Virus record (IMG/VR): IMGVR_UViG_3300009285_003187
Span: 1 to 54,532 of that record
Direction: 5' to 3' (one strand)
DNA from: a virus
DNA: 54,532 nt
Part shown: piece after piece, positions 1 through 54,532 of the stretch
Numbering within the stretch: position 1 is the stretch's first letter
Layout: every line of letters begins with the position of its first letter
Position numbers and translations under genes: made by a program
The notes under the pieces: generated by a model
What the model was told of the DNA's origin: nothing
The model's input: only the letters and a program-made list of their open reading frames with translations
Databases searched by the model: none

Positions 1-71
1 AAAAACACCCCCAAAAAGGGGGGGCAAGCGGGGCCACCCCATAGCCCCCGCCGCAGAAAAGAGGTTTCGAC
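1..71. other. Contig left end, leader of the capsid gene
   Basis: Non-coding. It begins with a C-run/A-run/G-run that can fold into a short hairpin (bases 7-24), and an AGAGGT ribosome site precedes the capsid ATG. A segment at 21-43 resembles 54427-54449 at the other end (GGGGCAAGCGGGGCC against GGGGCAAGCAGGGCC). The scaffold gene ends at 54425 and the capsid gene starts here, which fits a circular or permuted genome cut between the two. Confidence 0.5.
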
Positions 72-1190
72 ATGGCGGCTACGATTCTCACCGGCAACAA
101 CAATGCCATCAGAATTCCCGACACCATCATGCACCACGAGGTCTACGCCCAGCTGTTCTGGCGGGAGGCGGGGCTGATGGGCATGGATGTCGGGAATGAA
201 AACTCCCTGGTGGGCAATAAGGCATACTACCCCATCGTGGAGAAGGAGGAGTTCAGGAAGAACCGGGGCAAAGGAGGCGACACCATCCGTATGCGGTTGG
301 CCCGGAAGTTGGCCAATAACCCGACGTTTGAGGGCACGGACCCGACCGGAAGCATGGAGGAGCAGTCCTTCGACTACTACGACGCCTTGATCGGCGTGGT
401 CCGGCATCAGACCGTACTCAACGAGGCCCGCGTGTCTCAGGGGCGCGTGAACTTCAACGTGCTCAAGGAGAACATGGAGGCCCTGGGCAGGCACGGAAAG
501 GAACAGGTCGAGGACGACATCACCCGCGCCTTTCTCTACGGGTATTCTCGGTCCCTGGCGCAGGCCGATAGCGTCGGGAACACCCTCAAGACGCAGGTGA
601 AGCATCCCAACTGGTACTACGCCAGCGGGGAGGCGAAGGGATGGACTGCGGACAAGGAAGCCACCTGCAACAACAGCCTTTACAAGTTCGGCACGTCGGT
701 CATCAACCGTATGAAGGTCATCATGCGGGCCAAGAACTTCGTGCCTGCCAGCTGGAAGGGGAAAGAGGACTTCATCTGTGTCTGCACCGAAGAGCAGCTT
801 CAAGATCTTTTTGAGGATCCGCGCTGGCAGTCCAACGCGGAGAGGGCTGCGCCCAGGGGGGACGACAATCCCCTGTGGGGGGGCATCCCGGCGGGCGGGC
901 GCTATAACGGGGTCTTCATCTTCAGCTACAACCGGCTGTCGGCGTTCAAGGCGAACTTGGACAGCGTGGCCGGTGGGGAGAACATCCACCGTGCCATTTT
1001 CACCGGGGCGCACGCCATCGCCTTCGGCCTGGACGGAGAAACCAAGTACACGACCTTGCGCGAGGACCAGCTTCAGTCCCGCGAGGGGCGGGGCTACGAG
1101 GCTGTCTATGGCGCGTCCCGCCTGGACTGGACCACTGTTGGAAATCAGTCGTCCCTTATCTGCTCCACCAACACTAACACCGTTATTTGA
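72..1190 (+). CDS. Major capsid protein (N4 gp56-like family)
   Basis: Forms the icosahedral shell. The 372-residue product resembles the N4-gp56/DUF4043 type of HK97-fold capsid protein: an N-terminal segment on establishing contacts (HHEVYAQLFWREAGLMG), a central IRMRLARKLANNPTFEG stretch, a helix rich in charged residues around 120-165 and a C-terminal part with TTLREDQLQSREGRGYEAVYG. The length suits the family. The ATG has an AGAGGT ribosome site. The gene follows the scaffold-like gene across the contig ends and precedes the adaptor and tail genes, the usual head order. The family name is from memory; the capsid role is well supported by motif and position. Confidence 0.85.
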   Translation: MAATILTGNNNAIRIPDTIMHHEVYAQLFWREAGLMGMDVGNENSLVGNKAYYPIVEKEEFRKNRGKGGDTIRMRLARKLANNPTFEGTDPTGSMEEQSFDYYDALIGVVRHQTVLNEARVSQGRVNFNVLKENMEALGRHGKEQVEDDITRAFLYGYSRSLAQADSVGNTLKTQVKHPNWYYASGEAKGWTADKEATCNNSLYKFGTSVINRMKVIMRAKNFVPASWKGKEDFICVCTEEQLQDLFEDPRWQSNAERAAPRGDDNPLWGGIPAGGRYNGVFIFSYNRLSAFKANLDSVAGGENIHRAIFTGAHAIAFGLDGETKYTTLREDQLQSREGRGYEAVYGASRLDWTTVGNQSSLICSTNTNTVI

Positions 1191-1206
1191 TAGGAGGTGA
1201 TCCAAA

Positions 1207-1806
1207 GTGAGGAAGTTTCTTGGCAGTACGTTTGTGCTGACGGTGATCCTGGCGATTGCGGCACTCTCCATGGCCCAGCAGCGGCAGGCGTCATCGGGCG
1301 CGGGGCCGGCTTTTACCGAGGGCGTGGCGCTCTTTGACTCGCTCAAGTCCATCACCGGCTCGATGGGCAAGTCCGGCTCGGCGTGGTTTGTCCCCGCCAA
1401 GATGGGCCTGTTCAAGATCGTCGGGGCTGGAAACGACACCAGCGCCCCCATCCCGGCCATCAACGCGATCTTGGACGGGTTCGTGGTCAGCCATAGGGGG
1501 ACGGGCACGGCCTCTGTGGGTTCGACCACGGTGGGCATCTGGCTTCAGGGGGCGACCTCCCCCACACCGTTCAAGGGGACACAGTGGTTCGACATCACCC
1601 TCCTGGACACCTTCTCCCAGGTCACGGATACGACCACCGTCGCGTACAGGCTCTCCAAAGGGCTGATCCGGGGCGCGGCCGGAGACACCATTGGGCGGGG
1701 AGTTCCGTACTGGCGGATCCGGTTCAATGGGGCCGGTACCTCAGCGGACTCGTCCTGGTTGACCTTCTCGCCCGTCATCCGGTATCCCCACACACAGGTC
1801 AAGTAG
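1207..1806 (+). CDS. Signal-peptide protein next to capsid
   Basis: A 199-residue protein with a GTG start and a classic Sec signal peptide: MRK, a hydrophobic stretch to about residue 21, then a likely cleavage after SMA. The mature part is rich in Thr, Ser and Gly with alternating beta-strand patterns and no cysteine. The ribosome site TAGGAGGTGATCC is almost a complete complement of the 16S 3' end, so strong translation is expected. It sits directly behind the capsid gene and resembles the protein at 52029-53189 in layout (signal ending in MAQ, beta-rich body). It could be a decoration or envelope-targeted protein. I do not recognise a family. Confidence 0.75.
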   Translation: MRKFLGSTFVLTVILAIAALSMAQQRQASSGAGPAFTEGVALFDSLKSITGSMGKSGSAWFVPAKMGLFKIVGAGNDTSAPIPAINAILDGFVVSHRGTGTASVGSTTVGIWLQGATSPTPFKGTQWFDITLLDTFSQVTDTTTVAYRLSKGLIRGAAGDTIGRGVPYWRIRFNGAGTSADSSWLTFSPVIRYPHTQVK

Positions 1807-1834
1807 GGGAGATCGGTCCGCCTCAACATCGGAG

Positions 1835-1868
1835 ACGCCCCGCCTTCTTGCGGGGCGGGGCGTTTCTT
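1835..1868 (+). terminator. Rho-independent terminator after capsid operon
   Basis: Arms 1835-1843 (ACGCCCCGC) and 1855-1863 (GCGGGGCGT) can pair, followed by a T-rich GTTTCTTC. An alternative stem CCCCGC/GCGGGG uses a CTTCTT loop. It probably trims transcription after the highly expressed capsid and its neighbour while allowing read-through to the connector genes. Confidence 0.7.
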
Positions 1869-1889
1869 CAAACTCAAGGGATATTTGTT

Positions 1890-2390
1890 GTGCTTCTCGA
1901 ATACATAGGACCACAGGACAGAATCAGCATCTTGCGCCGGGGGGTCCCCCTGACGTGGGAACCCCAGGAGCGGCACGGGGGCGCGAAGGTCCTGGACGTG
2001 ACGGACCCCGACATAGTGCGGGAACTGATGCTCTCGCGGGCGGGTACCCCCTCGCAACCACAGTTCAGGGTTTTTTGGGTGGAGGCGCTGCGCGACCCGG
2101 AGTTCGTCCGTTACATCGTCCGCAACCCGATCTCCGCCCGTTATGTCCTGGACCACCCAGACGAGTTTCCCGAAACCCCGGAGGCCATTGCGGACGAGGT
2201 GCGGCAGGCGTCCGAGGCCCGCATCCGGGCGTGGGCCGCTCAGTTGGCGATCCCGGCCCACCCACAGGCTTCAATTTTGGCCCTGTCCGAACTCATTCTC
2301 TCCCACTACAGGCGAGAGAACGCCCCGACACAACCCTCTCCGCCTCCGCCTGCGGTCAAAAAGCGGGGGCCGAAACCCAAAGCGAAGTAG
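1890..2390 (+). CDS. Hypothetical head/connector-region protein
   Basis: A 166-residue protein of unknown family. The open frame extends upstream into the preceding gene and the terminator, so I place the start at the GTG at 1890, preceded by AAGGG; translation then begins MLLEYIGPQD. The middle is helical and charged (residues about 35-130), and the C-terminus is a proline stretch ending in a lysine-rich tail, KKRGPKPKAK, suited to nucleic-acid contact. It lies between capsid and the adaptor-like gene, so a role in head maturation or DNA retention is possible. The start is not certain. Confidence 0.6.
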   Translation: MLLEYIGPQDRISILRRGVPLTWEPQERHGGAKVLDVTDPDIVRELMLSRAGTPSQPQFRVFWVEALRDPEFVRYIVRNPISARYVLDHPDEFPETPEAIADEVRQASEARIRAWAAQLAIPAHPQASILALSELILSHYRRENAPTQPSPPPPAVKKRGPKPKAK

Positions 2391-2405
2391 CACCCGGAGC
2401 CGCCC

Positions 2406-3122
2406 GTGGCCGGAACCACCATCTACTCCACCGTGGACGACGTGTTCGACGCCGCTGAAATCTCCCTGCAATTGGAGGGCATCGGCACGTTTCGGACCCT
2501 GTTCATGACCTGGATCAACGAGGGCCAGCTTGAGATCGGGCATATTCTGCGGGAGAACGGACTTGCATATGAGGCCCTGCGGACTGCCGGTCAATCCGGG
2601 TCGTCCGGGGCCATCGGCGCACTGACGGCGGGGGAGGAGGACTACTCCTTTGTGTCCCGGATTTCGGCCATTGACCTGGATACCGTGCGGGACGACAAAA
2701 ACTCCATCACTCACCGCAAGGACTTCGAGATTCGGGCGATGGACCGGGCCTGGGACAACACCGGCCAGATCGTCCATTTCACCCTCCGGCCCAACGCCTT
2801 CAAGTTCTGGCGCGTCCCGGACGCAACCTACATCGCGGCTCACCCGGTCATCTACTTCGACTACTTCGCCAGGCTGAACAAGTTCACCCTCGAAACGGAC
2901 CCTCTCACGCAGTACTATGAGGACGACCGACTGGTCCTGCAAAAGTACATCGAATACCGGGGCTACCAGCAGGCCGATGATACGCGGGAGGACCGGGCGC
3001 TGGCGATGTTTCGGGACATGGTGATGTCGATGGGGAGTTCGGGGAACTACCAGGGCATCGGTGGGCCGCCTACCGAGATCGGCCTGGGGCCGTATTTCGA
3101 CTACGGAGAGGGTGAATGGTAA
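2406..3122 (+). CDS. Putative head-tail adaptor
   Basis: A 238-residue protein with a GTG start behind GGAG. Its N-terminal half is alpha-helical (SLQLEGIGTFRTLFMTWINE) and it has aromatic-rich strands later (FWRVPDATYIAAHPVIYFDY). Position after capsid and before the tail proteins is where podoviruses place the adaptor that attaches to the portal ring, and the size is in the range of such adaptors (P22 gp4, T7 gp11). The assignment comes mainly from position and size, not from a diagnostic motif. Confidence 0.5.
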   Translation: MAGTTIYSTVDDVFDAAEISLQLEGIGTFRTLFMTWINEGQLEIGHILRENGLAYEALRTAGQSGSSGAIGALTAGEEDYSFVSRISAIDLDTVRDDKNSITHRKDFEIRAMDRAWDNTGQIVHFTLRPNAFKFWRVPDATYIAAHPVIYFDYFARLNKFTLETDPLTQYYEDDRLVLQKYIEYRGYQQADDTREDRALAMFRDMVMSMGSSGNYQGIGGPPTEIGLGPYFDYGEGEW

Positions 3123-3128
3123 CGGGCG

Positions 3129-3608
3129 ATGCCGAATCTCGAATGGTGGCTCACGCAGGCCCCGGACCTCTATGTGGACCGGATCGACCACTCCTCCGAG
3201 ATCTGGCCCTATCTCAACAACTCCGGTTCCGCGATCAACAAGGGCGCTCCCTGCTGTCTGCTGGTGTCCGGCTTCAACGGCATCGACGCGGGTATCCCGG
3301 CCGCGAACAACTTGGCCTTGTTCCGGGGCGTCTGGATCGGGACGATCATCAACGGGGCGCTGTCCAACATCCCTAACGGCGAGTATGGCCTGGTTCAACA
3401 CTGGGGAATGGTCCAGGACGACCAGCAGGTCGGCGCGGCGCGGGTGTTGGGGGCTGCCGGGATCAACGCGGCGGGCGTGATTCTACAGTTTTTGGCGGGC
3501 AACGATTACTTCGAGATATCAGACCTCATCGCGGAGGAGGTAATTATGTCTGGGGAAGCCTACACGACGGCGAGCGTGGCGCTCAAGAAGGTTTGGATGA
3601 AAGGGTGA
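3129..3608 (+). CDS. Hypothetical virion-region protein
   Basis: A 159-residue protein six bases after the adaptor stop, so part of the same operon. It is glycine- and alanine-rich with beta-like hydrophobic stretches (GAPCCLLVSGF, ALFRGVWIGTIINGAL) and an acidic end before a basic tail. Small beta-rich proteins in this place are often decoration, tail-completion or head-fibre proteins. I do not recognise a family. The ribosome site is weak, which suggests translation coupled to the gene in front. Confidence 0.55.
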   Translation: MPNLEWWLTQAPDLYVDRIDHSSEIWPYLNNSGSAINKGAPCCLLVSGFNGIDAGIPAANNLALFRGVWIGTIINGALSNIPNGEYGLVQHWGMVQDDQQVGAARVLGAAGINAAGVILQFLAGNDYFEISDLIAEEVIMSGEAYTTASVALKKVWMKG

Positions 3609-3611
3609 AAG

Positions 3612-4088
3612 ATGAGACGACTTCTGGTTCTCCCTCTCCTGCTGATCGGTTGCGGTACCCCGGAAACGGCCTCCGTCGAGGCTCTGACTCCCTCCCCTGA
3701 GCAGATCGCCTACGACAACGCCCTGCGGCTGGCCGACCGATCCGGGCATGTCTTCGAGGCCGTAAAACCCCCGACAGTCCGGGCCATCGCGGATCTCGTG
3801 GCCCTGTCGAAGGTCCGACCTCTGGCGGCCCCTGAGAAGTTGCGCCTCTCCCGCCTGAACGACCTGCGCAAGCTGACTGACGGGTGGGTGGGCGTTCACA
3901 ACGCCTATCTGGACATCCTGGGGGCTATCGCCTATTTCCAGGAGAAATCTACGAGGGACGACAGAGACGAGGCGAGGCTGGCGCAACTGCTAAAGGGGTT
4001 GCCCCGGAACAACCGAAACCTGGAGGACACGATGGAGCGAGTCCTTCTGGCGTGTAGGGAACTCAACCTCAAAGTGGAGGTGTTTTAA
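3612..4088 (+). CDS. Lipoprotein, paralogue of the lysis-cassette lipoprotein
   Basis: A 158-residue protein with a lipoprotein signal: MRRL, hydrophobic core, lipobox LLIGC with the modified cysteine at about residue 14. The mature part is helical. Residues around 80-105 (RLSRLNDL, then VHNAYLDIL) match the protein at 9201-9665 (RLKRLIAL, then AHNAYLTAL), with the same spacing and a similar lead-in (KVRPLAAPEK/RTRFLTTDEN). The two look like a duplicated pair. An outer-spanin role or a superinfection-blocking lipoprotein are both possible. Confidence 0.7.
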   Translation: MRRLLVLPLLLIGCGTPETASVEALTPSPEQIAYDNALRLADRSGHVFEAVKPPTVRAIADLVALSKVRPLAAPEKLRLSRLNDLRKLTDGWVGVHNAYLDILGAIAYFQEKSTRDDRDEARLAQLLKGLPRNNRNLEDTMERVLLACRELNLKVEVF

Positions 4089-4089
4089 G

Positions 4090-4269
4090 GTGGACCCCCG
4101 ACAGGAAAAGGCCATTCGGCGCATCATGGCGAATGCCACGGAGAACATCATCGCCATCCTCAACATCTCCCCGGAGCGCCTGCCTGCTAAGATAGACGAG
4201 ACGGTCACGGAGGCCCTGGAGAAGGAGGGCGTGACAGAGGGCGACATCGGGGAGGCGCTGAGAAAATGA
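4090..4269 (+). CDS. Small acidic helical protein
   Basis: A 59-residue protein with a GTG start two bases after the lipoprotein stop, with GGAGGT at a good distance inside the end of that gene. It ends in an ATGA overlap with the next gene, which supports coupled translation. It is predicted almost wholly helical and ends in an acidic segment (EALEKEGVTEGDIGEALRK). No family recognised. Confidence 0.6.
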   Translation: MDPRQEKAIRRIMANATENIIAILNISPERLPAKIDETVTEALEKEGVTEGDIGEALRK

Positions 4270-4556
4270 AGTCCCCCTTCTGGCCCTTCTACATGGCTCC
4301 TTACGTGTGGGGCGCGGCCCTGGCCCTGTTTCTGATCTCCCACGACTTCATCCATGGCGTGGTGGTTTGTCAACATCTGGATAGGGAGTACTGGGACCCC
4401 ACGATCGGGGTGCTGGATGAACCTTGCGGCTTTCGAGTTCTGAATTGGGGGACGCAGGGGTTCTTCGGGCTGCTGGTCCTGGCTATCGTCGCGGGGTTTG
4501 GCGATGAGGATGGGACAGAGGAGTCAACTACCCCGTCCAAAGGACGGGGCTTGTAG
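4266..4556 (+). CDS. Small membrane protein with two hydrophobic segments
   Basis: A 96-residue protein overlapping the previous stop by four bases (ATGA). Residues about 8-28 (MAPYVWGAALALFLISHDFI) and 63-78 (QGFFGLLVLAIVAGFG) are hydrophobic enough to cross the membrane, with two cysteines between them. The C-terminus is acidic. It sits between the lipoprotein and the tail gene. A membrane-damaging or exclusion function could be imagined, but nothing proves it. Confidence 0.6.
   Translation: MKSPFWPFYMAPYVWGAALALFLISHDFIHGVVVCQHLDREYWDPTIGVLDEPCGFRVLNWGTQGFFGLLVLAIVAGFGDEDGTEESTTPSKGRGL
4531..4549. other. Perfect GC hairpin
   Basis: CCCCGTCC, a three-base AAA loop, then GGACGGGG, inside the last codons of the small membrane gene. 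There is no T-run, so it is a poor terminator. It resembles the hairpins found at IS200/IS605 ends, but no TnpA or TnpB gene is near. Confidence 0.4.
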
Positions 4557-4579
4557 CTGACGATGTGGTGAGGTGACGC

Positions 4580-6154
4580 ATGGCATCCCGGCAGATCCCG
4601 GTCATCTACCGGGGTTGGGAAGGCGGACTCAATGACTCCAAGAACCTCCTGGCCCTGCGTGACAACGAGCTTGCGGACATCCGAAACTTCTACGTGGCTC
4701 GCGACGGCCACGTGAGACGCCGGGCTGGGCAAGACGCCGTCTATGCCTCCTCGTTTCAGTCCTCGGAACCCGCGCACGGCCTGGCGCAGGTCCGTTTAGG
4801 CGGGACCCGCTACCTGGTCACGACCTACGGGACGGCCATCCAGAAAGACAACACCGGGGCCATCACGGGCACGGCCAGCCTCACGGCGGGGCAGGACAAG
4901 CCGGTGGTGATGACGGTGTTCCGGGACCTGCTGGTCGGATGCCAGAGCGACGTCACCGCCGGGATCAACGCCCCCTTCGCGTGGAATGGAACCGGCAACG
5001 CGGCGGCCCTGACGACCTCTCCACCGTCAAAGGCCGTATCCGTAGCGACGTTCAAGAACCGACTCGTTTTCTGGAACTGCACCTTCGGCGGGACGGACTA
5101 CCCGGAAAACGTCGTGTGGTCCAAGATCGACACGGCCACGACCTGGCCGACCAACCAGATCGCGGCGGTCTACCGGGGGACGGGACGATACGGAACGGTC
5201 GCCAAGCCTTTCTTCCGGGGCACGGACGGTGGGGACGGGGAGGTCCTGATCCTGTTCAAGGACATCGGGACTTTCTTCCTCTACCACAACCCCAACGGCG
5301 CGGGGGCGTCGGCCTTCGGCATCGGGCGCATCTCGGACTCGGTGGGATGCCCGGCCCCGCAGGGTGTGGTGGAGGCCGGGGGGGTCCTGTACTGGCCGTC
5401 CTACAGCGGCTTTTACCGGATGGGTGCGGACATGACTATAGGGCCGCGCAACTACATCGGGGGATCCATTGAACAACTCTGGAAGAAGATCCCGAAGAAC
5501 CGCTTCCCCCATATCAAGGGGGCCTACCTGGAGGACCTGCAACAGGTCTGGTTTGCCGTGTCCGTGGCCGCTACCGAGGGCGGCGCACAAACGACGAACA
5601 ACCGGGTGCTGGCGTGGGACACCTACTTTCAGAAGTGGGTGGGGGTCTACAGCGGTATAAACGCCAATGTCATGGCGCAGGTGATTGACTCCAACCTCAA
5701 CCGGCACATCTATTCGGGCGACTACTCCAACTATCTGATCTACAAGCAAAACACCGGCTTGGACGACGACGGGACGGGCTTTGCGGCCTGGGTCAAGACA
5801 GGTTATATGGGGTTGGGGTCGCCGGGGACAAAAAAGAACTTCAGGCGAGTCCTGATGGAGGTGGCGGCGGACACGGAGAAGGTGGGCACGATTTACACAA
5901 CCCTCTACAACATCACGGCCACGCAAAGCCGGGCCGTCACCGTCGGGACCACCGGCACGGTCCTGGACGAGTTCACGCTGGACGTGGATACGCTGGCGAG
6001 TTCCGATTACGCGCAATGGTGGGGTCGGCAGGGCGGGAGCGCCCGCTACGCGCAGTTCGAGTTGAACCTCCCCGCCAATGCCAAGTCGTTCGATCTTTAC
6101 GGCCTGGGCTATTACGTGGTTCCTATGAGGTCCGGCCCCGGAGTTTCTCGATGA
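4580..6154 (+). CDS. Tail beta-propeller protein (P22 gp10/T7 gp12-like)
   Basis: A 524-residue protein that begins like packaged-DNA stabilisation/tail nozzle proteins (IYRGWEGGLNDSKN, then an NFYVARDGHVRRRAG stretch). The body shows repeated blades with the pattern of hydrophobic strands, GT and W (VATFKNRLVFWN, GGVLYWPSYSGFYRMG, NRVLAWDTYFQKWVGVYSG). These proteins plug the portal channel and form the tail tube of podoviruses. Position behind the adaptor and before the fibre agrees. The ATG follows GAGGTGACGC. The fold assignment is by pattern and is fairly strong; which of the two family types is less certain. Confidence 0.65.
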   Translation: MASRQIPVIYRGWEGGLNDSKNLLALRDNELADIRNFYVARDGHVRRRAGQDAVYASSFQSSEPAHGLAQVRLGGTRYLVTTYGTAIQKDNTGAITGTASLTAGQDKPVVMTVFRDLLVGCQSDVTAGINAPFAWNGTGNAAALTTSPPSKAVSVATFKNRLVFWNCTFGGTDYPENVVWSKIDTATTWPTNQIAAVYRGTGRYGTVAKPFFRGTDGGDGEVLILFKDIGTFFLYHNPNGAGASAFGIGRISDSVGCPAPQGVVEAGGVLYWPSYSGFYRMGADMTIGPRNYIGGSIEQLWKKIPKNRFPHIKGAYLEDLQQVWFAVSVAATEGGAQTTNNRVLAWDTYFQKWVGVYSGINANVMAQVIDSNLNRHIYSGDYSNYLIYKQNTGLDDDGTGFAAWVKTGYMGLGSPGTKKNFRRVLMEVAADTEKVGTIYTTLYNITATQSRAVTVGTTGTVLDEFTLDVDTLASSDYAQWWGRQGGSARYAQFELNLPANAKSFDLYGLGYYVVPMRSGPGVSR

Positions 6155-7395
6155 TGAAAAGAATCCTGTCCATCCTCCTCCTGCTGGCCCTGTTTCCCTT
6201 CCCTGCCGGGGCCACCACCGACGTGGCCCGCGTAAAGAACTGGACGTCGGAGAAGTTGTACGCCGCCGACCTGAACGCGGAATTCGACAACCTCATCAGC
6301 TACAACAACAACAACATCGCCTTTGTGACCAACATCACGGCGTCGGCGGCGGAGTTGAATCAGCTTGACAACAACCGGTTCACGGCGGCGGCGAAATTCA
6401 TTGCGACGGTGACGGACTCGGCAGACCATATCATGCTGACCGGGTGGACCTTCACAAACTACGGCAAGGCCCTGTTCGACTCCGCGCAGGTGGACACCTT
6501 CTACTCAGACGCCAACGGGACCAGGGGCGACAACACTTTCTTCTTCCATCCCCTCAACGACCTCAATACCTACTTCGGCACGCCTACCAAGCGCGTCCGG
6601 TCTTTCACCGGCGACACCGCAAGGGTGCAGGTCCTGGCCGCCGATAGCGTGGCCTCCGGCACGCTCATTCTGGACGGAACGCTTATCCGGCCCAAGACGG
6701 ACCGGACCGGACGCGTGGGTTTGCCGACGTTTATGTGGCAGGCCCTTCACGCGGATTCCATCGTCGCGCAGAACGTCACCCTGGATAGCGCGACCGTCAC
6801 ATCCGGTATCGACTCTGCCAGCATAGATGCTGGGGGCGTTTCCAGGGCTAACCTGCGCATAGATGCCGTAGATAGCGTAGTTATACGTGCCGCAAGCGTG
6901 GCAGGGAGCGACATGGCCGGGACACTTTCCGGGAACAAGGAATGGACAGGGAGACACACCTTTCCCAGACAGCCATCCTTCATGGTAACCGGCAGTGGAA
7001 ATATATTAAACGTCACGGGCGCAGGGACCTCTTATACTATTGCATTTGACACAGAAACTTTTGATCAAGCAGGTGATTTTACGTTGCCGAGTACGTTTAC
7101 CGCACCCGTGACAGGGCGTTATATACTTGGTGTAATTGTTTCCCTGGGTGGAATCACAACCTCTGCAACAAGAACTTACTTGCAAATTATTACATCGAAT
7201 AAAACATATAATATCTTTTTGGGTGACACTATGCAGGATTCCATTAACGGTGAACTTGTTCTTTCCGGTTCGGTTCTCGCTGATATGGATGCACTTGATA
7301 CAGCCACAGTAACTCTCAACATTGCAGGCGAGGGGAGTGACGTAGTAGATTTGGCTGGTACGCAAACTCAGTTTTATGGGTTTTTAGCTCAGTGA
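6151..7395 (+). CDS. Tail fibre with signal-like N-terminus and C1q-like tip
   Basis: A 414-residue protein starting at ATGATG overlapping the stop of the propeller gene. It begins with a hydrophobic signal-like stretch (MMKRILSILLLLALF, PAGA). Residues about 25-75 (a stretch ending SAAELNQLDNN) resemble fibre attachment segments, followed by repetitive beta strands with D-S-A/V patterns. The last about 130 residues match the C1q/TNF-like trimeric fold (GTSYTIAFDTETFDQAGDF, then FTAPVTGRYIL), a common receptor-binding tip. From about base 6990 the DNA turns AT-rich, so the tip looks acquired. A Sec signal on a fibre is odd; it may instead be a membrane or assembly anchor. Confidence 0.7.
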   Translation: MMKRILSILLLLALFPFPAGATTDVARVKNWTSEKLYAADLNAEFDNLISYNNNNIAFVTNITASAAELNQLDNNRFTAAAKFIATVTDSADHIMLTGWTFTNYGKALFDSAQVDTFYSDANGTRGDNTFFFHPLNDLNTYFGTPTKRVRSFTGDTARVQVLAADSVASGTLILDGTLIRPKTDRTGRVGLPTFMWQALHADSIVAQNVTLDSATVTSGIDSASIDAGGVSRANLRIDAVDSVVIRAASVAGSDMAGTLSGNKEWTGRHTFPRQPSFMVTGSGNILNVTGAGTSYTIAFDTETFDQAGDFTLPSTFTAPVTGRYILGVIVSLGGITTSATRTYLQIITSNKTYNIFLGDTMQDSINGELVLSGSVLADMDALDTATVTLNIAGEGSDVVDLAGTQTQFYGFLAQ

Positions 7396-7405
7396 GGATT
7401 TTGAT

Positions 7406-7900
7406 ATGTGGGTTATTTTAGCGTTGCTTTTGTTGGTATCCTCCGCCAAAGCGGACGAGGTTGAAACCGTCGAGGTTCAGGAAATACTCAACGCTGGAGC
7501 GGTTGTCTCCCTTGTTTCTTTTCGTGGAGACAGTTTAATTTTAGTCAGAAAAACTTTAGATAGAGATGATGGAGCAGTCTTCGGCATTTTCTTACATAAG
7601 ATGAGTGTAGCCGATTCTACAACTGTTGCTCGAAAAGGAAAGACTTCTGGAATAGTTGGGCGGATTCGGGTATCCGGCACTGGGGTTATATTGGTTACGA
7701 ACACGGGAGGCAATATTGCCATTGGCGATCTTTTATCGCCGTCTACAAAGGCAGGATACGCGGAGCGTCAGACGGTGAGTAATTTGGGATTATTGTCTGA
7801 AACCCTTGTTCGGAACAAAACCATTGGGAAGGCGCAAACAGCAGTAATATGGGAGAATGAACCATTAATAACAAAGTTGATCTGGTGCAAGTTAAGATGA
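7406..7900 (+). CDS. Exported fibre-associated protein
   Basis: A 164-residue protein with a clear signal peptide (MWVILALLLLVSSAKA). The mature domain contains G-R-I-R-V-S-G, then GGNIAIGDLLSPSTKAGYA and a final TIGKA, a pattern I know from small beta domains at the ends of fibre and adhesin proteins, including some self-cleaving ones. The gene is AT-rich like the C1q tip in front of it, and both may have arrived together. It may help fold or cap the fibre, or alter the cell surface. Confidence 0.6.
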   Translation: MWVILALLLLVSSAKADEVETVEVQEILNAGAVVSLVSFRGDSLILVRKTLDRDDGAVFGIFLHKMSVADSTTVARKGKTSGIVGRIRVSGTGVILVTNTGGNIAIGDLLSPSTKAGYAERQTVSNLGLLSETLVRNKTIGKAQTAVIWENEPLITKLIWCKLR

Positions 7901-8049
7901 AGCCCTACAATGCAAAATGGCGCTGCACGAACGAGAAATGTGGGCGCGTATGGAATACAGAGTTTAGTCGATGTCAGAAGTGCGGTCATCCTACGGAGAT
8001 GATCCGCGAGGATGGGAGTGCGGTCAACGATCCCAAACAGACGGCATGA
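7897..8049 (+). CDS. Small zinc-ribbon protein
   Basis: A 50-residue protein whose ATG overlaps the previous stop (ATGA). It has two cysteine pairs, CTNEKCG at residues 10-16 and CQKCG further on, the pattern of a single zinc ribbon. No enzymatic domain. The role is unknown; such proteins often bind nucleic acid or another protein. Confidence 0.6.
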   Translation: MKPYNAKWRCTNEKCGRVWNTEFSRCQKCGHPTEMIREDGSAVNDPKQTA

Positions 8050-8091
8050 AAGAAAAACACGGAGTGTGGCCGTGTGACATAGGAGTCTGGC

Positions 8092-8592
8092 GTGGACGAG
8101 AAATACCGATTGTGGGGAGCCAAAATCAGCAAGCCTGAACTTGGCGACCTCCCCCCCGGCGCGATACTGGCGCGATGTCTGTTCGGCGAGGCAAGAGGCG
8201 CATCTCTGGACAATAAGCAGAAGGTGGGATGTGTCATCCGCAACCGGGTGCATTGGCATCTCAAGGCCCCCGTTGGAAATGCGGGATGGGCATCCGTGAT
8301 TCTGAAGCCCTTTCAATTCTCCTGGACAATGGATTCGGACCCGAACCTCCCCAAAGTTCTTGACCCACTCAACTATGAGGCTGAAGTCGTTTGGGATGTC
8401 TGTTGCAAAGTCTCGGAAATGATTGTGTCCGGGGCCAGCGCCGACACCACGCAAGGGAGCGACCACTACTACGACAAGAGTATGGATAGCAAGCCGCCTC
8501 CCTGGGCGACAGGCGACGGAATGACACCGACGGTGCAGACGGACAGATTCAGGTTTTTCAGGAGCGCACGGGTCAAACAGTGGGTAGCATAG
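8092..8592 (+). CDS. Endolysin, SleB-type cell-wall hydrolase
   Basis: A 166-residue protein with a GTG start and AGGAG ribosome site. It follows the Hydrolase_2/SleB pattern: ARCLFGEARGASLDNKQKVG with the likely catalytic Glu33, a conserved IRNRV helix, FSWT and HYYDKSM motifs. These enzymes cut the glycan strand of peptidoglycan. There is no signal peptide, so export to the wall should depend on a holin; the next two genes are small and one has two membrane spans. That order supports a lysis cassette. Confidence 0.8.
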   Translation: MDEKYRLWGAKISKPELGDLPPGAILARCLFGEARGASLDNKQKVGCVIRNRVHWHLKAPVGNAGWASVILKPFQFSWTMDSDPNLPKVLDPLNYEAEVVWDVCCKVSEMIVSGASADTTQGSDHYYDKSMDSKPPPWATGDGMTPTVQTDRFRFFRSARVKQWVA

Positions 8593-8603
8593 GAGAGTCG
8601 GGC

Positions 8604-8882
8604 ATGGAAACTACATACTTTGAAATGCTGGCGGCGATAGCAACGGCAATGGGGGGATGGAAGGGGATACAGATGGGTGTGGACAGGTGGAATACCCGTA
8701 CCGGGACCAATGGGACAGGGACCCGGCGGGCTGTCGAAAACCTTGAAGTCAAACTTTTGCCACACATGGAAAAAGAAGTGGAGATGTCGGAGAGGATTCA
8801 CGAAGGCGTAGAAAAGTTGATCGTGGCGCAGCAACAGTCCAACATGCTGTTGTCGGAAATTAAGGGACAATTGGCAAAATGA
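8604..8882 (+). CDS. Small protein of the lysis cassette, hydrophobic then coiled coil
   Basis: A 92-residue protein with ATG at 8604 behind AGGAGAG (an upstream in-frame GTG at 8580 has no ribosome site). Residues 4-24 form a moderately hydrophobic helix (YFEMLAAIATAMGGWKG), followed by a charged coiled-coil stretch (VENLEVKLLPHMEKEVEMSE). The layout recalls small holins or i-spanins, but the hydrophobic part is weak, so the function is open. Confidence 0.55.
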   Translation: METTYFEMLAAIATAMGGWKGIQMGVDRWNTRTGTNGTGTRRAVENLEVKLLPHMEKEVEMSERIHEGVEKLIVAQQQSNMLLSEIKGQLAK

Positions 8883-8892
8883 GGAGGATGAC

Positions 8893-9204
8893 ATGGCTGG
8901 ACTCGACATGACAGACTTCCCCCGCCTGCTGGCGGTGCTTGCGGCGTTCGTGGGGCAGATTGCGCACGTTTTCAAAAAGCGTATCGAGGAGGGCAAGAAC
9001 GGAGATGCGTCTGAATTTGTCGTGTTCCGAAGGTGGTTTCTGGAAAAGTTCTTTTCCAGGACCATCCCGGCGTTTGCCGTGGCCGCATCCGTAACCCTGG
9101 CCCTTCAGGTGGATGGGGCAAGCCTGCCTATCTCCCTCTTGAACGCCTTCGTTGCGGGTTTTGCGGCTGACAGCGCCGTGAACAGGCCGGGGAACGGGTC
9201 ATGA
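8893..9204 (+). CDS. Holin-like membrane protein
   Basis: A 103-residue protein with two membrane candidates, residues about 10-26 (PRLLAVLAAFVGQIAHV) and 58-92 (TIPAFAVAASVTLAL, SLLNAFVAGFAA), separated by a basic and acidic loop. It lies between the endolysin and a lipoprotein and overlaps the latter by four bases. This is the position and size expected of a holin that lets the endolysin through. No motif proves it. Confidence 0.55.
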   Translation: MAGLDMTDFPRLLAVLAAFVGQIAHVFKKRIEEGKNGDASEFVVFRRWFLEKFFSRTIPAFAVAASVTLALQVDGASLPISLLNAFVAGFAADSAVNRPGNGS

Positions 9205-9665
9205 AGCGACTCATCCTGGCCTGGACGCTTGTTCTGCTCAACCTGGCTGTGTGGGCTTTCGTCCTGTCCTGCGCCGGGACGCTGGCTCCCCTGCCGAAGG
9301 AGGCCGTCACCGTCGCGGCGGTCAGCTTTGAGGTCCACGACTTTCTGATGAAGGAGGTCACGCAGTGGGTGTCTGCCCTGGTGAAACAGGAGCGCACCCG
9401 ATTTCTGACCACCGACGAGAACGCCCGGCTCAAACGCCTGATCGCTCTTGGGCTGGCCCTGGACCGCTACGCCGAGGCCCACAATGCCTACCTGACGGCT
9501 CTGCGCTACTACCAGGCTGCGGCAAACGCATCCGAGGCCGTGCGCCGGGATGCCCTCAAGAACGCATCCGACGAACGCCAGAAGGTGCGCGATCTTCAGC
9601 GCAAGGCGGTGTCGGGCGCTATGGCCCTCAACTTGCCCCTGCCAAGGGTGATAACCACGCCATGA
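9201..9665 (+). CDS. Lipoprotein of the lysis cassette (spanin-like)
   Basis: A 154-residue protein with a long hydrophobic signal and lipobox VLSC (cysteine near residue 25). The mature part is almost all helix. It shares the RLKRLIAL...AHNAYL block with the lipoprotein at 3612-4088. Its place after the holin-like gene is typical of an outer-membrane spanin, which finishes lysis of Gram-negative cells. Outer spanins are usually shorter, so this is an inference. Confidence 0.6.
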   Translation: MKRLILAWTLVLLNLAVWAFVLSCAGTLAPLPKEAVTVAAVSFEVHDFLMKEVTQWVSALVKQERTRFLTTDENARLKRLIALGLALDRYAEAHNAYLTALRYYQAAANASEAVRRDALKNASDERQKVRDLQRKAVSGAMALNLPLPRVITTP

Positions 9666-9681
9666 GCATAGGGTTTATTCG

Positions 9682-9885
9682 ATGACCATATCCGAAGCCT
9701 TCAACCTTGCTGACCGCCTGTTTCTCCTCTCCGGGCGCATTTACAGGGCCGCTACCGCCTCGCGGGACGGCAACGTGGACCTGTTTGAGCTCCAGATCAG
9801 AGAGTCATTTTCGGACGCCCTGAAGAAGTGCGGCCTGACTGACGACGAAGTGAAACGCCTTGTGGAGCCTGCCGATGGCACGTAA
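9682..9885 (+). CDS. Small hypothetical protein
   Basis: A 67-residue, helix-rich acidic protein between the lysis cassette and the ejection genes. It overlaps the start of the next gene by 11 bases. The sequence (FNLADRLFLLSGRIYRAA, then LKKCGLTDDEVKRLVEP) has no recognised domain. Coupling with its neighbours is the main support that it is real. Confidence 0.5.
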   Translation: MTISEAFNLADRLFLLSGRIYRAATASRDGNVDLFELQIRESFSDALKKCGLTDDEVKRLVEPADGT

Positions 9886-12800
9886 CCGCCGTGGACTCAG
9901 ATTCACCGGCTCGACTGGCCTGCTCGACCGGAGCAAGGGCGGGAGCGCCATGCGCAGACCGTCGTCCGGCCTGAGCTTAGGCGACACCGTAGACCTGTCC
10001 AACACCAACGCCACGCCCCTGACCGGGACCGGCTCGTCTCACGTCGGGCAGCGGCTCAGGGGGGCTGCCAATGGCAACGGCTTTAACCCCGACCCCCTGG
10101 GATCTGCCCTGACCCGCAAGGGCCTGGGTATCCTGCGTGACACCCCCACGTCCATCTACAAAACGCCGGAGGAGGAAGAACAGTACTATCGAGACTCCAT
10201 TCGGCGGCTCAACGAGTCTGCGGACGTGTCGCGCAAGCAGGCCGAGGAGCGGGCTATCTCCTCCGGGTTGCTCCACTCCGGGGCGCTCGTCGGGGAGTTC
10301 GGGGACATCGGGGAGCGGCTTGTCACGGCCACAGGGGAGCAACTTCGCGCCCTCAAGAAGGAGGATCGGGAGTTTGCGGACCAGTCTTTGGTCTCCAGAA
10401 CGGGTTTGGCGGCGGGCATCCAGGGGCAAGTTGCCGGGCAGGAGGTGGCGCGGGCGGGGTTGACGGGGATGCTGGACGGGCAGGCGACCATGGCCAGGCA
10501 AGCTCTCGACCAGCAGGCCCGGCAGGCTTACCGGGACGCCTACGGGGAGGAGCCACCCCCCGGCTGGACGCCGGACGCGGCGACGGGCCCGGGTGGCCTC
10601 CCTGCGGCAACAGCGCCCAGGACCCTAACGGCGCAGCGCACTCTGGCCGACATTGAAGCACAGCGGGCAGCCACCTCCCTGGCAGACCGCATCCAGACTG
10701 GGCAGTTGAGCATCGCCCAGGCAGAGCAGCTCATGCGAGAGGCTGGGCAGGCCGGTGGCCAATTCGTGAAAGACGCCAACACAGGCAGATACACATGGCA
10801 ACTTACCGAGGCAGCGCGATCTGCCAGGGCTGGAGAGCGCATCTCCGAGGCCGGCTTGACGGGGATGCTGGATGATCGGCAGACCCTGGAGGCGCAGAAC
10901 GCGGCGTTTCAGAGGGCCATCGCCAGGGGTCGGGAGACGGGGCAGTTCGTTGACCCGACGACAGGGTGGGTTTACCAGACTCAGGCCGCCCTTGAGCAGG
11001 CGTTCAGCCAGAAGATGAGGACTTCGGGCTTGATGGGGACGTTGGACGGGCAGCAGACCCTGGAGGCTCAGAACGCGGAGCTTCAGAGGGCCATAGCCAG
11101 GGGTCGGGAGACAGGGCAGTTCGTTGACCCGACGACGGGGCGATATTACCAGACCCAGGCCGCCCTTGAGCAGGCGTTCAGCCAGAAGATGAGGACTTCG
11201 GGCTTGACGGGGATGCTGGATGATCGGCAGACCCTGGCAAAGACAGGCCAAGAGGCTGACATTGAGCTCAGGCGCGCCTCCACATTTGGGTTGTCGGGTA
11301 CTGTAGCGCCGGGAACTGAAACCGAGGAATCCCGACGCAACAGGGCTGTCGAGGGCCTACAGGGCCGGGGAATCGCCGTCACCGAGGGTAACCTTGCCGA
11401 GGAGATTAGGCGCAGCAAGGTCAACGAAGCGATCCAGGCCGCTACGACCTTCGGCGCAGGTCTCGTTCTCCCGGATGGACGTCCTATCACGGTCAGAAAC
11501 GGTAGGGATGCCTATGATGGGGAGGAAAATTACATCGGGCGATATGACCCCAACGACGGGACTCTGTCGGTTTCTGACGGAAGGGTTCTGAAAGTCCAGG
11601 TCCCCACCCTGGCGCAGCAAGCACAATCACTTGAGACGGAACTTGGGCGTCGAGAGGCCAGCCGCCGCGAGCAAGAGCTTTACGGCGGAATCACCACAAG
11701 AGGGGCCAATGGTGCACTGACGTTCCGCCCCACCCTGTTGGCTCAGGCACAGCAGTTTGGCCAACAGGCTACCACCGCCGGACTGACCGGCAAGCTTCCG
11801 TTGCTCAGGGCCGACGGCACGCCCGCGAGGGATGCCAATGGTCAGCAGATTTACGGCGACACCTTAGACGCGCAGAGATTGGGACTTCAGACCAGCGAGG
11901 CATTTGGCGGAAAAGAGATTTTTCGATACAATCCAGATACCGGAAAAACGGAAAGGGCCTGGCAGGATACCCTGTCGGGCGGAAAATTGGCTCTGGACCG
12001 GCAGAACTCCGCGATGGATAGAGCTGCTATCGCGGGTCGGGAGACGGGGAAGTTTGTTGACCCGGATACGGGAGTCTCTTATAACACTCAGGCCGCCCTT
12101 GAGCAGAGTTTCAAGCAGAGAACCATCATGGAAGAACTCTACGGAGGTTATACCGATCCGAATACCAAGAAGGTCTACCTCACGCTTGAAGGTCAACTCC
12201 AGGCCTCTCAATTGACCGGAAAGGTGATTGATCCGACTGGAACCGCAAACTCGGACGGGTCTCCTAAGTTGATCGACACCATCGATGCCCTCAATGCCGC
12301 CGTGGACCGGGCGGCTAAACAGGGTGCGGCTATCGGGACCTACACGGACCCCCTGACCAACCTGAAGTCCGACACGCTACAGAAAAAGATCGTGTCCCTG
12401 GAAGAAGAGGGAACCTATGGCGGGAGATTTGTCGAGCAGGAGGACGGCACACAGAAGTGGCAGGGGACGTTAGCCTGGGAACAGATGGATCGAAACCAGA
12501 AACTGGCTTACGCGACCTTGGCCGAGGACACGCGACGAACGAAAGTTAAGGAGAAGTCAGCCCTGGCCGACCAGCTTGGATGGACCGACGCCGCGCCAGG
12601 AAAGGCGGCCTGGGGAGATTGGGCGCAGGCGTTCAGGGATTCCACCGAGGGAAAGCCCTACGACGTGGCGATGGACCTGGATGGAAACGGGAGAGTGGAC
12701 CTGGAGGACATGAGGTACGGGCAGACCAACGGTATCTTGGCCGCAACGGGAGAGACCTTCACCACGATGCAAGCAAAACAAGTGACCAGCCAGATCAACG

Positions 12801-13510
12801 CCGTTTCAAAGACCCTCGCACTCGACCGCGAAAAGCTCACAGAGGGGATCCGGCAGTTTAATAAGAACCTCTCTATCAACACCCGTGACTACCTGACGAG
12901 GGCCAGAGGATACGTCTACGGCGATGACGGCCTGCCTATCGAAAAACTTCAGCCAGACGAGTCACAGGCGTTCACGGCCTATGACGCAACTTCGATGTTT
13001 GAAGTCCTCTCTAAGCGGAATGGGGCCACCTTGAACCGTGCCGACCAGGGCTACAACCAAGCCTTCGACATGAATGATGACGGCCAGATTACAATGGATG
13101 AGCTCCAGGAAACCCTCGATGCTTCTGTTGCCCTGGCCTCCCCCCTGTCCACCGCAGATGACGAGAAGCGTTACACGGCGAAGAAATCACAGCAGTCCGT
13201 CTCCTCCCTGGAGCGCGAGCAGTTCAAGGATGATCAAGATCGATTCAATAAGTCTTTCGACATGAACCTCTCCAATTTTGCAGAGCAACTGGGCCTTGAC
13301 AAGGAAAGGTTGAAGAGCCTTGACGATGCCACTACAGCCGCCCTGGTCGGTACCCTGGCTACCGCCGTACTGGGCGCAGCCGCGGCTTACCTGGGCCGGA
13401 GCAAGTCCACCTCCGACAACACCTCCAGAGATGTGGGACCCCATGCAGGAGTGAGCTTTGGAACCGAAGGTCTATCCGTAAGTATCGGTTTGGGTGACAT
13501 CAAAGGGTAG
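9875..13510 (+). CDS. Large internal/ejection protein with repeats and EF-hand-like loops
   Basis: A 1211-residue protein; ATG at 9875 has GGAG seven bases upstream. The N-terminal region is helical with RKQAEERAISSGLLHSGALV, as in phage internal proteins. Residues about 190-560 contain several copies of a unit beginning GLTGMLDGQQTLEAQN and holding GRETGQFVDPTTG and QAALEQAFSQK; two are nearly identical at DNA level (period 174 bp). Two calcium-binding-like loops occur, DLDGNGRVDLED at about 934-945 and DMNDDGQITMDE at about 1065-1076. A glycine/alanine-rich membrane helix lies near the C-terminus (1153-1175). The position before two other giant genes resembles T7 gp14-16 or P22 gp7/16/20, which are ejected into the cell. 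Ejection is an inference. Confidence 0.65.
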   Translation: MARNRRGLRFTGSTGLLDRSKGGSAMRRPSSGLSLGDTVDLSNTNATPLTGTGSSHVGQRLRGAANGNGFNPDPLGSALTRKGLGILRDTPTSIYKTPEEEEQYYRDSIRRLNESADVSRKQAEERAISSGLLHSGALVGEFGDIGERLVTATGEQLRALKKEDREFADQSLVSRTGLAAGIQGQVAGQEVARAGLTGMLDGQATMARQALDQQARQAYRDAYGEEPPPGWTPDAATGPGGLPAATAPRTLTAQRTLADIEAQRAATSLADRIQTGQLSIAQAEQLMREAGQAGGQFVKDANTGRYTWQLTEAARSARAGERISEAGLTGMLDDRQTLEAQNAAFQRAIARGRETGQFVDPTTGWVYQTQAALEQAFSQKMRTSGLMGTLDGQQTLEAQNAELQRAIARGRETGQFVDPTTGRYYQTQAALEQAFSQKMRTSGLTGMLDDRQTLAKTGQEADIELRRASTFGLSGTVAPGTETEESRRNRAVEGLQGRGIAVTEGNLAEEIRRSKVNEAIQAATTFGAGLVLPDGRPITVRNGRDAYDGEENYIGRYDPNDGTLSVSDGRVLKVQVPTLAQQAQSLETELGRREASRREQELYGGITTRGANGALTFRPTLLAQAQQFGQQATTAGLTGKLPLLRADGTPARDANGQQIYGDTLDAQRLGLQTSEAFGGKEIFRYNPDTGKTERAWQDTLSGGKLALDRQNSAMDRAAIAGRETGKFVDPDTGVSYNTQAALEQSFKQRTIMEELYGGYTDPNTKKVYLTLEGQLQASQLTGKVIDPTGTANSDGSPKLIDTIDALNAAVDRAAKQGAAIGTYTDPLTNLKSDTLQKKIVSLEEEGTYGGRFVEQEDGTQKWQGTLAWEQMDRNQKLAYATLAEDTRRTKVKEKSALADQLGWTDAAPGKAAWGDWAQAFRDSTEGKPYDVAMDLDGNGRVDLEDMRYGQTNGILAATGETFTTMQAKQVTSQINAVSKTLALDREKLTEGIRQFNKNLSINTRDYLTRARGYVYGDDGLPIEKLQPDESQAFTAYDATSMFEVLSKRNGATLNRADQGYNQAFDMNDDGQITMDELQETLDASVALASPLSTADDEKRYTAKKSQQSVSSLEREQFKDDQDRFNKSFDMNLSNFAEQLGLDKERLKSLDDATTAALVGTLATAVLGAAAAYLGRSKSTSDNTSRDVGPHAGVSFGTEGLSVSIGLGDIKG
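10881..11228 (+). repeat. 174-bp tandem repeat in ejection gene
   Basis: Two near-identical copies (10881-11054 and 11055-11228) start at AGACCCTGGAGGC-type sequence and encode 58 residues each; a third, diverged start follows at 11229. More distant copies (GREKF-type units around 12030) appear further on. The high identity implies recent duplication or gene conversion. Confidence 0.8.
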
Positions 13511-13513
13511 AAT

Positions 13514-14656
13514 ATGGCAGCTTTTCCTCGCACAACCTTAGACACGTTTGATCCCGCGCCGTCGGACTTCGACGCTCCCACGCTGAGTGGGCTTACCGGG
13601 GGGCGTCTGCTTGGCAGTAATCAGCCCAAACCCGATGTCGCCGCGACAGTTAAAAGGCATACCCGCCCCGACGGCAGCATCAACTGGTCGCAGGTCCTCA
13701 TAGCCCTGGCTGGCCTGGGGATCACCACCGGCATCGGCGCGGCTATGGGGGGTGGAAGGGGAGCACTGGCCGCGGCCGGGCAGGGACTTTTGGGACTAAC
13801 GGCAGGATTTGAGTCCGCTCGAAAGTCTGGGCTGGAAAATGAGGAGATCCGAAAGCGCGACGAAGACCGCGCCCTCCGGTCGGGCCTGGCGCTCAAGGCC
13901 GAGGAGCGGGCCGGGGACGCCGAGAAGCGAGCCAGAGACGCCGAGGAGCGGGCCAAGAAAGGTTTTGCGGAAGGGTCCACCAGCTCAAAGGTCGCCCGTG
14001 TGCGGGAGACGGGCGTACCGGACCCCGATCTGTCGGATGCCCTGAACTTGTTTGCTGTCGAGGAGTTCCGTCGCAAGCAGACGGAAACCAAAGAGGACCG
14101 GGAACTGAAGAAGCGGGCTACTGAGGCGCAGATTCGCAATCTTGACGAACCTAACCGGAACCCGCCCAGAGATCTGCAGAGCAGGTTTCTCCTTAAGAAC
14201 GAATCTTTGAATGATGGGTATGGAACCGTCATCCAGGTCCCCTACCTGATCAACCCGGACAATTCTCTGTCGCCTGTGGAGATTCGGAGGCCCTCCTCTG
14301 GCGGCGGAGCTGGTGGAGGGGGCGCTGGCGCTCAAGTTCCCATCTCCGGCCTGCCATCCGGCATCCGGTCCGGGCTGTCCTACACGTCCCCGCTTGCATC
14401 TTCGACTTCCGCCCCCTCGGTTTCGCCTTCGTCTGCATCTCCGCTTCCGGTGGCCCGGACGGGTGTGCCATTGCCCACAGAGAAGCCCGCCAAACCGTTC
14501 AATGTGAAATCCGCCGTGTCAGAGATTGCCGATAAATCCAACTGGACCACCATGAATGTTGAGGTTGCCATTGTCAATGCAATGAAAGTCGGCATGAATG
14601 AAGAAGCCGCAGTAAGGTATGTCGCCAAATACAAAAATGTTCTTCTTTCTCAGTAG
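13514..14656 (+). CDS. Internal virion protein with glycine-rich membrane segment and coiled coil
   Basis: A 380-residue protein. Residues about 60-97 are a glycine/alanine-rich hydrophobic segment (VLIALAGLGITTGIGAAMGG), like pore-forming ejection proteins. Residues about 100-150 are a charged coiled coil (AEERAGDAEKRARDAEERAK, a heptad pattern), then a Ser/Pro/Gly-rich linker and a short helical end. It lies between the two larger ejection genes and has the layout expected of a small membrane-active ejection protein such as T7 gp14. No catalytic motif. Confidence 0.55.
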   Translation: MAAFPRTTLDTFDPAPSDFDAPTLSGLTGGRLLGSNQPKPDVAATVKRHTRPDGSINWSQVLIALAGLGITTGIGAAMGGGRGALAAAGQGLLGLTAGFESARKSGLENEEIRKRDEDRALRSGLALKAEERAGDAEKRARDAEERAKKGFAEGSTSSKVARVRETGVPDPDLSDALNLFAVEEFRRKQTETKEDRELKKRATEAQIRNLDEPNRNPPRDLQSRFLLKNESLNDGYGTVIQVPYLINPDNSLSPVEIRRPSSGGGAGGGGAGAQVPISGLPSGIRSGLSYTSPLASSTSAPSVSPSSASPLPVARTGVPLPTEKPAKPFNVKSAVSEIADKSNWTTMNVEVAIVNAMKVGMNEEAAVRYVAKYKNVLLSQ

Positions 14657-14661
14657 TTTAC

Positions 14662-17600
14662 ATGCCAACTTATTACGATTCAATCATTGAGGCTGAGGCT
14701 AAAAGAGCGGGGGTGGACCCCAATCTGATCCGGGCCATCGTGGAGAATGAGTCTGCGGGGGACACTAACGCCGTCTCGCCGAAAGGCGCTCGTGGTCTGA
14801 TGCAACTGATGCCGGACACGGCTCGTGATCTGGGCGTGCGCAATCTCCACGACCCATTGCAAAACATCCGGGGAGGCGTTCGCTACATCAAGAATTTGCT
14901 CGTGTGGTCCCAAGGCGATCCGGACAGAGCGTTGACCGCCTATCACGCGGGATATGGTTCCACGGCTGCAATTGGACCCTTGACGAAGGCATACGTCGCC
15001 AGGGTCATTAAGACAAAGGATGACCTGGACAAGGGTACGAATCCAGTGGTCTCCCGGACGGGCTTGGCCTCCGTTCCTCCGTCCCCTGGCACGCTTGATG
15101 ATTTCAGGCGGCAACTCAGGGCCGACTTTGGTGATGTGTCGGGGGATGGGTTGGAGCCTTTGATCTCCGTTCCTCCGTCCCCTGGCACGCTTGATGATTT
15201 CAGGCGGCAACTCAGGGCCGACTTTTTCGTTGGCCCTGGCACGCCTCCCGAGCTCGTCACCCCGCCTTCCGCGCCCATCTCCCGTCTCACGGCCCCCGGC
15301 ACGACGGCTGCGCTTGGCAAAGCACCCGACGGTGCGCATGGCGGAATGGGTAGCCAAGAGGTATATGAGTCCGGGGACGCCCTGCGGGGAACCATCCAGG
15401 ATGCCGCCCGGCTGACTTCCGGGCTGGCGGGACCGCCCCCAGATCGCTTGTTCTTCGAGGACCAGCCCTCCATGCCGGCTATCACGCCCGGTCTGGAACC
15501 GACTGCTGCCGAACGCCTGGTCCCCGGCCTGAGGGCCGTTCGCGTCGGGTTCGGCCAGCTCGTCCAGCCCCTTGCTGTGCCCCAGCCTGCGCCGACCGAG
15601 CCTGCCGTACCCCTCAAGCACCCTGAACCCCTCTACACCCCGGAGTTTGCCCCAGAGCGCGTTCCCTCCCTGCCGGAGTCCGCAGCGCGCGGTACGATCG
15701 CCGCCGTGGCCGGGCTGGCCGAAAGCCGGGGCGGGACGCTTGAAACTATCGGATCGGTCATGGGGTGGTCCCCCAGGCCGGAGGTGTCCATGGCCGGAAG
15801 GGGGATCAAGGCCGTCGGCGCGAAAATCAAGGAGACGACCCGACCCATCCTGGAGGCCGTCGCGCCGCAGCAGGCCCACCAGCGCGACATTGTGGAGAAT
15901 TGGAAGATCAACTTTGACCTGCTCGGAGACCTGAATTGGTGGGCCTACACCCTGCCTAATACCGCCGTCTCTGCGCTCTCCTTCGTAGCGACCGGCTCGG
16001 TGGGTGGCCCGCTGGCCGCCGCTGCGGACGAGTCCCTGATGGAGGCCGGGGAGACCTGGAACCGAGCTAAAGAGGCCGGGCTGTCCGATGGTGACGCCGT
16101 CGCCCTGGCTTCGGGCATCTTCGTCGCGAACATGTTGCTGGTCTCTCCAATGGCTATCCGGCTGTTCGGGAGCGTCCCCGGTACGGAGAAAGTCCTGAGC
16201 AAGGCCGCTGAGGTCGTGCAGAAAGTCCCCGGTGCGAAGGCCGTCAGTCGGATCTGGGAAAGTATCCCGGATGTCCTCAAGGCAATGGAGATGGAGGGAG
16301 GGCAGGAGATCCTTCAGGATGTGTCTCAGACCGCCGCCGAGCGCACCTACAACCCGGAGGCCAAAGGCCAGCCCTTCACGTCCGGGCTTATGGGGGTGGT
16401 CGGCGGTGGTGTGATGCACACGGGGGTCAGGGGCGTGGGACGGATGGCGATGCAGGCCAATGTCAGGGTCGCAGAACGCGCCGCCGAGGACCTCCGCAAG
16501 CGCCTGGTCCTGTCCAGAACATTACCCGGCATGGTCCGGGCGGAGGAGTTTGTGCCTGGCACGTCGCCGTCTGGCAGGACGACGGTGGAGGAATCTCGCC
16601 CGGTTCCTCCTCCTGCCCGCATCCTGCCGGGGGTCGTCCCTGGCGCTCGCCCGTCCGTGATGCGCCCCGCTGCCTCCATCCAGGCCCGCACCCAGGCCGC
16701 GCAGGATGCCCAGGACGAGGCCCTCCGGCGGGGGGAGATCACCGAACCCGGCCAACTCAGGGACATTGCTCTCCGGCGGGGCCTGCCGGTGGAGTCCCTG
16801 GTGCGGATGTCGGACGCTGAGGTCCGGGAGACCCTGGCCGCGCAGGAGCAGCCCCCGGAGGGGAGAGATCCCCTGGCCCTCGTGTCTCAGGGTGTGGTGG
16901 GTATCGACCCCAACACCATCGGGCCGCGCTACTACTCCATCCCGGCGGATCGCCGGACGGCGCTGTTCGAGCAAGGCGTCCTGAGCAAGGGGGGGGAGAG
17001 CCTGGGCAAGGCCGCCGAACGCCTGAAGATGTCGCAGATGGACCTTTACCTGACACTGAAAGGGCCAGCCCTGAGCGTAGCCGAAGGGCGGTCCCTGAGC
17101 ACCGCCGAAGGGGAAGGCAGGGCGGAGGCGGCGAAGGGGGAGACGCCCGTCCGTCCGCCGGTCGCGGAGCAGGGGCGCGTGGAGGTGGGGGAGCCTCCCG
17201 CACCCCCTCCGCCTGCTGGAATCCTTAAGTCTGAGGTTGAAACCGTAGGCACGGAGGAAACCGGTCCGCTTGGGGCGACGGCCGCGATTGAGGTGGGAAA
17301 GGCTACTCCGCCAGTTGAAATACCTGTGCCCCCTGTTGTTTATCATGCGGCCCCGGTTTCGGTTGAAAAGTTTGATGTAACGAAAGTCTCTTCTAATCAG
17401 ATCGCGGGAGTATATTTTTCCACGAAAACTGCCCCCGAATGGGGAGGAGGAAAACGGCCCTATCTTTATGAAGTGAAATTCAAAGAAGATACCCGCTTGG
17501 CCCCCCCAGAGATTGCCACGAAGGTTGCTGTAGAAACGATGGGGGAAGGAAAAAATTGGGGAAAGTTGGCGGCAGAAAAACTTCGGGCGATGGGATATGA

Positions 17601-20600
17601 CGGCGCTCAACGGAGCGAGCATGAGCTTGTTCTGTTTAACGTGGACAAGATTGACCAGTACTCAATAGTGCGTTCCCCGGAGGGGGGCTCGCGCCCGGTG
17701 GCAGCGGAGGCCGGTCCTGCGGGGGAGGTTCCGCGTGACGCGCCAGTGGATCGCCCGGCCCTGCGCCCGGTGGCAGGGGGAGCAGAGGGTGTGGCCTACA
17801 CGCCCGACAATCAATCTGTCACGTTCCGCTATGCCCTGGTGGAGGCGGACCAGCCCATCGTGTCCCACGACACGGCCCTGAACCTAAACCCGGATTACCA
17901 GAAAGAGCTTCAGCCGCGCAAGGAAACCGCCGGAGACTTAGAACTTCGGGTTTCCGATATTGTCAACAACTTCACGCCAGAGCTTGTAGGCGAGAACCCA
18001 AACGCCGGGCACGGAGCGCCCATGCTTGGAGAAGACGGGCAAACCGAAGGTGGAAATGCCCGAATAACGGCTATTCGCAGGATATACCAGAACCCGATCC
18101 ACGCCCAAAAAAGAGACGCCTACCGCAAGTTCATAACAGACAATGCCGCGAAGTTTGGCCTGGACCCTCAGTCTGTCGCTTCTGCGAAACAGCCTATTCT
18201 GATACGTATTCGCAAGAGTGGCGTTCCGAACCGGGCGGAGTTCGCAAAGACCATCAACGTCTCTGTCACAAAAGAGATGTCCGCCACAGAGAAAGCGATG
18301 GCCGACACGAGGGCTGTCAGTGAAATTATAAGCCTGTTCAACCCCGACGAAGACGGCGGCATAACAGCCTTCACAAACGCGGAATTTATACGACGGTTTT
18401 TGCAGAGTGTCCCCGCAAACGAAAGGACGGCTTTGGCCCCTGGCGGGAAGCTGGGCGACAGTGGAATTAGGCGTGTCCGAAACGCCGTTTTTTCGTATCT
18501 TTATGGGGACCCGGCGGCCATCGGACGCCTTGCTGAACGATCCGGGGACGATACGGCCAAGCACGTCACAGCGGCGATGGTTAAGGCGGCGGCGGACCTG
18601 GCGGCAGTCAAGTCGAAGGTCGCGCAGGGGACGCTTGCTCCCGCGCTGGACATCGCGCCCCACATTGCCGAGGCCGCCAACAAGCTGTCGGCCCTGAAGG
18701 ATATGGGGCACTCGGTCGATGAATACCTGCAACAGATTGATCCCTTCGACAAGACGAGCGACCTGGCGAAGGCCGTCCTGAAAAACGTGTTTAGCCGCTA
18801 CGGGCGCAGCGGAAAGAAGATCGCGCAGGCGTTCAAATACTACGCGGAACTGGCGCAGCAGCAGGGCGACCCCCGGCAAGTGGGGTTATTTGGGTCTGGG
18901 CAAATAGCCAGCCCAGAAACCCTGCTTACGGCCGCCATTGAGAAGGTTGAAGGAGAGCCAGATGCTCAAACTACCATTTTTGGGGAAGGCGAAACCAGCG
19001 CAGGTAGCCGGGTGGCTTCGGTATCTCCGCCAGCGACACCCGGACGTGCCCCCGATGCCGGTCAGCCCGCCGTCCCCCAACGGCAAGGACCACAGCCCGC
19101 CGACGTTGGAGAACCTGCCGACTTAACCCCTGAGCGCCCGAAAGTGGGCGATACCGTTTACATCAACGGAATGCCCTACAACTACCGGGGAACGACGGAC
19201 GGCACGAAGGCGACGCTCTACAACGAAAAGAGCGGGGCACAGATCGCGGTCCCCTTTGATCGCCTGGACGCCTCTCCTCCCACCGATGTCATAGACGCCA
19301 AAACCGCAGCGGCGATTTTACAGTCCGGCCGCGGTGGTGTCCTGCCCAAGTCCCCCCCGGGTCATCCCGAACCCACTGAGGATGAGTCTGAAGACGCTTT
19401 CGCTGCCCGACTCGACGTCTACCCCGTAGGGGCAAAGATCACAGTTCAGTCCGCCGACGAGCCGCATTTCGACGGCGAGTGGGAACTGAAGGCCATCGGC
19501 GGAACGAAACTCTGGCGCAAGGTCGGATCAAACCAGACCCAGCCCTCCGCCGCGTTCTATGGCCTGGACGTGTCCGGCGGGCCTGGTGGTGGACCCATCC
19601 GCGAAGCCCCCGCGCCCTACGAGGTTGCCCGTGCCGTGCGCCGCCCTGTCCGGCCTGGCATCGTCATGCCTGCCCTGGACGAGATCCCGGCTCCCACAGA
19701 GTACATCGCCAAAGGTCAATATAACGTCGATGAGCACCAGCGTCTTTTCGTCAACCTGGCCTGGACGGGCTTTGATCGGGGCAACAAGGCGTTTCTGTTG
19801 GCCGATGGGACCGGGATGGGAAAGAGCAGGGAAGGTATTCTTCTGGCCTACCTGTATGCCCGCAAGACCGGCAAACCCTCCCTGATCATCACGCAGTCGC
19901 AACAGATCATCGACGGTAGTTACCGGGAAGATGCCGTTGCCCTCGGTGTCCCGATCCTCGCGGGGGAGGGGGGTATTTCCATCCCCTCACTGTTTTCCCC
20001 GGACGCCGTGGCGCAGTCGCCGGTCAGGATCGGAACCTACAACATGCTACGGGACGGCCGGATCGGAGGGGGCGAGTATGGCTTGGTCATCTTCGATGAG
20101 GCCCACAACCTCAAGAACCTGTATGCAGCCAAGACCGCTGCGGCCAAAGGCGTCAACGCAGAAAAGCGCGTTTATGCTACCGCGACCCCGATGGACAGCC
20201 CGCAGGCCGCCACCTATTTCTTCCACGAGATCACCGGCAAGTCGGAGGCCACCATTCAGAGTCTCCTGGGATTTGAGCTGGTTCCGGAAGTTCGCGGTGA
20301 CCGCGTGGTGCAGGTCCCACGGCTCACGGAGAACCATCGGTGGGAAGACGTCATCCACAACATCGTCAAGATGCGCGATGAGGCTATCCGAAACTTCGGG
20401 GCCATCCGGCGGGAATACCCATTCTTCGGGGAGTTTAAAGTTCAGTCCATGCCGATGGGCCGCGACCTGGCCGATGAACAACTCCACATCGAGAACTATT
20501 GGGACGAAAAGATCCAGAAGGTTCCGCCGGGTCCAGTCAAGCGACAACTCGCGGGGGAGAGGTTGCAGGAGCTTAGCCGGTGGGTGGAGTCCAAGAAGGT

Positions 20601-23600
20601 CCCGCACGTCCTGGAGCAGTTGAAGAAGGACCTGGAAGCGGGCCGGTCGGTTGTTGTCGTGGCCGAAACCGTGAACCCGCAGTTAATCAAGGCCCTGAAA
20701 CGACAGGACCCCGGTTTCATAGGTGCTATGGCCGAGGCCCTGGATGGCGCAGGCATCAAGTTTTCCCGCATCTACGGCGACAACCCCAAATCCGCCGAGA
20801 TTGCCAACTTCCAGAGCGGGCGCGTTCGGGTAGCCCTGGCGACCCCGCAGTCCGGGGGCGCGGGCGTCAACCTCGACGACACGACCGGCGACCGTCCTCG
20901 CAGCCTCTACGTCGTCACGTCCCCCTACAGTGGAGACGTGTTCGACCAACTCCTGGGCCGGGTGTCAAGGCGCAACACGAAGTCCCCGGCGCAGGTCCGC
21001 CTGATCCATTTCACAAACTCCACATCGGACATTCGGCGCAGCGAGATCATCGACCGGAAGCTGGATGTTCTGCGTCGTATCCAGAGGGGCGACGACCCCG
21101 ATCTGGCGGGCCTTGAGCAGACCCGACAGGGGGAAGGAGGTGGCCTCGTGCGGGAGCCCGAAGCGCCCTACTCCACCGAGCCGGAGATGGCCCCGGCGTT
21201 CTACTCCGCCGTGCGCCGGGCTGTCGAGCAAAGGATGGGCGGCGCAGCCTCCCCGCAGGGCCTCAAGGCGATGCTGGAGAAGACACCGGGCGTCAAGCCG
21301 GAGGAGATGGAGGACACCGGCCTGGGCGCGTGGCTGGACGATCCTGCGCGGGGGACGAAGGTCAAGCGGGAGGACGTGCTGGCCTACCTGGACGAGAACG
21401 CCGTGCGGGTGGAAGTGAAGATGAGGCGGAAGCCCGCATATACCGATGAGGAAAGGCGTATTCTTGCTGGCACTTACGTCCAGCGTGAAACTGACAGGAT
21501 GAAATACACCCCCATCGCCTACCCGGTGGCCTGGCATCCGTTCGTCGATGTCGTGACCAACCCCCGCGAGATGCTGTTGACGTTACCAAGAGTCGAATCT
21601 TCTAAAATCACTGCACTCAGGGATGAGCTTGAGAATGTTCTTGCCCTACCCCTGCATGCAAAATATGAGGGAGAGGATCGAACCATAGCTTATGATCGTT
21701 TATACAAGGAATTTTTAACATTGGGAGGCACACCAAAAGCCCCCACCGGCTATATCGGCGGTCACTACTCCGAAGTCCCCAACACCGTCGCCTCCGCGCT
21801 CCTGGCCGATGTGGACCTGGGGGATGGAAAGAAAACCCTGCTGGTGAACGAGACGCAGAGCGACTGGCATATGGAGGGAAGGAAGGAAGGGTACAACCCC
21901 ATCACAAAATTGCCTGATGGCTACCGGGTTTCTCAGAGAAAAAACTTCCCTGGGTTTGAGGGACCCAGAAAATCGGAGTGGTCTGTTTTTGATCCAAATG
22001 GGCGCGTCGTTATTGATCCGGCCATAAACTATGAAATCAGCGCAACCAATGCGGAAATAGCGGAAGCGGCGGGGATTCGGGTCTTAAACTCCATGCTCGT
22101 CCCCAATGCCCCGCTCAAGCGGTCCTGGTCCGAGCAGGTCTTCAAGCGCGTCATCCGCTACGCCGCCGAGAACGGCTACACCCAGATCGCGTGGCCGACT
22201 GGCGAGCAGATCACCGGCAAGGGCGGGCGGTATGATGTGGGCAAGGAGTTGGATGAGGATGGGATAAAGTGGTTTTCTGGCGGAGGCAGGCGCGTCCTCT
22301 TGCGGGCCAATGCCATCAGTGGGAAATCCGTCCTGGACGGGCACTATGATCTGGACAAACTGGATACGGTCATTCCGAAAGGCGTCGCACAACAGATAGT
22401 GGACGCTTTCGGGCGCGGAGAACGCAAAGGCCAGATCAAGGGCGATAACCTCCGCGTCGGGGGCGAGTGGGCCGCCAACCTCTACGACAAGACGATCCCC
22501 TGGTTTCTGAATAAGTACGGCAAGCAATGGGGTGCGCGAGTGGGGGAGGGGACCCTTCCAAGAGGACAGAAGACGACCTTCAGGAGTTTCACGCAGGACG
22601 AGATAGACGGAATTTCTATTCGGGACGCATCGCAAGTTTTCCATCTCCACACCTTCCCCATCACCGACTCAATGCGCGACGATGTGATGCAGAAGGGACA
22701 GGCTCTCTATGAAAGGAGACAAGAATATGGCTCTGGTCAACGTATCCCTTCCCAGGAACAGATGGGCGCTAAAGATGTCGAGGACAACAGGGTTGTTGAT
22801 CGAGGACAGCGCCCCGTATTGGGTGGACATGCCCCCGAAGAACTCGACCAACAAGTCCTTGAAAGCCTCGACCGGGCGGCAGAAGTCCCGGCGTCGGTCA
22901 AGGTCGAGCGACTGACCACCCCGAAGGGCAAGTCCGGCACGGTGGAGAAGATCGGAAAGACCCTGGAAGATAAGATAGACCCGGTGAAGTTCGTGGGGCA
23001 CAGGGTTCTGGACATCCGGGACATTGCGGTCGTGGGCCAACTGGCCCGGTCTCCCCTGGTGGAAAACTTCGTCGTCTACCTGGTTGACAAAAAGACGCGG
23101 GAGATCGCAGACATCCGGGCGTGGTCGTCCCGCCTGCCTTCGGCGGTCAATGTTCCGTTCCTGAAAAGCCCATCGGAGATTGTGTCGTGGGGCGACGCCC
23201 TGCTCGGTAAGGAAAATTGGGCAGTAGCTTTCTCCCACAACCACCCCGGGGGAACCCTGACAGCTTCCTACGGTGATCGTCTTCAGACGATCCGCGCCGG
23301 GCGTTTGTTGGGGGATCGTTTTGTCGGCCACGTCATCATCAATGGCGGAAAGTTCGCCATCGTGGGAACTGACGGAAAAACAGTGATTGAAGACCTCCCA
23401 ACCGGCACGATCCAGAACTACACCGCCGAAGAGGGCGACACCATCACTTCTCCGCGCAGACTTGCCGAGATCGGGAAGCAACTCCAGATCCCGAACAAGG
23501 GGATTGCTCTTTTGCTGACCGATCAGGCAAGCGGCAGCCTGCGGGGAGTCCACATCGTCCCGTCGGACCTGATGCAAGACCCCGAAGCCTTCGCGGATCG

Positions 23601-26600
23601 CGTGCTGGAATTGGTCCGCTCCCACGGCGCGGATCGCGTGTTTGCTTATGGTTCTCCCGACCTTATGGGCGCTGCCCAACCCCTGATCAAAAATGGCACG
23701 ATTCTGGACTACGTGACCACCGAGCCGCAGTATCGGTCCCTTTCTGGACAGGGCACGCTCCCGGACAGAGGCATGTATATGGGCCAGCCCCTTGAGGGCT
23801 ACCCCACCGACCGCCTGGCCGAGCCTCCGGCTCCCTACGGCGACGAGGACCTGCCGCCAGACTTCGCGGAGTCGTCCTGGTTTTCAACTACGCCTGCGCC
23901 GCCTGCGCCGCCTGCCCGATCAAAGCGCGACCGGGACCTCAGAGACTTCTGGCGCACCCTTCAGGGCTTGGGGCGTCTCCATCCGGATGCCGAACGCGCA
24001 GGTAACGTCCTTCTCCTGGCCGACAACCGGATGCGACGGCGCACCCTCGATTACGAGACCCGGATCGACGCCATTCTTAAGGCCGTCCCCCAAAAAGAAC
24101 TCCCCGGCCTGTTCCGGGCGCTGGACAAAGGCAAGGTAGCCGCGACAGAACCCGCTCGCGCCGCCCAGGAAAAGATCCAGACCATGATGGAGAAGGCCCG
24201 CACCGACATCATTGCCACCATGCGGGCCTTCGGGTGGGAAGTGGCCGATGATTGGGGCATAGATGGCGCTTACCTCCCCCACCTCTACCCCGGCCACTAC
24301 CTCATCTACGCCACGCCCCCCGGAGGGGGAGAGCGCCGCCTGATCGACTCCGCCAGAACCGGCCTGGACGCCCGGATGCGTGTCCGGCATCACCGGGGCG
24401 AACTCGCAGAGGGCACGACCTTCACCTGGGACGCCAAGCCCATCAACAACCCGGACATCACCCGTCTGCCGTCCACGACCCTCGACCGCCTGACAAAGGG
24501 GCTGTCAGAGGCGATGGCTGCCGACCCCGCTGAAGTTCGGCGGGCCGCGCAGGGCATCCTGGGAACCACCTCCGGCAAGACTAAATCCTTTTGGAGCCTC
24601 CTGCACCGCACCGGGAAGGAAGGCTATTCGGACGATCTGCGACTGACCCTCCATGCCTACTTCAACGGTCTGACGCGCTGGCAAGAACTCAGCGAAGCTA
24701 ACCGGCAGTTCGATCCCCTGGTTGCTTCCCTGGAGGCGCAGTATCCCAACCTGGCCTCTGCCCTGAAGGAGCGGTTCAGTCATGTTTGGGGGGAATACTC
24801 AGAGACAACCCGACTCCTGGATGCTACCCTGGAGCGTATCCCCGGCGTGTCCGAGGTGATGGAGCCATACGCGCTCAACCGCTGGCTGAGTTATGTCCGG
24901 TCAGGAACGGCGGTTTTGATGCTGACGAACCCCGGTTTCCACATCGCCAACACTCTCCAGCTTCTCCAGACCCTCTACCCCATTGTCACGACGCGGGAAC
25001 TCGCCCATGGCGTAGGGGCCTTCGCCACCCCCACCGGCCAGCGCCTTCTGGCCAGGCATGGCGTGTCGGCGGCGGGAAAATACAGCGAGGGCCGGGTCGA
25101 GCGCCGCCCCCTGACCGAGAAGCTCAGCAACGTCATCAAGTTCATCCCGCCCCTGGTCTCCGAGCGCCGCAACCAGGAGATCGCCTTCCTGACGCTCTAC
25201 CACAAGGCCAGGAAGGAGAGTTACCTGGCTCCCTACCGGCTGCTGGTCCCGGAACTGCGCTTCCTGCTCGACGACCGCTCCATCACCCCGGAGAGTATCG
25301 CACAGATGGATCGGGAAGCGGTGCTGGATGCCTCCGCCGCCATCTATGCCCGGTTGCACGGCCAGTTCCGCAGCCAGTTCATGGGGAGTCGGGCCGACCA
25401 GATGCAGTTTGTCAACACCCCCATCAAGCAGACCGTGTTCATGTTTCGACGGTTCTCCGCCAAAGAAGCCGAACTCGCCCTGGATCTGATCAAGGGCCAG
25501 CAGTTCGAGGACGCCCCTTATAACCTCAAGGGTGGGCGAGTCCTGGCTATGGCGAAGATGGTGATTTTTAGGACGCTCCTTTCCGGCCTGAAATGGGGAG
25601 CGGTTTTGGCTGGCGCGGGCGCGGCTAAGGGCCTGTGGGATAAGGTTGAAGAGGAATGGGGTGAGGTTGCTGCCGACATCGTGATCTACGGTATCTCGTC
25701 CCTGGTTGGCCTGGACATGTCGGGCCGCTTCGCCGTCTTACGGTGGGATCACAACAAGAACCTCCCGGAGACTCTTGGGGAGTTGGTCACGGGTCCATCG
25801 GTCTCTCCGGCCATAGGGATCAGCTACGAATTTATGCGCCCGGAAAAGACGGGCGAGGACCCTGCGCCGGGTGTAATTGCGGGGGGGGCACGGGCTGGTC
25901 GCTACGCAATGGAGCGATATCCTCTGTTGCGGTTCGTGACCGGCATGGTGAAGTGGGCACAGGGGGACCACGACCTCGACACCCCTGGCGGGATGCTCAA
26001 GGCCCGGCGGGGCCTTTGGGAGAACCTGGCCTACGTTTCCAACATCAAAACGCTCGAAGAGTCCAAACAGCAGGACCTCCTGGACGCGGCCCTGGGGATG
26101 CAGGAGATGAGGCGGGATCTCAAGGCCCGGATTGTCAACGCATTGGCGTCCGACAACCCGAAGTCCGCCGACGAACTGATCCGGCAGGCGAACGCTCTGG
26201 GGTTTTCGCCGGACGCGGAGGATCTGAAAAGAGCCGTGGACGAGGCCCGCCACAGGAAGGGCATGACACAGATCGAGCGCCGGGCCGTGGGTGTGGATCG
26301 GGGGTTGAGGCCAATGGTTCGGCCCCTGGTGCAGGACCCCGAAACCCTGGCAAAGTGGAACCGCTCCGACCGCGACGCCCTCCGCTCCGACATCCTCGAC
26401 GCCTTCGCCCGCGCTCAGGACGGGTCCCTGCCCGCCGACGAGCGCCGCCAGGCCGACGCCGACTACCGCGCTCTGATCCAGCAGGCTGGGGGGGAGAAGG
26501 TCGTGATCGACGATTATGACCAGGACCTGAAGGAGGACCGCCGACGAGCGGGGGCCAGACCCGGCAAGATCACCCCCACGCCCAGGATCTGGTTGGGGAG

Positions 26601-26661
26601 GAAGCGGGAGGCCGTCCGGCGACGGATGCGCCTCCCCTTGAAGGAGGCTGCCGATGACTGA
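14662..26661 (+). CDS. Giant 3999-aa polyvalent ejection protein
   Basis: One uninterrupted frame. Residues 1-110: SLT-type lytic transglycosylase with likely catalytic Glu30, the GARGLMQLMP motif and AYHAG. Residues about 417-505: hydrophobic, possibly membrane-inserting. About 890-1006: segment starting VVYHAAPVSVEKFD, similar to ART-like or phage ADP-ribosyl domains (less certain). About 1050-1225: ParB/DdrB-like domain with QTEGGNARITAI. About 1690-2150: SF2/SNF2-like helicase with Walker A ADGTGMGKS (Lys1721), DEAH at 1812-1815, TATP and QLLGRVSRRN. About 2250-2700: ETQSDW and related stretches found in large phage proteins. About 2780-2925: JAMM/RadC-like protease with H2859-N-H2861, then S2869 and D2872 in the correct spacing. 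The C-terminal 1100 residues are helical with membrane-like parts and a YPLLRF motif near 3753. It likely ejects with DNA, opens the wall and counters host defences, as proposed for polyvalent proteins. Confidence 0.85.
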   Translation: MPTYYDSIIEAEAKRAGVDPNLIRAIVENESAGDTNAVSPKGARGLMQLMPDTARDLGVRNLHDPLQNIRGGVRYIKNLLVWSQGDPDRALTAYHAGYGSTAAIGPLTKAYVARVIKTKDDLDKGTNPVVSRTGLASVPPSPGTLDDFRRQLRADFGDVSGDGLEPLISVPPSPGTLDDFRRQLRADFFVGPGTPPELVTPPSAPISRLTAPGTTAALGKAPDGAHGGMGSQEVYESGDALRGTIQDAARLTSGLAGPPPDRLFFEDQPSMPAITPGLEPTAAERLVPGLRAVRVGFGQLVQPLAVPQPAPTEPAVPLKHPEPLYTPEFAPERVPSLPESAARGTIAAVAGLAESRGGTLETIGSVMGWSPRPEVSMAGRGIKAVGAKIKETTRPILEAVAPQQAHQRDIVENWKINFDLLGDLNWWAYTLPNTAVSALSFVATGSVGGPLAAAADESLMEAGETWNRAKEAGLSDGDAVALASGIFVANMLLVSPMAIRLFGSVPGTEKVLSKAAEVVQKVPGAKAVSRIWESIPDVLKAMEMEGGQEILQDVSQTAAERTYNPEAKGQPFTSGLMGVVGGGVMHTGVRGVGRMAMQANVRVAERAAEDLRKRLVLSRTLPGMVRAEEFVPGTSPSGRTTVEESRPVPPPARILPGVVPGARPSVMRPAASIQARTQAAQDAQDEALRRGEITEPGQLRDIALRRGLPVESLVRMSDAEVRETLAAQEQPPEGRDPLALVSQGVVGIDPNTIGPRYYSIPADRRTALFEQGVLSKGGESLGKAAERLKMSQMDLYLTLKGPALSVAEGRSLSTAEGEGRAEAAKGETPVRPPVAEQGRVEVGEPPAPPPPAGILKSEVETVGTEETGPLGATAAIEVGKATPPVEIPVPPVVYHAAPVSVEKFDVTKVSSNQIAGVYFSTKTAPEWGGGKRPYLYEVKFKEDTRLAPPEIATKVAVETMGEGKNWGKLAAEKLRAMGYDGAQRSEHELVLFNVDKIDQYSIVRSPEGGSRPVAAEAGPAGEVPRDAPVDRPALRPVAGGAEGVAYTPDNQSVTFRYALVEADQPIVSHDTALNLNPDYQKELQPRKETAGDLELRVSDIVNNFTPELVGENPNAGHGAPMLGEDGQTEGGNARITAIRRIYQNPIHAQKRDAYRKFITDNAAKFGLDPQSVASAKQPILIRIRKSGVPNRAEFAKTINVSVTKEMSATEKAMADTRAVSEIISLFNPDEDGGITAFTNAEFIRRFLQSVPANERTALAPGGKLGDSGIRRVRNAVFSYLYGDPAAIGRLAERSGDDTAKHVTAAMVKAAADLAAVKSKVAQGTLAPALDIAPHIAEAANKLSALKDMGHSVDEYLQQIDPFDKTSDLAKAVLKNVFSRYGRSGKKIAQAFKYYAELAQQQGDPRQVGLFGSGQIASPETLLTAAIEKVEGEPDAQTTIFGEGETSAGSRVASVSPPATPGRAPDAGQPAVPQRQGPQPADVGEPADLTPERPKVGDTVYINGMPYNYRGTTDGTKATLYNEKSGAQIAVPFDRLDASPPTDVIDAKTAAAILQSGRGGVLPKSPPGHPEPTEDESEDAFAARLDVYPVGAKITVQSADEPHFDGEWELKAIGGTKLWRKVGSNQTQPSAAFYGLDVSGGPGGGPIREAPAPYEVARAVRRPVRPGIVMPALDEIPAPTEYIAKGQYNVDEHQRLFVNLAWTGFDRGNKAFLLADGTGMGKSREGILLAYLYARKTGKPSLIITQSQQIIDGSYREDAVALGVPILAGEGGISIPSLFSPDAVAQSPVRIGTYNMLRDGRIGGGEYGLVIFDEAHNLKNLYAAKTAAAKGVNAEKRVYATATPMDSPQAATYFFHEITGKSEATIQSLLGFELVPEVRGDRVVQVPRLTENHRWEDVIHNIVKMRDEAIRNFGAIRREYPFFGEFKVQSMPMGRDLADEQLHIENYWDEKIQKVPPGPVKRQLAGERLQELSRWVESKKVPHVLEQLKKDLEAGRSVVVVAETVNPQLIKALKRQDPGFIGAMAEALDGAGIKFSRIYGDNPKSAEIANFQSGRVRVALATPQSGGAGVNLDDTTGDRPRSLYVVTSPYSGDVFDQLLGRVSRRNTKSPAQVRLIHFTNSTSDIRRSEIIDRKLDVLRRIQRGDDPDLAGLEQTRQGEGGGLVREPEAPYSTEPEMAPAFYSAVRRAVEQRMGGAASPQGLKAMLEKTPGVKPEEMEDTGLGAWLDDPARGTKVKREDVLAYLDENAVRVEVKMRRKPAYTDEERRILAGTYVQRETDRMKYTPIAYPVAWHPFVDVVTNPREMLLTLPRVESSKITALRDELENVLALPLHAKYEGEDRTIAYDRLYKEFLTLGGTPKAPTGYIGGHYSEVPNTVASALLADVDLGDGKKTLLVNETQSDWHMEGRKEGYNPITKLPDGYRVSQRKNFPGFEGPRKSEWSVFDPNGRVVIDPAINYEISATNAEIAEAAGIRVLNSMLVPNAPLKRSWSEQVFKRVIRYAAENGYTQIAWPTGEQITGKGGRYDVGKELDEDGIKWFSGGGRRVLLRANAISGKSVLDGHYDLDKLDTVIPKGVAQQIVDAFGRGERKGQIKGDNLRVGGEWAANLYDKTIPWFLNKYGKQWGARVGEGTLPRGQKTTFRSFTQDEIDGISIRDASQVFHLHTFPITDSMRDDVMQKGQALYERRQEYGSGQRIPSQEQMGAKDVEDNRVVDRGQRPVLGGHAPEELDQQVLESLDRAAEVPASVKVERLTTPKGKSGTVEKIGKTLEDKIDPVKFVGHRVLDIRDIAVVGQLARSPLVENFVVYLVDKKTREIADIRAWSSRLPSAVNVPFLKSPSEIVSWGDALLGKENWAVAFSHNHPGGTLTASYGDRLQTIRAGRLLGDRFVGHVIINGGKFAIVGTDGKTVIEDLPTGTIQNYTAEEGDTITSPRRLAEIGKQLQIPNKGIALLLTDQASGSLRGVHIVPSDLMQDPEAFADRVLELVRSHGADRVFAYGSPDLMGAAQPLIKNGTILDYVTTEPQYRSLSGQGTLPDRGMYMGQPLEGYPTDRLAEPPAPYGDEDLPPDFAESSWFSTTPAPPAPPARSKRDRDLRDFWRTLQGLGRLHPDAERAGNVLLLADNRMRRRTLDYETRIDAILKAVPQKELPGLFRALDKGKVAATEPARAAQEKIQTMMEKARTDIIATMRAFGWEVADDWGIDGAYLPHLYPGHYLIYATPPGGGERRLIDSARTGLDARMRVRHHRGELAEGTTFTWDAKPINNPDITRLPSTTLDRLTKGLSEAMAADPAEVRRAAQGILGTTSGKTKSFWSLLHRTGKEGYSDDLRLTLHAYFNGLTRWQELSEANRQFDPLVASLEAQYPNLASALKERFSHVWGEYSETTRLLDATLERIPGVSEVMEPYALNRWLSYVRSGTAVLMLTNPGFHIANTLQLLQTLYPIVTTRELAHGVGAFATPTGQRLLARHGVSAAGKYSEGRVERRPLTEKLSNVIKFIPPLVSERRNQEIAFLTLYHKARKESYLAPYRLLVPELRFLLDDRSITPESIAQMDREAVLDASAAIYARLHGQFRSQFMGSRADQMQFVNTPIKQTVFMFRRFSAKEAELALDLIKGQQFEDAPYNLKGGRVLAMAKMVIFRTLLSGLKWGAVLAGAGAAKGLWDKVEEEWGEVAADIVIYGISSLVGLDMSGRFAVLRWDHNKNLPETLGELVTGPSVSPAIGISYEFMRPEKTGEDPAPGVIAGGARAGRYAMERYPLLRFVTGMVKWAQGDHDLDTPGGMLKARRGLWENLAYVSNIKTLEESKQQDLLDAALGMQEMRRDLKARIVNALASDNPKSADELIRQANALGFSPDAEDLKRAVDEARHRKGMTQIERRAVGVDRGLRPMVRPLVQDPETLAKWNRSDRDALRSDILDAFARAQDGSLPADERRQADADYRALIQQAGGEKVVIDDYDQDLKEDRRRAGARPGKITPTPRIWLGRKREAVRRRMRLPLKEAADD
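15069..15225 (+). repeat. 60-bp direct duplication in giant gene
   Basis: The 60-base segment at 15070-15129 recurs without change at 15166-15225, each coding for a 20-residue unit starting SVPPSPGTLDD. It lies in the linker after the transglycosylase domain and keeps the frame. Confidence 0.85.
17069..17113 (+). repeat. Palindromic element pair inside giant gene
   Basis: Two back-to-back variants of the dispersed palindrome (CCCTGAGCGTAGCCGAAGGG at 17069-17088 and a CACCGC-core version at 17093-17113). They encode ALSVAEGRSLSTAEG at about residues 803-817 in a proline/glutamate linker, in frame. Confidence 0.8.
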
Positions 26662-26914
26662 GCACCGCTGTCAGGTGTGCGGGGGGCCTGTCGGACTGCA
26701 CCACAGAACCAGACCCTACAAGTACTGCCCGGAGTGTGCCCGTTGTGTTCATTTGGAACAGCAACGGGCATACAACAGGAAGGATCGCCAGAGAGTTCGC
26801 CGGGAAATGGAGGCTCCCTCTTGCGCTGTCCTGAGTCGCCCCATTGCATGGCAGCACCTCGGGGAGAATGATTTCGTTACACGCGCCAACCGGCTCCTGG
26901 CGCAGCTTGGTTGA
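26654..26914 (+). CDS. Zinc-finger protein
   Basis: An 86-residue protein overlapping the giant gene by eight bases. It starts with a zinc-ribbon pattern, CQVCGGPVGLHH at residues 6-17 and CPECARC around 25-31, then basic helix-like sequence with RRxxRR clusters. It looks like a small DNA- or RNA-binding protein. No partner can be named. Confidence 0.65.
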   Translation: MTEHRCQVCGGPVGLHHRTRPYKYCPECARCVHLEQQRAYNRKDRQRVRREMEAPSCAVLSRPIAWQHLGENDFVTRANRLLAQLG

Positions 26915-26929
26915 CAATAAGGAGGTATT

Positions 26930-27085
26930 ATGCCCTGGAAAGTAGAGAAACGAGGAGAGGGCGCGAGGCCCTACAAGGTCGTCAAGGCCACCACCGGCAA
27001 GGTGGTTGGATCGTCCGCTACCCGCCGGGCTGCGGAGGCGTCCGTCCGCGCCCGCTACGCGGCAGAGGAGAGAAAGGGGAAATAG
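26930..27085 (+). CDS. Small basic protein
   Basis: A 51-residue, strongly basic protein with a clear AAGGAGGT ribosome site. The sequence ([20 protein letters not shown], then [18 protein letters not shown]) resembles the short nucleic-acid-associated proteins carried by phages. No family recognised. Confidence 0.6.
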
Positions 27086-27086
27086 T

Positions 27087-27641
27087 ATGCAGGAACACAT
27101 CAAGCGCGAACTCCGCCGATCTGGGGTTTTTCTGCTCTGCACCCTCATCCTGATTCTGGCTATCTCCCTGCTGGCCTGCGGAAGGCACACCACGAAGCCC
27201 TTTCGACAAGCGCAGGGGCCTGCCCCGAGCGTAGCCGAGGGGCCGCAACAGCAACCGGACATCCCCCCGCCCGACTCCCCTCCCCGCGTTGAGGGAATTG
27301 CACTCCGGCCCCTGCCTGTCGTCTACTTCGACTTCGACCGCTACCACATTCGCCTCGACCAGAAAGACGCCCTGGAGGGGCTATATCTGGCCCTCCTGGA
27401 GCCCGGGCCATGGCATGGCCCGGCCGTGATCGCGGGCCACGCCGACGAGCGGGGAACGGACGGGTATAACCTGGCCCTGGGGCAGAGGCGGGCGGACACC
27501 GTGCGCCTGAACCTCGTCCGCCTCGGGATACCGTCCGACCACCTGCGCACCGTTAGCTACGGGGAGGAGCGCCCGGCAGACCCCGGCCACGACGAGGCGG
27601 CCTGGGGGAAGAACCGGCGGGTAGAATTGGTGGTACCATGA
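27087..27641 (+). CDS. Pal/OmpA-like lipoprotein
   Basis: A 184-residue protein; ATG at 27087, one base after the previous stop. It has a long hydrophobic signal and lipobox ISLLAC (cysteine 31). Residues about 77-184 are an OmpA-type peptidoglycan-binding domain: [11 protein letters not shown], the [20 protein letters not shown] core and a GKNRRVEL end, in the order and spacing of Pal. Residues about 38-53 come from a palindromic repeat inserted in frame. A peptidoglycan-linked outer-membrane lipoprotein could strengthen or alter the envelope of the infected cell; I do not know its role in phage. Confidence 0.8.
27198..27242 (+). repeat. Palindromic element pair in Pal-like gene
   Basis: Two adjacent variants, CCCTTTCGACAAGCGCAGGGG and CCCCGAGCGTAGCCGAGGGG, encode RQAQGP and SVAEGP in frame just after the lipidated cysteine. 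Confidence 0.8.
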
Positions 27642-28345
27642 CGGAGACCCGAAAACGAGGCCGCCCCACCCTGGAGGAACAGGCTGCCCGGCGAGACCTC
27701 CATGGGATCCTGACTGATGCCGGGATCGACTCCAAGATGGTGATCCAGAACCCGGTCCTGGCCCTGGCGGGCCGGTTGGAGGAGGAGGCCGCCGATTCCC
27801 TGAAGGTCGTACGGGAGCGCACGAAGCAGGTCCGGTACGCCATTTACCGAGCGTTGAACCTGGAGCGATGGGACGCCGCGCACCGGGCGGGTTACGAAAA
27901 GGACGAGGCCGCAGACCCGAAGTTCCTGGACCGCCTGGACACGAAATGCCGGATTCAGGGGCACTTTGCGGATGTGGAGCTGCCGATTCGGGACATGATC
28001 ATGGCGGAGGTGTCCCCGTCGTTTGCGACCATCGTACACCTCCGGGACCACGCGATGGGTGAAAAGGGGGAGCGCATCCGGCTGGAGGCCGCCAAAGCGC
28101 TCCTCGCTTTAGGTGGATATTCCACATCCACCTCCACCACCCGCTACGAGTCCATTGATAAGGCAGAGCAGGAGTTCGGGAGGTTGTCCACCGGGGACCA
28201 GGCCCGCGCCCTTCTTGAGGGCAAGTTGCCTCCCCTGCGGACGACGGGCATGGAGGTCCGGGAGGAGCCACCCCGGACGGAGGAAGAAATCGAGCGGATG
28301 ATGGATGAGGCGGAGATTGAGACGGGGGGGCCGCTGGCGGGTTAG
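27638..28345 (+). CDS. Hypothetical protein, small-terminase candidate
   Basis: A 235-residue protein overlapping the Pal-like gene by four bases. It begins with [10 protein letters not shown], an AT-hook-like basic start, then helices; residues about 125-155 look like a HEAT-like or helix-turn-helix segment ([21 protein letters not shown]), and the end is acidic. Size and DNA-binding look would fit a small terminase subunit, yet it is far from the large one. No family recognised. Confidence 0.5.
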
Positions 28346-28373
28346 CAGAAAAACACTTGTTCTGGACAAAAAT

Positions 28374-28411
28374 GTCTTGACTTTCTTGTCAAGACTTTTT
28401 ATATTTGGGGT
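28374..28411 (+). promoter_or_regulatory. Promoter, operator and terminator-like hairpin for the regulator gene
   Basis: The -35 box is TTGACT at 28377-28382, spacer 17 bp, and the -10 is TATATT at 28400-28405. An 8-bp inverted repeat GTCTTGAC/GTCAAGAC (28374-28381 and 28388-28395, loop TTTCTT) overlaps the -35 and is followed by TTTTTATATTT, so it can serve as terminator for the genes upstream and as operator for the regulator. The ATG starts seven bases after the -10, which implies a leaderless message. Confidence 0.75.
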
Positions 28412-28621
28412 ATGATAGGAGAGAGGCTTAGAAAAAGTCGCTTAAGCTCCGGGTTTTCCCGCCGGGCCGTCGCCGAATACCTCCGGGTGACTGAGCGTAC
28501 GATATGCCGGTGGGAGGCCGGAGAGTCACAGCCGGACTTTGGCCATGTGGCAAAAATGGCTGAACTTTACCGGATACCCCTGGAGAATTTGAGCGAAAAC
28601 CGAAAGGAGGGTTTCCGATGA
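28412..28621 (+). CDS. Cro/CI-like transcriptional regulator
   Basis: A 69-residue helix-turn-helix protein of the XRE/Cro type: GERLRKSRLSSGFSRRAVAE, then the recognition segment LRVTERTICRWEAGESQP. It is a single-domain protein, too short for a cleavable CI, so it resembles Cro. Its own promoter has an inverted repeat over the -35 box, pointing to autoregulation. No ribosome site precedes the ATG. The next gene overlaps by four bases (ATGA). Confidence 0.8.
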   Translation: MIGERLRKSRLSSGFSRRAVAEYLRVTERTICRWEAGESQPDFGHVAKMAELYRIPLENLSENRKEGFR

Positions 28622-29235
28622 ATGAAGCGCAATACAAGATCGGTATCACCCCGGAGGCATGGTCCATGGATATGCCGGACGATCTGGACCATGATTTCCC
28701 GCTCTACCCCGGCGACATGCCGGAGGGCCAGGTTGTGAAGATCGCCGTGGAGGATGGTGGCGGGGAATACACCCCCGACCCGCCCGCGATCCCCAACGAG
28801 ATGATCGCCGAGCGCCACCTGAAGGCCGTCGGCTATTACCACAGGGAACGTGCCCGGATCATCACTCACGCGACGGCTCACCGACATCAGATCGACGCCT
28901 GGGAGCGGGAGCGGTTGCGCCCCGTCGAGAACCGGCTGGGGTGGCACGAAGGGGGGTTGCGGGCGTGGTTCTCCGGCCTGGGCCGGAAGTCCGTGAACCT
29001 GGTGTACGGTTCGGTGAAGCGAATCGCGGGCCGGGAACGGGTGGAGATAACGGACGAGGATGCCCTTCAGAAGTGGGCCATGTCTCAGGGATTCGAGACG
29101 TTTCAGAGATTCATCCGGGTCAAGCAAGAACCGAATAAGGTCGCCCTCAAGGACTACATCCAGCAGGGCGGCGAAGTCCCCCCAGGCTGCGACTGGGTGA
29201 GGGGGGAGGACAGCATCAAGGTGGAGGCGATCTGA
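28618..29235 (+). CDS. gam: Host-nuclease inhibitor Gam (Mu-type)
   Basis: A 205-residue protein. The part from residue 70 follows the Mu Gam pattern: long helix with ATAHRHQIDAWERERL, the segment GRKSVNLVYGSVKRI, acidic ITDEDALQKWA, and KVALKDYIQQGGEVPPG before a final beta strand. Gam dimers, related to Ku, bind DNA ends and block RecBCD-like exonucleases. It protects linear DNA during infection or replication. The first 65 residues are acidic and not typical. Confidence 0.8.
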   Translation: MNEAQYKIGITPEAWSMDMPDDLDHDFPLYPGDMPEGQVVKIAVEDGGGEYTPDPPAIPNEMIAERHLKAVGYYHRERARIITHATAHRHQIDAWERERLRPVENRLGWHEGGLRAWFSGLGRKSVNLVYGSVKRIAGRERVEITDEDALQKWAMSQGFETFQRFIRVKQEPNKVALKDYIQQGGEVPPGCDWVRGEDSIKVEAI

Positions 29236-29236
29236 C

Positions 29237-29464
29237 ATGGCCCATGTGATGATCGACAATACCGTCTGGGCAAGGACTTTCCCGCAGGCGTTTACGGCTG
29301 CCCAGAGGGAGGCCCGCACAACCCCCGGCGTAACCGATGTGCTGGTTACGCGAACAAATGAGGAAGACGACCGCCGGACCAGACGCGGGGGATGGGAGAC
29401 GGTTTATAAGTGGACCGTTGAGTATATTCGGGGGGAGGAGAAGGATGAGCATGGGACAGTATGA
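29237..29464 (+). CDS. Small hypothetical protein
   Basis: A 75-residue protein one base after the Gam stop, in the same operon. It has a charged, amphipathic composition (TWARTFPQAFTAAQREAR, TRTNEEDDRRTRR), ends acidic and overlaps the start of the next gene by 20 bases. No family recognised. Confidence 0.5.
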   Translation: MAHVMIDNTVWARTFPQAFTAAQREARTTPGVTDVLVTRTNEEDDRRTRRGGWETVYKWTVEYIRGEEKDEHGTV

Positions 29465-29927
29465 ACCCCGCGACGTTCTGCCCCCGCCGGAGGCGGAATT
29501 GCCTGACGATTACCCCGGCATCGGCAAGCGTCCCCTGCTGGCACGACACTACCAGGAGGCGGATCATCTCATCCGCGCCCTGCCCGCCGAGCAGGTGTTC
29601 CACCTGCGACAGAGTTGGCGCTCCATCCTGAGCGACATCCGGGAGGCGATCTCCCGGACAGAGACGGTCCTGAACCGGAAATGCAACGAGGCTCGGCTTG
29701 CGGGCCTGGACCGGGCCGACGATCTGGCGAGGGCTTCTGCGACCCGTTCCAGCATGGCCCCCTTCGGCTCAGGGCAAGCTCAGGGACCTCCCGACGACGA
29801 CCCCCCGGACGACTGCCCCGGCTGCGCCCGACCCATGCCCGGTCTCGGCGTAGAGCGTTGCCCGGACTGCGGCGAGGCCCTGGGATTCGGGGCCAGGATC
29901 TCGGACGCGGGGGAGGAGAAGACATGA
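29445..29927 (+). CDS. Helical zinc-ribbon protein
   Basis: A 160-residue protein with ATG at 29445 behind GGGGGAGGAG. The first 100 residues are helical and charged, with a long coiled-coil-like helix. A palindromic element adds SGQAQGPP at about residues 106-114, followed by an acidic linker and a C-terminal zinc ribbon (CPGCARPMPG, then CPDCG). No known function. Confidence 0.6.
   Translation: MSMGQYEPRDVLPPPEAELPDDYPGIGKRPLLARHYQEADHLIRALPAEQVFHLRQSWRSILSDIREAISRTETVLNRKCNEARLAGLDRADDLARASATRSSMAPFGSGQAQGPPDDDPPDDCPGCARPMPGLGVERCPDCGEALGFGARISDAGEEKT
29760..29786 (+). repeat. Palindromic element
   Basis: A short version of the dispersed repeat, CCCTTCGGCTCAGGG then GCAAGCTCAGGGA, translated in frame as SGQAQGP. 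Confidence 0.7.
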
Positions 29928-30031
29928 TCTCCTTCCGCGACCTGCCGGTAGTTTTCCGGGTTGCCGCCGGGCTGTTCGCGTGGCTGGCGGTGTGGGCGGC
30001 CATTGCGTTGACCGTAGAGGTTTTCGGGTAG
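29924..30031 (+). CDS. Tiny membrane peptide
   Basis: A 35-residue peptide, ATG overlapping the previous stop (ATGA). About 22 residues form one membrane helix (VVFRVAAGLFAWLAVWAAIA). It may be a small membrane toxin-like or lysis-control peptide, but this cannot be shown. Confidence 0.5.
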   Translation: MISFRDLPVVFRVAAGLFAWLAVWAAIALTVEVFG

Positions 30032-30273
30032 TCATCCCCGGCCCGGTCCCGCCTGTCGGCTTGAGAGTTAAGCGCCTTTTGTCCGACGATCACCAGGCCG
30101 GGGACCAAAATCGCACCCCCCCGGTATCCTCCGTACCCTTCCGTCCTGGCCGGTTCGGGTTCGGGTGCGCGCTCCATCGGAAAACCGGCCAGGCCCAACC
30201 GGAAGCACCCCCCAGCAGTTGTCCCTACGGCTGCCGGGGGGATAACTACCCAAAAAACAAGGAGGATAGATGT

Positions 30274-31389
30274 ATGGCCGATAAATTTAAATTCAAGATC
30301 AACATGGAGGCGGAGATCACTTTCTCCCCAAAGACCTCAGATTGGTTTGCGGACCTCAACACCCACGAGGAGTACGGGGACTCGTGGAAGTATAAGTTTT
30401 CCAACAGCGCCCACAATGGGTATTCCCCCGGTCAGGGGCATGTGGTTTTCGCCCCCGCAGACCTGCATGAAGTAATTCAGCGGGCCGGGTGTCGCCGGGG
30501 AGATACGGTCATGGTGGGGAAGGTGGAAGATCCCCAGGACTCCAGAAGGAATATTTGGGTGGTGAAAAAAGGCGGGCAGGTTTTTTCCTCCCGCGACGAT
30601 TCGGGCCCCGCTCTGACTCCCCCCTTCAACGCTGCCCTTCGACAAAGCTCAGGGCAAGCTCAGGGACCCCCGCCGCCCTCTCCTCCCGGCCAGCCTGCCG
30701 CGCCTCAACCTCCGGCCCACTCCGAACCCGCGTCACAGCCTGCCCCCGCTGGTGGGCCGCCTACGGCCCCCCAGGGACCTCCTCCGCAAGAGGAGGCCGG
30801 TCCCCCGCCGGGGCATCCGGCAGCCAGCGGGAACGGCAACACCAGGACCGCCTCTTCCGAAACCCCGGCGGTGATTGGGGCGACATACGTGGTCGCGTTC
30901 AAGGTGGCGCGGACGGCGCTCGCTCTGGCAGGAATTAATCCGACAGACGACCAGGTTGCAACGACAGGTCGTGGCCTGGTTATAGATTTGGGCCGGGCCG
31001 GATGGAAGCCCCGCCCGGAGAAGGTAGGGGAGTTTATCCAGGCCATGAAGGTAGGCTCTGCCTCGAAGCCCTCCGGTGCTGCCCTTCGACAAAGCTCAGG
31101 GCAAGCTCAGGGACCTCCCGCCGGTTCCGACCCCATCGGCATGGAGGGATATTTCGTCCTCTTGCAGGAGGCGCAGGACGGCGGCGTCCCGGTGAACGCA
31201 CTGAACGACCACATGGCGGCGACGTGGCGGGCCTTCTTGAGGCTTGCCCCCGGCTCTCCCCTGCCTCAGCACGGTCCGGACCCGGACTGGCAGTCTTTCC
31301 CGGAGGCGCTGGCCTCCGACGTGACGATGTGGATCGAAGCGAAGGCTGGAGAATTGGCGGAAGCCGCACCACAGGGGGGGAGGGGATGA
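30274..31389 (+). CDS. Proline-rich two-domain protein
   Basis: A 371-residue protein with ATG at 30274 and a strong AAGGAGGATAG ribosome site; a 240-base gap without genes precedes it. Residues 1-100 form a beta-rich domain (KFKFKINMEAEITF, then HVVFAPADLHEVIQRAG). Residues about 115-200 are a proline/glycine linker, and 200-371 a helical domain (ARTALALAGINPTDDQVATT). Two identical 36-bp palindromic elements lie in the linkers, both read as ALRQSSGQAQGPP. Proximity to Gam suggests DNA metabolism, but no family is recognised. Confidence 0.6.
   Translation: MADKFKFKINMEAEITFSPKTSDWFADLNTHEEYGDSWKYKFSNSAHNGYSPGQGHVVFAPADLHEVIQRAGCRRGDTVMVGKVEDPQDSRRNIWVVKKGGQVFSSRDDSGPALTPPFNAALRQSSGQAQGPPPPSPPGQPAAPQPPAHSEPASQPAPAGGPPTAPQGPPPQEEAGPPPGHPAASGNGNTRTASSETPAVIGATYVVAFKVARTALALAGINPTDDQVATTGRGLVIDLGRAGWKPRPEKVGEFIQAMKVGSASKPSGAALRQSSGQAQGPPAGSDPIGMEGYFVLLQEAQDGGVPVNALNDHMAATWRAFLRLAPGSPLPQHGPDPDWQSFPEALASDVTMWIEAKAGELAEAAPQGGRG
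30631..30666 (+). repeat. 36-bp palindromic element copy 1
   Basis: Begins GCTGCCCTTCGACAAAGCTC and continues to CAGGGA. It is identical over 36 bases to 31078-31113 and 50826-50861. Confidence 0.9.
31078..31113 (+). repeat. 36-bp palindromic element copy 2
   Basis: Same 36 bases as 30631-30666, in the same reading frame (ALRQSSGQAQGP). Confidence 0.9.
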
Positions 31390-31469
31390 GCGCCAAACAC
31401 ATCCCGGTCAATGCGCCGGGGCCCCCCAAGAAAAGGGACGATCTCGTTGGGTATGTATGGATGCCATGA
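31386..31469 (+). CDS. Possible 27-aa coupled peptide
   Basis: A 27-residue open frame joined to the genes on both sides by ATGA overlaps (31386 and 31466). It is proline- and lysine-rich. The twin overlaps are the only evidence; it may simply keep ribosomes moving through the junction. Confidence 0.35.
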   Translation: MSAKHIPVNAPGPPKKRDDLVGYVWMP

Positions 31470-31645
31470 GTTGGTGGCTCATCTTGGGGGTCATCTACAT
31501 AGCCGGGGTCGCGGCCTGCTGGTGGTGGTGGTGCAGTCACGCGGCCCCGGGCCCTCCCCTAAACATCGGAGGATGGGATGAAAAAACACGGGCCATGGTG
31601 GAAAATACGGGAAGCCTGACAGGAGAGAGCGCGAAAAAAGATTAA
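31466..31645 (+). CDS. Small membrane protein with tryptophan cluster
   Basis: A 59-residue protein with one membrane helix (WWLILGVIYIAGVAACWWWW) starting at residue 3, followed by a soluble tail of about 35 residues. I chose the ATG at 31466 because it overlaps the preceding stop; an ATG at 31457 is also in frame. No family known. Confidence 0.5.
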   Translation: MSWWLILGVIYIAGVAACWWWWCSHAAPGPPLNIGGWDEKTRAMVENTGSLTGESAKKD

Positions 31646-31701
31646 AAAGCTCCGAGATTCCGGCGTTGGGCTCCGGAACGCACATGAAGGGAGGTGATAC
31701 G

Positions 31702-31818
31702 ATGAAGGGCATGAAAAGAAAAGGAGGCTCCAGCAAGGGGAGAGCCTGCGAGACGCCGCCGAACGGGATGCCGAAGATGCCCCCCAAGAAAGGAGATCGG
31801 AAAGGAGGACGAGGGTAA
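31702..31818 (+). CDS. Small basic protein
   Basis: A 38-residue Lys/Gly/Arg-rich protein (MKGMKRKGGSSKGR, then PKKGDRKGGRG) with a GGGAGGTGATAC ribosome site. It is the last plus-strand gene of the right-going middle operon. It may bind nucleic acid. Confidence 0.5.
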   Translation: MKGMKRKGGSSKGRACETPPNGMPKMPPKKGDRKGGRG

Positions 31819-31826
31819 GCGTTGAA

Positions 31827-31912
31827 GTGCGCCGGGGGGGGCCCCGGCGCACCTGGGGAGAAATGGAAAACCCCCTATCCCGACCGTGAAGCGGGATAGG
31901 GGGTACTTTGTT
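31827..31912. terminator. Bidirectional terminator between convergent operons
   Basis: Two hairpins. The first pairs GTGCGCCGGGG (31827-31837) with CCCCGGCGCAC (31842-31852). The second has a perfect 12-bp stem, CCCCCTATCCCG (31871-31882) with CGGGATAGGGGG (31892-31903), with AAAA before and TACTTTGTTTT after, so it works on both strands. It lies between the end of the plus-strand genes and the end of the minus-strand arm. Confidence 0.85.
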
Positions 31913-32095
31913 TTACAGATCGCGCTCAACGACCTCCCCCGGGTCTCGCAGGGGGACGTTGAGCGCCTTGCGCAGGGCCGCCGCAATCACGGCGCTGCGA
32001 GAAAGGTGATTCTTCTGCGCCATTTCCTCAATGATCTCCCGGAGGTCGTTCGGCATGTAGATCGCCATTGACCTGCCGTCTATGAACCTCTGCAT
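31913..32095 (-). CDS. Ribbon-helix-helix protein (CopG/Arc-like)
   Basis: A 60-residue protein with a short strand (RSMAIYMPNDL) followed by two helices (REIIEEMAQKN, then SRSAVIAAALRKAL), the ribbon-helix-helix layout of small repressors and antitoxins. It is the last gene of the minus-strand arm. No toxin is recognised beside it, so a transcriptional role is more likely. Confidence 0.65.
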   Translation of the reverse strand: MQRFIDGRSMAIYMPNDLREIIEEMAQKNHLSRSAVIAAALRKALNVPLRDPGEVVERDL

Positions 32096-32135
32096 GGGGT
32101 TTCTCCCCTCCTCTCAGGCTCCTGTCGTGGCCCCT

Positions 32136-32180
32136 CCCTTCGGCTACGCTCAGGGATCACACTGAGCGGTAGCCGAAGGG
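32136..32180. repeat. Palindromic element pair
   Basis: CCCTTCGGCTACGCTCAGGG, then CTGAGCGGTAGCCGAAGGG, in the gap and the 3' end of the gene at 32157-32411. It supplies that protein's last residues (ARPFGYRSV) and its stop. Confidence 0.75.
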
Positions 32181-32411
32181 CCGGGCCGTGCGTTGCCATT
32201 TTTCTCCCATTTCTCCCCGGAAGAAAATTTCTACTACTTCCAGTTCCAGGCCGTTCTCTTTCGACCTTTCGTAACGCCATTCTTGCCCTCGCGGGTTTCG
32301 GACGAACGCTACGCCCTGGGCCAGGGCCAGAGAATGACATTTCCGAGTGGCCCTCTCCGGTTTTCTGTGCGCCGACACGCACAAATGATTCCGGTCAAAC
32401 ACTGTCCACAT
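32157..32411 (-). CDS. Small hypothetical protein
   Basis: An 84-residue protein with Cys/His-containing N-terminus (TVFDRNHLCVSAHRK) and a middle segment with beta-strand character (GQEWRYERSKENGLELEVVE). Its C-terminus is made from a palindromic repeat. No known family; coding potential is moderate. Confidence 0.45.
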   Translation of the reverse strand: MWTVFDRNHLCVSAHRKPERATRKCHSLALAQGVAFVRNPRGQEWRYERSKENGLELEVVEIFFRGEMGEKWQRTARPFGYRSV

Positions 32412-32445
32412 CTCCTCTATCCTCCCCTCCTCGCGATCCGTTCGT

Positions 32446-32480
32446 GGCCCTTGCGGGCCGGTGTGCGCTGCGCTCGATTC
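32446..32480. repeat. Second dispersed repeat family, copy 1
   Basis: GGCCCTTGCGGGCC followed by GTGTGCGCTGCGCTC. It is repeated at 34475-34508 and, inverted, at 34835-34873. The first half is itself palindromic. Confidence 0.7.
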
Positions 32481-32561
32481 ACCGGCTTTACACCGGCTCA
32501 GGGGCGGGCCTCACCGCCCCTTCCCAGGTTATCGCGCCTGGTGCGCGGGAGGGTCTTTGTG

Positions 32562-33245
32562 CTATCCATCCTGGTAAATCTTGACGATCCTGACGGCCTT
32601 CTCGAACGACACCCTAAACGACCTCTCAAAGTACACATCCCCATCGCCGTCTACCCGGACGGGGCCTAGCCCATCGAGCCAAACGAGATCACCGGGGAAT
32701 GTGCCCTTGCTATGCTTTTCCACTTTCCCGCCCGTCGCCTCTGCCAGGTTGTGAGCGAGTTGCGCCGCCTGCGTTGCGTTGGCGTCGTATCGCTGCTTAC
32801 GCTCGACTGCCTCAGCCAGCAGAGGCAGGTACGCCGGGAGCAAGCGACTCGTGATCGCCTTGGCCACCTGGACCCCGGTACGGTCGTCCTTGACCGTGAT
32901 CAAGGGACAGGATTTTCCGTAAGGCGAATGGCCATGTAACCCGTTCCATCCCGCATCGGCCACGATCCGGCCCCGGTACCGATACCCGCCCATGCGGATG
33001 TTCCCGCCCATGCGGATGTTGACGAGTCCGTAACCGTCCTGCTGGCGGATGTTACGCCCCGGCCAATCGGCGCGAGCCAGCCCCGGCCCTCCGGCCCTAA
33101 TTTCCTCCTCACGATCCGGGTCCACCGTGACCCAGTCACCGGGCAGGTTCACGGCGATCTCGTGACACAGCGCCTTGAGGCGTTCGGCCTGTCGGCGCGT
33201 CTCTGCCTGCTCTAACCTCTGGCGTTCCTCGCAATCTGCGCTCAT
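32562..33245 (-). CDS. Hypothetical protein with GNIRMGG repeat
   Basis: A 227-residue protein with ATG at 33245 behind CGGAGGC. Helical N-terminus (ERQRLEQAETRRQAERLKAL), then a middle part with a nearly doubled NIRMGG unit caused by an 18-bp tandem repeat near 32990-33020, then a helical region and a beta-rich end (GDLVWLDGLGPVRVDGDGDVYF). No recognised domain. Confidence 0.6.
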   Translation of the reverse strand: MSADCEERQRLEQAETRRQAERLKALCHEIAVNLPGDWVTVDPDREEEIRAGGPGLARADWPGRNIRQQDGYGLVNIRMGGNIRMGGYRYRGRIVADAGWNGLHGHSPYGKSCPLITVKDDRTGVQVAKAITSRLLPAYLPLLAEAVERKQRYDANATQAAQLAHNLAEATGGKVEKHSKGTFPGDLVWLDGLGPVRVDGDGDVYFERSFRVSFEKAVRIVKIYQDG

Positions 33246-33333
33246 GGTAAGCCTCCGTTTCTGGGAGTGGATACGACGGGGAGGCGGCTATCGCCTCCCC
33301 GGTGAACTCAAAACAGCTTTGTTCCGTCTTCAT
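33136..33333 (-). CDS. Possible small protein overlapping neighbours
   Basis: A 65-residue frame whose ATG (33333) overlaps the preceding stop (ATGA) and whose last 37 codons overlap the next gene in another frame. Starts MKTEQSCFEFTGEAIAASPS. The coupling favours a real start, but the overlap is longer than elsewhere in this operon. Confidence 0.4.
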   Translation of the reverse strand: MKTEQSCFEFTGEAIAASPSYPLPETEAYHERRLRGTPEVRAGRDAPTGRTPQGAVSRDRREPAR

Positions 33334-33582
33334 CGCTTCCTGACCTTCCAGCGACAGGGGCAGCCCCGACAGGCCCCGATCTTCGCCCCGCCGTCGGGGC
33401 CCCAGAGGTACTTGGCGGCGCTCGGTTCCGGGGATTGCGGTCTGTTCTCCCCGATGCCACCCCGGACAACGGCCCGACTCCCCGCAGATCGTGCAGTTAC
33501 CCACCTCATCCCACTGGGCGGGGATGGGGATATAACCCTGCCGGAGAATTGCCCGGCGCTGAGACTCGACATAAGACCTCAT
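33330..33582 (-). CDS. Zinc-ribbon gene with apparent +1 frameshift
   Basis: The frame starting at 33582 (ATGA-coupled to the gene before) gives MRSYVESQRRAILRQGYIPI and a CTICGESGRC metal site. The frame that ends at 33330 (ATGA-coupled to the next gene) gives SAAKYLWGPDGG and CRGCPCRW. A one-base step near 33416, in a GCGCCGCC run, would join both into a protein of about 83 residues with two cysteine pairs. It may be a sequencing error, a decayed gene, or a true frameshift. Confidence 0.4.
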
Positions 33583-33791
33583 CCGGCCTTCCCCCTCTCT
33601 ACGTAGTTGAAGGCGCACACGGCGCACGGCGTCTTGTCCTTGCAGGATGCGCATACCCTGTGCCCGTCGATCCTGCCCGCGATCTCCTCGAACACCCGCG
33701 TCATGGCCTCCGTCATGGGCACGTCCAGCGCCCAGGCGATCCGGCGCAACGTGGCGGAGTCCTGACGGCTGAGTTCAGGCGTGTAAGCCAT
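33579..33791 (-). CDS. Small helical protein with cysteine cluster
   Basis: A 70-residue protein: first 40 residues helical (TLRRIAWALDVPMTEAMTRV), then CASCKDKTPCAVC, a likely zinc-binding site. A GGAGG ribosome site lies before the ATG, and the stop overlaps the next start (ATGA). Such small proteins are frequent in phage and plasmid gene strings; function unknown. Confidence 0.6.
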   Translation of the reverse strand: MAYTPELSRQDSATLRRIAWALDVPMTEAMTRVFEEIAGRIDGHRVCASCKDKTPCAVCAFNYVERGKAG

Positions 33792-33847
33792 TGGTCAAGT
33801 CCTCCCCAAAGAGAAGGGGGCACTTCCTGTGCCCCCGCACCCGGCCC

Positions 33848-34159
33848 TCATCCGTCGCTCACCATGTCGGAGAAGTGCGCCTCGATGGCCGCGCACTCCC
33901 CTCGTCCCTCACACCAGGCGTATGCCTCCTCGCGGGTCGCAACCCGGATGCCCTCGCCTCCGGTGGTGTGATCGCCGGCGCTGTGTGCGTAGCGGCTCAA
34001 CGGCCCGCCCGACCCGGCGATGAAGTAGGCCCCGGCCTTTGTCCGGTAAAGGGCCTCCGAGCAGCTCTTGAAGTCCGACACGGGGTAATCGTTCGACCAC
34101 GAGGCCAGCTTCTCCGCCGTGTCCGTGTCGTACCGCTTGCCTCCTATGATTTCCTTCAT
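33848..34159 (-). CDS. Conserved small protein (GGKRYDTDTA type)
   Basis: A 103-residue protein with ATG at 34159 and a strong AAAAGGAGGAG ribosome site. It starts MKEIIGGKRYDTDTAEK and later has ALYRTKAGAYFIAGSGGP and an EEAYAWCE segment, a pattern I have seen in small proteins of phages and Firmicutes. A beta-sheet domain is likely. Role unknown. Confidence 0.65.
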   Translation of the reverse strand: MKEIIGGKRYDTDTAEKLASWSNDYPVSDFKSCSEALYRTKAGAYFIAGSGGPLSRYAHSAGDHTTGGEGIRVATREEAYAWCEGRGECAAIEAHFSDMVSDG

Positions 34160-34172
34160 TGTGCTCCTCCTT

Positions 34173-34225
34173 TTCGGGGGAATGTGTGCGATATGGCACA
34201 GTTGCGCAATGTCGCGCAACCGAGA
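34173..34225. promoter_or_regulatory. Composite dyad element, forward copy
   Basis: Contains TGTGCGATATGGCACA (34185-34200, arms TGTGC/GCACA) directly followed by GTTGCGCAATGTCGCGCAAC (34201-34220, arms GTTGCGC/GCGCAAC). It lies just upstream of the gene at 33848-34159. An almost identical inverted copy is at 35019-35071. Confidence 0.8.
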
Positions 34226-34290
34226 GAGTGACACGGGGAAGGGTTCGCGTCCCTGCGTTCCCTCCCCCTCGGTTGCCTGCTACCTGTTCG

Positions 34291-34455
34291 CTACCGCTGC
34301 GCGCCTTCGGCGCAGTCGAGTCGGTATTCTGCTTTCATCTGCTCCTCCGCCCTCACCGCCTCCCGACCCCACTCATGACGCCAGGTCCCGGCCATGATCC
34401 CGACTATGATCCCGACTCCGGTCACCACCATGATTATCTCTTTCATCTTTTTCAT
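34291..34455 (-). CDS. Small membrane protein
   Basis: A 54-residue protein with ATG at 34455 and GAAGGAGGGTAGG ribosome site. One membrane helix (EIIMVVTGVGIIVGIMAG), then a charged tail. It is the first gene after the strong leftward promoter at 34521-34549. Confidence 0.6.
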   Translation of the reverse strand: MKKMKEIIMVVTGVGIIVGIMAGTWRHEWGREAVRAEEQMKAEYRLDCAEGAQR

Positions 34456-34474
34456 CGTCCTACCCTCCTTCTTT

Positions 34475-34508
34475 GGCCCTTGCGGGCCGTGTGCGCTGCG
34501 CTCCATTC
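34475..34508. repeat. Second dispersed repeat family, copy 2
   Basis: Same GGCCCTTGCGGGCC plus GTGTGCGCTGCGCTC sequence, in the leader between promoter and the small membrane gene. Confidence 0.7.
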
Positions 34509-34520
34509 TTGCCCAATCAT

Positions 34521-34549
34521 AATATACGATATTCTAATATCTTTGTCAA
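34521..34549 (-). promoter_or_regulatory. Strong leftward sigma70-like promoter
   Basis: On the minus strand the -35 is TTGACA (34549-34544), spacer 17 bp, -10 TATATT (34526-34521). An inverted repeat GATATTCTAATATC (34528-34541) lies in the spacer and may be an operator. The surroundings are AT-rich. It should drive the genes from 34455 to 31913. Confidence 0.8.
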
Positions 34550-34834
34550 GCATTATTTTTAGTTTTTTTCTGCGCTGCTCCTAACTCCCCTAATTACATA
34601 CGTTTATCTCACATTTATTTTATCGCCCCGGTTGATAGAGAGGTGGCCCAGAGAGCCAGGAGCGGGGCGGCGTGGATGTGTGCGATATGGCACTATCGCG
34701 GGCTGTCCTCCGCGTGGCGTAAAAAAGCATACATACGAGGGGGCGAGGGAGGAAGATGAGGAGAGACCCGCCTTGCGGGGTACGGGCGAGAGCAGGATAG
34801 GGAGGCGCTTGGTCTGTTTGTTCTGGCCCTGGTT

Positions 34835-34873
34835 GGGAGCGCAGCAGCGCACACGACACGGCCCGGAAGGGCC
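34835..34873. repeat. Second dispersed repeat family, inverted copy
   Basis: Reverse orientation of the sequence at 34475-34508, with two changes. Confidence 0.6.
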
Positions 34874-35018
34874 AAAGACGCGATGAGAGCGGCGGGTGGC
34901 GATGCTCAGGGACCGTGTGCGCTCAGGGTAGGGTCAGCAGCCCACACTTGAGCCGGGATTGGGTGATATGACCCACTTGGAGGCCAGGAGAAGGTCCCCT
35001 CCCCTCACACACGCGCTG

Positions 35019-35071
35019 TTTCGGTTGCGCGACACTGCGCAACTGTGCCATATCGCACACATTCCCCCGAA
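35019..35071. repeat. Composite dyad element, inverted copy
   Basis: GTTGCGCGACACTGCGCAAC (35024-35043) followed by TGTGCCATATCGCACA (35044-35059), then CATTCCCCCGAA. It is the reverse complement of 34173-34225 apart from few bases, so the two form a long inverted repeat of about 50 bases, 0.8 kb apart. Confidence 0.85.
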
Positions 35072-35106
35072 ACTGTGTACTCAAGCACACACTTTTCTGG
35101 CCCACA

Positions 35107-35348
35107 CGGACCAGGCAGCCACATCTTGTGGTTTGCGCGACATTGCGCAACCCGGGGAAACCCGGCCAGGTCAGGGCACTACGCGGGTACTACTACCAGT
35201 ACATGGGTACATGGTTACTATCTTCGCCTTCGTCCAGGCCGCCTTCGCCGCATCCGCGGGGCTGGTTCGAGGGGGTAGTGCGGCGGGCGAGTCGAGTCGG
35301 AGGAGTGTTTCACGGACCAGGCAGCCACATCTTGTGGTTTGCGCGACA
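35107..35348. repeat. 36-bp direct repeat
   Basis: The segment beginning CGGACCAGGCAGCCACATC at 35107-35142 recurs at 35313-35348 and ends in the GCGCGACA half of the dyad. The first copy completes the dyad; the second does not. Confidence 0.85.
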
Positions 35349-35460
35349 GGTTAGACAGGTAGTTACCCGGTTTTGCCCGGTGAGACCTTTTTCGACACCA
35401 CAAGAGACGCCTGGCCTGGCCGGCCCGGAATGTTTCACGGACCGGCCAGGGGCCGGAGGG

Positions 35461-35480
35461 CCCTGAGGGTAGCCGAAGGG
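35461..35480. repeat. Palindromic element
   Basis: CCCTGAGGGTAGCCGAAGGG, one of the dispersed repeat copies, in the gene-free tract. Confidence 0.7.
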
Positions 35481-35836
35481 GAAGGCAGGCGGGGAGACCG
35501 GGAGGTAGGGCACTACGCGCCTGCCTGCGCTGGCCGTCCCTGCCTTGCCCCGCTGCGCCTCCGGCCTCCGGCCCACTCTCTGCCCGGCCTCCGGCCTGCC
35601 CTCGCTGAGGGAGGGGCCACGACATGAGGAGGTAGGACGACGATGGAGGCGAAGGCGGCGGCGGAGGTGGCGGAGGCGGAGGCGGCCTGGGCGAAGGCGA
35701 AGGCGAAGGGGCGGAGGCGGAGGCGGAGGAGGCGGCCTGGGTGGGGCGTTTCCGGCCCCCACAGGGGCAACCGGCCAGCAGGCAGAGGGCAGGAAACCGG
35801 GACTGAAGTCCGGGACCGGAGGAGGGCGTAGCGCGC

Positions 35837-36107
35837 TTAGTGGGATGGTACGTTAGCCCCCCTCACACCGGCCTGGCCGTCCGGTCCTGGGCCGGACTGC
35901 GCCGTCTCAAGCGCCCTGCCGGGGGCGGGACTCCTGCGTCCGGATCCCGGGGGGGGCCGGCCCCCCTCCGGCGGGGCACAACCTCGGACTGCCGGGCCTC
36001 GACCACGAGCGCCCCGGTCGGTCCCTGAGCTTGTCGAAGGGCGCGCTTCGGGACGTGGGTATCTCGGTCCCTGAGCTTGTCGAAGGGGCGGAACTGGTGA
36101 GCGCATC
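35837..36107. other. Gene-free stretch downstream of the 36108 gene
   Basis: GC-rich DNA with no supported gene. It carries two copies of the palindromic element at 36023-36041 and 36069-36087. It may form the 3' end of the minus-strand messages. Confidence 0.5.
36023..36087. repeat. Two palindromic elements in tandem
   Basis: CCCTGAGCTTGTCGAAGGG at 36023-36041 and again at 36069-36087, each with GGT in front (CGGTCCCTGAG context). Confidence 0.85.
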
Positions 36108-36779
36108 CTATCCTCCGGGCCGGTTGCGCTCCCTCCCGGTTCCGGGCTGGGACGGACGGAAAAAGGTCCGGGAAGTGTGGCTCGCAGCGCCGGGATGGGT
36201 CTCACTTGTTTGTCGGCTACGCTCGGGGACCTCCCAAAGGTCCCATATCTCCTGGCGGGTGTAGAAGGACCAGCCTTCGACAGGACCCGCGGAATGGAGG
36301 AGCTTGTTGGAGACGGCGGGGGGCCTTGAGTGGACCCCGATCGGAAAGGTCCGGGACGAGGGGTCGGCCATCCGAAGGTGACACCACACCCAACCGAGGG
36401 TGATCGTCGCTGGAAACGTAGACCCGGTCGGTCCCTGAGCTTGTCGAAGGGCGGTCCCTGAGCACCGCCGAAGGGCGTGAAGATCGCCCGCAGGAAGGTC
36501 GGCCTCCGTCGGGCGTTCGTCCTCCAGCCGGTGATATAACCCATGGTCGTCCGTCCACTCGATGCCTGGGGTCCCGTCCTTGGTCCGCAGATCGTTGACG
36601 CACATGGGGTGGGTGTCGTCCTGGCACTCGAAGGCGGGCTTTCCGCACACCGGGCAGGGGTTAGTGATGCGGCCCTCTGCGTCCACGTCCCACAGGTAGG
36701 CGGTGGCACAGGAGAGTTCGCCGGCGATGAAGGAGAGGATCCGGTTGTTGAGGTCGTGGTCCATGAGCTTGTCTTTCAT
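36108..36779 (-). CDS. Hypothetical protein with cysteine site
   Basis: A 223-residue protein; ATG at 36779 with GAGGAGG in front. The N-terminal 55 residues include a CPVCGKPAFEC metal-binding site. A stretch of repeat-derived sequence (residues about 104-120, CSGTALRQAQGP) is followed by aromatic-rich sequence (TLGWVWCHLRMADPS). Function unknown. The start overlaps the previous stop by one base (TGATG). Confidence 0.55.
   Translation of the reverse strand: MKDKLMDHDLNNRILSFIAGELSCATAYLWDVDAEGRITNPCPVCGKPAFECQDDTHPMCVNDLRTKDGTPGIEWTDDHGLYHRLEDERPTEADLPAGDLHALRRCSGTALRQAQGPTGSTFPATITLGWVWCHLRMADPSSRTFPIGVHSRPPAVSNKLLHSAGPVEGWSFYTRQEIWDLWEVPERSRQTSETHPGAASHTSRTFFRPSQPGTGRERNRPGG
36433..36475. 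repeat. Palindromic element pair
   Basis: CCCTGAGCTTGTCGAAGGG (36433-36451) and the CACCGC-core variant (36455-36475), inside the gene at 36108-36779. Confidence 0.85.
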
Positions 36780-37105
36780 CACCGCCTCCTCTCTGTCTGT
36801 CGGTCCCCTCGGCTTCGCTCTGGGCTTGCCCTGAGCTTGTCGAAGGGCTTTGTCGAAGGGCTTTGTCGAAGGGAAAGCGCCACGTCTATCTCAGCCTCCA
36901 GGTGATCGTGGAGGCAGCGGCAGTAAGGCCGAACAAGTACAGGCCGAATCTTAGCCAATAACTCCGCCAGTTCCGCAATCGCCTTCTCCTGCTCCCGGAC
37001 GCGATGGTATAGTTTACAGGCCGGACAACAACCGGGGTCGTCGGGGCCAGACCCACCACAGTCGCAGATTTCGTTGACCAGACCACTGAGATCAAATTCG
37101 TTCAT
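36779..37105 (-). CDS. Small cysteine-rich protein with repeat-made C-terminus
   Basis: A 108-residue protein. Starts MNEFDLSGLVNEICDCGGSG and continues CCPACK, a zinc-ribbon-like cluster, then a helix (REQEKAIAELAELLAKIR). The last about 28 residues (beginning RQSPSTKPFDKLRAS) are translated from a palindromic element cluster. The start overlaps the previous stop (ATGA). Confidence 0.55.
   Translation of the reverse strand: MNEFDLSGLVNEICDCGGSGPDDPGCCPACKLYHRVREQEKAIAELAELLAKIRPVLVRPYCRCLHDHLEAEIDVALSLRQSPSTKPFDKLRASPERSRGDRQTERRR
36805..36873. repeat. Palindromic element cluster with mini-tandem
   Basis: A full element (CCCTGAGCTTGTCGAAGGG) flanked by a CCCCTCGGCTTCGCTCTGGG variant and followed by two further GCTTTGTCGAAGG half-copies, suggesting growth by slippage. 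Confidence 0.8.
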
Positions 37106-37233
37106 TGGTCACTCGCTTGAACGGTAAACTGCACGGCTACAAACTCGGCGTCGGCGTTCACGAAGATTTTCGGCGCGGATGCCCCGCTCTTTGAGCGGGG
37201 AGGAGCGCCGTCTCCTATGGAATCAGGGTGCAT
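37102..37233 (-). CDS. Small hypothetical protein
   Basis: A 43-residue protein with GAGGAG before the ATG and coupled ends (TGATG with the gene before, ATGA with the gene after). It contains the hairpin at 37182-37200 (CCCCGCTC-TTT-GAGCGGGG). Sequence is MHPDSIGDGAPPRSKSG followed by a beta-like end. No family. Confidence 0.5.
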   Translation of the reverse strand: MHPDSIGDGAPPRSKSGASAPKIFVNADAEFVAVQFTVQASDQ

Positions 37234-37472
37234 CAAGTTCTCCTCTCTATTTCGTGAAAGGCTACGTCTTGCATTGCCCTACGGATTTCGTGGTGTAGTT
37301 GCTCCGAGGGACTCGTTTTCTGAAGAAAATTCTCCAGATACATCCACAGTTCACAAGACTTGTTGTGGATGTATGTATAGTCAATCTTGGAACTATTACT
37401 CGCTTCCATTTCGCGTCTGTGTTTTTCAATGGTTCGGTCCCTGAGCTTGTCGAAGGGCTGGTCCTGGCTCAT
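37233..37472 (-). CDS. Small charged protein with repeat insertion
   Basis: A 79-residue protein starting MSQDQPFDKLRDRTIEKH, where residues 5-11 come from a palindromic element, then charged and helical (EMEASNSSKIDYTYIHNKSC, then EQLHHEIRRAMQDVAFHEIE). Both ends are coupled to neighbours by short overlaps. No recognised family. Confidence 0.5.
   Translation of the reverse strand: MSQDQPFDKLRDRTIEKHRREMEASNSSKIDYTYIHNKSCELWMYLENFLQKTSPSEQLHHEIRRAMQDVAFHEIERRT
37439..37457. repeat. Palindromic element
   Basis: CCCTGAGCTTGTCGAAGGG near the 5' end of the gene at 37233-37472, translated PFDKLRD. Confidence 0.85.
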
Positions 37473-37546
37473 GTCCACGCTCCTATCGCGTTCGCCACGA
37501 CGATCAGTCCGACCATCCATCGGACGATGGAGTCGTTGCGAGTCAT
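37469..37546 (-). CDS. Tiny membrane peptide
   Basis: A 25-residue peptide (MTRNDSIVRWMVGLIVVANA, then IGAWT) with one membrane helix, GGGGAG ribosome site, and ATGA overlaps at both ends. It would be missed by any 30-residue cutoff. A membrane role is likely, function unknown. Confidence 0.5.
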   Translation of the reverse strand: MTRNDSIVRWMVGLIVVANAIGAWT

Positions 37547-37686
37547 CCCTTTTTCTCCCCGCTTTTTTCCCAAACATATCTCCTGTGCCCGAGCCGCATC
37601 CACCACCCCAACCGCGCTCCACAGGGGCAACGAGTTTCAGGTAGCATGTCTCGTTCCTTATGGCAGAAGGTACAGGTGGTTTTCAT
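37543..37686 (-). CDS. Small zinc-ribbon protein
   Basis: A 47-residue protein (CTFCHKERDMLPETRCPCG) with two cysteine pairs, then a basic WWMRLGHRRY end. GAAGGAGGTGG precedes its ATG at 37686, and the ATGA overlaps the previous stop. Typical of the small metal-binding proteins in this operon. Confidence 0.6.
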   Translation of the reverse strand: MKTTCTFCHKERDMLPETRCPCGARLGWWMRLGHRRYVWEKSGEKKG

Positions 37687-37928
37687 GGCTTTTTCTCCAC
37701 CTCCTTCAACTGATCCTCTGGTACTCTGACCAGTCCACCGAGCCAGTACACGAACATCCTCCATCGCTCATCATAGACAGGCTCATCTTGAACGGTGGCT
37801 ATGGAGCAACGCTTGGAGTTTCCGCCGATCATCCACCACACAGATTCACCCTGGTGAAAGCGAGCTACAGGGGCGGGCGATGGCGATTCGCGCGCGATCA
37901 CTTCTTCCTGCGCCCGCATCCTGTCCAT
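37683..37928 (-). CDS. Small hypothetical protein
   Basis: An 81-residue protein, start chosen at 37928 behind GGGAGGAGATTG rather than at 38012, which would overlap the methylase. Sequence with an SH3-like beta look (SVWWMIGGNSKRCSIATVQD, then WRMFVYWLGGLVRVPEDQL). No family recognised. Confidence 0.55.
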   Translation of the reverse strand: MDRMRAQEEVIARESPSPAPVARFHQGESVWWMIGGNSKRCSIATVQDEPVYDERWRMFVYWLGGLVRVPEDQLKEVEKKP

Positions 37929-37963
37929 CAATCTCCTCCCTCTCTTTCGTTCGGCTTCTTTTT

Positions 37964-39121
37964 TCAGAACAATCTCCCCTGATCCGACTTCAGACAATGA
38001 GGGCTGAACCATACCCGCTCCCGAAACTTGTTATCCCTGCCCGGCCCGTTGCCCTGATTCGACATCCCGCCGTGCGTCTTCCAGGGCACGCACTCCCAGG
38101 AGCCGGGCATCGCATGCTCCCCCTCATATCCGCACAGGGCTATTCTCAGTAATGGGTTTTCCCCGTTGGAGATAGCCCATTCTTTGGCCTCATGCGCGAT
38201 TTTGCCGCAATCCACCGCGTAGAGGCCCATATCCCGGCCTGCCTCGGCGGAGTATGGAGGATCGAGAAACACGCCGGTTAAGCCGTGCCTGAATGTCACG
38301 GACGGCCCCATCACGCGGGACCAGTTCCCGCAGCAGACGCGGACCCGGCGCAGCCGGGCGGACAGGGCGTCGAACCAGGCGTAGATGTCGATGTTGGAGT
38401 TGATAGTCCCTACTCCATCCTGACTGAGTTGGTGGCCGCCCAGTTGCGGGCGATTCCGATTCACGCCTTGGCCTGCGTCCCCCAGGTGGGGGCGTTGCCG
38501 TTTCGTTCCATTTTTTCCCGCGTTCGTCATTTTCCCATCTACGCTCTGCCAGGGACCGTTTCCTGAGCACCATCCGCTCCCGATCCAGCAGCAGATACCC
38601 CATACCCACCAGCCCGCGATTTTGGCGTCGTAATAGTCCGGGTCGCCTTCGAGCCGGGCGGTCAGGTCGGCGCGCCGGTTGAGAAGCCAAATATGCCGGG
38701 CATGGATGTCGCACTCGTTCACGGGGGCATCGGCATAATGCGCGGTCTGCTCCGGGTCGTGCTGGATCGCCCTGTAAAAATTACAGATGAAGCCGTCCAT
38801 GTCATTCACGGTTTCGATCTGAGGCGGATGGGGACGGCCCAGTAGGACAGCCCCGGAACCGAAGAAAGGTTCGACGTAGTTTGGGCAATCGCCCAGGCGG
38901 GTCCAGACCCGATGGGAGGCGCGGAACTTGCCGCCAAACCATGGAAAAGGGGCCTTCAGCATCCCCGGCGCGGTCGCATGCGCCGTTCTTGTCTCCGTCA
39001 CGCCTGCAACCTCACCTTTCGGTGAATTCCCAGGACTGACAGGGGCCGGTTGGCCGATAGTGGTCCGCGCTACCGGAGATAGATTCTGACAGCGTGCCTC
39101 GCCGGGGGTATAATCGTTCAT
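37964..39121 (-). CDS. Dam-type DNA adenine N6-methyltransferase
   Basis: A 385-residue D12-class methylase. It has the AdoMet-binding start APFPWFGGK (58-65), EPFFGSGAVLLGRP (85-97), ND-type region and the catalytic DPPY at 287-290 (VFLDPPYSAEAG). Domain order matches Dam. A loop of about 110 residues around 180-250 is longer than usual and may hold the target-recognition part. It probably protects phage DNA from restriction or marks it for packaging. ATG 39121 overlaps the previous stop; another start at MLKAPFPW (residue 54) is possible. Confidence 0.85.
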   Translation of the reverse strand: MNDYTPGEARCQNLSPVARTTIGQPAPVSPGNSPKGEVAGVTETRTAHATAPGMLKAPFPWFGGKFRASHRVWTRLGDCPNYVEPFFGSGAVLLGRPHPPQIETVNDMDGFICNFYRAIQHDPEQTAHYADAPVNECDIHARHIWLLNRRADLTARLEGDPDYYDAKIAGWWVWGICCWIGSGWCSGNGPWQSVDGKMTNAGKNGTKRQRPHLGDAGQGVNRNRPQLGGHQLSQDGVGTINSNIDIYAWFDALSARLRRVRVCCGNWSRVMGPSVTFRHGLTGVFLDPPYSAEAGRDMGLYAVDCGKIAHEAKEWAISNGENPLLRIALCGYEGEHAMPGSWECVPWKTHGGMSNQGNGPGRDNKFRERVWFSPHCLKSDQGRLF

Positions 39122-39429
39122 CCCGCCCTCCACATCGCCAGCTTCGTCGTCCACCACGCCGCCAGCCGGTCCCGCAATGTGCGCCGCCTCGCTTTCCTCT
39201 CTTGCCGGTAGGTGATCAGGGTAGATCCCGCGATGCCCCGGATTCGAGCCAGCAGAGCGCCCGCGTCCGTCGCCTCGTAGGTCGCCGCGACGATCCGCCT
39301 CAAGGCGTCCTCAAGGATGGTGTTTGCCCGGCGCTCTCCGTTGCGCTGATCCCGAAGCAGCGCAAGGGCCTGATGGACGGCAGAGTCGGGAGGGAGGGAG
39401 AGTTCGGTCAAGTGTCGGTCAGGGTTCAT
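39118..39429 (-). CDS. Small helical protein
   Basis: A 103-residue, helix-rich, basic protein (DSAVHQALALLRDQRNGERR, then EDALRRIVAATYEATDAGAL) coupled by ATGA to genes on either side. No motif I recognise. Confidence 0.5.
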   Translation of the reverse strand: MNPDRHLTELSLPPDSAVHQALALLRDQRNGERRANTILEDALRRIVAATYEATDAGALLARIRGIAGSTLITYRQERKARRRTLRDRLAAWWTTKLAMWRAG

Positions 39430-39569
39430 GCTTCGGCCTCATTCGGTTGTGGATTTAGTCTGTCAGGCTGATTCCCTACCAATCTACTTACGCGGCCTTC
39501 GTACCGCTCCTGACAGACATGGGCGCAGGCCCAACCGCATTGGCCGCCTATGCGCCCTAATTCGTCCAC
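39426..39569 (-). CDS. Small cysteine-containing protein
   Basis: A 47-residue protein, GTG start behind AAAGG, with CGWACAHVC near residues 11-19, a metal-site candidate. It ends in ATGA overlapping the next gene. The last third comes from the 29-bp repeat shared with the gene at 41287. Confidence 0.4.
   Translation of the reverse strand: MDELGRIGGQCGWACAHVCQERYEGRVSRLVGNQPDRLNPQPNEAEA
39456..39484. repeat. 29-bp direct repeat, copy 1
   Basis: TAGTCTGTCAGGCTGATTCC then CT(A)CCAATC. It matches 41281-41309 with one difference and brackets the DUF6745-like cassette. Confidence 0.85.
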
Positions 39570-39612
39570 TCGCCTTTCACATTCTTTAATCGCGGATTCG
39601 CTTCCAATCGGT

Positions 39613-40935
39613 TCAAGCCAGCACAGTCGGCGTCTCTTTCGTCCCGTTTCTCCAATTCAATGCCGCCTCAATAGTGTGGCAGTCAGGATGCACTCCTTCG
39701 ATGTGCCATGTCCCGGTGGACGGATTCAGCATTTTGAGATAGGGTCGATGTCTTCCGTCTCCCAGGTCCAGGGAGATGAGGCTGTAGTTGCCCCATGTCT
39801 CTAACTCTTTGCCTCCAAGAGTTGTGACAACCCTGTGAACGCCGATTTTTCGGACAATCTCCCGGCGCACTTCCGCGTTTTTCTCTGAGAGAACAAGTTT
39901 GGCATCTAACCTGTCGGCGGGGGTTTCTGCGATCCCCTGGGATACGCGAACGCCATTCAGTGCCCAGACGGAAAATCCATCTCGATACAGGACAGCCGGA
40001 CCTCCATCCCGGTGAATTCGCGCCCCTAAAAGATGAATCCCAGAGGGTTTCTCGCTGGCGATCACCATATTCTCATAAGGCAACCACCATCCGCAGTGCA
40101 TCGCGGTGTGCATCATGGGGGCCAGCTTTTCGCAACACTTTAGGTCGAGCTCGTTCAGGAAAAACTCGTAAAAAGCCAACCACGATGCATCGTGAGAACC
40201 GTAACAAAAACCTCCCCCGACTGAGGCCCAGACTGAGTCCAGGACTGAGTCCCTGACTGAGGCCTCGACTGAGGCCCCGACTGAGGCCCCGACTGAGGCC
40301 CAGACTGAGGCCCAGACTGAGGCCCAGACTGAGTCCCAGACTGAGGCCCTGACTGAGGCCCTGACTGAATCCCAGACTGAGTCCTCGACTGAGTCCCTGA
40401 CTGAGTCCAAGACTGAGTCCCTGACTGAGGCCTCGACTGAGGCCCTGACTGAGGCCCTGACTGAGGCCCTGACTGAGGCCCAGACTGAGTCCCAGACTGA
40501 GGCCCTGACTGAGGCCTCGACTGAGGCCCTGACTGAGGCCTCGACTGAGGCCCCGACTGAGTCCTCGACTGAGTCCTCGACTGAGGCCCTGACCGAGGCC
40601 TCGACTGAGGCCCTGACTGAGTCCCTGACTGAGTCCAAGACTGAGGCCCCGACTGAGTTCCTGACTGAGGCCCCGACTGAGGCCTCGACTGAGGCCTCGA
40701 CTGAGGCCCTCAAGTTTTTCAAAAGAACTGCGCAGCAGACGCAGCCAAGCGGAGACTCCACCCACAGGATGCCTTTTGGCCCCGATATGTTCGCCACGCG
40801 ATATGATGCCACGATAGAAGCCTCCGCCTTTGCCCGGTCACACGGCGCTGTGCTCAGGCCGACCTTCAGCCACTTTTCCGCGTAGGCCGGGAATTTTGCC
40901 ACTTGCTCCGGCGTGAGCGATTCAATCCTGGACAA
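39613..40935 (-). CDS. DUF6745-like protein with 41-unit tetrapeptide repeat
   Basis: A 440-residue protein (TTG start at 40935, behind AGGAGGAGG; an in-frame TTG at 40953 is less likely). Residues 1-65 (LTPEQVAKFPAYAEKWLKVG, then LSTAPCDRAKAEASI) and the C-terminal about 190 residues (CGWWLPYENMVIASE, HRDGGPAVLYRDG, IHEGVHPDC) match what I recall of DUF6745. Between them 41 tetrapeptides of the form x-A/D-S-V, such as RASV, EASV, WDSV, form an uninterrupted block of 164 residues. This would make a beta-solenoid. The small QQGDV-type gene upstream is a usual partner of the family as I recall it. Function unknown. Confidence 0.7.
   Translation of the reverse strand: MSRIESLTPEQVAKFPAYAEKWLKVGLSTAPCDRAKAEASIVASYRVANISGPKGILWVESPLGCVCCAVLLKNLRASVEASVEASVGASVRNSVGASVLDSVRDSVRASVEASVRASVEDSVEDSVGASVEASVRASVEASVRASVWDSVWASVRASVRASVRASVEASVRDSVLDSVRDSVEDSVWDSVRASVRASVWDSVWASVWASVWASVGASVGASVEASVRDSVLDSVWASVGGGFCYGSHDASWLAFYEFFLNELDLKCCEKLAPMMHTAMHCGWWLPYENMVIASEKPSGIHLLGARIHRDGGPAVLYRDGFSVWALNGVRVSQGIAETPADRLDAKLVLSEKNAEVRREIVRKIGVHRVVTTLGGKELETWGNYSLISLDLGDGRHRPYLKMLNPSTGTWHIEGVHPDCHTIEAALNWRNGTKETPTVLA
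40219..40710 (-). repeat. 41-unit 12-bp coding tandem repeat
   Basis: Plus-strand unit GACTGA(GG/GT)CC(NN), 41 copies in perfect 12-bp register. On the coding strand each is one tetrapeptide: two fixed codons (TCA GTC = S-V), a second codon GCC, GAC or AAC, and a first codon NNG (AGG, GAG, GGG, TGG, TTG). One unit near 40590 differs silently (GACCGA). Confidence 0.95.
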
Positions 40936-41245
40936 CTCTGGCCTCCTCCTCAAGGTGGTCGTACTCGCGTACGCGGCTCACCTTGTAACTCCCCCTTGGG
41001 AGCACGACGGGCTTGTGTTCCTCGTGCCGAATCACGATTCGCCGAGGCGCGGCCATGAACACGTCCTCGCCGGGCGTGTTTGCCTGCCTGAACATCTCAA
41101 TGAACCCCTCAACCCGGTGGGCATGGCCGGTGGCTTCTCCCTCTGCCAGCGTGTTCCTGTGCTGTTTCGGTGACAACTTCACGGCGTTTGCCGGAATTTC
41201 GTCAACCGCCAGAATCAGAACATCCCCTTGTTGATAAAGTGCCAT
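40922..41245 (-). CDS. QQGDV-type small protein beside DUF6745 gene
   Basis: A 107-residue protein beginning MALYQQGDVLILAVDEIPAN, then GHAHRV, FMAAPRRIVIRHEEHKPV and LPRGSYKV. It is beta-rich, and its end overlaps the DUF6745-like gene by 14 bases. I recall this type next to DUF6745 proteins elsewhere, so they may work together. No function is known. Confidence 0.65.
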   Translation of the reverse strand: MALYQQGDVLILAVDEIPANAVKLSPKQHRNTLAEGEATGHAHRVEGFIEMFRQANTPGEDVFMAAPRRIVIRHEEHKPVVLPRGSYKVSRVREYDHLEEEARVVQD

Positions 41246-41280
41246 TGTGAGCCTCTCGTTGTTGTTTTACGGCTGTGGTT

Positions 41281-41309
41281 AGTCTGTCAGGCTGATTCCC
41301 TGCCAATCG
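41281..41309. repeat. 29-bp direct repeat, copy 2
   Basis: Same sequence as 39456-39484 with one base changed (CTGCCAATC). It covers the last codons of the nucleotidyltransferase gene. Confidence 0.85.
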
Positions 41310-41811
41310 TCCCCGGAACGCGCTTCACCCACCATATCTTGCAGATCCTGAAAAGGTCGTGCTCCTCGGGAACCGGCACGGCTTCACCGGTCTGCCTGTA
41401 GAGCATCCCATCCTTGCTCCTGTATCCGGCTTTCACCCACCCACGCGCCAGGACCTGGTGGCTGAAGTGGGCGCTGCCGGTCCGAATGGAAAAAATGAGG
41501 CCCCAATTCTCTGGCTTCGCAAAGAACAGGTCCAGCGTGATACCTTCAGGGAGGAGGCGTTGGGTGTATTTGCAGGGGAGTTCGCCCTTTACCTTCGTCC
41601 ACTGGTCCACCACGGAGGCGATACCGGAGGCGAACAGCCCTACGTCGTAGGGCTTTGGGATCGCCACGATCTCAATATCCCCGACACTGGCCTTGCACCT
41701 CCGGATGGATCCGGCAATCTCGATCCGGTGACAGTGAGGGGCGAGCTGGGCCTTCGTGCGCTGTGCTATCTCGGCTGCCCGTGAAAGCTTCACCTGAAAA
41801 TCCTTTCTCAT
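41287..41811 (-). CDS. Pol X-like nucleotidyltransferase domain protein
   Basis: A 174-residue protein with the Pol beta-type signature: helix-rich start (AEIAQRTKAQLAPHCHRIEI), then AGSIRRCKASVGDIEIVAIP with GSxRR at 34-38 and acidic residues D45 and E47, and a third acidic D94 in LDLFF. It lacks a clear HhH or thumb domain, so it is a minimal nucleotidyltransferase. It could transfer nucleotides to nucleic acid ends or to a protein. Confidence 0.7.
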   Translation of the reverse strand: MRKDFQVKLSRAAEIAQRTKAQLAPHCHRIEIAGSIRRCKASVGDIEIVAIPKPYDVGLFASGIASVVDQWTKVKGELPCKYTQRLLPEGITLDLFFAKPENWGLIFSIRTGSAHFSHQVLARGWVKAGYRSKDGMLYRQTGEAVPVPEEHDLFRICKIWWVKRVPGTIGRESA

Positions 41812-41814
41812 TCT

Positions 41815-43176
41815 TCAATCGCGGCCCTGAACGCTCTGCCGTTTTGCCTTAACTCTCTCCCAAACTAATTTCCAAAACAACCATCTTCTTGCTGCTGTAA
41901 GGATATTAAGCCATCTTGCGACTGTCAAAAATCGTAATTTCAACCCCGAATATCGCACAACGGACTCACGCGCATATCCTGTTACTTTCTCCGCTCTTTT
42001 TATGTCTACTAACCCCAACCTGTGCGCCTCATCTCCCATTGACGTTCCTCGTAAAGGATACCATTTACTACACATCGCAAAGTCTGGCTTTAGTCGCCAA
42101 TTTAAGGCAACCGTCGCTAACATAGATTGTATCGGTTCATTCAACATCCCAACCATATTAAAAGTCCAGACATTGATATCACGTCGTCGAGATTCTTTCA
42201 CTACAAACTCAATTTTTTCATCTGTCATATTTCGCCGCAGAATACGTTTGCGGTATTCTTTATCGCCCGACTCCACGCCAATCAGCAATAAGTAACAACC
42301 GGACTCTTGCAGCAAATCAAATACTTCGTCGTTGAACATCTCAACACGAGCTGCACAATAATAGGGCTTGTTAATATGCTGTTTGTAAAGTCTGGCAAAT
42401 GTTCTGAGCCAATCAAGATGTCCTCCCCAAAAAATATCATCGTGAAAGCCAACACGAGTAAAACTATATCGGTCTTGTAAATGTAATAATTCTTTTATTA
42501 CATTCTCAGGACTTCTCATCCTGACATATTCGTTTTTTGATGTATCTGGTAAATGCGCCCACATCTGTTTTGCGTAACAGTATGTGCAGGCATAATAGCA
42601 CCCACGACCGGCAATGACTTTGATCGTGCCGCTATCGCGATCAATTAACTCTTGATGATTATGAAATCTATCTGGCCATGGAAGTGTATCGAGATCAGAT
42701 ATAAGAGGCGCGACAGGATTACATATTGGGACACCGCATGAGTCTTTAAACCACAATCCCGATATATTCACTCGATGCGGGTTGTTTAGCAATTCTAATA
42801 AAGGCTGCTCTCCTTCTCCCTGACATATAATATCAATATCAGGAAGCAAGATTGCATCGTGTGGACAGGCAGATGGATAGTATCCTCCAAGAATTATACG
42901 AGGTGATGCGTCTCCAAAATGATTTTTTATTCCTCTTGAGAATTCCTTTATCCACGTTAGCGCACTTTCATATCCACAGAACGCTATAAAATCAGGCTTG
43001 AATTCATAAATAACCGATCCAAGCCTATCTGTCACATAAGGCGGCACTCTCCAATCTTTTAGCACAGGCGAGAATAGTTGCGTTTTATGGCCTCCCTGTT
43101 TTACGAAGGAAGAAAGCGCACCAAGTTGAATAGGATATGCTGGATCGTTAGATGGATAAACAAATAACATTCTCAT
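41815..43176 (-). CDS. B12-binding radical SAM enzyme
   Basis: A 453-residue protein. Residues 1-130 form a cobalamin-binding-like Rossmann part (RMLFVYPSNDPAYPIQLGAL, then RIILGGYYPSACP and ICQGEGEQ). The radical SAM cluster site is C193-x3-C197-x2-C200 (GRGCYYACTYCYA). A core of about 200 residues follows with GVESGDKEYRKRILRRN, as in B12-dependent methyltransferases. AT-rich, unlike most of the phage, so probably acquired. It could modify a nucleoside, lipid or secondary metabolite. Three small membrane genes follow upstream on the same strand. Substrate unknown. Confidence 0.8.
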   Translation of the reverse strand: MRMLFVYPSNDPAYPIQLGALSSFVKQGGHKTQLFSPVLKDWRVPPYVTDRLGSVIYEFKPDFIAFCGYESALTWIKEFSRGIKNHFGDASPRIILGGYYPSACPHDAILLPDIDIICQGEGEQPLLELLNNPHRVNISGLWFKDSCGVPICNPVAPLISDLDTLPWPDRFHNHQELIDRDSGTIKVIAGRGCYYACTYCYAKQMWAHLPDTSKNEYVRMRSPENVIKELLHLQDRYSFTRVGFHDDIFWGGHLDWLRTFARLYKQHINKPYYCAARVEMFNDEVFDLLQESGCYLLLIGVESGDKEYRKRILRRNMTDEKIEFVVKESRRRDINVWTFNMVGMLNEPIQSMLATVALNWRLKPDFAMCSKWYPLRGTSMGDEAHRLGLVDIKRAEKVTGYARESVVRYSGLKLRFLTVARWLNILTAARRWLFWKLVWERVKAKRQSVQGRD

Positions 43177-43307
43177 TTTATTGAATCCTTGAGATTAAAA
43201 CCTGCACAAAAAAGAATAAAAGCACAAAGCATAATCCCTAATAAAAAAGGAAGCAATGCAATTCCTATAATAAAATATATACTCTTCTCTAAAAGTGTTT
43301 TAGGCAT
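43173..43307 (-). CDS. Small membrane protein
   Basis: A 44-residue AT-rich membrane protein with one or two hydrophobic helices (IYFIIGIALLPFLLGIMLC). The stop overlaps the radical SAM start (ATGA). Confidence 0.55.
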   Translation of the reverse strand: MPKTLLEKSIYFIIGIALLPFLLGIMLCAFILFCAGFNLKDSIK

Positions 43308-43308
43308 T

Positions 43309-43518
43309 TTATTCTTTCTCTAAAAATGAAAGATATGAAAATGTAGGAGCTACCGCAAAAATAATCCACATCAAAATAATTGGATGCAGATACTTAAATG
43401 TTAATAGTTCACTGTGCAAAAGAACTATTATGCACAGTGTTATCCATATTGGACTACACCCAATAAAGCAAATTATAATGGCTGTTAAAATTGTATTACT
43501 TAATTTTCTCAATTTCAT
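43309..43518 (-). CDS. Small membrane protein
   Basis: A 69-residue AT-rich protein with two hydrophobic stretches (TILTAIIICFIGCSPIWITL, then PIILMWIIFAVAPTFSYLSF). It sits with the neighbours at 43173 and 43515 in a coupled string. Function unknown. Confidence 0.55.
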   Translation of the reverse strand: MKLRKLSNTILTAIIICFIGCSPIWITLCIIVLLHSELLTFKYLHPIILMWIIFAVAPTFSYLSFLEKE

Positions 43519-43790
43519 TGCTTTGCTACTTTCTTTAACATTTCATTGCGCTCATTTTGTTCAGCTTGATACGCTTTTGGAAACCCGCTTTTATCCAACA
43601 CAAATCCAACGAACCACACGCCGAACAAGGTAACGATAATCATTCCCGACGCGACCCACCGAGCACGGATGCCAAGTAGCGGTGCAATGTAGGCGCTTGC
43701 TGTAATAGCCAGGAGAATATAATTCCAAAATACAAGAAATGAGATGCCTAAATCAATGCGGAACTTTTGCCGTGCAAGCCAGGAGATCAT
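43515..43790 (-). CDS. Small membrane protein
   Basis: A 91-residue protein with two membrane helices (ISFLVFWNYILLAITASAYI and VASGMIIVTLFGVWFVGFVL) and a charged C-terminus. Its stop overlaps the next start (ATGA). Part of the AT-rich radical SAM island. Confidence 0.55.
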   Translation of the reverse strand: MISWLARQKFRIDLGISFLVFWNYILLAITASAYIAPLLGIRARWVASGMIIVTLFGVWFVGFVLDKSGFPKAYQAEQNERNEMLKKVAKQ

Positions 43791-43812
43791 CGAATAAACC
43801 CCCTCAGACTCC

Positions 43813-44073
43813 TCAAAATTCCTCCGGCTCCAAGCCTTCCCCCTTCTCCTGCCTGGGTCTCCCTTCGGCGCTGCTCAGGGACCGCTCCCTTTCCCTCACT
43901 GTGACCTCGATCTCCGGCGGCGGCTCCAGCCCGAAGAACCACCGCTCGATGTAAATGTAAGCCACCGGCGCGGGCTGGAACCCCTCCGTGACGGCCCGGT
44001 AGCGGTAAGTCCCGGTCGTCGTCCGGTCGAGGGTGAAGATGCGGGTGTCAACCCGCGGAGGCTTGGGCTTCAT
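43813..44073 (-). CDS. Small hypothetical protein with repeat-made tail
   Basis: An 86-residue protein starting MKPKPPRVDTRIFTLDR with ribosome site GGAGGA. Beta-strand-like middle (GTYRYRAVTEGFQPAPVAYI), then a tail whose SLSSAEGRPRQ comes from a palindromic element. It overlaps the previous stop. Confidence 0.45.
   Translation of the reverse strand: MKPKPPRVDTRIFTLDRTTTGTYRYRAVTEGFQPAPVAYIYIERWFFGLEPPPEIEVTVRERERSLSSAEGRPRQEKGEGLEPEEF
43861..43880. repeat. Palindromic element
   Basis: CCCTTCGGCGCTGCTCAGGG, a variant of the dispersed repeat, in the 3' part of the gene at 43813-44073. Confidence 0.75.
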
Positions 44074-44612
44074 AGTCTGTCCTCCGCAATTACGCCCCTT
44101 ATCCACCTGTCAGTTTTTGTTCTTACCATTTTAGAGGTTAGGTAAGAATTATACCGGTTCTGAAATCTGGTTATGTAGTCACGACGCTCAAACACTTTTT
44201 TAGAATTTAATATAAGCAACTCTAATTCATTTGCGTTGATGCTGAGGGCTGAAATATGAAGAATCTTATCCGGTGAAAATGCTTTCGTAATGCTCGTTGC
44301 CGGGTACGATACTTTTTTCAAGTCTAACCTCCTATTGAGAGAAACGAACCCTATTTCTTCGCATTGAAATATAGCTTGAGGGCTTTTGTGCCGTTGCTTT
44401 CGGCCAGATGGAACATGTATGCCTACTATAACCCATACCTTGAACCCCTTTCCTTTCTCCATCCTGCCTATTCCCCTGCTGACAACTAAATCCCCAATTT
44501 CTGGCGTTCTGTGCCTTCCCCTCGTGTAGCTACAAAGGGCACATTCGGAAGCGTTTTTTTCGGGAACGAAATAATGGGTTTGTGGATCAAGTATGTTTTT
44601 TGGACTCAGCAT
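44070..44612 (-). CDS. Hypothetical protein
   Basis: A 180-residue protein, start placed at 44612 (MLSPKNILDPQTHYFVPEKN); longer starts run into the neighbour. AT-rich, with ECALCSYTRGRHRTPEIGD and a basic beta-rich part (VWVIVGIHVPSGRKQRHKSP). Two N-terminal cysteines may bind metal. No known family. Confidence 0.5.
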   Translation of the reverse strand: MLSPKNILDPQTHYFVPEKNASECALCSYTRGRHRTPEIGDLVVSRGIGRMEKGKGFKVWVIVGIHVPSGRKQRHKSPQAIFQCEEIGFVSLNRRLDLKKVSYPATSITKAFSPDKILHISALSINANELELLILNSKKVFERRDYITRFQNRYNSYLTSKMVRTKTDRWIRGVIAEDRL

Positions 44613-44817
44613 TTTTGAGCAGCCTTTCCAGGAGAGTTTCAGAGTCGGACACCCTTTGATAAAGCTCGACATCCAGAATGGAACTAAGCTGTTTGTCCAT
44701 TTCCCTTAATTTTCTAAGCCCACACACAAGACCCCACACCAGCCGCTCGCGGCGACCCAGCAGCCGCAACACTTCGCCCTCTGCGCCATTGACTGTTTTG
44801 GGCGGGGTCTTCACCAT
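44587..44817 (-). CDS. Small hypothetical protein
   Basis: A 76-residue helical protein, ATG at 44817 behind AGGTAGGAGGG. Coiled-coil pattern (RRERLVWGLVCGLRKLREMD, then SDSETLLERLLKNAESK). The 3' end overlaps the next gene by 26 bases. Confidence 0.5.
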   Translation of the reverse strand: MVKTPPKTVNGAEGEVLRLLGRRERLVWGLVCGLRKLREMDKQLSSILDVELYQRVSDSETLLERLLKNAESKKHT

Positions 44818-44824
44818 CTCCCTC

Positions 44825-45136
44825 CTACCTTTCCATCCTGCGCCCGCTTCCTGCCCGTCCTGCCCCGATCTCCCCCCGGCCAATACCAAAACGCCTCGGC
44901 TCCCACCTGCGCCACAGGGCCGTTTCCGTCGCATCAACGACAGGCACGTCTCCGGATCCGGATGGCCAACCCACCAGGACATCCCCCACCTGCGCTATCC
45001 GGTCGCCCTCCGGGGTCCTGACCCGGAGGTTGCCGTGCTGAGGCAGGACCGGAGAGACGGAGACGAGAACTCCCGAAGGGTGGTGGTAGCGCCCCGGAAA
45101 GACAGGAGGGGGAGGCGGAAACAGGGAGGGGGTCAT
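44825..45136 (-). CDS. Small hypothetical protein
   Basis: A 103-residue protein starting MTPSLFPPPPPVFPGRYHHP, its start coupled by ATGA to the gene before. Beta-strand pattern in the middle (NLRVRTPEGDRIAQVGDVLV). Proline-rich start and Arg-rich end; no family recognised. Confidence 0.45.
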   Translation of the reverse strand: MTPSLFPPPPPVFPGRYHHPSGVLVSVSPVLPQHGNLRVRTPEGDRIAQVGDVLVGWPSGSGDVPVVDATETALWRRWEPRRFGIGRGEIGAGRAGSGRRMER

Positions 45137-45549
45137 GGGGCCTCAACCTTCCTGGGATCCGGAAACTTGGCGTCGGCCCACCTGTCATTGTCTAACTCAC
45201 TCCGCCCCATCAATTCAAACGCCCTGTGGTAGAGGTATTCGATCAGGGCGATGTGGCGCTTGTAGTGGACAGGACCGCAAAAGTGACCCGAGAAACTGAA
45301 CTCCGAGCACCCATCCCATTTCACAAACCCTTCGAGGTGGATCTCAGCCTTCTCGATGTCGGGGGTATCGTCCCCCGGAAGGGCCCTCCAACCCACCAGG
45401 GCGAACCTCGGAGCCTCCACCTCGTCCACCTCGTGAGATGCAATCTCGTAGACCTTCACATCGGCCCAATGGTCCAGGACATCCCACCGGACACGAAACC
45501 CGAAATCCCCGAACACGTCCTCAATCGTCGTGCGCTTGGAGAAAGTCAT
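45133..45549 (-). CDS. Hypothetical protein
   Basis: A 138-residue acidic protein (TTIEDVFGDFGFRVRWDVLD, then EFSFSGHFCGPVHYKRHIAL). It looks like a compact alpha/beta domain. It lies in the DnaB string with a one-base stop/start overlap. Unknown role. Confidence 0.5.
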   Translation of the reverse strand: MTFSKRTTIEDVFGDFGFRVRWDVLDHWADVKVYEIASHEVDEVEAPRFALVGWRALPGDDTPDIEKAEIHLEGFVKWDGCSEFSFSGHFCGPVHYKRHIALIEYLYHRAFELMGRSELDNDRWADAKFPDPRKVEAP

Positions 45550-45725
45550 TAAACCACCCCCCGGCGCTCGGACTGCTCTGCCAGGTCGTCGGCAGGGTCG
45601 GGGGACTCAAGGGCCTTTATTTTCCGCTCGATCTCGGTCTTCTGGTCGTGCAGGGCCTTGATCTGTCGGGTAATGTCCCGGTGTTGCGTCAGCAGATCCA
45701 GCATCTCAGAACTCAGGGCTTTCAC
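45549..45725 (-). CDS. Small coiled-coil protein
   Basis: A 58-residue protein, GTG start at 45725 behind GGAGG, overlapping the end of the DnaB gene. Nearly all charged coiled coil (QHRDITRQIKALHDQKTEIE). Its place suggests a helicase-associated or regulatory peptide. Confidence 0.45.
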   Translation of the reverse strand: MKALSSEMLDLLTQHRDITRQIKALHDQKTEIERKIKALESPDPADDLAEQSERRGVV

Positions 45726-47052
45726 GCCGATCCTCCAGGTTTGATATTTTCCCCGTTGGGGCATCAAAAAAAAGCTCCACCATCCCGACCGGCCCGTTTC
45801 TCTGCTTGGCGACATGGGCTTCCATCAGGCGCTCTACGTTTCGCCCATCAACCTCTTTCGCCCCATAGTAAGCGGGCCGGTGAAGCAGGATCACAACATC
45901 GGCATCCGCCTCAATCCCCCCGGACTCTCGCAGGTCGGACAACAGGGGCCGTTTGTCTGATCGCATTTCGGACTTACGGTTGATCTGAGCCATCGCCACG
46001 ACGGGAAGCCCAAGATCGTGGGCCGTATTTTTTAGCATCCGAGAAATGGACGCGACTTCCTGCTCCCGGTTATCCGAGTATCCTGGCGCATCCAAAAGTT
46101 GTAGGTAATCCACCAGCAGGAGAGATATGCCGTACTGCGATTTCAGCCTCCTGGCCTCTCGATGTATCTGACTTGGGTTGCGAAGGGAGTTGGAGAGGAA
46201 TATGGGGCGCTGTCGGATCGTGACGGATGCGCTCGAAAGGGTCCTGTATTCATCCACCGTGATTCGACCCCGGCGTAGCGCCTGAGAGTCCACCCCAGAC
46301 ACCAGGGACAGGAGGCGGTTCGAGATGGAGGTGGTAGACATCTCGACCGTCACAAACCCCACCCCCACGAACCTTGAGGCTGCCCAAGCGATGTTTATGC
46401 CAAGCGCGGTCTTGCCCATCGACGGTCGAGATGCCACGATTACGAAGTCCGACGGGTGCAGGCCATCCAGCATGTCGTCCAGATCCGTCAGGCCAGTTGA
46501 AACCCCCCCCAACTCGCCCCGCCGGTCCATTGCCTCGGAAATCAGGCCGTAGGCCCTGTTGGTGGTATCCGCCACGTTTTCCCACGCCACACCCGCCCCC
46601 ATCCCCAACTCCGGCAAGATAAATTCCACGAGGGGCGCTAACTCCGCCTCCTCCTGAGAGGGGTCATAGCATCGCTCGATCAGTTGGGTGGCTTGCGCGA
46701 TGATCGTCCTGCGGAGGTGCGCCTTGGCCACGATGGAGGCGTGATACTCGACATTGGCGGAGGTTCCGGTTCCTCCGGCCAACAAAGCCACGCCAACTAT
46801 TCCGCCAACGCGGTCCAAATCTCCAGACTTCGTGAGTTCTTGCGTGACGGTGATCTGGTCGGCGGGTTCGTTCCGGTCGTGCAGCCGGACGATGGCCTGC
46901 CAGATCAGGCGGTGGGCTGTCGCGTAGAACGACTCGACCCTTAACATCCGCCGCGCCGCGCCAATAGCGTCTTGATCGTTCAGGAGGCAGGCCCCCAGGA
47001 CGGCCCGCTCAACATCGAGACACTGAGGCGGAAGACGGTCTATGGGGTCCAT
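45706..47052 (-). CDS. dnaB: DnaB-type replicative helicase
   Basis: A 448-residue hexameric helicase that unwinds the replication fork 5' to 3'. N-terminal helical domain (PQCLDVERAVLGACLL), Walker A ASRPSMGKT (207-215), a VTVEMS motif, Walker B LLLVDYLQLL with D315, then the DNA-contact loop EADADVVILLHR. The open frame extends upstream into the initiator; the start is placed at ATG 47052 because it begins the conserved N-terminal domain. It follows the initiator, the usual loader-and-helicase pair of phages lacking their own polymerase. Confidence 0.9.
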   Translation of the reverse strand: MDPIDRLPPQCLDVERAVLGACLLNDQDAIGAARRMLRVESFYATAHRLIWQAIVRLHDRNEPADQITVTQELTKSGDLDRVGGIVGVALLAGGTGTSANVEYHASIVAKAHLRRTIIAQATQLIERCYDPSQEEAELAPLVEFILPELGMGAGVAWENVADTTNRAYGLISEAMDRRGELGGVSTGLTDLDDMLDGLHPSDFVIVASRPSMGKTALGINIAWAASRFVGVGFVTVEMSTTSISNRLLSLVSGVDSQALRRGRITVDEYRTLSSASVTIRQRPIFLSNSLRNPSQIHREARRLKSQYGISLLLVDYLQLLDAPGYSDNREQEVASISRMLKNTAHDLGLPVVAMAQINRKSEMRSDKRPLLSDLRESGGIEADADVVILLHRPAYYGAKEVDGRNVERLMEAHVAKQRNGPVGMVELFFDAPTGKISNLEDRRESPEF

Positions 47053-47912
47053 CCGTGAATCTCTGCCCCGGAGCACCGTGCCATTCCGTCCGGGTGAACC
47101 TTGCTGGGCGAATTGCAGATCGGACATTTCAGGTCTCCGTAATGCTTGCCGTTTTGGGATGCTGCGACCAGGAGGTTGCCGTAGTGCTGACAGAACGGGG
47201 GGATCTCTTTGGGTTGGGCGGGGTTGCTGAAAGGCCAAACGTGATCGAAGCCACCCGCCTGAAGTTCTGAAAACAATTTCACAATCTCGTTGTAGGCGTC
47301 CGGGTTCTCCCGTTTTCGATCCGACAGAAGGGCGTTGACGCTTTTGACGTACCGCCCGAAAGCCTTCCGGGTTGGCACGTGGGGGAAGGTCTCGTCTACC
47401 CAGGTTACGAAAGCATCCCCGGTTCCCGGTTTTGGCGTCCGGGTTTTTTTGAGGGGCTGCCTCTCTGTCGGGGGATCGGGAGAGCGAACGGCGATAGCCT
47501 GTTCGCCATGTTTTAGATCTAAGTCTTCGTCTAATATTGTAGAGGAGCGTTCTTTGAGCGTTCTTTGAGCGTTCTCAGGCGTGACGTTTAAATTTTCATA
47601 AGACATATTATTTACTATTGTTATAAGCGTTCTTTGAGCGTTCTCGGATACTTTTACCCCAACAAAACCAGCTTCTTTCAACCACTTAACTATCTTAAAA
47701 ATATGACTCTTTGAGGGTTTCTGTGTCCCCTCGTCGTCCACCCATGAGACATCCTCCGCGATTTTGGAATAACTGTATCCTACTACCTCCCCCGACTCCC
47801 AAATTGCGTGGAAGCGGAGCCAAAGCCAGACTTTCAGATAAAGGGGTGGCTTAAGCCAAAGTTCACTGTCCTCAATTTCGCGCCGGATAGCTATAAAGCC
47901 GGGATCGTTCAT
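47040..47912 (-). CDS. Replication initiator with winged-helix domain
   Basis: A 290-residue protein; start at ATG 47912 behind AGAGG. Residues 1-105 form a winged-helix-like DNA-binding domain of the type seen in phage replication proteins (FIAIRREIEDSELWLKP, then SHIFKIVKWLKEAGFVGV). The middle contains DNA repeats that encode AQRTL twice, and the C-terminus has a CPICNSPSKVHPDGMARC zinc site. It lies directly before DnaB, so it likely binds the origin and loads the helicase, as lambda O with P does. Confidence 0.75.
   Translation of the reverse strand: MNDPGFIAIRREIEDSELWLKPPLYLKVWLWLRFHAIWESGEVVGYSYSKIAEDVSWVDDEGTQKPSKSHIFKIVKWLKEAGFVGVKVSENAQRTLITIVNNMSYENLNVTPENAQRTLKERSSTILDEDLDLKHGEQAIAVRSPDPPTERQPLKKTRTPKPGTGDAFVTWVDETFPHVPTRKAFGRYVKSVNALLSDRKRENPDAYNEIVKLFSELQAGGFDHVWPFSNPAQPKEIPPFCQHYGNLLVAASQNGKHYGDLKCPICNSPSKVHPDGMARCSGAEIHGWTP
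47545..47646. other. Candidate replication origin (iterons and AT-rich stretch)
   Basis: Eleven-base iterons GAGCGTTCTTT sit in tandem at 47545-47555 and 47556-47566, with a third GAGCGTTCTCA at 47567-47577; two more follow at 47625-47635 (AAGCGTTCTTT) and 47636-47646. The 47578-47624 segment between is strongly AT-rich. The whole array is inside the initiator gene, as in lambda-type phages. Confidence 0.7.
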
Positions 47913-48009
47913 TTGCGGCCTCTCCGCCGTGAGAGGGTGAAGGCCCCGTCGGGCGGCGTCCCGTTCGCGCTGATCAGGCGCTCCGGGGCCACAAACAGCC
48001 TGAAAAATC

Positions 48010-48058
48010 AGCCCGCCCGTAGCAACCAAACACCCTGCGGCGCTTGTACGGGCGGGCT
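48010..48058. terminator. Bidirectional hairpin/terminator
   Basis: AGCCCGCCCGTA (48010-48021) pairs with TACGGGCGGGCT (48047-48058), a 12-bp stem with a 25-base loop. TTTTGATC follows on plus and GATTTTTCA on minus, so it can end messages from either strand. It lies between the leftward promoter and the initiator and may attenuate it. Confidence 0.7.
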
Positions 48059-48148
48059 TTTGATCCTGCCGGAGGGGGTCTCAGGCAGGAGTACGAAGGC
48101 CCTAAAAAAACAAAACGCAGCAGTGGGGTGGGTTTGGTTGCGCTCGTA

Positions 48149-48177
48149 ATTATAGACTTTCAAACTCCAAAAGTCAA
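48149..48177 (-). promoter_or_regulatory. Strong leftward promoter for the replication arm
   Basis: Minus-strand -35 TTGACT (48177-48172), 17-bp spacer, consensus -10 TATAAT (48154-48149). It should drive the replication genes from 47912 leftward. Confidence 0.9.
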
Positions 48178-48208
48178 GCCCAAAAGAGTTTAAAAATCTG
48201 AATTTCCC

Positions 48209-48260
48209 TTGACATCCCGGAAAAACTTTCCTAAATTCCCCAATGTGTGCGATATGGCAC
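48209..48260 (+). promoter_or_regulatory. Rightward late promoter with dyad operator
   Basis: -35 TTGACA (48209-48214), 17-bp spacer, -10 TAAATT (48232-48237). The dyad TGTGCGATATGGCACA lies at 48245-48260, right over the expected start of transcription near 48244. This divergent layout with the promoter at 48149-48177 resembles a control region. Confidence 0.75.
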
Positions 48261-48281
48261 ATAAAAACCATCCCACCCAAT

Positions 48282-49802
48282 ATGCAGCGTCGCTCCATTC
48301 TCATCGACCGGATGCGCTTCCGCCGGGCGGTCTCCGACGGCCTGGCGCTCTACAAGCCGACGTGCGCGATTACGCGAGCCTTCCACCGGGCCCGCGCCCG
48401 GATCAAGGCCCTGTTCGGCGGCAACCGGTCTGGAAAAACGCAGTCCGCAGTTGCCGATGTCGTGGCCGAGTTGGAGGGTCGTCACATCCTCCAGCGGTTG
48501 GGCCTGCGCCCCCGTCCTCCGGTCCATTGGCGGTGCGTGGGAGTCAACTTCCCGGCGGTCGAGAAAATCCTTATCCCGGCCTTCCGCCGGTGGACCAGCC
48601 GGTCGGCGCTCAAGGGTGGAACGTGGTCGGAGGCGTGGAGCGAGCGAAAGCAGACCCTCACCTTCGAGAACGGCTCTACTTGCGAGTTCATGTCCTACGA
48701 CCAGGACCTCGATGTGTTCGGGGGCGTGGACCGGGACGGGACACTGTTTGACGAGGAGCCGCCGAAGGATATCTGGACCGAGTGCCAGATGCGGCACATC
48801 GGCAGAGGGGGCCGGACGGTCCTGGCGATGACGCCGGTCAACGGGATGACGTGGGTTTACGATGACATCTACGAACCCTGGCATCTTGGGACTACGCGGT
48901 CTATCGCCTGCTGGTATCTGTCCATCTACGACAACCCCCACCTGTTGCAGGAGGAGATCGAGGAAGTAGCGCGGGGCCTGGACGAGACTGAGCAGCAGAT
49001 CCGGCTCCATGGCAGGTTTCTTCAGCGGACGGGCCTTGTGTTCAAGGAGTTCCACGACCGGGAGCCGTGGGTCTACAACCCGTTCCAGATGCCGCTTTCG
49101 TGGCCCCGGTGGGTACTGATCGATCCCCACCCGCACAAGCCTCACGCGGTCCTGTTTGGGGCGGTGTCGCCCTCCGGCGAACGGTGGGTCTACGACGAAA
49201 TCTGGCAGGCGTGTGGGATGGAGGACCTGGCGGGGGTGATCCGGGGGAAGTTGGGCGGGATCGAGCCGCAGGACTTCATCGTGGACTCGGCGGCCCTGGG
49301 CCAGGACGAGCGCCGGGGCACGACCGTATACGACGAATTAGCCGACAACGGTATCCATTGTTCTCTGGCCTCGAAAGACGTGGACTCGGGTATCATCCGG
49401 CTTCGAGCCGCCTTCGAGTGGAACGCCCTGCTGAAACCCGACCGACCGATGGCCTACCGGGTGGAGCCGCCAGCCCTGCCGACGGGAGGTCCGGGGTTGC
49501 ACATCAGCCGGGATTGCCGGATGGTCCGACACCAGATGGCCCGGTATGTGTGGCCGTCCTACATGACAGCCAGGGCGCGGGAGAACAACGACGCCCCTCG
49601 CAGGCCGCGCAAGAAAGACGATGACTTCGTGGATTTGCTGCGCTACTTCGAGGTGGAGGAGCCGCAATATGTGGAAGTCCATCCGTCCGGGGGCCGGGCG
49701 GACGACGGCAGCAGGTGGAGGCGGGGGGAGGATGAGGACGAGGATGGTGTGGGGGTGTTCGGAGGGCTGGCGGAGTACGAGACGGACTGGATGGAGGCTT
49801 GA
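48282..49802 (+). CDS. terL: Terminase large subunit
   Basis: The packaging motor. With the start at ATG 48282 it has 506 residues: Walker A GGNRSGKT (46-53), Walker B LFDEE (D157, E158), a MTPVNGMT-type segment, and nuclease acidic residues D281 (LIDPHPH), D335 (IVDSA) and D446-D451 (KKDDDFVDLLRY). No ribosome site is seen before either ATG. The upstream ATG at 48243 adds 13 residues, whose DNA is mostly the dyad operator; it lies at the predicted transcription start, so leaderless translation from there is possible. I prefer the shorter form because the dyad recurs in non-coding DNA. Confidence 0.85.
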   Translation: MQRRSILIDRMRFRRAVSDGLALYKPTCAITRAFHRARARIKALFGGNRSGKTQSAVADVVAELEGRHILQRLGLRPRPPVHWRCVGVNFPAVEKILIPAFRRWTSRSALKGGTWSEAWSERKQTLTFENGSTCEFMSYDQDLDVFGGVDRDGTLFDEEPPKDIWTECQMRHIGRGGRTVLAMTPVNGMTWVYDDIYEPWHLGTTRSIACWYLSIYDNPHLLQEEIEEVARGLDETEQQIRLHGRFLQRTGLVFKEFHDREPWVYNPFQMPLSWPRWVLIDPHPHKPHAVLFGAVSPSGERWVYDEIWQACGMEDLAGVIRGKLGGIEPQDFIVDSAALGQDERRGTTVYDELADNGIHCSLASKDVDSGIIRLRAAFEWNALLKPDRPMAYRVEPPALPTGGPGLHISRDCRMVRHQMARYVWPSYMTARARENNDAPRRPRKKDDDFVDLLRYFEVEEPQYVEVHPSGGRADDGSRWRRGEDEDEDGVGVFGGLAEYETDWMEA

Positions 49803-49904
49803 CAAAATCCCCCAGGAGTTGTCCGTAACCTGACATAGCGCCGTCGCACCTGTTGATTCAGGCCCGGCGAGTCTTTCCTTGCCTTTTTTATTTGTCCTTC
49901 GCCC

Positions 49905-52019
49905 ATGAACGCCGCGTTAGCCACCAGAGACACGAACCTGTTCGACGGCCCACTGTCACAGGTTTTGGTCCCCGACTTTCAGCCCCAGGTCGGACAGCCC
50001 GATGACATGCAGCAACGGGCGGACCGAGCCATGAAAGCCGCCCGTATTGCGGATCGGGTCAACCAGAACTATGTGCGGGGCGTAGAGTATCGTCAGGACT
50101 GGATCAACGACCGAACCATGTCCTACGACTACAAGGAGAACCGGCAGTGGCCCATGACCACGACCGGCCGGGGCAAAAAAAAGGTTCTGGTCACGGTTAA
50201 CCGGATATTTCCGGCACTCAACCGAATCATGGGATTTATCTCCAAAACCAAAATGTCGGTCAGCATCGAGGGGGTCGGTCCAGAAGACGCCATCCTGGGC
50301 AAAATTTTCAACCGCCTGTTCGAGGAGTACGGCCGCAAGGACAGGACCGAATTCAAGTTCTACGAGGCCATCAAGGACAGCCGGACGTGCGGCCTGGGCG
50401 TTGCTAAGGAAGTCTGGAATCGCACCCTGGACAGGCCCTACGGGCGTCCCGAGCTCGTCCGCGTCCGCTCCGACGAAATCATTGTCGAGCCGGGGGCGAT
50501 GGACTTGCAGTACGAGGACTCAGATTGGATCATCCACGAGGTCCGACTGACTCTCGAAAAGGCCCGCGCCAAGTATCCCAACTACGCCGACATAATTGTT
50601 CCGGACGCGGACTGGCTGAGGGACACCGGTAAGCCACAATGGTTTTCGACTTACACCGAACACATGGTCGAAAACCGGCGCGGAGGCATCGCCCCGTCGT
50701 CGGACCTTGCTCGGGATACGGTCGTTCTCAAAGAGATGTGGTATCGGGACTATCAGAGGATCGTCACCAACCTGGCCCTGCGCAACATTGATGCCATCCT
50801 GCCCGGTGCGCCTCAGCCCTTCGACGCTGCCCTTCGACAAAGCTCAGGGCAAGCTCAGGGATCGCCCGAAATCCTGTCCGTGAAGGAGGGCGCGGAAATC
50901 CCGGAGGGGGCGGTCGAAGCTTTGGGACTGCAAGAAGACCTCGATTTCGTGGCTATCCCAGACGTGATTGGAAAGGTCCGGGTCGCCACAGTCCTGAACG
51001 GAACCCTGATCCACGACCGCCCGTCCCCGTTTGCGCACGAAAAGTTCCCCTTCGTTTTTTTCAAGGCTATCCCCCTTGACAAGTACTCCTACCCCGCAGG
51101 CGATGTGATTTTTGCCGTCGAACTCCAGGACATCATCAACAAGCTCTACAGCATCGACGTGGACCAGATGGTCCGGTCCAACTACTCCCCCATCGTGGGC
51201 GAAAAAGGGACCCTCGACCCCAAGATGGAGGAAGTCCTGATGAAGTACGGCATGTCGTCTTCCCAACTCCTGATGCTCAAGCGCGGGGCCAAGTTGGATC
51301 GCCTGCCCCCTCCGCACGGCATCCAGGAGGGGTTTCTGCTCCTGCTGCGGACGCTATCCAATTCCTTCGATGAGTTGATGGGGTTCTTCGCCATTGACCG
51401 TGCAGACACCGACTATCCCACCTCCGGAAAGGGCATGGAGGAGTTGAGGCTGTCGTCGGACGTGTTCCACCAGCCCAAGTCCAACCCCATCCTCCACAGC
51501 CTCCTCTGGTGGGCGGACATGCGAGTGAGCAACATGGTTCACCTGATGAAGCAAGAAGTCGCGGTTCGTGTGGACGACAGGCTGAGAAAACAGATCGAGC
51601 AGACCGGACATCGGGCCTTTTTGCGGGCAGACCAGACGGGAAACGCCTCTTACGCCCTCAACAAGGCTGGTCGGGACGAGAACATGCGCCCCATCATCCT
51701 GAACGACATCGAATCGGGCAAGTACGACCTCAAGGCCACCATCTCCGCCGACTTTGCGGCCACGAAGAGATCCGAGGCGGAAATGGCGATGGGCCTCAAG
51801 CGGATGGACATTTACGACGACCAGGCCGTGCTCGACAAGTTAGATGATCCCAACACCGAAGAAATCCTCAAGCGCAAGGACGAAAAGAATTCCCTGCTGC
51901 AACTCGGACAGAAAGTGGCCGAAAACCCCGTGGCAATGGCCGTCCTGCAAGATCCTAACCTCCAGGCCGAGATCGAGGCCATGTTGAAGGCCAGGCAGCC
52001 CGCGCAGCCCGCGCAGTAA
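49905..52019 (+). CDS. Portal protein (P22-like)
   Basis: A 704-residue protein forming the dodecameric DNA entry ring. N-terminal helix region (QQRADRAMKAARIADRVNQN), then KVLVTVNRIFPALNRIMG, DWIIHEVRLTLEKARAKYP, LQDIINKLYSIDVDQMV and DELMGFFAIDRADTDYPTSG, which follow the P22/podovirus portal pattern. A 36-bp palindromic element at 50826-50861 adds 12 residues (LRQSSGQAQGSP) in a loop near residue 310, in frame. The 100-base gap behind terminase holds no gene. Confidence 0.85.
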   Translation: MNAALATRDTNLFDGPLSQVLVPDFQPQVGQPDDMQQRADRAMKAARIADRVNQNYVRGVEYRQDWINDRTMSYDYKENRQWPMTTTGRGKKKVLVTVNRIFPALNRIMGFISKTKMSVSIEGVGPEDAILGKIFNRLFEEYGRKDRTEFKFYEAIKDSRTCGLGVAKEVWNRTLDRPYGRPELVRVRSDEIIVEPGAMDLQYEDSDWIIHEVRLTLEKARAKYPNYADIIVPDADWLRDTGKPQWFSTYTEHMVENRRGGIAPSSDLARDTVVLKEMWYRDYQRIVTNLALRNIDAILPGAPQPFDAALRQSSGQAQGSPEILSVKEGAEIPEGAVEALGLQEDLDFVAIPDVIGKVRVATVLNGTLIHDRPSPFAHEKFPFVFFKAIPLDKYSYPAGDVIFAVELQDIINKLYSIDVDQMVRSNYSPIVGEKGTLDPKMEEVLMKYGMSSSQLLMLKRGAKLDRLPPPHGIQEGFLLLLRTLSNSFDELMGFFAIDRADTDYPTSGKGMEELRLSSDVFHQPKSNPILHSLLWWADMRVSNMVHLMKQEVAVRVDDRLRKQIEQTGHRAFLRADQTGNASYALNKAGRDENMRPIILNDIESGKYDLKATISADFAATKRSEAEMAMGLKRMDIYDDQAVLDKLDDPNTEEILKRKDEKNSLLQLGQKVAENPVAMAVLQDPNLQAEIEAMLKARQPAQPAQ
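50826..50861 (+). repeat. 36-bp palindromic element copy 3, in portal
   Basis: Identical to 30631-30666 over 36 bases. It inserts without frame change into the portal coding sequence. Confidence 0.9.
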
Positions 52020-52028
52020 GGAGCCGCT

Positions 52029-53189
52029 ATGTTGAAGTGGAATCGAAAAGTAGACGTGGCTTTCGGCGTGCTGGTCGCCCTGATGATCGCTGTCGTCGCC
52101 ATGGCGCAGCGCCCTCTTCCGTCCCCGTCCGGCGTGGACCTGGCGGTTTCCGGGCCGAAGGGCGGGACGTTCGTGATGAACACTCGTGACACGAGCCTGA
52201 CCGAGAGTTTCAAGCTCGTGTCGCAGCAGTCCTTCACACAGATGGCCGTGGCGGACTCGGTGCGGTTCATATCGACCTCCACGGCGGATTCGTCCCGCTT
52301 CTGGGTCGTGGGCATCGCCTCCACCGATACCCTGAGAACCACCCGTACGCTGGAAGTGTCCGGGACGGATACTATCCGTGTCCCAGGGGTCAATTTTCGC
52401 TACCTGGAAGCGGTCTATGCGGACTCGGAGAGCGCGGGGACCGTGACGTTCCACAGGAAGACCGGCGCTACGACCATCGTGGATCTCTCCGCAAACGACA
52501 TGTCCGCCGCGCCTGCCCATCATTTTTTCTCTCATCCCGGCGGGGGGCTGTTCGGGTGGGAGGCCAAAGCAGATCCGGAAAGCCCGGTGGTCCACCTTCA
52601 GCTTCGGCTTTACCGGGAACACCAGGACGCCGTTCACACCCCGGAGACGGGCTATCTCCTGCTGGACGAGATGTATGTGGGGGGGGCAGCCGTCTATCAC
52701 CCGCATGTGTCCAAGCAACTCGTGGCAGGGGTCAACGACACGTCCGTCACGTTCTCCGTCGTGGGGACGGAAAAGGTCGGGTACTTCTCCGTCGTGACGG
52801 ACGTGGGGACCTCGATCACGGCCATGTATATCGACGTGTCTTCCGACCGTTCCAGGTGGAAACAGACCACCGCCATCGACTCCACGACCGGCGTGGATGG
52901 GACCACTCAGACCCGCGCTGAGCCTATCCCCGTCGATTCCCTTTACGGCCAGCCCTGGGCGCGGCTGGTCGTCAACAACCGGGGCACGACCGGAGATACG
53001 GCCACGGTGGACACCTACATCACCGTCCATCGCAACCCCGGAACCGGGGACCGGGACTACCGGCCCTTCTCGCCCCCGGAGACCTGTCCGCCACATTCCT
53101 ACGTGGCGGTCTATGCCCGCGCCATAGGCAAAAACGGGCGCGTATTCGTGAGACTGAGGGGGTACGACAACCCCATGTTGAGAAAGTAG
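52029..53189 (+). CDS. Signal-peptide protein between portal and scaffold
   Basis: A 386-residue protein with AAGGAG ribosome site. A hydrophobic N-terminus (VAFGVLVALMIAVVAMAQ) makes a signal peptide ending MAQ, like the 199-residue protein behind capsid. The body is beta-rich with many S-T-T-D patterns and few cysteines. A secreted protein inside the head module is unusual. It could be an envelope-displayed or virion decoration protein; not recognised. Confidence 0.7.
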   Translation: MLKWNRKVDVAFGVLVALMIAVVAMAQRPLPSPSGVDLAVSGPKGGTFVMNTRDTSLTESFKLVSQQSFTQMAVADSVRFISTSTADSSRFWVVGIASTDTLRTTRTLEVSGTDTIRVPGVNFRYLEAVYADSESAGTVTFHRKTGATTIVDLSANDMSAAPAHHFFSHPGGGLFGWEAKADPESPVVHLQLRLYREHQDAVHTPETGYLLLDEMYVGGAAVYHPHVSKQLVAGVNDTSVTFSVVGTEKVGYFSVVTDVGTSITAMYIDVSSDRSRWKQTTAIDSTTGVDGTTQTRAEPIPVDSLYGQPWARLVVNNRGTTGDTATVDTYITVHRNPGTGDRDYRPFSPPETCPPHSYVAVYARAIGKNGRVFVRLRGYDNPMLRK

Positions 53190-53309
53190 TGGCACACCCG
53201 CAGCACACTCGCCAACCCACCGGCGCTTTGTCCTGTCCGAAGGGGCATTTTGGCCAATGCCCCGCCGGAGCCGGGAAAGCCAACCGTGCGGCGCGAAAGG
53301 AAAGACGAC

Positions 53310-54425
53310 ATGGCAAAAAGCGACAGCCACATCGAAATGGTGTCCGACCTGACCCCGGAACAACTTCGGGAGGCGACGGAGCCAAAACCCGTCTTAGTCG
53401 GCAACGAGGAGGAGATCGAGAACATCAAAAGGGTGTTCGATACCGAAGTTCTCCCGTCCGACGATCACGAGATCCCGGCCTCGGAGCCCGCCGAGAGACC
53501 AGCGGTAACGCCTTCGAAGCCCATCAAGGCCGAGGAGCCGCCCGCCGAGCAGTTCGTAGATGTTGACGGGCAGCAGGTTCCCCTGAGCGAGGTCAGGAAC
53601 CGTTACAGGTTCTGGAGCGCCACCAACCAGAGGGCCGCGCAGGTTGCGGCGGAAAGGCGAAGGCTGGAGGAGGAGAAAGCAGGGTTCGAGCGCGGAGTCA
53701 AGGCCGATCTTGCCCTCCTGAAAGAGCGCATCCCTCCCTTGCCCCCGCTCTCGCCGGAGCCGATCAAGCTGGACCTGTCCGACGTGCCGGACGTGGACAA
53801 TACCACCCTGGAGGGACAGGAGAAGATGAAGGACTGGGTCGTGCAGGTGGCGACGAAAGCCGCTACCGCTGCGCGAGAGGAAGCCCTGGCACAGACCCGG
53901 AAGCTCCCGGAACCCTCGCCCGCATCTTCTGAGCCCCAGCCCCCTGCGTCGTCGGTGGATCCGGATCCCGTGCTCACCTACAACGCGGCCATCGGGGGGC
54001 AGTTCAGGTCTCCCGATGTCCTTGCGCTGTTGGGCATCGATGAAGCAAAGGCGCAGGCGTATCTTGAACACATCGACCAGAAATTTACCCCCACCAGCCC
54101 GGACGGGCGATGGACACTGGGAGAGGTTCAGGTTTTGGCAAGGAGGTTTCAGGACATGGAACGGGAAGATCAGGCGCGGGCGGCGCAGGCGGCCCAGCAG
54201 AGGAAGGCGGACACGATCAAGAAGGCCGCGGACGCCAGCGACGTTGTGCGCGGCGGGGGAAGCCCCGCCGGGCGGTCGCTCAGAATCAGCGACGTTCTTT
54301 CCATGTCGGAGGAGGACAAGCGCCGGAAGATCGTCGGCCCGATGAAGGGTCGGGGCGGCCCGGCGGCTTACGGAACCGGCCCCCTCTACAAGACGTGGGA
54401 GGAACTCGAAAACATCACCACATAG
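53310..54425 (+). CDS. Scaffold-like protein
   Basis: A 371-residue acidic protein, ATG 53310 behind AAAGGA. Acidic, proline-rich start (LTPEQLREATEPKP), then a coiled coil (NQRAAQVAAERRRLEEEKA, residues about 108-130) and a second long helix (ARRFQDMEREDQARAAQAAQ). Location immediately before the capsid gene across the contig join, size and composition suit a P22-type scaffolding protein that guides head assembly. No conserved motif proves it. Confidence 0.6.
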   Translation: MAKSDSHIEMVSDLTPEQLREATEPKPVLVGNEEEIENIKRVFDTEVLPSDDHEIPASEPAERPAVTPSKPIKAEEPPAEQFVDVDGQQVPLSEVRNRYRFWSATNQRAAQVAAERRRLEEEKAGFERGVKADLALLKERIPPLPPLSPEPIKLDLSDVPDVDNTTLEGQEKMKDWVVQVATKAATAAREEALAQTRKLPEPSPASSEPQPPASSVDPDPVLTYNAAIGGQFRSPDVLALLGIDEAKAQAYLEHIDQKFTPTSPDGRWTLGEVQVLARRFQDMEREDQARAAQAAQQRKADTIKKAADASDVVRGGGSPAGRSLRISDVLSMSEEDKRRKIVGPMKGRGGPAAYGTGPLYKTWEELENITT

Positions 54426-54532
54426 GCGGGGCAAGCAGGGCCATCCCGCTTAAAAACGAGCGGGACTGACTGAGAAACGTCAGGAATCGAATCCCGTAGA
54501 AATCACGGGGTAAACTGACGACACACGGCTTT
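54426..54532. other. Contig right end, non-coding
   Basis: No gene. Holds a hairpin (TCCCGCT, then AGCGGGA, 54445-54464). The first bases resemble those at the left end (GGGGCAAGCAGGGCC). Joined to base 1 the gap between scaffold and capsid would be about 178 bases. Confidence 0.5.

Follow-up and report, generated by a model that had tools for sequence, protein, structure and literature searches.

Phage genes for polyvalent proteins adjoin virion genes, according to the reference survey of this class (Iyer 2017, PMC5512222), and a zincin metallopeptidase is a common, not an obligatory, hub of the class. In phage P1, DdrB "aids DarB addition to capsid" and both proteins are detected in virions (PMC9024508); the Dar proteins are co-ejected, and their loading order is DdrA, DdrB, DarB, Ulx (PMC12810830). 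The 4515-aa gp69 of phage JC1 lies in the morphogenesis module, takes up 22.1% of the genome and is represented by 51 unique peptides in virions; it was detected, like P1 DdrB and DarB, by mass spectrometry (PMC9144972, PMC9024508). The N4 polymerase, with its ~3,500 residues arranged as beads on a string, passes through a channel of ~35 A on ejection (PMC12633501).

The window analysed here is the whole 54,532-base stretch of an IMG/VR virus record (IMGVR_UViG_3300009285_003187). One of its genes, P0001, encodes 3999 aa and accounts for 22% of the 54.5 kb. P0001 combines unrelated biochemistries in one chain, including the phage-restricted lysozyme and DdrB-ParB domains, and has virion genes nearby. 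Thus, it belongs to the phage-type polyvalent proteins (PMC5512222).

Genome context of P0001

The genome is podovirus-like and the giant gene adjoins virion genes:

72..1190, + strand: major head protein (phrog_334, 3e-22)
4580..6154, + strand: virion structural protein (phrog_3287, 2e-14)
9860..13510, + strand: 1216-aa repeat protein with an EF-hand-like motif and a C-terminal hydrophobic segment, putative ejection protein
13514..14656, + strand: 380-aa protein containing a hydrophobic stretch, by position and sequence a second candidate ejection protein
14662..26661, + strand: P0001, polyvalent protein gene, 3999 aa, single open frame
48243..49802, + strand: terminase large subunit (Pfam and PHROG profile matches)
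49905..52019, + strand: P22-like portal protein (Pfam, 6e-37)

The terminase, portal, head and structural genes are all on the strand of P0001. The 1216-aa and 380-aa genes lie directly upstream of it and both encode hydrophobic stretches; by position, these large neighbours and P0001 form a trio that recalls the ejection-protein trios of N4, T7 and epsilon15. With its ends lying between the portal side and the head protein gene, the record is consistent with a permuted and almost complete genome, although it yielded no terminal repeat over its 54,532 bases. A DNA-level search found no similar phage.

Three further observations concern the window as a whole. The G+C content at 42001-44000 is 0.42, versus ~0.6 elsewhere, a possible recent acquisition. 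A minus-strand ORF (39613-40953; phrog_31813) contains a 12-nt period repeated ~38 times, in overlapping copies, at 40119-40960. A REP-like palindrome (CCCTGAGCTTGTCGAAGGG / CCCTGAGCGTAGCCGAAGGG) occurs about 16 times, against a chance expectation of <0.1; two of the copies are in frame within the giant gene and one is within the portal gene:

17069-17112, 27199-27242, 30635-30654, 31082-31101, 32136-32155, 35461-35480: REP-like palindrome copies, part 1
36023-36087, 36433-36475, 36805-36847, 37439-37457, 43861-43880, 50830-50849: REP-like palindrome copies, part 2

Repeats of this type are common in certain bacterial chromosomes but not in phages, and the copies here might point to the host or to a mobile REP system.

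Domain architecture from the lytic transglycosylase to the helicase

The features of P0001 are, from the N-terminus:

14662..14991, + strand: SLT lytic transglycosylase, residues 1-110, catalytic E30 (Pfam SLT, PHROGs)
15070..15225, + strand: peptide SVPPSPGTLDDFRRQLRADF twice, residues 137-156 and 169-188 (66-nt direct repeat D11, 97%)
15919..16176, + strand: most hydrophobic stretch of P0001, residues 420-505 (hydropathy)
17069..17112, + strand: tandem pair of in-frame REP-like palindromes, residues ~803-817
17314..17691, + strand: ART-like segment, residues 885-1010 (ART-PolyVal below cut-off)
17767..18975, + strand: DdrB-like ParB domain and DdrB-specific C-terminal part, residues 1036-1438 (Pfam, P1 DdrB homology)
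19663..21141, + strand: SF2 helicase/translocase of SNF2/Strawberry-notch type, residues 1668-2160 (Pfam, conserved motifs)
21169..22761, + strand: unnamed widespread phage module "QSDW", residues 2170-2700, modelled core 2361-2700
22984..23391, + strand: RadC-type JAB/JAMM domain, residues 2775-2910 (Pfam, relatives, AlphaFold2 model)
23434..23769, + strand: segment C-terminal to JAB, residues 2925-3036, conserved in part among JAB relatives
23899..26658, + strand: C-terminal 920 residues, 3080-3999, without assigned family

The frame reported by the first-pass annotation at 14662-26661 is intact, with 3999 codons and no internal stop, and its coding score is far above those of all other ORFs in the window, a partly circular result given that the codon table was trained on the P0001 ORF itself. 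All of the residues named in that annotation are numbered correctly: E30, K1721 (ADGTGMGKS), D1812 (DEAH), H2859/H2861 (HNHPGG), S2869 and D2872. Profile searches bear out its SLT, DdrB/ParB-like, complete SNF2-like helicase and JAMM metal-site calls, Pfam matches being present for the helicase and JAB segments on which the claim hinged. Its ART-like segment gains weak support, with ART-PolyVal below the Pfam cut-off. "JAMM protease" is right as to JAMM and too specific as to protease, the domain being of RadC type with a disputed class of substrate. The estimate that about half of the chain is unassigned is fair: the domains then proposed cover ~45% together with the module at 2163-2700. The size, called unusual, is ordinary for the class: relatives reach 4500-5900 aa, the fetched loci hold 23 ORFs of >=3999 aa (a count that is not deduplicated), and isolates have proteins of 4515 and 4675 aa. 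With four domains confirmed, a fifth weak, a phage-type domain set and adjoining virion genes, polyvalent (ejection) protein is still the best reading. P0001 is the only one of the fetched chains with more than three profiled domains, among loci that end 10 kb from the match.

In the whole-chain search, Pfam SLT matches residues 8-101 (4.6e-22); this part also matches PHROG lytic proteins and phrog_342, an internal virion protein with endolysin domain. The two SVPPSPGTLDDFRRQLRADF copies (15070-15129 and 15166-15225) are a near-exact 66-nt duplication in the linker C-terminal to SLT. The hydropathy of residues 420-505 marks a possible membrane-active segment, and residues 441-576 have one viral relative (L046). 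ART-PolyVal (PF18760) matches slices at ~890-950 with an E of 9e-4 and 20.4 bits, versus a cut-off of 31.2, over profile positions 6-66 of 140 only; H895, Y918 and E988, read by eye, are a possible H-Y-E triad of this segment.

The DdrB-like part is recognised over the full Pfam ddrB-ParB profile (PF18763; residues 1049-1185, 3.6e-26, 92 bits, profile 2-121 of 121, whole chain). G1131, N1132, R1134 and Y1154, which make up the ParB signature G-N-x-R and a DdrB-specific tyrosine, are invariant in six homologues. P0001 thus has the full profile, the active-site arginine (R1134) and the extra-helix tyrosine (Y1154) that define DdrB-like ParB domains. Residues 29-430 of P1 DdrB (995 aa) align with P0001 1044-1432 (31%, 3.6e-40). 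The isolate Piluca has an epsilon15-gp16-like protein that aligns over the same 1044-1432 and carries SLT in the same protein.

Helicase models, including Strawberry-notch, match from residue 1688 on. SNF2 and ResIII reach 4.9e-5 and 8.2e-5 with the whole chain; in slices both are above their Pfam thresholds (27.3 bits, cut-off 24.9, and 27.9 bits, cut-off 22.5). Motifs I, II, III, V and VI are kept in the alignment of eight relatives. Scanning IMG/VR with the helicase yields 68 loci, and 45 non-redundant chains of at least 1500 aa bear it; scanning the helicase alignment against genomes found no relatives. The helicase profile does not match P1 DarB, so that the P0001 helicase represents another branch of the same superfamily. 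PADLOC hits to ZorD reflect the shared SNF2 core only. DdrB and helicase occur in one chain in at least three cases (P0001, L105 and L118), in differing domain order. This fusion is a new point, the two being separate proteins in P1, and provides independent evidence for a DdrB-helicase link.

P0001 lacks an adenine methylase: no Pfam methylase family and no [DNS]PP[YFW] motif is present in the chain. Thus, P0001 is not a DarB. It also lacks a zincin, with no HExxH in the chain and no zincin family in Pfam. Replacement of the methylase by JAB was considered for the helicase giants and rejected (methylase motif in 0/10 JAB-positive versus 7/35 JAB-negative chains, Fisher p 0.32).

The RadC-type JAB domain, the QSDW module and the C-terminus

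Pfam RadC matches residues 2800-2898 (7.4e-4 with the whole chain; 1.9e-5 and 25.0 bits in a slice, cut-off 22.1), and all JAMM metal-site residues are present in RadC spacing (E2801, H2859, H2861, S2869, D2872). The AlphaFold2 model of the region has a pLDDT of 69 overall and mostly 75-92 in the JAB core; its clear best structural match is RadC 2qlc (Foldseek 1.5e-5, VIA Z 14.4), followed by AMSH (VIA Z 9.0). NCBIfam RadC matches over profile positions 111-203 of 212 only; the domain is therefore not RadC proper. In residues 2925-3036 the modelled order of strands and helices resembles that of JAB; a tandem MPN+/MPN- pair with a JAB repeat there was rejected, the profile comparison not being significant (probability 3%).

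In viral contigs, iterated searches find JAB relatives in 10 of the 45 helicase giants and in three further QSDW giants; nine QSDW-bearing chains from bacterial genome contigs also have them. JAB is C-terminal to the helicase in nine of the ten helicase-JAB giants (binomial p 0.02). An 11-sequence alignment has the Glu, first His, Pro, Gly, Ser and Asp invariant and the second His in 10/11. Eight of the ten helicase-JAB relatives bear a zincin-like HExxH motif besides JAB; P0001, L106 and L104 have JAB without it. Adjacent to the relatives lie genes for virion structural or tail proteins in L104, L106 and L122 and for phage-type integrases in L010 and L113. JAMM enzymes of other kinds act as isopeptidases. 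For RadC-type JAB domains, Iyer et al. argue for a nucleic-acid role, the peptide-tail groove being thought missing, and their survey places RadC only in conjugative-element polyvalents (PMC5512222). At least 13 giant phage proteins carry such a RadC-type JAB domain and are counter-examples to that rule.

The QSDW module has no Pfam family in P0001 and none consistently in 49 aligned relatives. Its PHROG match is phrog_7348, whose "endolysin" annotation probably refers to other segments of these giants. A profile scan confirms at least 552 relatives in IMG/VR contigs, and a genome scan adds 109 from many bacterial phyla and archaeal bins. These relatives are reached only by alignments, not by single-sequence pieces; a viral scan with the single piece 2168-2954 found none. 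The carriers are mostly giant: most of 85 viral ORFs exceed 1500 aa, the largest being 5896 aa and still open, and those from genome contigs have a median near 2400 aa. The order QSDW-JAB is kept in two genome-contig chains, L240, aligned to P0001 2180-3059 (26%, 1e-62), and L241, aligned over 2180-2899. A cultured source of the module is the isolate Dolichospermum phage Dfl-JY45, whose 2387-aa protein has two QSDW modules in one chain (L237, 12391-19554).

In the QSDW alignment, H2368, N2374, G2389, Q2399-S2400-D2401, G2406, G2410, P2481, W2489, G2514, L2597, G2600, Y2608 and D2609 are identical in 49/49 sequences. The core model has a pLDDT of 81 and a pTM of 0.75. A Foldseek search of the PDB with this model gives no significant hit (best E 0.28), and we therefore assign it to no known fold; among viral models, it hits large phage proteins only. 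A PDB profile search with the alignment has no match. With VIA, practically all of the top 27 rows are GNAT/HAT acetyltransferases (Z 6.7 to 3.8; first unrelated row 3.7), values below 8 that may reflect a common arrangement. A profile comparison with 31 GNAT sequences gives a pairwise E of 0.008, versus 0.12 to 0.7 for four unrelated controls, and the conserved PFK-x-TW...KRMIRYAAENGYDxIAWTTGEQ stretch aligns with the GNAT motif-A helix and strand. The best structural matches are thus GNAT acetyltransferases such as KacT, AtaT and GCN5, from which QSDW differs by large insertions and the lack of a recognised canonical acetyl-CoA loop. On the model, we lean somewhat towards a GNAT-like fold, as a lead rather than an assignment because Z is below 8 and the canonical loop is not visible. 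No published name was found for the motif; it may equal one of the 40 LPDs of Iyer et al. that was never filed in Pfam.

Residues 3080-3999 match no family over cut-off in Pfam, PHROGs or NCBIfam, and no relatives were found in viral contigs, phages or fetched genome loci, nor in a single-piece scan with 3080-3950. An LPD38 profile grown from L007 matches near the C-terminus of many giants; among sequence profiles, Pfam has no LPD38 hit at the C-terminus of P0001 and the L007-grown profile is silent on 3050-3999. The ~1000 C-terminal residues without a known relative may hold the main function.

Probable mode of action and comparison with known systems

P0001 is probably a phage-type polyvalent protein carried in the head of a podovirus with a P22-type portal, from which it would leave together with the DNA. 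Acting early in infection, it most likely works like P1 DdrB combined with the DarB helicase half, with a wall hydrolase and further enzyme modules attached. We infer the following order of action. P0001 would be loaded into the prohead, where its DdrB part may help to load the fused helicase, as the separate DdrB does for DarB in P1, and on infection it would be threaded out domain by domain. SLT would open the peptidoglycan and the hydrophobic segment would engage the membrane. The SNF2-type translocase may act on incoming dsDNA or on host complexes bound to it, among which type I restriction enzymes are the likeliest candidates. Within the first minutes, nucleotides, DNA or host proteins may be targets of the ParB, RadC-type JAMM, ART-like and QSDW modules. 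Because P0001 has no methylase, the published DarB mechanism cannot apply to its chain alone, and protection would come from the translocase and the associated enzymes rather than from methylation of incoming DNA by P0001. An anti-restriction role is plausible, although P0001 lacks the methylase half of the DarB dyad. Against this reading, the chain has no zincin peptidase by which it could be divided into units.

It is quite unlikely that JAMM takes the place of the zincin as a self-processing peptidase that cuts the chain in the cell, an addition to the ejection reading. P0001, L106 and L104 do have JAB and no HExxH, and self-processing by zincins is an idea published for the class; RadC-type JABs, however, are taken to lack the peptide-tail groove (PMC5512222), and the two motifs coexist in most helicase-JAB relatives. 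Somewhat less improbable, though still unlikely, is a protein that serves mainly in entry, its SLT, hydrophobic segment and C-terminus forming or driving a trans-envelope conduit like T7 gp16 and epsilon15 gp16/17 and its enzymes being exchangeable passengers. The phrog_342 match of SLT, the joining of SLT and DdrB in Piluca, the hydrophobic 420-505 and the free shuffling of enzyme domains among relatives suit such a role, which overlaps the ejection reading and is not fully exclusive of it; however, the helicase and JAMM catalytic motifs are conserved across distant relatives, which suggests that these passengers are kept for activity.

A PLLRF string near residue 3754, which we take to be PLxRF-like, is only a lead for relating P0001 to the virion RNA polymerases of the N4/Schitoviridae type, single ejected chains that start transcription. 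Its size, position and multi-domain build resemble those of the N4 enzyme (PMC12633501), but no RNA polymerase family appears in the Pfam, PHROGs and NCBIfam searches, which makes the relation highly improbable. That a conjugative-element polyvalent strayed into a viral contig, or that the assembly is chimeric, is suggested by the listing of RadC as specific to conjugative-element polyvalents (PMC5512222) and is extremely improbable: phage-only SLT and DdrB-ParB are in the same chain, the P22 portal, terminase and head genes are within the same 54.5 kb, the QSDW region has no match in 72,556 plasmids, and the JAB relatives lie beside virion and tail genes or phage-type integrases.

In many phages, proteins of this kind reach the cell before gene expression starts, which makes their domains candidates for new counter-defence activities. 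The QSDW module is unnamed, very widespread and strongly conserved, and is now open to expression and assay. We suggest, tentatively and with considerable doubt, that it represents an unrecognised superfamily of ejected acyltransferase-like effectors, among the commonest modules of giant phage proteins, and that, together with a RadC-type JAMM and a DNA translocase, it forms an early counter-defence set that has no methylase.

Related giants contain other enzyme domains: an inorganic pyrophosphatase in L005 (2e-50; 996-1129), a weak GHKL ATPase-like match in L006 (giant residues 2309-2418) and a PBECR1 nuclease in L008 (1230-1332). They show the deck from which giant chains are dealt.

P0001 shares with P1 DarB and the JC1/Bcep22 DarB-like giants an SNF2-type helicase and, presumably, packaging in the head as a large protein, but lacks their adenine methylase; like the JC1 giant, it follows morphogenesis genes and makes up ~22% of the genome. 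P1 DdrB, unlike P0001, has a C-terminal HELGH zincin motif (at 872) and is a separate protein, whereas in P0001 the DdrB part is fused to the helicase. The 4675-aa WPJ30526 of the Pseudoalteromonas podophage vB_PalP_Y7 has a DdrB-like part at 528-916 (30%), a similar giant size and a similar genome size (57.7 kb); it differs by an adenine-methylase motif (NPPF) and by not matching the helicase, JAB, QSDW or SLT profiles of this analysis. The JAB domain has the fold and full metal-site motif of RadC (2qlc), without its N-terminal HhH part and embedded in a giant phage protein. P0001 resembles the polyvalents of Iyer et al. (PMC5512222) in uniting numerous disparate domains in a single large chain next to virion genes, among them SLT/lysozyme, DdrB-ParB, SNF2 ATPase and ART-like domains; it lacks a zincin, an adenine methylase and a recognisable LPD38, and has a RadC-type JAB and the QSDW module (2170-2700), neither of which is described in that catalogue of phage polyvalents. 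The new points are RadC-type domains among phage polyvalents, the fusion of DdrB with the helicase and, most of all, the widespread unnamed QSDW module.
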